Source: Elusimicrobiota bacterium (GTDB lineage Bacteria; Elusimicrobiota; Elusimicrobia; F11). Taken from it: a stretch of DNA of 32,272 nucleotides. Shown here one piece after another: positions 1 to 32,272 of the stretch; positions within the stretch are counted from its first letter, which is position 1, and each line of letters begins with the position of its first letter. A model generated the notes under the pieces. That model saw nothing but the letters and a program-made list of their open reading frames with translations. It had not been told where the DNA came from and did not search any database. Location of the stretch: positions 18,857 to 51,128 of the forward strand of contig PLLH01000114.1 in assembly GCA_003140895.1 (NCBI GenBank), given 5' to 3'. The position numbers were made by a program, and so were the translations under genes.

Positions 1-47
1 CGTCCTTGGTAAGGACGAGGTCGGGAGTTCAATTCTCCTCCCCAGCT
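1..47 (+). tRNA. tRNA-Thr (anticodon GGT), 3' part
   Basis: The window opens inside a tRNA. Positions 1-5 and 13-17 pair as the anticodon stem around the loop at 6-12, with anticodon GGT at 8-10 (Thr). A 5-base variable region follows. The T arm has stem 23-27/35-39 and a TTCAATT loop at 28-34. The 3' acceptor strand is 40-46 and the discriminator base is T47. CCA is not encoded. The acceptor 5' strand and D arm lie outside the window. A tRNA just before tuf is common in bacteria. Confidence 0.9.
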
Positions 48-110
48 TGTGTTTTCGAAGGCCGTAAAAATTTATTCACAAAGTGTCGTTATTTTAAGGA
101 GGCAGAAGCA

Positions 111-1307
111 ATGGCAAAAGCAAAGTTTGAGCGTACAAAACCCCATATGAACGTCGGAACCATCGGCCACGTTGACCACGGAAAGACAACTTTGACCGCG
201 GCGTTAACCCTGGTCCTTTCGAAAATTGGAAAATCCAAAGCGAAATCCTATGCGGACATCGCCAAGGGTGGAACCGTCAGAGACGAAAGCAAGATTTTGA
301 CGATTGCCGTTGCGCACGTGGAATACGAATCGGACAAGAGGCATTACGCTCACATTGACTGCCCCGGTCACGCCGACTACATCAAAAACATGATCACGGG
401 TGCCGCCCAGATGGACGGAGCTATTCTCGTCGTGTCCGCCGCTGATGGACCTATGCCGCAAACGCGCGAACACGTTCTTCTCGCCCGCCAAGTGAACGTT
501 CCAAATCTCGTGGTGTTCCTCAATAAGTGCGACCTCGTTGACGATCCGGAATTGTTGAACCTGGTTGAGCTTGAAATCCGTGAACTTCTCACCAAGTACG
601 AATTCGCCGGGGATAAAATTCCCATCATTCGCGGAAGCGCGTTGAAAGCCCTTCAGGGAGATAAGAGCGAATTGGGCGAACCCGCCATCATGAAACTTGT
701 GGAAGCCATTGACCAACATATTCCCGATGCGGTTCGTGAAACCGACAAACCGTTCCTGATGTCCGTGGAAGACGTTTTCTCCATCACGGGTCGTGGTACG
801 GTGTCGACGGGTCGCGTGGAACGCGGCCGGCTCAAAGTCGGAGACCCGGTTGAAATCATCGGAATTCAAGAAACACGGAAATCCGTCGCGACCGGTATCG
901 AAATGTTCAACAAGGTCATGGATGAAACCGTGGCCGGTGACAACGTCGGTGTTCTCCTTCGCAGCATTGAAAAAGACCAAGTGGAACGCGGTCAGGTTCT
1001 TGCGGCGCCGGGAAGCATCACGCCTCACATTAAATTTAAAGGGGAAGTCTACGTTCTGAGCAAGGAAGAGGGAGGCCGCCACACGCCGTTCTTTAATAAT
1101 TACCGGCCTCAGTTCTACGTTCGAACGACAGACGTGACCGGATCCTGTCAGTTGCCGAAAGGCACCGAAATGGTCATGCCGGGCGATAACGTCACCATGG
1201 AAATTGATCTTTTGACGCCGGTGGCGTTGGAGAAAGGCGTTCGCTTCGCCATCCGTGAAGGTGGACACACGGTGGGGAAGGGCGTCGTCACGGAAATCCT
1301 GAAATAA
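111..1307 (+). CDS. tuf: Translation elongation factor EF-Tu
   Basis: EF-Tu is the GTPase that delivers aminoacyl-tRNA to the ribosome. The chosen ATG at 111 gives 398 residues, the normal family length, and has a strong AAGGAGG site at 96-102. An open frame extends back to position 6 but has no support. The P loop GHVDHGKT is at residues 19-26, followed by DCPGH, NKCD and SAL, then the two beta-barrel domains ending in a typical [10 protein letters not shown]-type tail. The switch I segment is unusual: the near-invariant RGITI reads KILTI, with the critical Thr kept (see findings). It leads the block tuf-rpmG-tRNA-Trp-secE-nusG-rplK-rplA. Confidence 0.98.
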
Positions 1308-1339
1308 CGACCACATTTCTTAACTAAAGAGAGATATTT

Positions 1340-1507
1340 ATGGCTAGCGGTGGAAGGAACGTCGTTGCTCTCAAATGCACAGAGACCGGCGATCTCAATT
1401 ACTACTTCGAACTGGGGAAAAGGAAGGGCGACCGGACGAAAATCCAGGTCAAGAAGTATAGCCCTCGGCTTCGGCGGCACACCCTTCATAAGGAGGCCAA
1501 GCCGTAA
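1340..1507 (+). CDS. rpmG: 50S ribosomal protein L33
   Basis: This 55-residue basic protein begins MASGGRNVVALKC and contains the L33 hallmarks: a TGDLNYYF segment and the C-terminal KKYSPRLRRHTLHKE stretch. L33 is a small 50S subunit protein near the E site. Only one Cys (residue 13) is visible, so it is a zinc-free form without paired CxxC knuckles. The ATG at 1340 follows an AAGAGAGA-type ribosome site. The gene sits 32 bases after tuf and 4 bases before tRNA-Trp, a neighbourhood common in bacteria. Confidence 0.95.
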   Translation: MASGGRNVVALKCTETGDLNYYFELGKRKGDRTKIQVKKYSPRLRRHTLHKEAKP

Positions 1508-1511
1508 ATCT

Positions 1512-1582
1512 GGGAGTGTCGGTTAATGGCAAACCACCGGTCTCCAAAACCGGGACTGTAGGTTCAAGTCCTACCACTCCCG
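1512..1582 (+). tRNA. tRNA-Trp (anticodon CCA)
   Basis: A complete cloverleaf is readable. The acceptor strands GGGAGTG (1512-1518) and CACTCCC (1575-1581) pair. The anticodon stem is 1537-1541/1549-1553 with loop CTCCAAA and anticodon CCA at 1544-1546. The T arm is GTAGG-TTCAAGT-CCTAC at 1558-1574, and the discriminator is G1582. CCA is not encoded. The tRNA starts 4 bases after the rpmG stop and is probably processed from the same transcript. Confidence 0.97.
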
Positions 1583-1601
1583 AGTTCTCCCCACCCATCT
1601 C

Positions 1602-1784
1602 ATGAATAACGTTATTACTTTTGTTAAAGAAGCGTGGATCGAGCTAAAGCAAGTGGCTTGGTTGACGGTTCCTCAAATGATTGCCTCAACATGGGTTGTT
1701 GTTATCCTTGTTGTCATCGTGGCGATTTATATTTTTATTGTCGATAAAGTTTTACATCTTCTCATCGGAGGATTATTAGCTTAA
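1602..1784 (+). CDS. secE: Preprotein translocase subunit SecE
   Basis: This is a 60-residue single-helix SecE. The amphipathic N-terminal part has the family signature FVKEAWIELKQVAW (residues 7-20, the helix that clamps SecY), then a transmembrane segment at about residues 27-48. SecE stabilises the SecYEG channel for Sec-dependent export, which the many signal-peptide proteins in this window would use. It lies between tRNA-Trp and nusG, its standard bacterial position, with only 2 bases before nusG. The length is typical of the short, single-membrane-segment form. Confidence 0.95.
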   Translation: MNNVITFVKEAWIELKQVAWLTVPQMIASTWVVVILVVIVAIYIFIVDKVLHLLIGGLLA

Positions 1785-1786
1785 GT

Positions 1787-2332
1787 ATGACACAGCTAGA
1801 CGAACAACAGCATTGGTATTTGGTTCACACCTATTCGGGTCACGAAGATAAGGTGCGTTCCTCCGTTGAGAAAGCCGTCGGAATTCAAGGGTTGAAAGAC
1901 CGGATTGCGCAGGTTGTCATCCCGACGGAAGAAGTGATTGAGCTTAAGAAGAACAAAAAACACATCCGGAGGAGAAAGTTCTTCCCCGGCTATATTTTGG
2001 TTCAAATGATCGCGGACAATCAGACGTGTTATCTCATTCGGAACACGCCTGGCGTGACAGGATTTCTTGGAGGGGCCAAGCCCATCCCATTGCAGCCCAC
2101 GGATGTGGAGCGCATGATGGAGCTCAATGCCACTCCGAAAACCGCCAAACCCCGGCCGGCGGTCGTCTTTGATCGGGGAGAGAATGTGAGAATTAATGAA
2201 GGCCCCTTCCGGCATTTCGTCGGAACGGTGGAAGAAGTGAACGAAGATCGAGCCAAACTGAAAGTGACGGTCAGCATTTTCGGCCGCGCCACCCCCGTTG
2301 AGCTGGATTATCTGCAGGTCGAAAAAGTATAG
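1787..2332 (+). CDS. nusG: Transcription termination/antitermination protein NusG
   Basis: The 181-residue protein starts with the NGN domain ([14 protein letters not shown] at about residues 10-23, and [10 protein letters not shown]). It ends with a KOW domain ([11 protein letters not shown] and [11 protein letters not shown]). NusG binds RNA polymerase to raise processivity and couples it to Rho or to ribosomes. The secE-nusG spacing is 2 bases, so the pair is translationally close. A GGAGG stretch inside the secE end (1767-1771) probably serves as its ribosome site. Nothing is missing or unusual. Confidence 0.98.
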
Positions 2333-2376
2333 ATTCCTTCCCAAAAAACAAGACTCACTAAAAGAGAAAAACGATT

Positions 2377-2802
2377 ATGGCCAAACAAATCAAAGCACAA
2401 GTGAAACTTCAAATCCCAGCAGGAGCCGCCAACCCGGCGCCGCCGGTGGGGCCCGCGCTCGGGCAGCACGGCGTTCAAATCATGGATTTTTGCAAGCAGT
2501 TCAACGAGCGAACGAAAAAGTTCGAAGCCGGCATGATCATTCCCGCCGTTATCACGATTTTCACCGATCGATCCTTCACTTTTATCACGAAGATGCCTCC
2601 GGTCTCTGCGCTTTTGAAGAAAGCGGCGGGGTTGGCCAAAGCATCGGCGGTTCCGAACAAAAATAAAGTCGGAGCGATCGACCAGAAACAGTTGGAAGAC
2701 ATCGCCAAACAGAAGATGCCGGATTTGAACACGAAGGATATTGAAGCCGCCAAGAGAATGGTAGAGGGAACGGCCCGGTCCATGGGCATTGAGGTAAAGT
2801 AA
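2377..2802 (+). CDS. rplK: 50S ribosomal protein L11
   Basis: This is a 141-residue L11 of standard length. The N-terminal domain carries the [11 protein letters not shown] motif (about residues 22-32). The C-terminal RNA-binding domain includes KTPPxxxLLK-like sequence and ends [17 protein letters not shown]11 forms the GTPase-associated centre with 23S rRNA and is the target region of thiopeptides. The gene follows nusG by 44 bases and precedes rplA by one base, as in most bacteria. Confidence 0.98.
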
Positions 2803-2803
2803 G

Positions 2804-3487
2804 ATGGGAAAACGCGAGAAAGAGATGCTGAAAGGATTTGATCAGGCAAAAAAGTTTTTGTTAACGGAAGCCGCTGATATCGTTAAGAAGAACGCGACGG
2901 CCAAATTCGACGAGACCATTGAACTTCATTTTCATTTGGGCGTCGACCCGAAGAAAACAGACCAAGCCGTTCGCGGCTCCACTGTTCTTCCCAAAGGATC
3001 CGGCCGGAAACGGACCGTGGTCGTTTTGGCGAAAGGGGAAAAAGTGAAGGAGGCCTTGGCCGCCGGAGCGGATTTCGCCGGAGATAGCGATTTGATCGAA
3101 AAGATCGGGGCAGGGTGGTTTGATTTCGACGTCATGGTGGCCACCCCCGACATGATGAAAGACATCACAAAGCTTGGGAAACTGTTGGGTCCGCGCGGGC
3201 TCATGCCAACGCCCAAAGCCGGAACGGTGACCTTTGACGTGAGCCGCACCGTGAAAGAGCTTAAAGCCGGTCGCATCGAATTTAAAATGGACGACACGGG
3301 CAACATTCACGCTCCCATCGGGAAAGCGTCTTTCTCCGTCAATGATCTTATTGAGAATGCCCAAACCGTTATCAACGCCATCACTTCCGCCAAACCGCCT
3401 ACAGCCAAAGGAACGTATGTGCGTTCCGTCACGTTGACCTCGACGATGGGGGCCAGCGTTCGAGTCAACCAAGAAACCAACGAGTAA
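2804..3487 (+). CDS. rplA: 50S ribosomal protein L1
   Basis: The 227-residue protein has the two-domain L1 fold signature: FDETIELHFHLGVDPKK in the N-terminal half, LGPRGLMPTPKAGTVT (about residues 127-142) in the middle, and a C-terminal segment with GNIHAPIGKASF. L1 builds the mobile L1 stalk and often represses its own operon. It starts one base after the rplK stop. Unusually, the next gene is fixC and not rplJ (see findings). Confidence 0.98.
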   Translation: MGKREKEMLKGFDQAKKFLLTEAADIVKKNATAKFDETIELHFHLGVDPKKTDQAVRGSTVLPKGSGRKRTVVVLAKGEKVKEALAAGADFAGDSDLIEKIGAGWFDFDVMVATPDMMKDITKLGKLLGPRGLMPTPKAGTVTFDVSRTVKELKAGRIEFKMDDTGNIHAPIGKASFSVNDLIENAQTVINAITSAKPPTAKGTYVRSVTLTSTMGASVRVNQETNE

Positions 3488-3574
3488 ATTCTCGCATGAG
3501 CTGCCCCCGCGGATGGGTCCCAGTTGATTTCGTTTTCTTTGTGTTCTTCACTTCTTTTTTAAACGGAGTACGCT

Positions 3575-4870
3575 ATGTCAGATAAATACGATGTCATCGT
3601 AGTGGGAGCGGGTCCGGCCGGCGCATCAGCGGCCGCGACGTTGGCCCGAGCCGGTCTTCATGTGGCGGTCTTGGAGCGCGGCGAGTACGCCGGAGCCAAA
3701 AACGTCCAAGGGGCCGTCCTTTATACGAAGATGCTGGCCGACGTCGTCCCTGAATTTTGGAAAGATCCCACCTGCCCGCTTGAACGGTTCATCACTCAGC
3801 AGAATATTATCATCACCTCCGACGATTCCTCCATCCGCACCGGCTTTCACAGCGACAAATGGATGAGAGACCCGCACAATTGCTATACCATCATCCGCGT
3901 CAATTTCGACAAGTGGTACATCAAGAAGGCCGAAGAGGCCGGCGCCGAGGTGTACTCCGGCGTTAAAGTGAACAAGGCCATTCAAAAAGACGGGAAAGTG
4001 ATCGGGATTGAGACGAGCGACGGAGACCAGCTCCTGGCGGACGTTGTGATCGCCTGTGACGGCGCGAACTCGTGGCTGGCCCAATCGTTGGGTCTCATTA
4101 AACCATGGAAATCAACCGAGGTGGCCCTGGGCGTCAAAGAAGTGTTGGCCCTTCCAAAGGAAAAAATTCAAGACCGTTTTTCTCTCGAGGGCAACGAAGG
4201 GGCCACGTTCGAAATTTTCGGTTCCATCACGCGAGGCATGTTGGGATACGCCTTCCTTTACACCAATAAAGAGTCCATCTCTTTCGGCGTCGGCTGCAAG
4301 CTCTCTCATTTCCAAAAATCTTTGATTAAACCGTACGAACTTCTGGAATCGGCCAAAGCCCATCCGGCCGTGAGGCGTTTCTTGGCCGGGGCGACGCCGC
4401 TGGAATATTCCGCGCACATCATTCCGGAAGGCGGCTATTACTCGCTTCCGCCGCTTTACACCGACGGATTTATGGTGGCTGGGGACGCCGCTCAAATGAT
4501 CAATCCCACTCACCGGGAAGGGTCCAACTTCGCCATGAAAGCGGGCCAGTTGGCCGCTGAAACGGCCATCGAAGCCAAAAAGAAAGGGAATTACTCTTCC
4601 AAAATGCTCTCCAACTATCAAAAGAAACTGGAAGAGTCCTTTATTTTGCCGGACATGAAACAAATCCGGAACGTGGAGGCCACGGTTGAGAACAACATGA
4701 ATTTCCTGACCCTCTATCCTGAAATGGCGTGCGAAGCGCTTTATGAATTCTTCAACGTCGACGGGCGGAACAAGAAAGATATTCAGAAGAGCATCTTCCG
4801 GAAGATCCGGCAAACGCGTCCCATCACGGGGATCCTAAAGGATCTTTGGGGACTGCGAAAACTCCTATAA
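3575..4870 (+). CDS. fixC: FixC-type electron transfer flavoprotein-quinone oxidoreductase
   Basis: This 431-residue flavoprotein belongs to the FixC/ETF-QO family. The N terminus has an FAD Rossmann motif, DVIVVGAGPAGASAAATLA (residues 5-23), and the second FAD-contact motif appears later as GDAAQMINPTHREGSNFAM. In FixABCX systems FixC takes electrons from the FixAB flavoprotein and passes them to quinone and, with FixX, to low-potential ferredoxin by electron bifurcation. It is followed 18 bases later by fixX. No fixA/fixB (etfBA) is visible, so those partners must be elsewhere. The start has GGAG at 3565-3568 upstream. The 87-base gap from rplA holds a T-rich stretch but no clear promoter. 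Confidence 0.92.
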   Translation: MSDKYDVIVVGAGPAGASAAATLARAGLHVAVLERGEYAGAKNVQGAVLYTKMLADVVPEFWKDPTCPLERFITQQNIIITSDDSSIRTGFHSDKWMRDPHNCYTIIRVNFDKWYIKKAEEAGAEVYSGVKVNKAIQKDGKVIGIETSDGDQLLADVVIACDGANSWLAQSLGLIKPWKSTEVALGVKEVLALPKEKIQDRFSLEGNEGATFEIFGSITRGMLGYAFLYTNKESISFGVGCKLSHFQKSLIKPYELLESAKAHPAVRRFLAGATPLEYSAHIIPEGGYYSLPPLYTDGFMVAGDAAQMINPTHREGSNFAMKAGQLAAETAIEAKKKGNYSSKMLSNYQKKLEESFILPDMKQIRNVEATVENNMNFLTLYPEMACEALYEFFNVDGRNKKDIQKSIFRKIRQTRPITGILKDLWGLRKLL

Positions 4871-4888
4871 GAGACGAGAGGCGAATTT

Positions 4889-5179
4889 ATGGACGTCAAT
4901 ATCGACGAGAAACTGGGGACACTGACCTACAAAGCGGATCACCATCACGCCCATATCAAAATCCGGAACGAGAGCGTTTGTCAAACGCAGTGCAAAGACA
5001 AAGCCTGCACGGCGATCTGCCCGGCGAAGGTGTATGTGTGGGAAGCGGGTCAGAACAAACTGGTTGTGTCGTATGAGAACTGTATCGAATGCGGAGCCTG
5101 CCAGATGCTGTGTCCCTTCGATAACATTGAGTGCGACATGCCGCGCGGCGGGTTTGGAGTCCAATACAAATACGGCTGA
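4889..5179 (+). CDS. fixX: FixX-type ferredoxin-like protein
   Basis: The 96-residue protein has the FixX layout. One Cys-containing segment reads CQTQCKDKACTAICPA (residues 31-46). A [4Fe-4S] ligand set then reads CIECGACQMLCPFDN, and the tail ends GGFGVQYKYG. FixX is the iron-sulfur partner of FixC and relays electrons between the flavoprotein-quinone oxidoreductase and ferredoxin or quinone. The ATG follows a GAGAGG site. The gene ends 7 bases from the stop of the convergent synthase gene on the other strand. Confidence 0.92.
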   Translation: MDVNIDEKLGTLTYKADHHHAHIKIRNESVCQTQCKDKACTAICPAKVYVWEAGQNKLVVSYENCIECGACQMLCPFDNIECDMPRGGFGVQYKYG

Positions 5180-5186
5180 GGTCGTT

Positions 5187-6227
5187 TTACAAAGACGACG
5201 ACGCACCTCTCCTCTGATAATCGAATTCCTGGCGTAAGAGCCGGTTGGACGGCAGGAGAAAGAGAGAGAAAATCATCAGCTTGTAGATGTCAAATCGTTT
5301 CACTTTGACGGGTTCAACCGATCCCAATACCACCGGCGAGAGCCTCAACTTCTCCAGCGTTCTCACCCCAATCACAAGCGGCCACCAGATGGCCGCCCTC
5401 AGCCTAAAATAACCAGCCGGAATAGATTCCAACGTTGTGAGCCCATGCCGGAGGCGCTCCAGTGTTTCATCAATCAATTCATGATAAAGAGGGAGAAAGA
5501 TCTCGTTTTTTTCTTTGTCGAGGAGTTCTGACACGCTCAGCGTGTGTTCCGAAAGCCGTTCCTCCGGAATATAGCATCGTCCCCGCATGAGATCCTTCGG
5601 AAGATCCCTTAAAATATTGACCATTTGAAGTCCCGTTCCGAATAAAAACCCCTGTTCGATGAGTTGGAGGCGGTCGTCTTCTCTCGTGAGAGCGGGGATG
5701 TGGTGAAGGCACGCCTGAATCCAAAATCGGCCCGGTTCGCCGCCAATCAATCCAATGTAGGTTTCCAGTTCCTTCTCCATCTGAAACGCTTTCAGCGTTT
5801 CAACCCCGTCGCCGAAGGACGATAAGTCCATCTCCATGCCTTGGGTCACCGCTTGAACCACTTGATGAACGAGGGCTTGATCCGTCATCGCGAGGGCGTT
5901 GAACGATTCAATGATTCGGGGAAGAGTAAACAACAGCAATCCTTCCGACGTTTGGGGGAGGGAACGGTTCTCTGTTAATGTCTTAAGAAATGTCTGGCTC
6001 TTTTCTTTGGAGATGGGGAAGGCGTCAAAAAGAGCCCGGAACGCTTTCAGCGTCTTTAGGCGCTCGGCGGAGGGGATCACTTCTTCATCGGTCAACGTGT
6101 CCGCCGCCCGGCAGAGAAGATAGCCCAGCCCCATCACGGGTCGAAGAGCGGACGGAAGCACCCGCAAGCTCAAATAGAACGAGCGCGAAACAGATTTGAG
6201 GATTGATTCGGTGTCGGTTTTTAACAT
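5187..6227 (-). CDS. Squalene/phytoene synthase family protein
   Basis: This 346-residue protein is a head-to-head prenyl synthase (isoprenoid synthase fold). It has an early SRSFYLSLRVLP segment (residues 14-25), a first Asp-rich motif DTLTDE (43-48), and a second, NILRDLPKD (204-212), followed by RGRCYIP. These Asp residues bind Mg2+ and prenyl diphosphates. A hydrophobic C-terminal stretch (KLMIFSLFLLP) could anchor it to the membrane. The family condenses two farnesyl or geranylgeranyl diphosphates to presqualene/squalene or phytoene, feeding hopanoid, sterol or carotenoid synthesis. The exact product cannot be decided here, since no desaturase, cyclase or hpn gene is nearby. It is the only minus-strand gene in the window. 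Confidence 0.88.
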   Translation of the reverse strand: MLKTDTESILKSVSRSFYLSLRVLPSALRPVMGLGYLLCRAADTLTDEEVIPSAERLKTLKAFRALFDAFPISKEKSQTFLKTLTENRSLPQTSEGLLLFTLPRIIESFNALAMTDQALVHQVVQAVTQGMEMDLSSFGDGVETLKAFQMEKELETYIGLIGGEPGRFWIQACLHHIPALTREDDRLQLIEQGFLFGTGLQMVNILRDLPKDLMRGRCYIPEERLSEHTLSVSELLDKEKNEIFLPLYHELIDETLERLRHGLTTLESIPAGYFRLRAAIWWPLVIGVRTLEKLRLSPVVLGSVEPVKVKRFDIYKLMIFSLFLLPSNRLLRQEFDYQRRGASSSL

Positions 6228-6273
6228 GTCGTTATTTTATGCCTCTCCTCTCCCGATTCTTGTTCGAAACGTC

Positions 6274-6302
6274 TTGATATGTGTTGAGGGCACTGTTAGA
6301 AT
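6274..6302 (+). promoter_or_regulatory. Sigma70-type promoter of the eight-gene regulatory operon
   Basis: TTGATA (6274-6279) and TAGAAT (6297-6302) are separated by exactly 17 bases, close to the TTGACA/TATAAT consensus at five of six positions each. Transcription would start near 6309, leaving a leader of about 39 bases to the ATG at 6348. That ATG has a strong AAGGAGG site at 6337-6343. It lies in the divergent gap after the minus-strand synthase gene. All plus-strand genes from here to 14767 are separated by 42 bases or less. Confidence 0.65.
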
Positions 6303-6347
6303 CGAAGCAGTTTTTCCATATCTATTCGTCGTCGATAAGGAGGCACA

Positions 6348-6659
6348 ATGACTGTAACAGCTTCGAATACCTTACTAGCGCTTATCCTCATGGCTCTCGG
6401 TTGCGTCGGCATCATTCTAAGTTTTATGGTTCCAGACCGCAAAAAATCCCTCATTTCTTTGACCATCGGGGGCGTCATTATCTTCATCGGGCTTCTCCAG
6501 TTCGGTTCGCAGTGGATCCAACGGGTCCGTTGGGAACGCCGCATGTCTCAGATCCGGTCTGAAGGGAATATCGACTGGGATAAAATGCGGGAACAAATGA
6601 AGCAGAAAGCCACCGGAACCGCTCCTGCGCCCGTGATGCCTGAAGCCAAGAAGAAATAG
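6348..6659 (+). CDS. Small two-helix inner-membrane protein of unknown function
   Basis: I do not recognise this 103-residue protein. It has two predicted transmembrane helices (about residues 8-28 and 34-53) with a short DRKKS turn between them. A basic, helical cytoplasmic segment (WIQRVRWERRMSQIRSEG) and a tail rich in Lys, Ala and Pro ending KKK follow. The start is secure, since AAGGAGG lies 4 bases upstream of the ATG. It is first in the operon with the HAMP-only protein and the FtsH-type protease, so it may be an accessory subunit or adaptor of that protease. This is inference from position only. Confidence 0.75.
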   Translation: MTVTASNTLLALILMALGCVGIILSFMVPDRKKSLISLTIGGVIIFIGLLQFGSQWIQRVRWERRMSQIRSEGNIDWDKMREQMKQKATGTAPAPVMPEAKKK

Positions 6660-6669
6660 GAACATTCCT

Positions 6670-7110
6670 TTGATTCACGCAGCACCAAAAGACCGAACCT
6701 ACGCCCCCAAGCGGAAGAAGATTTTCTTTTTTAGAGGATTTCAACTTCGCTATTCCATGCTGGTGGCGGGCTCCCTTTTGGTGCTGCTGTGTTTTACCGG
6801 TTTTCACGCGCTTTTCATGATCCAGTCGTATCTGCCTCCCTCCGCTCTCGCGACGTTCCAGCCGATGATTCAATCCTCGACGCTGCGGCTTTTCGCCGTC
6901 GGCATCGTTTACATTTGCGTTGTCACGATGGCGGCCATTTTCCTGTCTCACCGGACCGTCGGTCCGACGGAACGCATTGAGGAAGAACTCCGAAAGATGA
7001 TCGACTCCGGCGGCGCCAGCCACCCGATCCATATCCGTGAAGGGGATGAATTTGAGAGTCTGGTTGAGACCATCAACGCGTGGGTGGATAACGTCCAGGC
7101 CAAAAAATGA
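6670..7110 (+). CDS. HAMP-domain-only membrane protein
   Basis: The 146-residue protein starts at TTG (6670), just after the previous stop, with an AGGAA site overlapping that stop. It has a basic N terminus, a first transmembrane helix (about residues 27-47), a short periplasmic segment of about 20 residues, and a second helix (about 71-93). A HAMP-like segment follows with the typical TVGPTERIEEELRKM start and a GDEFESLVETINAW second helix. It ends where HAMP ends: there is no kinase, cyclase or chemotaxis domain. Its last codons overlap the FtsH-type start (ATGA), so the two are translationally coupled. Signalling to the protease is an attractive inference. Confidence 0.8.
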   Translation: MIHAAPKDRTYAPKRKKIFFFRGFQLRYSMLVAGSLLVLLCFTGFHALFMIQSYLPPSALATFQPMIQSSTLRLFAVGIVYICVVTMAAIFLSHRTVGPTERIEEELRKMIDSGGASHPIHIREGDEFESLVETINAWVDNVQAKK

Positions 7111-8756
7111 ACAAAGCCAAATTTAAGATTTGGTGGGACGACCACTGGCTTAAACTCCTGATTTGGGGCGCCGTCATCGCCACTGTCGTTATTATGGTGG
7201 CCGGCAGCTACGTGTTCTTCTTCCAAATGGAGTCCTTCCAGAAACAAACCCTGATCGGGTCCACGCCGCCTCAAATGTTTATTGGAGTGATTACAACCCT
7301 CCTATTCCTTTTTGGATACCAGCTTTTCATGACGGGCGGATTCCAGAAACTCCAACAGAAAAAGTTTAACGTGGAGTTTGTGGGCATCAAATTTTCCGAT
7401 GTCATTGGTCTTGAAGAAGCCAAGCGGGAAGCTCAGGAAGTGGTGGCTCTCGTGAGAGACCGGGCCCGCGTCAAAAAAATCGGCGGGAAGGTCATTAAAG
7501 GCATTTTGATGCAAGGCCCGCCGGGCTGCGGAAAAACACTCCTGGCCAAAGCCATCGCGTCGGAGGCGGGTCTCCCGTTTCTGGCGATTTCTGGGAGCGA
7601 GTTTGTGGAGGTGTTCGTTGGCGTGGGGGCCTCGCGCGTGAGGCAACTGGTTAAACGCGCCCGGCTTCTGGTGCAGGCGTACGGAGCCTGCATCGTTTTT
7701 ATCGACGAGTTGGATGTGATTGGCCGGGGCCGAACCTTCAGTGCCTTTGGCGGATCCGAGGAAACGAACTCCACTCAAAACCAACTCTTGGTGGAGATGG
7801 ACGGTATCCATAGCGGAAAAGACAACATCATTTTTATCGGCGCCACAAACGCGGAGGAGAGCACGCTGGACGTGGCGCTTCTTCGCCCCGGCCGGTTCGA
7901 CCGGAAAATTTTTGTGGGGCGCCCGCACCTCAAGGAACGAGAAGATATTTTCAGGTATTACCTGGCTAAGATCAGCTTTGACCCCTCGATCGACATTAAA
8001 AAGTTAGCCCAGCGCACAGTTCAGAAAACACCGGCGGATATCGAAGCGTCCGTCAAGGAAGCGGCGCTCATCGCCACCCGCGAAGGACGAGACACGGTGT
8101 CTTTCCGAGATATGGCGCAAGCCTTTGAGCGGATTGATCTGGGGATCGCGCACCGGCTTCCGATGACGCGTAAAGAAAGGGAAACAACCGCCATTCACGA
8201 GTCGGGCCATCTTGTCATTATCTATAACCATCAGATGACGCATGATGTGTTCAAGGCGTCTATTCTTCACCGGGGGGGGGCGCTCGGACACGTTCTTCCG
8301 ATCCCCAAAGAGGAACAATACACCCAAACGCGCGATGAACTCTTGGCCGATATCAAAGTGTCTTTGGCGGGGTATGTGGCCGAGAGAATTAAATTCGCGG
8401 TGACCTCCACCGGGGTGTCGTCGGATTTCGCCAACGCCCTTTCAAAAGCGGAGGCGATGGTCTGGCAATTCGGCATGGGATCCGCCGGGATCATCGGAAA
8501 TTACGCCATCATGTATGATCGGCAGGCCATGACCACGCTGTCGGAATCGTTCAAGAAACAGATGAATGACGAGACCCAATCTATTTTGAAACAATGTGAA
8601 CGAGAAACCGAAGCCTTTCTTCGAAAGGAGTGGGACATGGTGGAAATCTTCGCCAAACTCCTGATCGAGAAAGAAGAATTGAATTACGATGAAATCGAAG
8701 AGGTGTTCGCCCAGCATGGCCGGGCCCGAACGCCGGTTCCGTCGGCTGAGTCCTAA
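7107..8756 (+). CDS. FtsH-type membrane-anchored AAA+ zinc protease
   Basis: The 549-residue protein has the FtsH order. There are two membrane helices (about residues 17-38 and 57-76), an AAA+ module with Walker A GPPGCGKT (137-144), the pore motif FVEVFVGVG, Walker B FIDELD (198-203) and LLRPGRFDR (258-266). An M41 peptidase domain follows with zinc motif HESGH (364-368) and the third-ligand segment containing Asp440. All catalytic residues are present. It differs from housekeeping FtsH in its very short periplasmic loop (about 18 residues against about 70) and in its shorter length. It is probably a paralogue that degrades membrane or regulatory proteins. A run of nine G bases (8272-8280) lies in the peptidase-coding part without breaking the frame. 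Confidence 0.9.
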   Translation: MNKAKFKIWWDDHWLKLLIWGAVIATVVIMVAGSYVFFFQMESFQKQTLIGSTPPQMFIGVITTLLFLFGYQLFMTGGFQKLQQKKFNVEFVGIKFSDVIGLEEAKREAQEVVALVRDRARVKKIGGKVIKGILMQGPPGCGKTLLAKAIASEAGLPFLAISGSEFVEVFVGVGASRVRQLVKRARLLVQAYGACIVFIDELDVIGRGRTFSAFGGSEETNSTQNQLLVEMDGIHSGKDNIIFIGATNAEESTLDVALLRPGRFDRKIFVGRPHLKEREDIFRYYLAKISFDPSIDIKKLAQRTVQKTPADIEASVKEAALIATREGRDTVSFRDMAQAFERIDLGIAHRLPMTRKERETTAIHESGHLVIIYNHQMTHDVFKASILHRGGALGHVLPIPKEEQYTQTRDELLADIKVSLAGYVAERIKFAVTSTGVSSDFANALSKAEAMVWQFGMGSAGIIGNYAIMYDRQAMTTLSESFKKQMNDETQSILKQCERETEAFLRKEWDMVEIFAKLLIEKEELNYDEIEEVFAQHGRARTPVPSAES

Positions 8757-8760
8757 CGCT

Positions 8761-10023
8761 ATGACACCCACTCCCCCCGACTCTCAGGATCCGAAGAAAG
8801 AAGATTTTCAATTTCCTTCGCTGCACGCGGGGGAACCCGCCCCGGTGACGCCCGTTGCTGAGCCGCCGACGCAAACCCCTCCGTCGGCTCAGGCCCCCGC
8901 CGAAACTCCGGCGAAGAAAACGCCGCTCAACATTGACAAGGCTCAGGTGATTCAACAGGTGAGAGAGCTTTTCTTCCGTCACAAATTCGCCGGGATTGTG
9001 ACGATGGCGGTGGTCTTGGTGGGGGTCATGTGGGGGATCTCCCGGATTCAAAAATCCGGCGGCAACGACGACAAACCTGCGACCCAACCTGGGGGCGCTG
9101 TCGACGAGGTTCCGGTGAACGTGATCGAGGCTCACCTGGGCCGGTTTCAGGACACGATCAACGCCGTCGGAACGTTGAAAGGGGAAGCGGAAGTGGAACT
9201 CCGGTTTGAGGTCGACGGAAAAATTGAAGATTTTGACGTGACCGAAGGAGCCAAAGTTCGGCGGGGGCAGGTGATCGCGAAGCTCAGTGACAAAGATTCC
9301 CGCCTTAAAGTGGAGCGCGCGCGAATCGAACTTCAGCAAAAAGAACAGCTTTTTAATTTAGGAGCCATTTCCAAGGTTCAGTTGGACGAGGCCCGCCTCA
9401 ATTTGGATATCGCCCAGACAGAATCGGATAAAACGCGGTTGGTGGCGACGCGAGACGGCATTTTGGGTGACAAGGCCGCCGAGATCGGCGAGTTTGTGAC
9501 GCCCCAACGGAAGATCGCGACCTTGGTCGCCATCAAAAACGTCGTCGTCAAAGTCGGCATCATTGAAAAGCAGGTGGACAAGGTGTACCCGGGGCAGAAA
9601 ATTTTGGTCACGGTGGACGCGTACCCGGGGAACGTGTTCGAAGGAACCATCCAAAGCATTTCTCCAATCATCACGGGAGAGAGCAAAACATTTGAAATCA
9701 CGGCCAAAATTCCCAACTCGGATAGCCTGCTTCTCCCGGGGATGTTCGCGCGCAGCCGGATCATTACGTTTGAAGCCGACGACGCCATCTCCATTCCAAA
9801 CGACGCTTTGGCCAAAACGCCGGGCGGCTTCCAGGTTTTTGTCGTTAACAAAGACAATGTCGCAGAGATGAGGGATGTGGAGGTGGGGTATGTCGCCACT
9901 GATTCCACTCAAATCCGCTCGGGCTTAAACCCGGGGGATATCATCATCGTCCAACGCCCGCCGGAACTTAAGGCCGGATCCAAAGTGAAGGTCATTGAAG
10001 TTCAGAAGGCGGAGGGAGGCTGA
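8761..10023 (+). CDS. RND-type efflux periplasmic adaptor (membrane-fusion protein)
   Basis: The start at 8761 gives 420 residues. An upstream in-frame start (8689) lies inside the protease gene and is less likely. A Pro/Ala-rich cytoplasmic N terminus (about 55 residues) precedes one membrane helix (about 76-95). A membrane-fusion core follows: the first lipoyl half (GKIEDFDVTEGAKVRRGQVIAKL), a short helical hairpin, a second lipoyl half ending GEFVTPQRKIATL, and beta-barrel and membrane-proximal domains with LLLPGMFARSRI. Such adaptors link inner-membrane RND pumps to TolC channels. Neither partner adjoins it. A TolC-type gene and an RND pump lie 18-20 kb downstream. The helical hairpin is short, about 40 residues. 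Confidence 0.88.
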   Translation: MTPTPPDSQDPKKEDFQFPSLHAGEPAPVTPVAEPPTQTPPSAQAPAETPAKKTPLNIDKAQVIQQVRELFFRHKFAGIVTMAVVLVGVMWGISRIQKSGGNDDKPATQPGGAVDEVPVNVIEAHLGRFQDTINAVGTLKGEAEVELRFEVDGKIEDFDVTEGAKVRRGQVIAKLSDKDSRLKVERARIELQQKEQLFNLGAISKVQLDEARLNLDIAQTESDKTRLVATRDGILGDKAAEIGEFVTPQRKIATLVAIKNVVVKVGIIEKQVDKVYPGQKILVTVDAYPGNVFEGTIQSISPIITGESKTFEITAKIPNSDSLLLPGMFARSRIITFEADDAISIPNDALAKTPGGFQVFVVNKDNVAEMRDVEVGYVATDSTQIRSGLNPGDIIIVQRPPELKAGSKVKVIEVQKAEGG

Positions 10024-10032
10024 CGACTCGCC

Positions 10033-11508
10033 ATGAAATTGCGACCTCGTTTAACATTGCTCACCGTTCTTCTTGTGGTGGCCGTTGTGGCCTTCACCAG
10101 TTTTTCCACCATCATGTCGTTCCAGTATTTTCTCCGCCGGGAAATGATTTCCAACCAGCGAACGCTGTTCGAAAATTTCAAACAAGCCTGTCACGATACC
10201 CTTTACTACTCGGATGACTTGGGGCTCAAAATTCGAAGCGAGTCGTTTGAGCGGTCCATCCCCGGTTTGGCGTATGCCGTTTTCGTCGATGAGGGGCGCG
10301 GGAATCTTCAACTGGGAGGCGTAGAGAGCCTTCGGCGATTTAAAAAACAAAACCCCGTTTGTGAAGAAACCCCGGGGGGAGGGGGGATCGCCCATCTGGC
10401 CATGAACGAGGCGAATTTGTCCGGTGAACGGTGGCGGACCTACTGTCAGAAAATTTCCCTTTCGAACATCAAAGGAAAAGAAGCGTCGGGGTCTGTGTTC
10501 GTCGGGTTTAACATGAATTTGCTGGATTCGGGGCTGAAGACAGTTATTGACCGGATGTGGGCCATTTTAATGTGGACGATGGTGATCGTGCTTTTTTTCG
10601 GCGTGATCCTCGCCTATTTTTTGGCGATGCAACTCACCAAGCCCATCCTTCATTTAACGGAGGGAGCCAAGGCCATCGGGGACGGCCATTTGGACACGCA
10701 CATTCCCGTTAACAGCGCCGATGAGCTGGGGTTCCTTGCCAACGAGTTTAATACCATGGCATCCCGTTTGCGGGAACTGGATCAGCTCAAAGACGACTTT
10801 CTCTCCAGCGTGTCGCATGAACTTCGCTCACCTCTCGCGGCCATCTCCGGATATGTTGAGCTCTTGCGGAACAAACCGCTGGAGCAGATTCTTCCCGAGA
10901 AGCGAGCGAAAGCGCTTCAAATCATTTCTGAAAGCGTCGGGAGGCTCACCCATTTCATCAATGACATTTTGGACTTGGCAAAGCTCAAATCCGGCCATGT
11001 GGAAATCAAGCAACAACCCCTTGATCTCAAAGAAGCTGGAGAGGATATCTTCGGTCTTTTTCAACCTCTCCTCGAAAACAAATCCATTTCGTGGTCGTTG
11101 GATATTCCAGATGACATTTCGGTTCTCATCGCGGATGACGACAAGATTCGACAGGTGCTGACAAATCTTGTGTCAAATGCCTTGAAATTTACGCCTTCTG
11201 GTGGCACAATCAAAATGTCGGCGAGAAATCAAACCGAATTCATTCAGATCTCGGTGCGTGACAGCGGTATCGGTGTTCCTTCCGATGGGCTCGAAGCGGC
11301 GTTTGAGCGATTCAAACAGGTGAAGAGCGCTCGCGACCATGTGGTGGGTCAAAAAGGAACGGGTCTTGGTCTTGCCATCGCCAAGGGGATTGTGGAAGCG
11401 CACGGCGGCCGAATTTGGATGGAAAGCGAATTGGGGAAAGGGACGACGGTTTTTTTCACGGTCCCCAATAAGCCGGCACCCAAGCTGAATATCGCCGAGA
11501 CCGTTTAG
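10033..11508 (+). CDS. HAMP sensor histidine kinase
   Basis: The 491-residue membrane kinase has helix 1 at about residues 8-30, a periplasmic sensor domain of about 140 residues, helix 2 at about 176-200, and a HAMP domain. The HisKA domain contains SHELRSPL (His262 phosphoacceptor). The catalytic ATPase domain carries an N box (LTNLVSNALKF), G1 (DSGIGVP) and G2 (GTGLGLAI). The ligand is unknown. A strong GGAGGGAGG lies upstream of the ATG. The next gene, 12 bases on, is an OmpR-type regulator, its probable partner. The overall layout resembles PhoR/ResE-type kinases, though no PAS domain is evident. Confidence 0.93.
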   Translation: MKLRPRLTLLTVLLVVAVVAFTSFSTIMSFQYFLRREMISNQRTLFENFKQACHDTLYYSDDLGLKIRSESFERSIPGLAYAVFVDEGRGNLQLGGVESLRRFKKQNPVCEETPGGGGIAHLAMNEANLSGERWRTYCQKISLSNIKGKEASGSVFVGFNMNLLDSGLKTVIDRMWAILMWTMVIVLFFGVILAYFLAMQLTKPILHLTEGAKAIGDGHLDTHIPVNSADELGFLANEFNTMASRLRELDQLKDDFLSSVSHELRSPLAAISGYVELLRNKPLEQILPEKRAKALQIISESVGRLTHFINDILDLAKLKSGHVEIKQQPLDLKEAGEDIFGLFQPLLENKSISWSLDIPDDISVLIADDDKIRQVLTNLVSNALKFTPSGGTIKMSARNQTEFIQISVRDSGIGVPSDGLEAAFERFKQVKSARDHVVGQKGTGLGLAIAKGIVEAHGGRIWMESELGKGTTVFFTVPNKPAPKLNIAETV

Positions 11509-11520
11509 GAGGGTTAACGA

Positions 11521-12213
11521 ATGTCAAAAAAACGAATCTTAGTTGTTGATGATGAGCCTCAGATCTGTCAATTGGTAAAGGACCTTCTGGAAGAGGCCGG
11601 TTATACCGCGACGACCGCCCATTCGACGGACGAATCCGCGCAGAAGTTGAAGCTGGGGCTTCCCGATTTGATTTTACTCGACGTTCGGTTGCCGACGATC
11701 GGGGGCCTTGAGTTTTGCCGCCAGATCAAGCAAGACATCCGGACTCGGAAAATTCCCGTCATCATGTTGACCGTTCAGGACACGGAAACGGACAAGGTGA
11801 TCGGGTTGGAAGTCGGCGCGGATGATTACCTCACGAAACCCTTTGGAAACAGAGAGCTCCTGGCCCGGATCAAAGCGGTGTTCCGCCGTCTTGAGATGCA
11901 CAAAACGGAAGGAGACGCCGTTATGAAAATCGGTCCTCTTGAAATTGATCTCGATATGCACGAAGTGAAGAACAAAGGAAAAGACGTCCTTCTCACGCCC
12001 AAAGAATTTGAACTTCTCGTCTCATTGGCGAAAAATAAGAACAAAGCCTTGCGGCGGGAGGCGCTCATGTCGGCGGTATGGGGATATGATTATCCGGGGA
12101 CGCTCGGCACCATCGACGTTCATATTCGCCATTTACGGAAGAAATTGGGCGACGCGGGGCGCTACATTAAGACGTTGATTGGTGTGGGGTACCGTTTGGA
12201 TGACAAACTATAA
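11521..12213 (+). CDS. OmpR/PhoB-family response regulator
   Basis: The 230-residue regulator has an N-terminal receiver (VVDDEPQ acidic pair, phosphoacceptor Asp54 in LLDVRLP, and TKPF with the conserved Lys). A C-terminal winged-helix DNA-binding domain follows, with LTPKEFELL and a WGYDYPGTLGTIDVHIRHLRKKL recognition region. It follows its likely kinase by 12 bases with AGGAGGG upstream. Family members bind direct repeats spaced by about 11 bases. That is the spacing of the arrays at 14880-14932 and 24853-24916, making this the leading candidate to control them (inference). Confidence 0.95.
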   Translation: MSKKRILVVDDEPQICQLVKDLLEEAGYTATTAHSTDESAQKLKLGLPDLILLDVRLPTIGGLEFCRQIKQDIRTRKIPVIMLTVQDTETDKVIGLEVGADDYLTKPFGNRELLARIKAVFRRLEMHKTEGDAVMKIGPLEIDLDMHEVKNKGKDVLLTPKEFELLVSLAKNKNKALRREALMSAVWGYDYPGTLGTIDVHIRHLRKKLGDAGRYIKTLIGVGYRLDDKL

Positions 12214-12255
12214 GACGACCCCTCTTCGCGCCACCCCGCTCAAGGCTTCATCGCT

Positions 12256-13401
12256 GTGAAGCCGGCCCCAAAGCCTGCTTCGCATCCTCCTCCCGTTTCC
12301 GCCAGCGTCAACCGTATTCTCATCGTCGATGATGAGGCCGCATCGCGCGAGTTATGCAAGGACTTCCTGGAATCAGACGGGTATGATGTGGAAACCGTCG
12401 GGGAAGTCCAAAAAGCCATCGCGCTTCTTGATGTTAAACGGTTCGATTTGGTTTTGACGGATCTCTCTCTGCCGGATTTGAGCGGCATCGATTTGATCAA
12501 ACAGGTGAAATACCGCCATCCCCACACGGACGTCATCATCATGACCGCGTTTGGGTCGGTCAGTTCCGCTGTTGAATCCATGAAATCCGGCGCGTACGAT
12601 TACATCACAAAGCCATTTCCGCGCGATTTGTTGAGAGTGACCATCCGTCGTTGCTTGGAGAGCCATAATTTGAAACGGGAAATCTCCAAGATGCAAAATG
12701 AGCTCTATAAGAAAGACAAATTGGCCGCCGTGGGGTCCATGGCGGGCGCCATCGCCCACCGGATGCGCAATCCCCTCAATATTATTCAGATGTGCGCCCA
12801 ATATTTGGAGAATCATCTGTCGTCGAACAAGGACGTCCTCCAGGTCGTCACCGCCATTGAGGAAAAAGTGAAAACGCTGGAGCGGCTGACGCGAGATTTC
12901 GTTGAATATTCGAGGGCGTCGCACATTCGGAAATCGCCGGAATCCCTGGAGAAATTGACGGACGATGTTCTAAAGGCGCTCGCCGCGCGGTGCCAGATTC
13001 AAAATGTTCAGGTGGTTCGCCGGTTCCAGACGCAACTCCCGGCCCTCTTGGTAGACGCCGATCTCGTGCGCGAGGTGATCCAAAATATTTTGGATAATGG
13101 GCTTGAAGCCATGAAAGGGGCGGGGACTCTTTATGTGGCGATTGAAAAAAATCAGTCTCTTCAGGCGCTGCTACTCACGATCACGAACACGGGGAGCGTT
13201 CTTCCGGTGGAACTTCAGGAAAAAATATTTGAACCGTTTTTTACGACGAAGGACACGGGCATGGGCCTTGGGCTCGCCATCGTGAAACAGGTGGTGGAAG
13301 GGCACGGCGGCAAAATTCAAGCCGTTGGAGATCCGGCGACCAACATGACGTCCTTCCGTATTCAATTTCCGATCAATGAACCTCCCAAAGGGGGGGAATA
13401 G
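12256..13401 (+). CDS. Receiver-histidine kinase hybrid
   Basis: The 381-residue soluble protein starts at GTG (12256). A short Pro-rich lead precedes a receiver domain (IVDDEAA, Asp69 in LTDLSLP, TKPF), a linker helix, a HisKA-like segment with His168, and an ATPase domain (NILDNGLEAM, then GMGLGLAI). There are no membrane segments, so it acts in the cytoplasm. The residue after the phosphoacceptor His is Arg (AHRMRNPL) where most HisKA kinases have Glu. The receiver-first order suggests a kinase switched by an upstream phosphodonor. The adjoining NtrC-type gene, 7 bases on, is its probable target. The start is weakly supported, since only AAGG at 12242-12245 precedes it. Confidence 0.88.
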   Translation: MKPAPKPASHPPPVSASVNRILIVDDEAASRELCKDFLESDGYDVETVGEVQKAIALLDVKRFDLVLTDLSLPDLSGIDLIKQVKYRHPHTDVIIMTAFGSVSSAVESMKSGAYDYITKPFPRDLLRVTIRRCLESHNLKREISKMQNELYKKDKLAAVGSMAGAIAHRMRNPLNIIQMCAQYLENHLSSNKDVLQVVTAIEEKVKTLERLTRDFVEYSRASHIRKSPESLEKLTDDVLKALAARCQIQNVQVVRRFQTQLPALLVDADLVREVIQNILDNGLEAMKGAGTLYVAIEKNQSLQALLLTITNTGSVLPVELQEKIFEPFFTTKDTGMGLGLAIVKQVVEGHGGKIQAVGDPATNMTSFRIQFPINEPPKGGE

Positions 13402-13408
13402 GAGAACC

Positions 13409-14767
13409 ATGGCGTCTAAAGGAAAAATATTGGTGATCGACGATGAACCTCAAGTCGGGATGATCTTCTCGAAGGTTCTGGAAGCCGCCGGCTATGAGGT
13501 CGTGGCCTCCGCTTCGGGGGAAGACGGGGTGAAGCGCCTCGATAGCCACCCGGACGTCGTTTTCCTTGATTTGAAATTGCCCGGGATCGACGGTGTTGAG
13601 ACGCTCCGCCGGATCCGGAAGGTGGAGAAGAATTTGCCTGTCGTCATGATGACCGCCTATCAAACGATGGATTCGGCGGTGGAGTGCATGAGGCTCGGGG
13701 CCTGCGATTATTTGATCAAGCCGCTCGACAACAGCCGGATCAAAGAAGTCGTCAAACATGCGCTCATCATCGGCGGCGCCTCGGCCCTGTCACCCGATAT
13801 TGTCATCAGTCCCGGCGAGTTGGTGGGGCAAGGTCCCGCGTTCCAGCAGGTCCAAAAACTAATTGAGAAAGTGGCTCCGACGGATTTGACGGTCCTTTTG
13901 TTCGGCGAATCCGGAACCGGGAAAGAGCTCACGGCGCGAGCCATCCATCTGGCATCCAAAAAAAGCGCGAAGGCTTTTGTTCCCGTCGATTGCGCGGCGC
14001 TCCCGGAGACGCTCATGGAATCAGAACTCTTCGGCTATGAAAAAGGAGCTTTTACCGGAGCCGATGAGTCGCGGCCGGGACGGTTTGAAATGGCCAACGA
14101 AGGGACTCTTTTCCTTGATGAAATTGGGAATCTATCAATGTCCGTTCAGGCGAAGTTGCTGCGCGTTCTTCAGGACCCCTCGTTTGTCCGGCTCGGCGGA
14201 CGCAAACAAGTGCGGGTCACAATCCGGGTTGTGGCGGCCACCAACAAGGATCTTGAAGCGGCGGTTCATCGAGGGGAATTCCGGGAAGATCTCTACCACC
14301 GGATCAAGGTATTCCCGATCGAGTTAACCCCGCTACGAAACCGGCTGGATGATATTCCCATGCTCGTGGATTACTATTTGAAAAAATATTCTCAGGAAAT
14401 GAATACTCCTGTTAAGAGCGTCCAGCCACGGGTGCTGGAACTCTTTCAATCGTACCGGTGGCCGGGCAATATTCGCGAATTGTCGAACGCCATTCGAAGC
14501 GCCGTGGTGTTGGCCGACAATGAAATCACGGTCGAACATTTGCCCACCAGCATCCGTTTCTCCCAGGAGAAGACAGCGGCCCCCGTCGCGAACCCTCAGG
14601 GGGACGCGGGGTTACGGGACGTCATTAAGAAGGTGGAGCGGGAGCATATTCTGGCCACGCTTCATAAGGCGGATTGGAACCGAAGCGACGCGGCCAAGAT
14701 TTTGGGCATCGATTACAAGACCCTCTACAACAAAATGCGCGAACACGGTATCACCGAGCCCGAATGA
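13409..14767 (+). CDS. NtrC-family sigma54-dependent response regulator
   Basis: The ATG at 13409, with AGGAG 7 bases upstream, gives 452 residues. An earlier in-frame ATG at 13376 lies inside the preceding gene. The receiver has phosphoacceptor Asp54 (FLDLKLP). The AAA+ domain has Walker A GESGTGKE (166-173), the sigma54-contact motif GAFTGA (213-218), and Walker B TLFLDEIG (233-240). It ends in a Fis-type helix-turn-helix (RSDAAKILGIDYKTLYNKM). It activates RNA polymerase carrying sigma54 from enhancer-like sites. I found no convincing -24/-12 (TGGCAC-N5-TTGC) site in this window, so its targets are probably elsewhere. Confidence 0.95.
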   Translation: MASKGKILVIDDEPQVGMIFSKVLEAAGYEVVASASGEDGVKRLDSHPDVVFLDLKLPGIDGVETLRRIRKVEKNLPVVMMTAYQTMDSAVECMRLGACDYLIKPLDNSRIKEVVKHALIIGGASALSPDIVISPGELVGQGPAFQQVQKLIEKVAPTDLTVLLFGESGTGKELTARAIHLASKKSAKAFVPVDCAALPETLMESELFGYEKGAFTGADESRPGRFEMANEGTLFLDEIGNLSMSVQAKLLRVLQDPSFVRLGGRKQVRVTIRVVAATNKDLEAAVHRGEFREDLYHRIKVFPIELTPLRNRLDDIPMLVDYYLKKYSQEMNTPVKSVQPRVLELFQSYRWPGNIRELSNAIRSAVVLADNEITVEHLPTSIRFSQEKTAAPVANPQGDAGLRDVIKKVEREHILATLHKADWNRSDAAKILGIDYKTLYNKMREHGITEPE

Positions 14768-14879
14768 CGGCGTCAGTAGCCTTTTACCTCAAATTGGTCT
14801 ATTTTCCCACTTTCCCCGAAATACTCCAAAAACGATTTAAACCCCAAAAAAAGTAAAAAAACCCCTGATATTTACCGCA

Positions 14880-14932
14880 TTTTAACCCAACCTTAAGGAA
14901 ACCTTAATCCAGCTCTGTTACGATTCTGTTAC
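14880..14932 (+). promoter_or_regulatory. 11-bp-periodic TTAA/TTAC array upstream of the giant gene
   Basis: TTAA occurs at 14882, 14893 and 14904 (exact 11-base steps). TTAC then occurs at 14918 and 14929 (again 11), the last two within the perfect direct repeat CTGTTAC-GATT-CTGTTAC (14915-14932). The layout of 7-base half-sites every 11 bases is that of PhoB/OmpR-type operators. TTAA(C) at 11-base spacing also resembles Bacillus PhoP boxes. TGTTACGAT could instead be an extended -10 element placed after a three-site operator. The same architecture recurs at 24853-24916. The rest of the 169-base gap (14768-14879) is A- and C-rich with nothing else clear. Confidence 0.6.
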
Positions 14933-15017
14933 AGGTATGAGCCTTTCAATTATTACGGCATCGGAGCCACAATTGAAGAATGAACGTCAATGCGTGTATA
15001 GAAAGGGGAAGACGGAA

Positions 15018-18000
15018 ATGAAACGGATCGGACTTTTTTCATCTCTGTTTCTTTTTGTGGCGGCGGCCTCTGTTTGCGCCGCCGTGCCGCAAGCGCCCAC
15101 CTGGCCGGCTTCTCCCTTGTCCCGAACCGATAAATCGATTTCCGCACAGTGGTTGGACAGCGCCAATCCCGCCGGGACCAAATACCGTTTGGAAGTGTCG
15201 TCGGACGGTTTCCAAACGATCGTTTCCAGCCAGACCGCCATGCTCTCCGCCACAGTGAACGAATTGCTTTCTAACACATCGTACGACGTTCGCGTGGTGG
15301 CGTTGGACGCCATCGATTCCACTCCCAGCGATTATTCATCCACTCTTCCCATTTACATGTTGGCGGCGGTTCCGGGTCTTCCCACCATCGGCTCCATTTT
15401 TACGCCGGAGAGAGACGCCGTGACGGTTCGCTGGCTTTCAAATGAAAACAGCGCCGGGACTCAATATCATGTCCAGGCTTACGTGTATCAAGAAAATTCT
15501 ATTCCGGGTGTAACCACTAAAGCCTGGGTACCGGCGCAGGCGCAGGATACGACGGACACCTCTGTTCGATTTGCGTCTCTTGCAAATAACACGACCTACT
15601 GGTTTACAGTGAGCGCAGTTCATGCCGAAGGCGGAACGACATCGCCGCGTGATCTGGGAACCGCTGTCACGCTGCCGGGAGCTTTTTCATTGATTCCTGA
15701 CCATCCGGCGAGTTCGACCGTGTGGTACGGCAGAGCCGACAGCACCATCACGTTTCAAACCGACGCTTTTGCCAATGGAGCCGCCTCTTATATTCGATAT
15801 CGCTGGCTTCCGTACCAGGACACTTTTACGTGGCCTCAGGACAGCGATCAGGCGCAGATAAACACGATTTGGAGCGGCGGGGACCTCGTTATCTCGAACT
15901 CCTACACGGCGCCCTTCTATCTGCACGTGAAAGCGTACAACGCCGTGGGGGCCTCGAACTCCCAGAGCGAGACCGTGATGGGCCCGTTCCTTATTGATTA
16001 TTTTCCGCCGAATCCGAATCCGGCTATTTTAACGTCAACGAAGACCAATACGTCGATCACATGGAATGCGAGCCAGGCAACGGATCCCAGCGGCGCCTCC
16101 GGACTTCACGCGAAACCATACGGATGGACGTTTGATGGGGGAGCCGAACTATTTACAGCGGGGCAATCGTCGCAAACAATTCATTTGACGCCGAACACGG
16201 GTCACACCATGACGCTTCGCCTTCGTGACCAGGCCCAACCGCCGAACATGACGGACGCTGTTTCCACCACCGTCGTCACCGCTCAAAATAAACCTTTGAG
16301 CGTGGCGGTGACCTTAAGCGGCACGGAAGCGGATGTGACAGTGGCGGGCGATTTCCCATTTATTACCGAAGGCCTGTCAGGCCTTCAGGTTCGATTGTCG
16401 GATTCTCATACGGAAATTTTCTCTCCCATTCAGCAAACAGTTTCGTTCCACTTTACGGGGCTACTTCCCAACACGGTTTATGAGATGAAGGCCAAAGCCT
16501 TTAACCGGGCCGGCGAAGAAACCGATTGGTGCACAGCGGGTACTTTCACAACTCCCGGCGGGCCCGCCCACATCACGGCCGATAAGGCCCCGTACAATCC
16601 GCCGAGTCCCGGAGGGATATATAAAGGAGGAACGGTGATTCGGTTCACCGACGACGGCGCTTACGGCCGGGGCGAGGTCGCGTATTACAAATTTCTTCTT
16701 TCCGGGTCGGCTTCGGAACCGGGGCCGCTGGACTGGCAAAACAGCATCGGCATTTCGCGCGGCAGTTGGGCCAGCGCTCCGTTTAATGGAACCCAGAGCT
16801 TTTACGCTCATATTCGCAGTTATGACAGCAGCAATCAGTCCATCGCGGGCGGATACACCCGGCTGGGGCCGTGGTGGATCGATAACGATCCGCCGATAGA
16901 CGTGGGAACGCCGACGGTGGATGTGAGCGGCAGTTCCACGCTGGTCTTTAACGCCGGAAGCCCGGAAGACATTGGCCCGGCCGGTCTTCCCTTGGCTCCG
17001 TATTCTTTTGATGGCGGACAAACCTTTCAGGTGGCGGCCTCTTCTTCTTTGGTTGGCTTGGAAGCCAACTCCTATCACGCCGTGGACATCGTTTATCAGG
17101 ATTCCGTCGGAAATCTCACTCTCCCGACTCATAAAGACGCGTACACGCTTCAGAATCAGCCCACGGGAATCAATGTCACGTTGCTTCAAGGGAAACACAT
17201 CGAATTGAGCGCCGCGGGTGATTTTCCCCGATTGAATCTTAATTTGTCCGGGCTTCAATTCGGCTTACAAAAACCCGATCTCACCATTACGTGGGCTGAT
17301 TGGGTTCAAGTCAATTACGCCGCGTATGATTTGGCCTCGTTTAACACAACGTACACCTTTGTCGTTCGGGCGCGGAACGCCAATGGCGTCCTCACGGCTC
17401 AAAGCCCGCTTGTGCCCATCACGACGCCGCCAACATCGCCGAGCATCGGCGTCATTCAGGGCACGCTGAACGCGTGGGGAACAAATCCCACTTATATTTT
17501 TAAGGCGTTGGACGCCGCCGGCCCCACCACCTATGATCATTACGTCTATGCCTGGAACAAAGAAGAAGTTTATGCCGGAATGATCACGGATGTGTGGCCC
17601 GTTGGGAGTTCTCAGCTGAGTTTCACGGCCGCTGACTCCGGCAAGTGGTATCTTCATATTCGCTCCGTTAATTCCGCCGGAGATCAGATGAGCGCTGTGA
17701 CGACGATCGGATGGTTCGGGTATGACGTCGTTCCTCCGACGATGGTCCAATTCGGTGATCCGTCGACCACGATGAACAGCGTTACCTGGACGGCGCTGGC
17801 CAATACGACGGACACGTTTTCCGGCCTTCACACCGAGCCGTTGGTTTGGAACTGCGGCGACCCCGCCAAAGAACAATTTTCAACTCTTCTTAATCCTCAG
17901 ATCATTGTACTGGGTTCGCCCAATCAGCTTTATGCGATGACCTTGTGCGCTCGAGATGCCTTGGGAAATCGGAGCGCGCCTGTCTCACTATCGACCTATA

Positions 18001-21000
18001 CCCGGGCCGCCGATGTGAGCTTGAGCGCGCGCGATACATTCGCAGTGTATCAGGGATCCGTCACGGTGAAATGGAGAGACGGCGGGAACCCCAATGGGAC
18101 CCCATTTAAGGTTCAACTTTCCGCGTCGGACACATTCGCTTCGGTGGATGAAAAACGCATCGTTCGTTCTGACCCGGCCGATGGCATCATGTCAGCCCTT
18201 TTTACCGGGCTCACGACGAACACAACTTATTTTGTCCGCGTCAGCGCCGTGAACGGCCTCAACGTGGAGACCGCGCCTCTGAGTTTGGGTTCCGTGACCA
18301 CCCGGCCCCAGTCTCCCTCAATTAAAGTCACCGTCAACGCCGAAACAGACCCAGCGCCGGAAGGCGAGGGCGCTGTGTTCGCGCCCGGCACGGTGTTTCA
18401 CGCGGCGAGCCTGATTCCCTTTGGATCCGGAACCGTTGAGTATCTGCGGTGGGTGTGGAATTCCAATCCCAACAGCGTGATATGGTCCAATCTGGATACC
18501 TTGGCGGACGCCACGCATCCCATCACGGTGACGGCGTCCACGAAAGGGCGCTATTACCTGCATGCGGCGGCGTTCAGCGGCGGCGGAATGTCGGCGAGCG
18601 ACAACCCTGACGAAATCGTTAAAGGGCCGTTCAATATTGTGACGGCCAATGACTTTACTCCGGCGTTCGTTTTCGTTGAATCCAGCACGAACACCATCTC
18701 AATCAGCCAAGCGATCGTCGTTGGAGATCAATTCGCCGGTGTTGCGGAACCTTATGGATATCAGCTCGACGGGGGCGACATCCACTGGGACTCAAAGACG
18801 ACGTACGTCGCGACAAGTTTAGAACCCAATAAGTCTTATTCAGTTCATATCTATTTAAAGAACGCGGTGCCTCAGATTTCAAGCGCGGTGAGCCAAACGG
18901 TAGTGACAAAACAGAAAACACCGGAGCTGATCGTTGCTTCCAACGTGTCGGAGTCAAGCATGACATTGACCGCCAGCACGCCTGGCGGGTTTTTCAATAC
19001 CGGCGCCGACCCCACCGGTTTCAAATTTAGTTTGATATCCGGTCCTATCACGATATCCCCTGCCTGGATAGTGAACCCGACATTGGTTATTCCGGCGGGG
19101 GGGCTTGATCCCAATAGAACCTATTCAGTGACAGTGCAAGCCCGGAACAGCGCTGGCGATGTGACGCCTCCATCCATCGCATTTTCGGTGACAACTTTGG
19201 CCAAAATTCCTTCTTATCCCAATATCAAACCTGATACCGTTAATAATGTTTCCGATTTCGACGTGAATGGATATTACAAGCCCGGAAAACTCTTTTCCTT
19301 CAGCTCTTCAGACTGGGCGCTCGTGAATTATTACAAGGTCATCGTCGATCAAAACGACAAAGTGATGGACATGAGCGCTTACGACAATGCGGCGCTGGCC
19401 GCCACATGGATCAGCAACAAATTCTCAACGGCGCCCGCCGCGGCGGGAACGTATTACTTTCATTTCCGTTCTTACAATAGCGCTAACGTGGGAGGACCGG
19501 ACTATACTTTCGGTCCGGTTTACATTGACGATCAATCGCCCACACCGAATCCACCTGTTTTGGCGGGAGTTGATGTGTCTGCGGAACAAGTCATCTGGAC
19601 CGCGACGCCCGCCACGGACGGGGGGGGCGCCGGATTGGACGTGAACCAGGCGTACAATTTCCAATACCCCGACGGGGTTTGGGGTGCCTCTACAACAACG
19701 ATGTACAATCTTCAACCCAACACGCGTGTCTCCATTAGTTTGGTGGTTCGCGACCGCATCGGGAACGTGACCTCCGCGTTGGATAAATCCACGGTCACGA
19801 AAGCGGCGGTTCCATTCCCATTCAGTAGTTCTCTCAATGACGTAACGACCGGCGGATCGTCGGCTTCCATGGGATGGGAGAAGCAAAACAACTCGGACAA
19901 GACGGTTTATGAGATCGGCGCCTCGCTCCTGCAGGATATGTCCAACCCGATTGTGCAAGCGGTGGGAACGGATGTGTCGACGGGAGAGATTACGGGGCTT
20001 CAGATCAACACGGATTATTGGTTCGCGGTCAGAGCCGTGAACGCCTATGGGTTCCGGACGGCGTGGGCGCTCGTGGGAAGTCACACATGGAAAACGAAAA
20101 ACGAGATTGTCACCCCCAGTGTCAACGTCACTCAGGTTTTAACGGATTCCATTCAAGTGGAGTGGTTGGCGAGCATTTATCCAGTCGGAACGACTTTTGA
20201 AGAGCTTCATAACAGCGGCGGCATTCTGGATGAAACGCCACCGCCGGTGGCCGCGAGTTCTCCTCACACGGTTTCAGGCCTCACGCCGAACATGAACCAT
20301 ATTATTGGGATTCGAGCGAAGAGCGCCTCCAGTGTCTACAGTTTGTACGCGACGGTGAGCACGACCACCCTGGCCGACGCCCCGGTTCTGCAAACGTTCA
20401 CGCTGAATGTGACATCGGCCTCCGTGGCATGGACGGCGGCGCGTAACCCGATTGATACGAAATACGAGATCCGGGCCTCTCTCGTCTCGACGCTGGACCA
20501 ATTTACGGACGTGAAATCGACCATGACAGGAACCAATGGCGTTCTAAAAGGGCTCATTCCCGATACCGATTATTATTTCGGCCTGAGGGCTTTGGACCGC
20601 ACGGGCCGTCCGACCGCCTGGGTTTCGTTGGGAGAGGCTCGGACCCCTGTGATGCCCCCGCAACTGCCGTATTCGTTCACCAATCTGACGGGAAACTCGA
20701 TGCGGCTCGACTGGGGCGGAGGAACCAATCCGACGGGCGTTCAATACGTGGTAGACCGTTCCATTGATCAATTTGCTTCGGCTCCTCAAAAAACAGAAAC
20801 GATCGCCAACACGTATGTGGCGCCGGCGGATCTCGCTTTGAACACAACCTATTATTACCGCGCCAAAGCGGTGAGCTCAAATGGAGAATCGGCTGTTGTG
20901 TCGTTGGGAAGCGCCGTGACTCTTTCAACGATGCCTGCCGCCGGCGTTCTCTCGCCTGGAATTAATTATGTGGGCGTGAGTTGGTTGCCGAACGGGAACC

Positions 21001-24000
21001 CTTCGGGGACGATTTATTATGTCGAAGCGGCGGATAATCTGGCGTTTATGAATTTGATCCGCAGTAATAATGTGACGGATCAACAGGTTCGCATCGAGGG
21101 GTTGAAACAAAACACGACGTATTGGTTCAAACTCTATTCCGTGAACTGGGCGGGGGCGATCTCGGACGCTCTGTCGCCGGGGTTCGCCATCACGCAGGTG
21201 TCAACCCCGGTGCTCCCGACGTGCGAGGCCAAATGGAACGCCTCGTCCGGGACGTATGTCCATGTGATCATTAGCGCCGGCGACATGAATCCGGAAGACA
21301 CGCTCTATGCCATTTTTAACACCAACACCGCCGCCTATTTAACCGGCGATGGTTCATCGTCTCCCACGCCTGTTTGGTTGACGCGCACCGACTGGGATGG
21401 AAGCGGAACAGAGGTGAATCCAGGGAAAGCCATCCACGCGCACTTGTCACCGTGGACGGAATACGGGTACAAGATTCGAGCGAAGAACCGGGCCGACGTT
21501 TTATCCGATGGTTTCTCTGACGAGCAAACAGTGACGACGGTTCCAGGGAAGCCCAGCTTGACTGCTTCGGTGGCGGAGCAGGATTATGTCCGGCTTCAGT
21601 GGGCCAGCACGGACGCCGAAGTGTTCCGTATGTACGTTTCCCCAACCGGCGTCGCCGGTTCTTTCACCGCTTACCATGATTACGTTGCTGCTAATGTAAA
21701 TATTCATTACATCAAACAGGAAGGGCCAAATGATATCCCATACAATTTGCGGGAAATTCGTCATGATGCGGAGGGAGGAACCCCCGCCCAGGCCGGAGGA
21801 TTTGCTCAAACGCTCGTCAGTACGGATTCCATTGCGTTTCAATGGGAGACGGTTGTCTCTCCAGCTCCGGCGCCGCGGTATTATTATTATCTGAGAGGCG
21901 TCGGGCGTTTGGAGGAAGAGGGCGAGCCCTCGGACACGGTGTCGGCGCAGGTGGTTCCCGTCATCAGCAGTTATGTGATTGCCGGGACGAGAACGGGAAA
22001 AGACACGGACCCTCAATATCAATTTGTCGCTCCGGCTGGAACGTCCGTGACCGTTCCGAATTTGCAGCCGAACACCCATTTGCGCGTGGGCCTCAAAGCG
22101 CGCTCGTCTGATGGATTGGAAGGGGTGAGTTCCAACCCCATCGACGCGTGGTCGCTGGCGAATGTTCCTGGCCAGCCCGTGGTCACGTCCGGTTTTGATG
22201 ATTCCCACCACGTTTTCTTGAATGTTGATTTCAGCACCTCGGGGAACCCCGCTCATACTCAATACGCCATACGATGGGTGGAAGGGAATAAGTATATCGC
22301 CGGCGGCGGAACGACGACTGGTTTGACCGACATCAATTGGCTCACGAAAGAGGAATGGGATCGCGGGTTCACTCACACGGGGCTTCCGACAGCGACGACG
22401 TACACCTACGACGTGTTGGCGAGAAACGGCGATAAATCCGGGGGGCCGCATATCATGACGGTCCCGTCAGCGCCCGGGTCGGGTCAAACCATCAGCTTCC
22501 CGCCTCCAACGCAGCTGTCCGGGAGCGGGGCGTCGCAATCGGCCATTTTGTGGACTTGGATGGACAATTCATCGGATGAGACAGGATTTGAAATCGATGA
22601 AACGGTGAGCACGACTCTCGTCACGCGCGTCTCCCGAGTGGGCAGTATTCCTCAAGCGAACACCGGGACGTTGAACGCGACGGAATCAGGCCTTCCGACG
22701 CCGAATACGCCCTACAGCAGAACTGTTCGGGCGTCCAATGTGAACGGGTATAGCTTTTCCTCCGCTCCTGCGGAAGCGTGGACGCTGGCCATGGATCCGG
22801 ATGTGGAGTCCACCACGCATAAGATCAACGAGGTCTCGCAGGTCATCAAGTTTAAGTTTAAGAACAATCTGATCTTTGGACAGGGAACGGCCCATCACTA
22901 TTCGGTCAAATTCACGACGAGTCCCGCCTACGTCTTTTCTGGAACGGAAGTTCGCTGGGACGACCCGGCGGAGATCAAAGAATTTACGAGGGATGTGATC
23001 GATGTCAACACCAGCTGGTATCTGCACGTGTTGAGCTTCAATAATCAGAACACGCCGTCCGTGCACCGCGTGCTGGGGCCGTATCCGTTGTTCCAGGACG
23101 TTGTTCCGCCGGAAGTTTCCGGGTTTAGCCAGGACGGGGCCCAGGCCATCAGCGGGGCCCGCCCGGCGTCTGAAATAGGTTCGATGTTGAGCGCGAAAGC
23201 GGTGTCCAAGAAAAGCGTGAAGTCCGCGCCCACGGAGCCGCAGTTGGACGTCTCCTTTGCGGCCTCCATTCCGTGGGTGCCCTCGGTCCACACCATCCAT
23301 ATTGGTTTCACCAAACGGCTTGATCCGGACACCGTGACCAGCAAGACAGTTCTTGTCCGGGCCATCCAGAATAATTTGAGTCAAGCTGTCAGCAACTCTC
23401 AGCCCATCTCATGCTCATTGACCTATAACGATGCGGAGCAGCGGCTGGACGTCGGGTTTCCTCAGCCCGGTCTTCCGCCGGGGTATCTCTTTGAATTGGA
23501 GTTGACCAAGGGCGTGTTGGATACCGGGGGGAATTCTCTGGCGGAAGAATTCCGCTACTACTTCAGGACTTTCCTCGATCCGGGAGTTGACAACGAATTG
23601 ATCACCAGCGACGGCGGGATCATTTCGACTCGGATCCACCTGTCGGCCGGATCTTTGCCGAAACAAGGCGCCATTGGGGCTGAAACGGATCCCGCCAGTT
23701 ATTCCTGGGGGTTTGATTCCAACGCTCAGAAGATAGCGACGGAAAAGCAGATGTCGATTGGGGGCGCGTTTGCCCGGCCGATCTCGCAACGTTACCTGGG
23801 GCTCTTTGACACCAACCATAATTTGACGAACGGCAAGTTGAAAGCGCCCGCCGTCATCATGATTCCCTTTTTCGATGAAGACAATGACGGCTATGTGGAT
23901 TCTGTTCTGCCTCCGGGCCGCCGGAATGTCCAAACAAACAGTCTTGATGGATTGGCCCAAAACGGGGTTCGGATTAAAGTGTCGAATCTGGGACTCTACC

Positions 24001-24398
24001 GGTTCGATCAGGAAACGCAATTGTGGATTAAGGTGCCGGGGGCTCAAGTCGACACCCAGAGCAAGACCGTGGGCGGGCAGATTTACCAGATGGGGCTCTA
24101 CGCGGTCTTGGGGACCGCTTCCAACGACGTGTCCAACACGTACGCGTATCCCGTTCCGTTTGTGGCTTCAAAAGACAGGGAAATAAAGTTCGTTAACCTG
24201 CCTGACGCGGGGGAGATAAAGATTTATACTGTGGCCGGAGAATTGGTGAAAGAGATCCGTTTCGACGCCACACGGTCGGACCCTCTTGCGTGGGACGTGA
24301 AAAACGAGAGCGGAGAAAAGCTGGGAGCTGATGTCTATCTTTATCAGGTCAAATCAGGAGGGAACCAGAAGACAGGGAAACTTGTCATCGTTCGATAA
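15018..24398 (+). CDS. Giant secreted fibronectin-III-like repeat protein with Por-tail-like C terminus
   Basis: The chosen ATG (15018) begins a classic signal peptide (MKRIGLFSSLFLFVAAASVCA) after a GGGGAAGACGGA ribosome site. An in-frame ATG at 14937 would precede it poorly. The 3126-residue product has two FnIII-like modules (about 25-221), five super-repeats (222-1694), further FnIII modules (1695-2592), an extra copy of the super-repeat's first module (2593-2705), and a Ser/Lys/Ala linker. A Big_5-like Ig domain (about 2740-2850) follows, then a region with a DEDNDGYVD calcium-loop-like motif (2952-2960). A FlgD-Ig/type IX secretion-tail-like domain lies at 3042-3126. No enzyme domain is seen. 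A cell-surface adhesin or structural role is likely, with export by Sec and then a PorV-type route (inference). Confidence 0.88.
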   Translation: MKRIGLFSSLFLFVAAASVCAAVPQAPTWPASPLSRTDKSISAQWLDSANPAGTKYRLEVSSDGFQTIVSSQTAMLSATVNELLSNTSYDVRVVALDAIDSTPSDYSSTLPIYMLAAVPGLPTIGSIFTPERDAVTVRWLSNENSAGTQYHVQAYVYQENSIPGVTTKAWVPAQAQDTTDTSVRFASLANNTTYWFTVSAVHAEGGTTSPRDLGTAVTLPGAFSLIPDHPASSTVWYGRADSTITFQTDAFANGAASYIRYRWLPYQDTFTWPQDSDQAQINTIWSGGDLVISNSYTAPFYLHVKAYNAVGASNSQSETVMGPFLIDYFPPNPNPAILTSTKTNTSITWNASQATDPSGASGLHAKPYGWTFDGGAELFTAGQSSQTIHLTPNTGHTMTLRLRDQAQPPNMTDAVSTTVVTAQNKPLSVAVTLSGTEADVTVAGDFPFITEGLSGLQVRLSDSHTEIFSPIQQTVSFHFTGLLPNTVYEMKAKAFNRAGEETDWCTAGTFTTPGGPAHITADKAPYNPPSPGGIYKGGTVIRFTDDGAYGRGEVAYYKFLLSGSASEPGPLDWQNSIGISRGSWASAPFNGTQSFYAHIRSYDSSNQSIAGGYTRLGPWWIDNDPPIDVGTPTVDVSGSSTLVFNAGSPEDIGPAGLPLAPYSFDGGQTFQVAASSSLVGLEANSYHAVDIVYQDSVGNLTLPTHKDAYTLQNQPTGINVTLLQGKHIELSAAGDFPRLNLNLSGLQFGLQKPDLTITWADWVQVNYAAYDLASFNTTYTFVVRARNANGVLTAQSPLVPITTPPTSPSIGVIQGTLNAWGTNPTYIFKALDAAGPTTYDHYVYAWNKEEVYAGMITDVWPVGSSQLSFTAADSGKWYLHIRSVNSAGDQMSAVTTIGWFGYDVVPPTMVQFGDPSTTMNSVTWTALANTTDTFSGLHTEPLVWNCGDPAKEQFSTLLNPQIIVLGSPNQLYAMTLCARDALGNRSAPVSLSTYTRAADVSLSARDTFAVYQGSVTVKWRDGGNPNGTPFKVQLSASDTFASVDEKRIVRSDPADGIMSALFTGLTTNTTYFVRVSAVNGLNVETAPLSLGSVTTRPQSPSIKVTVNAETDPAPEGEGAVFAPGTVFHAASLIPFGSGTVEYLRWVWNSNPNSVIWSNLDTLADATHPITVTASTKGRYYLHAAAFSGGGMSASDNPDEIVKGPFNIVTANDFTPAFVFVESSTNTISISQAIVVGDQFAGVAEPYGYQLDGGDIHWDSKTTYVATSLEPNKSYSVHIYLKNAVPQISSAVSQTVVTKQKTPELIVASNVSESSMTLTASTPGGFFNTGADPTGFKFSLISGPITISPAWIVNPTLVIPAGGLDPNRTYSVTVQARNSAGDVTPPSIAFSVTTLAKIPSYPNIKPDTVNNVSDFDVNGYYKPGKLFSFSSSDWALVNYYKVIVDQNDKVMDMSAYDNAALAATWISNKFSTAPAAAGTYYFHFRSYNSANVGGPDYTFGPVYIDDQSPTPNPPVLAGVDVSAEQVIWTATPATDGGGAGLDVNQAYNFQYPDGVWGASTTTMYNLQPNTRVSISLVVRDRIGNVTSALDKSTVTKAAVPFPFSSSLNDVTTGGSSASMGWEKQNNSDKTVYEIGASLLQDMSNPIVQAVGTDVSTGEITGLQINTDYWFAVRAVNAYGFRTAWALVGSHTWKTKNEIVTPSVNVTQVLTDSIQVEWLASIYPVGTTFEELHNSGGILDETPPPVAASSPHTVSGLTPNMNHIIGIRAKSASSVYSLYATVSTTTLADAPVLQTFTLNVTSASVAWTAARNPIDTKYEIRASLVSTLDQFTDVKSTMTGTNGVLKGLIPDTDYYFGLRALDRTGRPTAWVSLGEARTPVMPPQLPYSFTNLTGNSMRLDWGGGTNPTGVQYVVDRSIDQFASAPQKTETIANTYVAPADLALNTTYYYRAKAVSSNGESAVVSLGSAVTLSTMPAAGVLSPGINYVGVSWLPNGNPSGTIYYVEAADNLAFMNLIRSNNVTDQQVRIEGLKQNTTYWFKLYSVNWAGAISDALSPGFAITQVSTPVLPTCEAKWNASSGTYVHVIISAGDMNPEDTLYAIFNTNTAAYLTGDGSSSPTPVWLTRTDWDGSGTEVNPGKAIHAHLSPWTEYGYKIRAKNRADVLSDGFSDEQTVTTVPGKPSLTASVAEQDYVRLQWASTDAEVFRMYVSPTGVAGSFTAYHDYVAANVNIHYIKQEGPNDIPYNLREIRHDAEGGTPAQAGGFAQTLVSTDSIAFQWETVVSPAPAPRYYYYLRGVGRLEEEGEPSDTVSAQVVPVISSYVIAGTRTGKDTDPQYQFVAPAGTSVTVPNLQPNTHLRVGLKARSSDGLEGVSSNPIDAWSLANVPGQPVVTSGFDDSHHVFLNVDFSTSGNPAHTQYAIRWVEGNKYIAGGGTTTGLTDINWLTKEEWDRGFTHTGLPTATTYTYDVLARNGDKSGGPHIMTVPSAPGSGQTISFPPPTQLSGSGASQSAILWTWMDNSSDETGFEIDETVSTTLVTRVSRVGSIPQANTGTLNATESGLPTPNTPYSRTVRASNVNGYSFSSAPAEAWTLAMDPDVESTTHKINEVSQVIKFKFKNNLIFGQGTAHHYSVKFTTSPAYVFSGTEVRWDDPAEIKEFTRDVIDVNTSWYLHVLSFNNQNTPSVHRVLGPYPLFQDVVPPEVSGFSQDGAQAISGARPASEIGSMLSAKAVSKKSVKSAPTEPQLDVSFAASIPWVPSVHTIHIGFTKRLDPDTVTSKTVLVRAIQNNLSQAVSNSQPISCSLTYNDAEQRLDVGFPQPGLPPGYLFELELTKGVLDTGGNSLAEEFRYYFRTFLDPGVDNELITSDGGIISTRIHLSAGSLPKQGAIGAETDPASYSWGFDSNAQKIATEKQMSIGGAFARPISQRYLGLFDTNHNLTNGKLKAPAVIMIPFFDEDNDGYVDSVLPPGRRNVQTNSLDGLAQNGVRIKVSNLGLYRFDQETQLWIKVPGAQVDTQSKTVGGQIYQMGLYAVLGTASNDVSNTYAYPVPFVASKDREIKFVNLPDAGEIKIYTVAGELVKEIRFDATRSDPLAWDVKNESGEKLGADVYLYQVKSGGNQKTGKLVIVR
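15681..20099 (+). repeat. Five tandem super-repeats of 292-298 codons inside the giant gene
   Basis: Starts at 15681, 16563, 17439, 18315 and 19209 give units of 294, 292, 292, 298 and 297 codons. Each unit has the same three modules in order. The first is a beta module ending in a (Y/F)(Y/F)(L/F/A)H(V/I/F)(K/R)-(A/S)(Y/V)N-type strand plus a GP(F/W)-x-I-D turn and PP. The second is centred on an (L/P/A)Y(G/S)xxxDGG-type motif. The third is an FnIII module with L-x-x-N-T-x-Y and RA(R/V)NxxG. Similarity is at protein level. The DNA has diverged, so these are old duplications. Confidence 0.75.
24141..24395 (+). other. Por-tail/FlgD-Ig-like C-terminal domain of the giant protein
   Basis: Residues 3042-3126 begin YAYPVPF, continue with an IKIYTVAGELVKEI strand pair and WDVKNESGEKLG, and close with ADVYLYQV and QKTGKLVIVR. 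This is the pattern of type A type IX secretion C-terminal signals (PNPF box, xxGxxV, GVYxY, GKxxV). The stand-alone protein at 24402-24743 carries the same pattern. In Bacteroidota such tails are recognised by PorV during export. Confidence 0.7.
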
Positions 24399-24401
24399 CC
24401 T

Positions 24402-24743
24402 ATGAAACCAATCATCGTTCGCTCAGCCTCTTTTATCGCGCTTCTAACGGTTCTCTTTTGCGCGCCACGCCTCTCTTTTGCCGAGCCTCATGTCTTTCCC
24501 AATCCCTTTATCGCCAAAGATCACGCGTTTGTCCGATTCACTGATTTGCCCGGTCCCGGTTCCATACGAATCTTTACCGTCTCCGGGGAAAAAGTGGCTG
24601 ACATAACGATTGCCGCCGGGGAAGATCCCAAAAAATGGGACGTCGTCAATTCTTCCGGCGATAAACTGGCCACCGGCGTCTATTTGTACCTCGTTGATAC
24701 GGGGAGTCAAAAAACAGCCGGTAAAATCGTGGTGATTCGTTAG
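24402..24743 (+). CDS. Stand-alone secreted Por-tail-like domain protein
   Basis: This 113-residue protein is a signal peptide (about residues 1-27, ending SFA) followed almost only by one FlgD-Ig/Por-tail-like domain: VFPNPF, IRIFTVSGEKV, WDVVNSSGDKLATGVYLY and GKIVVIR. It aligns end to end with residues 3042-3126 of the giant protein upstream but is well diverged in DNA. It starts 3 bases after that gene's stop with no good ribosome site of its own, suggesting coupled translation. It may be a detached export signal, a competitor or gauge for the sorting machinery, or a small structural subunit. The function is unknown. Confidence 0.85.
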   Translation: MKPIIVRSASFIALLTVLFCAPRLSFAEPHVFPNPFIAKDHAFVRFTDLPGPGSIRIFTVSGEKVADITIAAGEDPKKWDVVNSSGDKLATGVYLYLVDTGSQKTAGKIVVIR

Positions 24744-24760
24744 GCCTGCCAACTTAGGCT

Positions 24761-24777
24761 GTTACGAATTATTTACG
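24761..24777 (+). promoter_or_regulatory. Isolated TTAC pair at 11-base spacing
   Basis: TTAC at 24762 and 24773 form TGTTAC-GAAT-TATTTAC (24760-24776), matching the TTAC pairs at 14915-14932 and 24900-24916. It sits just after the stop of the small tail-domain gene and lacks a regular TTAA run before it. It could be an extra operator half or an upstream start signal. Confidence 0.35.
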
Positions 24778-24788
24778 CGAGCCATACC

Positions 24789-24815
24789 GCTTCCAGCATT
24801 TTAAATGCTAGAAGC
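24789..24815. terminator. Imperfect inverted repeat, possible terminator or operator
   Basis: GCTTCCAGCATT (24789-24800) and AATGCTAGAAGC (24804-24815) pair over 11 of 12 positions around a TTA loop. No U-run follows, so a classic intrinsic terminator is not certain. It separates the giant-gene transcript from the PorV-type operon promoter. Confidence 0.35.
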
Positions 24816-24852
24816 TCCTTCATAAGCGATCAAACCTCAAATAACCGCTTAA

Positions 24853-24916
24853 TTTAAGCTCAAATTAACCCGATCTTAAGGAATCCTTAACCCCATGTGT
24901 GTTACAGTTTGTTTAC
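24853..24916 (+). promoter_or_regulatory. Second 11-bp-periodic TTAA/TTAC array, upstream of the PorV-type operon
   Basis: TTAA occurs at 24854, 24865, 24876 and 24887 (three exact 11-base steps), then TTAC at 24902 and 24913 (11). The core CTTAAGGAATCCTTAACC matches CTTAAGGAAACCTTAATC of the first array nearly base for base. The TTAA-to-TTAC step is 15 here and 14 there. TGTTACAGT could be an extended -10. Transcription from here would leave a short leader before the AAGGAG site at 24943. Confidence 0.6.
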
Positions 24917-24956
24917 GAGGCACAAAAATCCAGACAAGGGGAAAGGAGCGAGTGTC

Positions 24957-26987
24957 ATGAAAAAAGCGGGCCGAATCAATCGAAGCCATGATTCCTCGAA
25001 TTCCGCAACCGTTTCTCTTCTGCGGGTGATGGCCTCCTTTTTTGTTTTGGCCGCGTTTTGCGCCTCGCCGGTTGTTCTTCAGGCCGCTTCCGCCGGATCC
25101 TCCACCGCCAACTTTTTGAAAATCGGAATTGGAGCTCGCGGCGCCGCCATGGGAGAAGCTCAATCCGCCATTTCCAACGATGTCACCGCCAGCTACTGGA
25201 ACCCCGCCGGGTTGGCTCCTCTTCGGTATCAGGAAATTTCGCTCATGCACTACGCTCTTGTCGAAGGGATTCGTTACGAACAAGCCAGCTTCGCTCTTCC
25301 CACGGTGAAAAACGGAACCTTCGCCATGGGCTTAAGCCTCATGAACTACGGCAATATTCAAGGCTACGCCGACACCGGGATGCCGAACGGCAACGTGGAA
25401 GCCTCCAACATGCTTTTCACCGGTTCTTGGGCGAAACAGCTTTTTGAGAAATCCGATCTGTTGACCGGCGTCAACGTTAAATATCTTAATTCAAAGCTGG
25501 CCGGCTTCAGCGCCTCCGTCCCGATGATGGACGCCGGAATTCTTCTCCCTTTTAAAACGGGCCGTCTTCATGGCCTGAGCCTCGCCGCCACGATCAAGAA
25601 CGTGGGGCCCCAAGTGAAATTTGACACGGAAGGGTCGCCTCTTCCCCGGCAGATGGTGCTGGGCGCCGGGCTTTCCGCTTTGGGAGGGAACCTGAATGTG
25701 GCGGTGGACGCCATTTCGCCCGTCGACAACAACCCCTATTTCGCGGCCGGCGTTGAATACCGCGTTTTTGAGATGCTGCATCTTCGGGCGGGATACAACG
25801 GGAAATCAAAATTTGTCGGAACCGGAATCACTTACGGAATCGGAATCCGGTTCAACCAGTGGAATTTGGATTACGCGTTCGTGCCCTACGGCGATCTGGG
25901 AAACACCAACCGGGTGAGCGTCGGCATTCGTTTCGGACGCGCTCTTAAGATGCAGACAGCGGAAGACCAGGTTGAATTCGCCTACCGGAAAGCGCAGAGC
26001 GAATTGGCTCTGGGCCAGGGCGTTGAGGCGTACAGCACGTTGAACGATTTATTGCTCATCGCGCCGTGGCACAAACCTTCCGTCGAGCTTAAAGCGAAAG
26101 TGGAGAAGCAATTCGGCGAGATGGCCGTCTCCAAAGACAAGGCGAAGATGGAAGCCGAAATCGCCGATAAATTCACGGCAGCCCAAGCGGCCTTTGATCG
26201 GGACGAGCTGGTCCAGGCCAAGAAAGGATTTGGAACCATTCTTTTACTTCAACCGGAGCATGTGGGATCCAAAGTGTATCTCGATCGGATCCAGAACCGG
26301 TATGCCGCCTTGGCCCAGGAATCCTTCAAAGAGGGAATGGCCACCTTCGCGGCGGGCGATTACCAGAAAGCCAAACTCTTCTTCGAGAAGACCCTCTCGA
26401 TCGACAGCAACCACGTCGACGCGAAGGCGCAGCTGGATAAGACGATCGAAGTGATGGCGGATTCCAAGAAACGCGATGAAGAAATGAACCGCCTGGCCAA
26501 CGCTTCCGGCGGATATAAAGACGGCCTGGCCGCTTTCCAGAAAAATGACCTCGAAACTGCTTTGAATCGGTTCGAAGAAGTGAAAAAATTAGCCCCTGAA
26601 TTCGAGGAAGTCACCCGCTATACTGAGTTGACGAAAAAAACGCTGGCCGGTGTCCTCTTTGAGCAGTCTCAGGTGCACGTGACCAACGGGCAAATGGAAG
26701 AAGCGGTGAAGAAATTGACGCGGGCGGTTGAGCTGAATCCGGCGGACACGCGGTTTAAACCCGCTCTCGATATCGCCACTCGCGATTTGGCCACCAAGAA
26801 TTTCCAGGAATCCCAGAAACTTTACAAAGAAGGGCTCGAAGCGTATCTCGGAGGAGACGGTGACCAGGCTGAAAAGAAATGGCGTCGCGCGTTGGAGTTG
26901 GATTCCTCGAATGATGACGCTTTGAAGGCCATCACCAAGCTTCAGGAACGGAAGAAATATGAGAGCCCGAACCAACAACCCCAATAA
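24957..26987 (+). CDS. PorV/PorQ-like outer-membrane barrel fused to C-terminal TPR repeats
   Basis: The ATG at 24957 has AAGGAG 8 bases upstream and gives 676 residues. An upstream in-frame start (24897) overlaps the promoter array and is rejected. A signal peptide (to about residue 45) is followed by a barrel-type region (about 46-328) with the PorV/PorQ-family opening FLKIGIGARGAAMGEA and SYWNPAGLA, then alternating amphipathic strands. Residues about 345-665 are helical TPR-like repeats (for example GMATFAAGDYQKAKLFFEKTL and AVKKLTRAVELNPAD). PorV binds cargo tails in type IX secretion. Ordinary PorV lacks the TPR half, which would lie in the periplasm and could recruit partners. The next gene overlaps its end by 29 bases. 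Confidence 0.85.
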   Translation: MKKAGRINRSHDSSNSATVSLLRVMASFFVLAAFCASPVVLQAASAGSSTANFLKIGIGARGAAMGEAQSAISNDVTASYWNPAGLAPLRYQEISLMHYALVEGIRYEQASFALPTVKNGTFAMGLSLMNYGNIQGYADTGMPNGNVEASNMLFTGSWAKQLFEKSDLLTGVNVKYLNSKLAGFSASVPMMDAGILLPFKTGRLHGLSLAATIKNVGPQVKFDTEGSPLPRQMVLGAGLSALGGNLNVAVDAISPVDNNPYFAAGVEYRVFEMLHLRAGYNGKSKFVGTGITYGIGIRFNQWNLDYAFVPYGDLGNTNRVSVGIRFGRALKMQTAEDQVEFAYRKAQSELALGQGVEAYSTLNDLLLIAPWHKPSVELKAKVEKQFGEMAVSKDKAKMEAEIADKFTAAQAAFDRDELVQAKKGFGTILLLQPEHVGSKVYLDRIQNRYAALAQESFKEGMATFAAGDYQKAKLFFEKTLSIDSNHVDAKAQLDKTIEVMADSKKRDEEMNRLANASGGYKDGLAAFQKNDLETALNRFEEVKKLAPEFEEVTRYTELTKKTLAGVLFEQSQVHVTNGQMEEAVKKLTRAVELNPADTRFKPALDIATRDLATKNFQESQKLYKEGLEAYLGGDGDQAEKKWRRALELDSSNDDALKAITKLQERKKYESPNQQPQ

Positions 26988-28317
26988 TAAACCGATTATC
27001 GCTTGTCTGGTGGTTCTCATCTGTCTGACGCTGTCTCTGCCTCTTTTTGCCTCCAATTCCGATGTGCAAACACCCGAAGAAAGAGCGCTGGCCAAGGCGT
27101 TTTCCGCTTACATGGACGGCAATGACAAAATGTCTCTCAGCTATTTCGAAGAAGTGGTTCGGATCAACTCAAAAAACCAAGCGGCCCAGAAAGGGTTGGA
27201 GAAAGTAAAAATCCGCTTGAAGAAGAGCAGCGATGTCGAACGGGCCAAAGCCAAACGGCTGGCTGAGTCCAAAATGAAAGAGGGCCGGCAGCTTCTTCGA
27301 ACCAAAGACATCGTCGCCGCCATCGATTCGTTTCATGCCGCTCAAGACGCGGTTCCTCACTACCGGCCGGCGGAGCGCCAGTTGAAAAAAATCCGGGCGG
27401 CCATGAACACGGTGTTGAAGCGTCAGCAATTTAATTTGACGGCGTGGGCCTTCGCGCGAGGCGTCATGGCCTATCTCGAGCGGGATTGGAGCAAAGCCTA
27501 CCGGATTTGGTCGGAGCGGCACTTGGTGGAGCCGGACAACGTTCCGCTTTCAAACGCCAAGCTGCGGGCGGAAAACAACTTTAAGAAGATGATGATCACC
27601 GAGCAGGAGGAGTTTTACCGGCGGAGCGCTCGGGCCTTTTATGAGCAGGGATATTACCTCCAGTCCAAAGGGTCGTGGGACAAGGTGTTGGTGCTTCGCT
27701 CCGATGATCTGGAAGCGTTGGAAGGGAAGGCTCGTTCCGAAGAAGCGTATCTCACGGTCACTGGAAAAGGACGAAACAGCGCGGCGCATGATCTTTTGGA
27801 GCGGGGGCTCGAATTTTTTGCCACGCAGGATTGGGAAAAAGCGCTGGAGATGTTTAAACAACTGGCCCAAGTGGATCCGAATCTCTCCACCGCCAACGAT
27901 TATATCGCCAAGATCAATCAGAATATAGCCTCAAGTAAAATTCGTCCCGCTTCGTCCGGAGGTCAATCGACCTGGAAACCGAATAAACCCTCCGCTCAAG
28001 AAGGCACAGACGTTGTTAAGGTTCCCGTCGGATCGGAAAATTTCGTCGAGCGTCGGCACGAGCTGGAGTCTCAACTGAAGCGGGACCCCTCCAGTATTCG
28101 GATTCAACAGGAGCTCGATAAAGTGCTCAAGGCTCAGGAGGAAGAGAGCGAGCGGATTTACAAAGACGGCCTCATTGCCTATTCTCAAGGAAATCGGGAT
28201 CTGGCGATCGATAAATGGAAGCAGGTGCTGATCATTAATCCCGATCATAAGAAAGCCGAAGCCGCTTTGAGAAAAGCCAGAGCGGAAGAAGAACGATCGA
28301 CAAAGGAGAGCCAATGA
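26959..28317 (+). CDS. Secreted TPR-repeat protein
   Basis: The 452-residue protein has a signal peptide (about residues 1-32, ending LFAS) and at least five TPR-like helix pairs. Examples are AFSAYMDGNDKMSLSYFEEV, FFATQDWEKALEMFKQLAQV near the middle, and AYSQGNRDLAIDKWKQVL near the end. A Gly/Ser/Pro-rich linker (about 330-350) divides the array. It probably acts as a periplasmic scaffold. The start codon lies inside the end of the PorV-type gene (29-base overlap, with AGGAACGGAAG upstream) and its stop overlaps the TolC-type start by 4 bases (ATGA), so the three are translationally coupled. It resembles the TPR half of the preceding protein. Confidence 0.85.
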   Translation: MRARTNNPNNKPIIACLVVLICLTLSLPLFASNSDVQTPEERALAKAFSAYMDGNDKMSLSYFEEVVRINSKNQAAQKGLEKVKIRLKKSSDVERAKAKRLAESKMKEGRQLLRTKDIVAAIDSFHAAQDAVPHYRPAERQLKKIRAAMNTVLKRQQFNLTAWAFARGVMAYLERDWSKAYRIWSERHLVEPDNVPLSNAKLRAENNFKKMMITEQEEFYRRSARAFYEQGYYLQSKGSWDKVLVLRSDDLEALEGKARSEEAYLTVTGKGRNSAAHDLLERGLEFFATQDWEKALEMFKQLAQVDPNLSTANDYIAKINQNIASSKIRPASSGGQSTWKPNKPSAQEGTDVVKVPVGSENFVERRHELESQLKRDPSSIRIQQELDKVLKAQEEESERIYKDGLIAYSQGNRDLAIDKWKQVLIINPDHKKAEAALRKARAEEERSTKESQ

Positions 28318-30434
28318 AACGGGCGGGGCGCCTCATCGTCTTTTTTGCGATTGGTTTGTTGAGCTCCAGCGTTTACGCGAAAAAGCGCCCGGTGGTCGCG
28401 GCGCCAGTCCCGCCGGAGGTGGTTGTGAGTTCTGAGGCCAGTGTAGAGCCGTCTCTCGCGTCGACCGACCTCTCAATTTCGACTCAAACAGTCCAGGCCC
28501 CGGCAGAATCTCCTCAGGTGAGTTCAGCTCCGGTTGTTCCGGCCGCGAAGCCCGCCGAGGTTAAAACGTCCACTCCAACGCCGGAGGGGCTTGTTTCCGG
28601 CGGAATGTTGCCGGCCTCAACGTCGTATTTTGACCATTCCCCTTCAACGGCGCCCGCCAACGCGGTTGAGAAAATTTCAATCGACGACACCGGAACCCGG
28701 CTTCTTGTGATGATTCACCTCTCGAAACCCACCGATTGCTTTATTTTCGAACGGCGCGACCCGCCGTCGCTCTTCGTCCAATTTATCACGACACCCGTGT
28801 TTGCCTCCGGACATCCCGTGGAAGCGGTGGGCTTGGATCCCTTGTCGGAAATCCGGTATGGGTATTCCACCTTCAATGACGCTTCCGCGGCCGCTGACAA
28901 TCGGGAAAAGAAATATCAAATCGACTTTTTGGAACTCCGGCTCAATCGTTCCGTTTTCTATCACATTCAGCAAGAAGGGTGGGTTGTTGTGATCGGATTG
29001 GATCGAACGACGACGAAAATCGAGGTTCCGGAGCTGGATTTCCGGTTCGACGTGGCCAAATACGAAGGGGCCGCCAACATTCCGAAGAATCCGCGGATCA
29101 ATGATTTTGTTCAAACAGCGCAAGCGAACAGCCGTCTCATGGCTGTGTCCCGGGATGAGGCGGAGCTGGCGAAGAAGCGGATTGTTGAAGCCCAACGGGC
29201 CCTTCTTCCCTCGGTCACCGGCCGCGTCGCCGCCACGCGAGGAAAAGAGAAAAACCCGTTCCCCAATGAAAATTTCGAGGGATTTGAAGGCGCTTCCTTC
29301 CGCCGGGACGAGTACGGCGTTTCGGTGGCCCAACCCATCTGGCAATCCGGCCGCCTCTACGGCGCCTATAAACAAGCGAAGCTCAACCGTCAGATGGCGC
29401 TTGAGAACGTACGGAAACAAGCTCAGGACCTCACGTACGAAGTCAAAAAGGCCTATTACACCCTGATCAAGAATCAGACGACGCTCCGTATTCGTCGGGA
29501 ACTGGTGGCGCAGGGAGAAGCCATCAAGTCCATGACGAAGAAAAAACTGGATCTCCATTTGACGTCCAAATCAGAACTGTTGAATGTGTCGGCCCAGGCG
29601 GATCAGGCGTCTTATCAGATGACCAGCGATGAGCAAGACGTGTCTCTCTCCCGCCTGGTCCTTATTTCTCTTCTCAATCAGTCTGACTCGGTGCCCGATC
29701 CCGTGTCGGGGGCCCTTTCCTTCGCCAAGCTCAGCTTTAACGTGGAATCCATTATTGCCTGGGCGCAGGAACATCGCCCGGATGTGCGGATCGCCCGCTT
29801 GAACTCCGAACTCGCCCGCTACAATTGGAAAGCGGCGCGGGCGGACAACGGTCTTAAACTGGATTTCTCCGGCTTTTACGGCCGGGCGGGGGCCACGTTT
29901 GATGAAGCTGATTCTGAACTCCGTATGGAGAAAGCGTGGAACGCGGGGTTCAAATTATCGCGGTCTTTCTGGGGGAACTCCGTCCGGGCCAATTACAGCA
30001 AAGAATCCACGGCGCCGGATTTGGGCCAAGTGTTCATCACGAACACCCAGCAGAAATCCGTGGAAGTGGGGCTCCTGGATGGTTTGCCCGGACTCTCCAA
30101 CGCCAAACAAGCGCAGCTTCAGTATGAAAAAGCGCAGGCGGAGCTTGTGGAAGCCGGACGGAAGGCCGAATATGAAGTTCGAGAGTCCTATTACAATTTA
30201 GAAAAAGCGGCCCGGCAAATCGCCGCCGTCCGGGAGGATATGTTATTCCGCCAAAAAGATTTGGATATATCGCGGGAGAAAGTTAAGCTGGGTCTGGCGG
30301 AATTCTCACAGCTCATGTCGGCCGAAATTTCGTCCACGCAAGCTCAAGTGACGGAACAAGACGCCTTGGCGGCCTACAACATCGCCCTCTCCAATATAGA
30401 TCGGGTGGTGGGCGCTGAAGTTGTGAAAGAGTAA
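28314..30434 (+). CDS. TolC-family outer-membrane channel with N-terminal AMIN-like domain
   Basis: The 706-residue protein has a signal peptide (about 1-22), a Pro/Val/Ala-rich linker (24-115), and an AMIN-like beta domain (about 116-232: EKISIDDTGTRLLVMIHL and PPSLFVQF). An outer-membrane efflux (TolC) region follows (about 260-700) with two repeats of long helices, such as RQMALENVRKQAQDLTYEVKK and AQLQYEKAQAELVEAGRK. TolC forms the trimeric exit duct for RND or type I systems. AMIN domains normally target peptidoglycan in amidases and PilQ, so the fusion may fix the channel to the wall. The RND pump begins 12 bases later. Confidence 0.87.
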   Translation: MKRAGRLIVFFAIGLLSSSVYAKKRPVVAAPVPPEVVVSSEASVEPSLASTDLSISTQTVQAPAESPQVSSAPVVPAAKPAEVKTSTPTPEGLVSGGMLPASTSYFDHSPSTAPANAVEKISIDDTGTRLLVMIHLSKPTDCFIFERRDPPSLFVQFITTPVFASGHPVEAVGLDPLSEIRYGYSTFNDASAAADNREKKYQIDFLELRLNRSVFYHIQQEGWVVVIGLDRTTTKIEVPELDFRFDVAKYEGAANIPKNPRINDFVQTAQANSRLMAVSRDEAELAKKRIVEAQRALLPSVTGRVAATRGKEKNPFPNENFEGFEGASFRRDEYGVSVAQPIWQSGRLYGAYKQAKLNRQMALENVRKQAQDLTYEVKKAYYTLIKNQTTLRIRRELVAQGEAIKSMTKKKLDLHLTSKSELLNVSAQADQASYQMTSDEQDVSLSRLVLISLLNQSDSVPDPVSGALSFAKLSFNVESIIAWAQEHRPDVRIARLNSELARYNWKAARADNGLKLDFSGFYGRAGATFDEADSELRMEKAWNAGFKLSRSFWGNSVRANYSKESTAPDLGQVFITNTQQKSVEVGLLDGLPGLSNAKQAQLQYEKAQAELVEAGRKAEYEVRESYYNLEKAARQIAAVREDMLFRQKDLDISREKVKLGLAEFSQLMSAEISSTQAQVTEQDALAAYNIALSNIDRVVGAEVVKE

Positions 30435-30446
30435 GTCGCCCTCGCT

Positions 30447-32272
30447 ATGCAAATCGGAACCATTTTCGTCAAACGGCCCGTCATGACCTCAATGATGTTC
30501 TTGGGGTTGACGCTCTTCGGCATTATTTCCTGGATCAAACTTCCGCAAGAACTTTTTCCCAGCATCTCCGTCCCGCAACTCGTCATTATCACGAAATACT
30601 CCAACGCCGCCCCTGAAGAAATTGAAAACCTGATCACGAAACCCATCGAGGAAACCGTGGGAACGGTTCCCAATTTAAAACGCGTGAAATCCGTCAGCCG
30701 CGAGGGTCTTTCAGCGGTGACGTTGGATTTCGCGTGGGGCACGGATATGGGATTTGCTCATCTAACGACCCGCGAGAAAATCGACCGCATCAAGGACCGG
30801 ATGCCGACCGAAGCGGAAGAGTCGATTATCAAACGCGTGAATCCCTTTTCTCATCCGGTGCTCATTGTGAGCGTGACCGGCGAATTCCCGCTCGTCGAGA
30901 TGACCGAGCTCTGCGAGGACATGATCAAAAAGAAGTTGGAGAAGGCGGAAGGCGTGGCCTCGGTTTCAATTTCCGGCGGACAAAAACGAGAAATTCTCGT
31001 CGAAGTGGACCGGGGGCGGCTTGAAGCGAGCCGGATTTCACTTCCCATGGTTGTTGAGTCTCTCAAAAACGCCAACTACGATTATCCGGCCGGTGTGACG
31101 CAGGGGAAAGTAGTGGAATATTTGGTTCGCACGCACGGGCGATTCACGAAAATAGACGACATCGGCAAGACGATTGTTCAAGTGGAAAATCCGGAAAATG
31201 ACCCCGTCTACAAATGGTCGAAGCAGGACAATCGCGGTCATACGAGCGCGCCACGAGATCAACGTCTGATTTCGTTGGGCGATATGGCGGAGATTAAACA
31301 ATCATTAAAAGACCGGACCAGCTATTCCCGTTTCAACAGCAAGGAAAACATATCCCTCTCCATTCAGAAACAGTCCGAGGCCAACACCGTCAAAGTGGCC
31401 AAGGCCGTCAAGGCCGCGTTGGGCGAACTTCGGGATTCTCTTCCGAAGAGCGTGAAAGCGGAAGTCACGTACAACGAAGCGGATTATATTGTGACGGCCC
31501 TCGGCAACATGCGGGATAACGTGATCATCGGCGGCTTTTTGGCTTTCTTTGTCCTTCTTTATTTCTTGGGCAATGTCCGGGACGCGCTCAACATGGGTCT
31601 CGCGATTCCCATGACCTTGTTCGCGACGCTGGTCATGATGCTGGCCATGGGAATTTCCGTCAACATGTTGACTCTGGCCGGCATCGCCCTGGCAGTGGGA
31701 ACCATGTCGGACTGTGCGACTTGTGTCACGGAAAATATTGCTCGTCACCACACGCAGCTCAAAAAGCCGCTTCTGGATTCCGCCATCGACGGGGGGAATG
31801 AAATGGTGGCTTCCATGCTTTCCTCCACCTTGACCAACATCTCCGTTATTTTGCCGATGCTTTTCATTAGCGGGATTACGCAGCAGCTCTTTCAGGATCT
31901 TTTCCTGGTCACGATATTCACTCATATGACGTCTCTCGTTATTTCTCTCACGTTCATTCCGCGTATGGCGGCTTACGATTGGTCGCTGCCGTCCTTCATT
32001 AAATTGCCCAACGTGTCCCAATGGGTCATGACGGACGAGAAGAGCCGCCGCATGAACAATTTCTACCGGAAATCGTTAGAGACGGTATTGAATCATCCGT
32101 TGACCTTCGTCCAGTCGGTGTTGGTTCTCTTCGCGGTGACGGTGTTTCTTTTGGTGGTGATTCCGAAAACGTTTATGCCCAAAATGGACCAAGGCCAGTT
32201 TATTGTTCAATTGACGATGCCCATCGGAACACGACTGGACGTGACCAACAACGTCGCCACCAAACTTGAGAC
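30447..32272 (+). CDS. RND-family efflux transporter, 5' part (runs off the window)
   Basis: The first 608 codons of an RND (AcrB/HAE-type) pump are present. The opening is typical: FVKRPVMTSMMFLGLTLFGI, with LPQELFPSISVPQLVI and EIENLITKPIEE. Porter domains, the first membrane-helix block and the second periplasmic loop start (TFMPKMDQGQFIVQLTMPIGT) follow. These pumps export lipophilic compounds or lipids by proton exchange. In the proton-relay helix the usual VDD or VDN reads MSDCATCVTENI. One Asp (422) is retained, but its partner is Cys423, with a further Cys426. A SWSK/Asn-rich insertion (about residues 246-275) is also visible. It pairs with the TolC-type gene 12 bases upstream. No adaptor gene lies between them. 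Confidence 0.9.
   Translation, partial: MQIGTIFVKRPVMTSMMFLGLTLFGIISWIKLPQELFPSISVPQLVIITKYSNAAPEEIENLITKPIEETVGTVPNLKRVKSVSREGLSAVTLDFAWGTDMGFAHLTTREKIDRIKDRMPTEAEESIIKRVNPFSHPVLIVSVTGEFPLVEMTELCEDMIKKKLEKAEGVASVSISGGQKREILVEVDRGRLEASRISLPMVVESLKNANYDYPAGVTQGKVVEYLVRTHGRFTKIDDIGKTIVQVENPENDPVYKWSKQDNRGHTSAPRDQRLISLGDMAEIKQSLKDRTSYSRFNSKENISLSIQKQSEANTVKVAKAVKAALGELRDSLPKSVKAEVTYNEADYIVTALGNMRDNVIIGGFLAFFVLLYFLGNVRDALNMGLAIPMTLFATLVMMLAMGISVNMLTLAGIALAVGTMSDCATCVTENIARHHTQLKKPLLDSAIDGGNEMVASMLSSTLTNISVILPMLFISGITQQLFQDLFLVTIFTHMTSLVISLTFIPRMAAYDWSLPSFIKLPNVSQWVMTDEKSRRMNNFYRKSLETVLNHPLTFVQSVLVLFAVTVFLLVVIPKTFMPKMDQGQFIVQLTMPIGTRLDVTNNVATKLE

Follow-up and report, generated by a model that had tools for sequence, protein, structure and literature searches.

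A candidate cargo-shuttle cassette points to a divergent type IX-like secretion system in Elusimicrobiota

The window analysed here, a stretch of 32,272 nucleotides from a member of the Elusimicrobiota, encodes side by side a giant FN3-repeat surface protein with a type A-like sorting tail of the type IX secretion system (T9SS), a small protein that carries such a tail alone (P0002), a PorV-family β-barrel fused to a TPR domain (P0003), and a second TPR protein (P0004). We consider it likely that these genes form a single cargo-shuttle cassette belonging to a divergent Elusimicrobiota T9SS, which would combine a Sov/SprA-like pore, a dedicated barrel, and tethering by TPR domains. Similar cassettes occur throughout the phylum, and our verdict is that this phylum-wide set, served by a distant Sov/SprA, is a variant of T9SS logic.

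Published statements confine the T9SS to Bacteroidota (PMC4793230, PMC12618676) or to the Fibrobacteres-Bacteroidetes-Chlorobi superphylum (PMC11205867). Among open-access papers we found no report of a T9SS or of PorV in Elusimicrobiota, where automated annotation may already label single genes. A Sov/SprA-based system conserved in such a distant phylum would widen the range of the T9SS and would supply hundreds of natural tail-barrel pairs to reveal the rules of tail recognition. An anchoring of surface proteins that does without a sortase is also suggested.

Components of the window module

The genes for the giant, P0002, P0003, and P0004 are all co-directional (Table 1). The initial annotation had read from the letters alone that the giant ends in a T9SS tail, that the next gene encodes that tail by itself behind a signal peptide, and that a PorV-like barrel with a TPR half of its own is followed by a second TPR protein; profile searches and structure prediction now bear out all of these assignments, and the N-terminus of P0002 does read as a signal peptide. 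In the giant, residues 3071-3151 scored 22.7 bits against TIGR04183 (cut-off 23) in the protein scan and 28.1 bits, over the cut-off, in the genome search. P0002 is above the same cut-off and matches Por_Secre_tail and FlgD_ig more weakly. Residues 69-346 of P0003 belong to the PorV/PorQ family NF033709 (cut-off 90 bits), and TPRs follow the barrel. Across the host genome (2.53 Mb, 118 contigs, 99.8% complete), TIGR04183 exceeded its cut-off in about 10 genes, both window tails included, and NF033709 did so at P0003 and 17 other loci. A scan of the genome contigs with P0003 alone as the query found nothing.

Predicted folds agree with these families. The AlphaFold2 model of P0003, built from 28 aligned sequences with a mean pLDDT of 85, consists of a barrel and then an all-helical TPR half, and in the PDB it most resembles PorV as seen in translocons of the T9SS (8gl6_F, E 2e-13; 6h3i_F, E 1e-11). 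P0002 was modelled as an Ig-like sandwich, for which the top PDB folds are PorZ (5m11), a translocon-bound substrate tail (8glk_D), and PorU, at E values of 0.002-0.006 that are each weak alone and all of which concern T9SS tails. When a profile from 26 of the genome's own barrels was compared with the PDB, PorV (6h3i_F) was matched at E 4e-32 and TodX only at 2e-8. The matches of the tail profile included PorU, PorZ, and translocon-bound CTDs, with FlgD (9e-10) slightly better than the T9SS tails; since FlgD Ig domains resemble the tail domains closely, a tail match by itself proves little. All tails fit one loose consensus.

Judging from the sequence, M28 (15018) is the probable start of the giant and 24957 that of P0003, as each gains a signal peptide with the moved start; signal peptides were judged by eye from the translations. 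P0004 is the predicted partner of the TPR half of P0003. It had also been proposed that the barrel opens the next operon. The barrel holds, but a separate operon is not required, since at L204, a locus from another family, the orthologues of the giant and of the barrel share 4 bp of coding sequence. Kinases or regulators related to those upstream of the giant adjoin orthologous modules at L201, L205, L207, and L214; their association with the export module is no more than suggestive, and the TolC and RND neighbours are probably not part of the export unit. In the TolC-family protein (28314-30434), about 260 residues ahead of the OEP domain have no Pfam identity. Further upstream, at 7107-10023, the gene for an FtsH-like AAA/M41 protease overlaps the start of a gene for an HlyD-type membrane-fusion protein.

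Table 1. Features of the window module and its neighbours (window positions), and type B-like tails elsewhere in the genome (locus and position)
Feature	Position	Strand	Evidence
Regulators: HAMP histidine kinase, OmpR-type regulator, receiver-kinase hybrid, NtrC-type sigma-54 activator	10033..14767	+	Pfam
Giant FN3-repeat surface protein	14937..24398	+	3153 aa; translation; 12 fn3 stretches, PF00041 E 3e-50 (Pfam)
Type A-like T9SS sorting tail at the C-terminus of the giant	24147..24392	+	TIGR04183 28.1 bits (genome search); local tail HMM E 3e-24
P0002, stand-alone tail protein	24402..24743	+	113 aa; signal peptide and tail only; TIGR04183 32.3 bits
P0003, PorV-family barrel fused to TPR domain	24897..26987	+	696 aa; NF033709 165 bits; PF07719 TPR
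PorV-like β-barrel half of P0003	25101..25937	+	local PorV HMM 336 bits
TPR half of P0003, predicted periplasmic	25944..26984	+	AlphaFold2 helices at 335-669 of the model
P0004, second TPR protein	26959..28317	+	452 aa; signal peptide; TPR_2 E 1e-11; L204 ortholog in the same position, E 6e-28
TolC-family protein and RND pump (runs off the window end)	28314..32270	+	PF02321 E 7e-42; PF00873; gene order behind the module shared with L204
Type B-like tails (TPNGD motif)	L064:11419-13476; L068:7957-10448; L070:2108-6492; L077:11944-13236; L084:3533-10504		TIGR04131 best

Tails and barrels across the genome and the phylum

Local HMMs, applied to the stretches around matches, identified 28 PorV-type barrels and 28 tail genes in the genome. 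A same-strand tail gene adjoins 23 of the 28 barrels, upstream in 19 cases, and a 4-bp overlap is common; five barrels have no adjacent tail, three of them at contig ends, and some tails have no barrel. Judging from the gene numbers, well under one such pair would be expected by chance in this genome. Among the matches listed for the relatives, a same-strand tail is found within 600 bp of at least 80 of 150 barrels (upstream in 79), against about 0.7 expected. Recurring this often in both samples, the adjacency is not a product of chance. Cargo and shuttle are linked, as had been noted for the window. The pairing is, however, not special to this locus: the adjacency of cargo and barrel is the rule across the genome and the phylum. 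For some of the related open reading frames the called start is too early, which gives apparent overlaps of about 112 bases; the adjacency is unaffected.

The distances among tails correlate with those among barrels (Mantel r 0.54 for 21 pairs of the genome itself and 0.51 for all 40 pairs; p 1e-4 in both), a co-variation that duplication of the cassette as a unit could yield without binding. The cargo proteins contain fn3, Ig, TIG, kelch, PKD, subtilase, alkaline phosphatase, and glycosidase domains, which are of extracellular types, as expected of a secretome. Larger cargo does not go with a longer periplasmic extension of the barrel (Spearman 0.06, p 0.8, 18 own-genome pairs, the solo tail being taken as the cargo of the window). 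An apparent subtilase-tail-barrel fusion at L074 was also set aside: a two-base N gap (L074:6386-6387) shifts the frame there, and the locus likely consists of an ordinary cargo gene whose end overlaps an ordinary barrel gene.

Both window tails are type A-like, and five other tails of the genome fit TIGR04131 best, one of them reaching the cut-off (Table 1). Three of these type B-like tails adjoin divergent barrels, and two such barrels also match PorP/SprF (TIGR03519) at E 9e-11 and 8e-9, below the cut-off. At the sequence level, such pairs of type B-like tail and SprF-like barrel seem to echo the split in Bacteroidota between type A with PorV and type B with SprF.

Orthologous PorV-TPR modules are present in other families (L204, L201, L205, L207, and L214), and fusions of this kind occur in 25 of the 120 genomes, representing 18 of the 48 genera. 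The gene order of the window, whose conservation had been proposed as a check, is kept in part. At L204 the giant, PorV-TPR, TPR, TolC, and RND genes stand in the order of the window, but the solo tail is missing; elsewhere the order is cargo, PorV-TPR, solo tail, and kinase at L201, giant, PorV-TPR, kinase, and regulators at L205, and regulator, another gene, PorV-TPR, and solo tail at L214. Solo tails recur both in the window-type modules of relatives and in a second module type with larger giants (L199, L200). In a tail tree, moreover, tails cluster by module across families and not by genome, with moderate support for the window-type group (90/81) and 99/94 for the second type. Because it recurs and groups in this way, the solo tail is an ancient component that has been retained, not a decayed remnant.

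The best reading of these data is that a separate shuttle barrel serves almost every cargo, including those of type A, and that some of these barrels bear TPR, OmpA, or LysM modules. It is rather unlikely that standard T9SS logic applies instead, with generic type A tails that any PorV barrel can serve, adjacency reflecting co-expression only, no specific matching of tails to barrels, and a general scaffold role for the TPR half of P0003. Such an arrangement would be in keeping with the single PorV that serves all type A tails in Bacteroidota (PMC12618676), with the one consensus common to all tails, and with the barrels and tails that lack a partner next door. However, it would make 28 barrels in one genome redundant, and it sits poorly with the co-variation of tail and barrel, with the grouping of same-module tails across families and not within the genome, and with the company that type B-like tails keep with SprF-like barrels.

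A distant Sov/SprA homologue and other T9SS parts

A Sov/SprA homologue of 1871 aa is encoded as one gene at L061:10567-16182, unlinked to the window. It matches TIGR04189 in three collinear stretches (E 2e-32) and reaches 111 bits against an equivalog cut-off of 200, and is thus a distant homologue. With a profile of 29 related Sov/SprA-like proteins, SprA was the only PDB match (6h3i/6h3j, E 4e-35); a phmmer search of the PDB with a single such protein returned nothing relevant. Across the phylum, 106 of the 120 genomes encode the homologue, as do 96 of the 104 good ones. Its neighbours are conserved and comprise two genes, of 361 and 375 aa, plus one of 218 aa; a barrel rarely lies close by (10 of 61 loci). 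The result on which the initial annotation chiefly depended, a Sov-like translocon in the genome, was thus obtained. Its further suggestion of a self-contained sorting module has to be abandoned, as the pore is a single gene elsewhere in the genome.

The presence of this homologue goes together with that of tails and barrels. Among 22 genomes compared, barrels number 2-40 and tails 1-42 in the 12 that encode a Sov/SprA homologue; nine of the 10 genomes without it have no tails and seven have no barrels, the exception among these genomes being G118, a 280-contig assembly. These losses are not independent, since the genomes lacking Sov/SprA all come from one family and are mostly reduced.

Of the gldK-N, sov, and porU homologues for which a search had been proposed, Sov was recovered, and gldL, gldM, and a C25-type porU were not found in the genome. 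For GldL and GldM (TIGR03513, TIGR03517), control genomes gave no match over the cut-off and divergent forms are possible. The C25 peptidase domain of PorU-type sortases (PF01364) is absent from the host genome and was found in one of 100 genomes of the phylum, so the search is able to find it; the only matches among these 100 genomes are two partial domains on separate contigs (G006:C83:8486-8974 and G006:C55:15182-15640).

Proposed retention of cargo on the barrel

Several other barrels of the genome carry additional modules. Those at L069, L071, L075, L081, and L068 end in TPRs, the barrel at L065:7030-9477 is fused to FecR and OmpA domains, and that at L076:10128-11384 is fused to a LysM domain. 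OmpA and LysM are peptidoglycan-binding families, which suggests static anchoring, and the TPR, OmpA, and LysM modules on barrels probably anchor cargo. In Porphyromonas gingivalis, PorE, which has TPR and OmpA-like domains, links barrel-held cargo to peptidoglycan, and PG1035 has been proposed as a cap for PorP (PMC9143113).

For the window we propose the following route. Sec would take the giant FN3 protein to the periplasm, its C-terminal tail would pass through the single Sov/SprA-like pore encoded elsewhere, and the P0003 barrel of the same cluster would catch this tail. As no C25-type sortase was found, the cargo would probably stay on P0003 at the surface, where the TPR half of P0003 and P0004 may hold the complex from the periplasm, by analogy to PorE with PorP and type B cargo. 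The giant is thus pictured as probably an adhesin tethered by its PorV-TPR. The solo tail may occupy or cap P0003 when no giant is loaded, or it may be a minor second subunit. A bolder version, which is possible and which we put forward only tentatively, is that the Elusimicrobiota T9SS is sortase-free and has no known Gld motor, that every cargo, type A too, is exported and then kept for good by a barrel of its own, that barrels are fused to periplasmic anchors, and that solo tails are caps or placeholders controlling barrel loading.

Compared with the Bacteroidota T9SS of PorV and type A CTD (PMC10994853), the system described here is alike in its Sov/SprA-type pore, PorV-type barrel, Ig-fold type A-like tail, and signal peptides. 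It differs in having many PorV barrels beside their own cargo, whereas there one PorV is unlinked; in that no C25 sortase, GldL, or GldM was recognised; and in a Sov/SprA homologue of 1871 instead of 2403 aa, under the equivalog cut-off. Closer in layout is the pathway of type B CTD and PorP/SprF, in which the gene for a cognate SprF-like barrel lies directly downstream of the cargo gene and the cargo can remain attached to that barrel (PMC12618676): in both, a cargo gene precedes its own barrel gene, specific pairs are expected, and cargo may remain on the shuttle. Here, however, the rule extends to type A-like tails with PorV-type barrels, and type B-like tails are a minority. The PorE-PorP-PG1035 system of P. 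gingivalis (PMC9143113) likewise links barrel-held tailed cargo to a periplasmic TPR module, whereas here the barrel itself carries the TPR (or OmpA or LysM) module as a fusion.

It is improbable that the giant is instead a gliding or motility adhesin that its barrel moves along the surface in the manner of SprB and SprF, in which case the TPR proteins would couple the barrel to a motor. Cargo of the SprB type does remain on its shuttle and is moved (PMC12618676), and the size of the giant, its FN3 repeats, and the combination of PorV-TPR with a second TPR protein would suit such a role, but GldL and GldM were not recognised in the genome and the OmpA and LysM modules on other barrels argue for static anchoring. 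Least probable, and in our opinion very unlikely, is an explanation without export through a pore, in which the PorV/FadL-like barrels would work as simple transporters and periplasmic or surface proteins would have the FlgD-like domains as their structural ends. Although the tail profile slightly prefers FlgD and the PorV family is FadL-related, the barrels match PorV far better than FadL/TodX, the tail-barrel pairing is systematic, and a Sov/SprA homologue exists and is lost along with the tails.

The second giant-adhesin module was seen at L200 (G037:C6), L199 (G078:C10), L210 (G061:C20), and, in the host genome itself, L075 (C77), where the open frames of the giants span 17343, 7312, 8046, and 7765 aa, respectively. 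At L199 and L200 it includes the giant, a solo tail, a PorV (about 540 aa), and two further genes, of about 610-620 aa and about 1600-1850 aa. In a frame reported as 24396 aa at L213 (G029:C22:62000-73603), a tail-like domain at residues 322-395 is apparently internal and not C-terminal. At L073:1591-2892, L214:14426-16408, and L215:8642-10216, FlgD/tail-like domains follow the barrel, on the predicted periplasmic side.

Follow-up and report, generated by a model that had tools for sequence, protein, structure and literature searches.

Gene P0001 (24402..24743, + strand), positions being those of the window, by which the whole 32,272-nt stretch analysed here is meant, encodes a protein of 113 aa that consists of a signal peptide and one complete type-A-like tail of the type IX secretion system (T9SS), with no other residues. 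Such tails are usually regarded as address labels at the C terminus of far larger surface proteins. Taking sequence and structural model together, about an even chance is given to the reading that P0001 is a cargo-less T9SS-type tail subunit which acts with the adjoining barrel, a PorV-family protein carrying TPR helices, as its constant tail partner. P0001 would be exported by Sec and then fold as a complete C-terminal domain (CTD), would most likely bind the adjoining barrel with its TPR domain, could pass through SprA to a surface location, and may fill, prime or clear the barrel for the giant adhesin of the same operon. Since a recurrent tail-only gene adjoins a barrel that is expected to grip tails, the secretion tag is probably now a working part itself; and with a tail-only protein beside its own shuttle, constrained in the one measurable case, an own job of the tail becomes testable. 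A wider reading is put forward tentatively: in Elusimicrobiota the tail may be an independent subunit, many PorV-family barrels each keeping a dedicated tail partner and a tail-only protein replacing a cargo that is not needed. The T9SS "signal" would in that case belong to the structure of a shuttle dedicated to one cargo, as its plug, its primer or a ligand that clears it.

Signal peptide, domain and predicted fold of P0001

Visual inspection of the N terminus, MKPIIVRSASFIALLTVLFCAPRLSFA followed by EP, and a hydropathy maximum of 2.93 over 10 residues both point to a good Sec signal peptide of 27 codons (24402..24482, +), with predicted cleavage between SFA and EP, which is followed by a mature type-A-like CTD of 86 residues (24483..24740, +). 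That a mature protein of about 86 residues is nothing other than a tail had been proposed in an earlier sequence-only reading, and this is borne out by the TIGR04183 model (T9SS type A sorting domain; 32.3 bits, cut-off 23) and by the predicted fold. The score against Pfam PF18962 was 23.9, below the gathering score of 27, and the type B CTD model TIGR04131 gave no match to P0001 at E 0.1. A tail profile built without P0001 scored it at 97.9 bits (107.2 bits with P0001 in the training set), so the match is not one of chance. The AlphaFold2 model, computed from aligned sequences of the window and the named loci, is a complete 7-strand Ig-like domain with pLDDT mostly 93–97 from residue 31; ranks 1–5 of its VIA-align matches are all T9SS CTDs, namely PorZ (Z 12.5), PorU (11.2), mirolase (10.2), NucA (9.7) and FspA (9.3), the NucA and FspA domains having been solved in T9SS substrate complexes, inside SprA complexes. 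A cargo domain before the CTD is absent, and P0001 is not a T9SS cargo protein in that sense. No viral relatives were found. The gene, the complete predicted fold and the signal-like N terminus are established at the level of sequence and model.

Junction with the giant cargo gene and upstream elements

P0001 follows the gene of a giant secreted cargo (14937..24398, +; 3153 aa as called) with a repetitive body and its own C-terminal tail (24138..24395, +), the latter ~42–44% identical to P0001. A signal-peptide start (MKRIGLF) lies at 15018, inside the called ORF, and the giant of the related genome G001 is orthologous to it (39–44% identical over two long stretches). The stop codon of the giant (TAA, 24396–24398) is followed by CCT and then by the ATG of P0001 at 24402, and the ORF coordinates thus agree with the 3-base spacing reported earlier. 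The P0001 ORF is in frame with the giant, one stop codon lying between them. The equivalent of P0001 in G001 is 190 nt downstream of its giant and out of frame, so P0001 is not simply the end of a giant cut by a stop codon, and a split giant was ruled out. A palindromic REP-like element lies between the giant and the stand-alone tail gene of G001 (L036:6282–6471).

By eye, no Shine-Dalgarno-like stretch is present 5–15 nt upstream of the P0001 ATG, which fits coupled re-initiation and is no proof of it. No consensus sigma-70 promoter or terminator was found between P0001 and the PorV gene, and P0001, for which no separate promoter was found, is probably on the transcript of the giant. The fixed P0001:giant stoichiometry that had been proposed survives in part: the close spacing is real, but the corresponding cluster of G017 has no giant, and in the pair G006/G015 the stand-alone comes after PorV, not after the cargo.

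A composite cis-motif, TTAAGGAANCCTTAA-N-TGTTAC, lies upstream of the giant and the stand-alone (14893..14921, +), with a second copy upstream of the PorV+TPR gene (24876..24905, +). Exactly two matches occur in the 2.53-Mb genome, both at these sites, and a reversed control gave none; the pattern was derived from both window sites, so the real result is that the genome holds no third match. The motif is also present upstream of PorV+TPR in L129 and L225/G003. A search of 14750–15040 for sigma-54 sites (GG-N10-GC, at least 7/11 matches) yielded none before the window giant, and sigma-54 control of this gene was ruled out on that basis. Promoter-like sigma-54 sites with 11/11 matches were seen directly before five tail genes of related clusters (L040, L044, L039, L041 and L078), several of them near a gene for an NtrC-type activator.

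The probable PorV-family partner

The gene downstream of P0001 (24957..26987, +) encodes a PorV-family outer-membrane barrel (~14 strands) with C-terminal TPR helices. It scores 165 bits against NF033709 (cut-off 90), its fold matches PorV (8gl6_F, E 1.5e-13), and it is 68% identical to the PorV+TPR protein of Candidatus Obscuribacterium magneticum (class Elusimicrobia). PorV-family proteins occur in 41/41 Elusimicrobiota genomes and show a large shuttle expansion, with 34 matches in the source genome (G000, 2.5 Mb) and 2 to 38 in other relatives.

The constant neighbour of stand-alone tails is a PorV-family barrel. Across 94 tail genes, a PorV-family gene adjoins 21/22 stand-alone tails (18/19 without three contig-edge cases), 4/5 short and 53/67 long cargo tails, the last figure counting as adjacent those long tails that are separated from their PorV by a stand-alone. 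A greedy gene caller, which missed PorV genes, gave 18/20 for stand-alone and 38/67 for long tails, and a count by distance only, which missed adjacent PorV genes whose domain is distant from the tail, gave 16/22 versus 50/67 (Fisher p 1.0). Because 53 of the 67 long tails share it, this adjacency is nothing special to stand-alones, and their PorV linkage is not clearly higher than that of cargo tails; tails in these genomes are as a rule paired with a PorV, the stand-alones included. In G001 the gene after the stand-alone codes for a lipase and not for a PorV.

Distances among tails correlate with those among their neighbouring PorVs (r 0.73, 78 pairs); when PorVs were reshuffled within genomes the correlation was 0.26 (sd 0.06), and 0/2000 reshufflings reached the observed value. 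Such co-variation could stem from joint duplication of both genes as a unit. P0001 is nearer to tails beside TPR-type PorVs (n=22) than to those beside plain ones (n=55; p 0.002). In Ca. Obscuribacterium magneticum (L129) no tail gene lies upstream of PorV+TPR, and none was found beside it in G003, so in these two genomes PorV+TPR needs no adjacent tail. At L129:3000–9626, upstream of PorV+TPR, lies a gene of 2208 aa in which no tail is recognisable.

Gene cluster, synteny and a possible signalling role

The cargo, tail and PorV genes are flanked, at 8689–14767 and 26959–32270, by a tripartite RND pump (HlyD, TolC-like OEP, RND) and four two-component genes. All are on the + strand. On the upstream side these are an HlyD/CusB-type membrane-fusion protein (8689..10023) and a HAMP histidine kinase (10033..11508), both in conserved order; an OmpR/PhoB-type response regulator (11521..12213), identified by its Response_reg and Trans_reg_C domains; and a response-receiver/histidine kinase hybrid (12256..13401) and an NtrC-type sigma-54 activator response regulator (13376..14767), both by domain match and conserved order. 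Downstream of the barrel follow a TPR protein of the cluster (26959..28317; Pfam TPR, conserved order), a TolC-like outer-membrane efflux protein (OEP, 28314..30434; domain match, conserved order) and an RND transporter (ACR_tran, 30447..32270; domain match and relatives), which extends past the window end.

The arrangement of RND pump and two-component genes is conserved in G017 and, as two pieces, in G001. In G017 (L131/L044) the order is that of the window (HlyD, histidine kinase, response regulator, hybrid kinase, NtrC, stand-alone, PorV+TPR, TPR, OEP, RND), with two extra receiver-like genes, with the giant absent and with no gene between the regulator and the stand-alone. As this cluster has a stand-alone and no giant, the stand-alone is tied to PorV and not to the giant. 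In G001 the order from HlyD through kinase, regulator, hybrid and NtrC to giant and stand-alone is kept, and PorV+TPR, TPR, OEP and RND are found farther on along the same contig. Elsewhere the order is cargo, PorV+TPR, stand-alone (L133/L134), a cargo is present with no stand-alone (L132, L142), or a stand-alone is present without an adjoining cargo gene (L145, as in L131).

The two histidine-kinase genes and the OmpR-type and NtrC-type regulators of the cluster, together with the 11/11 sigma-54 sites that precede a number of tail genes in clusters of this kind, would suit a surface signal by which the tail reports shuttle occupancy to the two-component genes. The model for this is PorA of Porphyromonas gingivalis, described in the accessible part of one paper (PMC7712824) as a CTD protein with an input into PorXY signalling and with a CTD that interacts with PorV. 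According to the same part of that paper PorA, a small CTD protein as is P0001, has 246 aa and a FimH-like N-terminal domain; P0001 has no such domain, and identity with PorA was ruled out for this reason. Cargo tails hold the same position in other genomes and the window giant has no sigma-54 site upstream, and a signal of the PorA kind is considered quite improbable.

Recurrence and phylogeny of stand-alone tails

A search with P0001 found tails in at least 35/41 Elusimicrobiota genomes. The search for further short signal-peptide-plus-tail genes, suggested in the sequence-only reading, was positive, with at least 21 complete stand-alone tails in at least 14/41 genomes and 7 families (short frames among the matches listed). 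Stand-alone tail genes are real and recur; they are not a curiosity of a single genome. By hydropathy a hydrophobic signal-like segment is present in 21/21 complete stand-alones and, as control, in 7/17 other window genes; among the 21, L036 and L046 are stand-alone only if an internal start codon is used, and the N terminus of L110 is long. Three contig-edge stand-alones (L001, L049 and L125) are additional to the 21 and may be truncated cargos. Loci were chosen by similarity to P0001, stand-alones also by their short frame, and do not form a random sample. At E 0.001 TIGR04183 matches the source genome 13 times, and 10 of these matches exceed the cut-off.

In a tree of tails, which was made from short sequences and has many weak nodes, the stand-alones are polyphyletic and appear in several places. 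P0001 is clearly divergent and sits on a long branch. The stand-alone is sister to the tail of its own cargo in L040 (0.98) and L048 (0.95), and each of these may therefore be a recent duplicate. Other stand-alones group across genomes (L053/L054/L055/L110, and L050 with L126 at 0.94, the latter two from different families). From the scatter and the cross-genome groupings it follows that the stand-alone type arises repeatedly and persists in some lineages.

The sister placements in L040 and L048, and a tail subfamily and neighbouring PorV common to stand-alone and cargo in several loci, would also be expected of a decoy or competitor, a free tail that occupies PorV or the channel of SprA and so limits display of the giant. 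The stand-alones of L131 and L145, with no cargo gene adjoining, would have no local competitor, and a decoy is regarded as rather unlikely.

Clusters of another make-up were observed in L050 and L221, where a stand-alone tail and a PorV-like gene occur with a Wzc-like (GNVR/AAA_31) gene and no cargo gene is nearby; the L050 cluster also contains glycosyltransferases.

Selection on stand-alone tails

The polyphyly of the stand-alones, the two local duplications, the patchy presence and the divergence of P0001 would also suit an idle copy of a cargo tail or a functionless remnant of one, and the sequence-only reading had listed a remnant of a second cargo beside a decoy and an anchor subunit. 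The dN/dS check proposed there was applied to the sole closely related pair (G006/G015, loci L039/L041; two species of one genus) and indicates purifying selection: the stand-alone tail has dS 0.43 and dN 0.010 (dN/dS ~0.02), against dN 0.47 and dS 1.43 for the body of the adjoining cargo; the signal peptide of the stand-alone has dS 0.25 and dN 0.24. Strong purifying selection on the tail in this pair argues against a remnant. For P0001 itself the only usable partner was the stand-alone of G001, with dN 0.59 and dS 1.45, near saturation.

In simulations of neutral drift on four related tails (1000 runs each; indels ignored, profile trained with P0001), the observed profile score was never kept at 0.2 substitutions per site or more, and a few of the sequences simulated with 0.1 substitutions per site did attain it. 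The signal-like N terminus in all 21 complete cases, the complete predicted fold and the sister placement of the L050 and L126 stand-alones across families likewise speak against the remnant, which is judged very improbable. Complete fold, constrained tail and loss of profile score under simulated drift all run counter to the remnant of a second cargo, and of the three explanations first listed an anchor or placeholder is still the best type.

T9SS machinery in Elusimicrobiota

An SprA-like protein of ~1800 aa was found in 39/41 genomes, including 26/26 good ones; that of the source genome is a 1871-aa ORF at L219:4267–9882 (G000:C32). The family profile matches solved SprA (E 6e-30) and the protein scores 172 bits against TIGR04189, under the cut-off of 200. 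The SprA_N Pfam model alone finds 9/41 genomes, so the homology to SprA is remote. Six small genomes of family f10 have the SprA-like protein and no tails detectable with P0001.

The PorU sortase (PF01364, Peptidase_C25) was matched in 1/41 genomes, a 14%-contaminated one, and not in the source genome; its absence from these genomes is no more than likely, as the model matched 0/14 control genomes too. The GldM model, for the PorL/PorM motor, matched 0/41 genomes, and the control genomes were also without a match. A 2024 paper (PMC11285876), in the part available, describes T9SS genes as absent from phyla other than the FCB-related ones listed there. A search of the open literature for T9SS together with Elusimicrobiota, covering few subscription journals and no preprints, returned type IX secretion only in reference lists, as far as the accessible parts of the papers go. 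The SprA-like protein in 39/41 genomes, the tens of PorV paralogues and the co-varying tail-PorV pairs suggest a T9SS-like route in Elusimicrobiota, contrary to what that part of PMC11285876 states. If so, a T9SS-like pathway would exist outside the FCB group, seemingly without the PorU sortase.

Comparison with known CTD proteins

P0001 shares the TIGR04183 profile and the 7-strand Ig-like fold with the type A CTDs of PorZ, PorU, NucA and RgpB. It differs from the systems in which these work in that no cargo is attached, the host is outside Bacteroidota and the PorU sortase is found in 1/41 genomes. In the SprA-PorV model, as given in an excerpt of PMC10994853, the CTD of the substrate attaches to loops of PorV within the SprA pore, after which PorV is displaced together with the CTD. 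A tail without cargo could play this part and hold the barrel occupied, prime it or clear it.

A precedent for a CTD protein of this size is Fjoh_0547 of Flavobacterium johnsoniae (112 aa), likened to P0001 by its description in the accessible part of PMC7712824 and by that description only. It is reported there in the medium even of sprA and porV mutants; secretion independent of SprA and PorV is unlike what is proposed here for P0001. A search for Fjoh_0547 by name, with preprints and most subscription journals outside it, found no second paper. Fjoh_0547 would be in keeping with an ordinary small secreted protein, in which the Ig-like domain is an effector or adhesin and PorV is an exporter only. 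The recurrent PorV pairing and the common cis-motif point instead to a link with the shuttle, and an ordinary secreted protein is thought highly improbable.

In type B systems, according to the available parts of PMC9143113 and PMC12618676, the uncleaved CTD is exported and anchored by its cognate PorP/SprF barrel, whose gene often comes directly after that of the tail, so that a tail gene is followed by the gene of its own shuttle barrel as at P0001. The P0001 locus differs in having a type-A-like tail, a PorV-family barrel with TPR and no cargo body, and assignment of P0001 to a type B pair was ruled out by the lack of a TIGR04131 match. In family f1 (L053, L054, L055 and L110) a second, type-B-like stand-alone tail follows a 520-aa PorV/PorP-like gene and is kept in 4/4 family genomes; in L053–L055 a gene of 535–569 aa (Omp85 in L055) lies after it.
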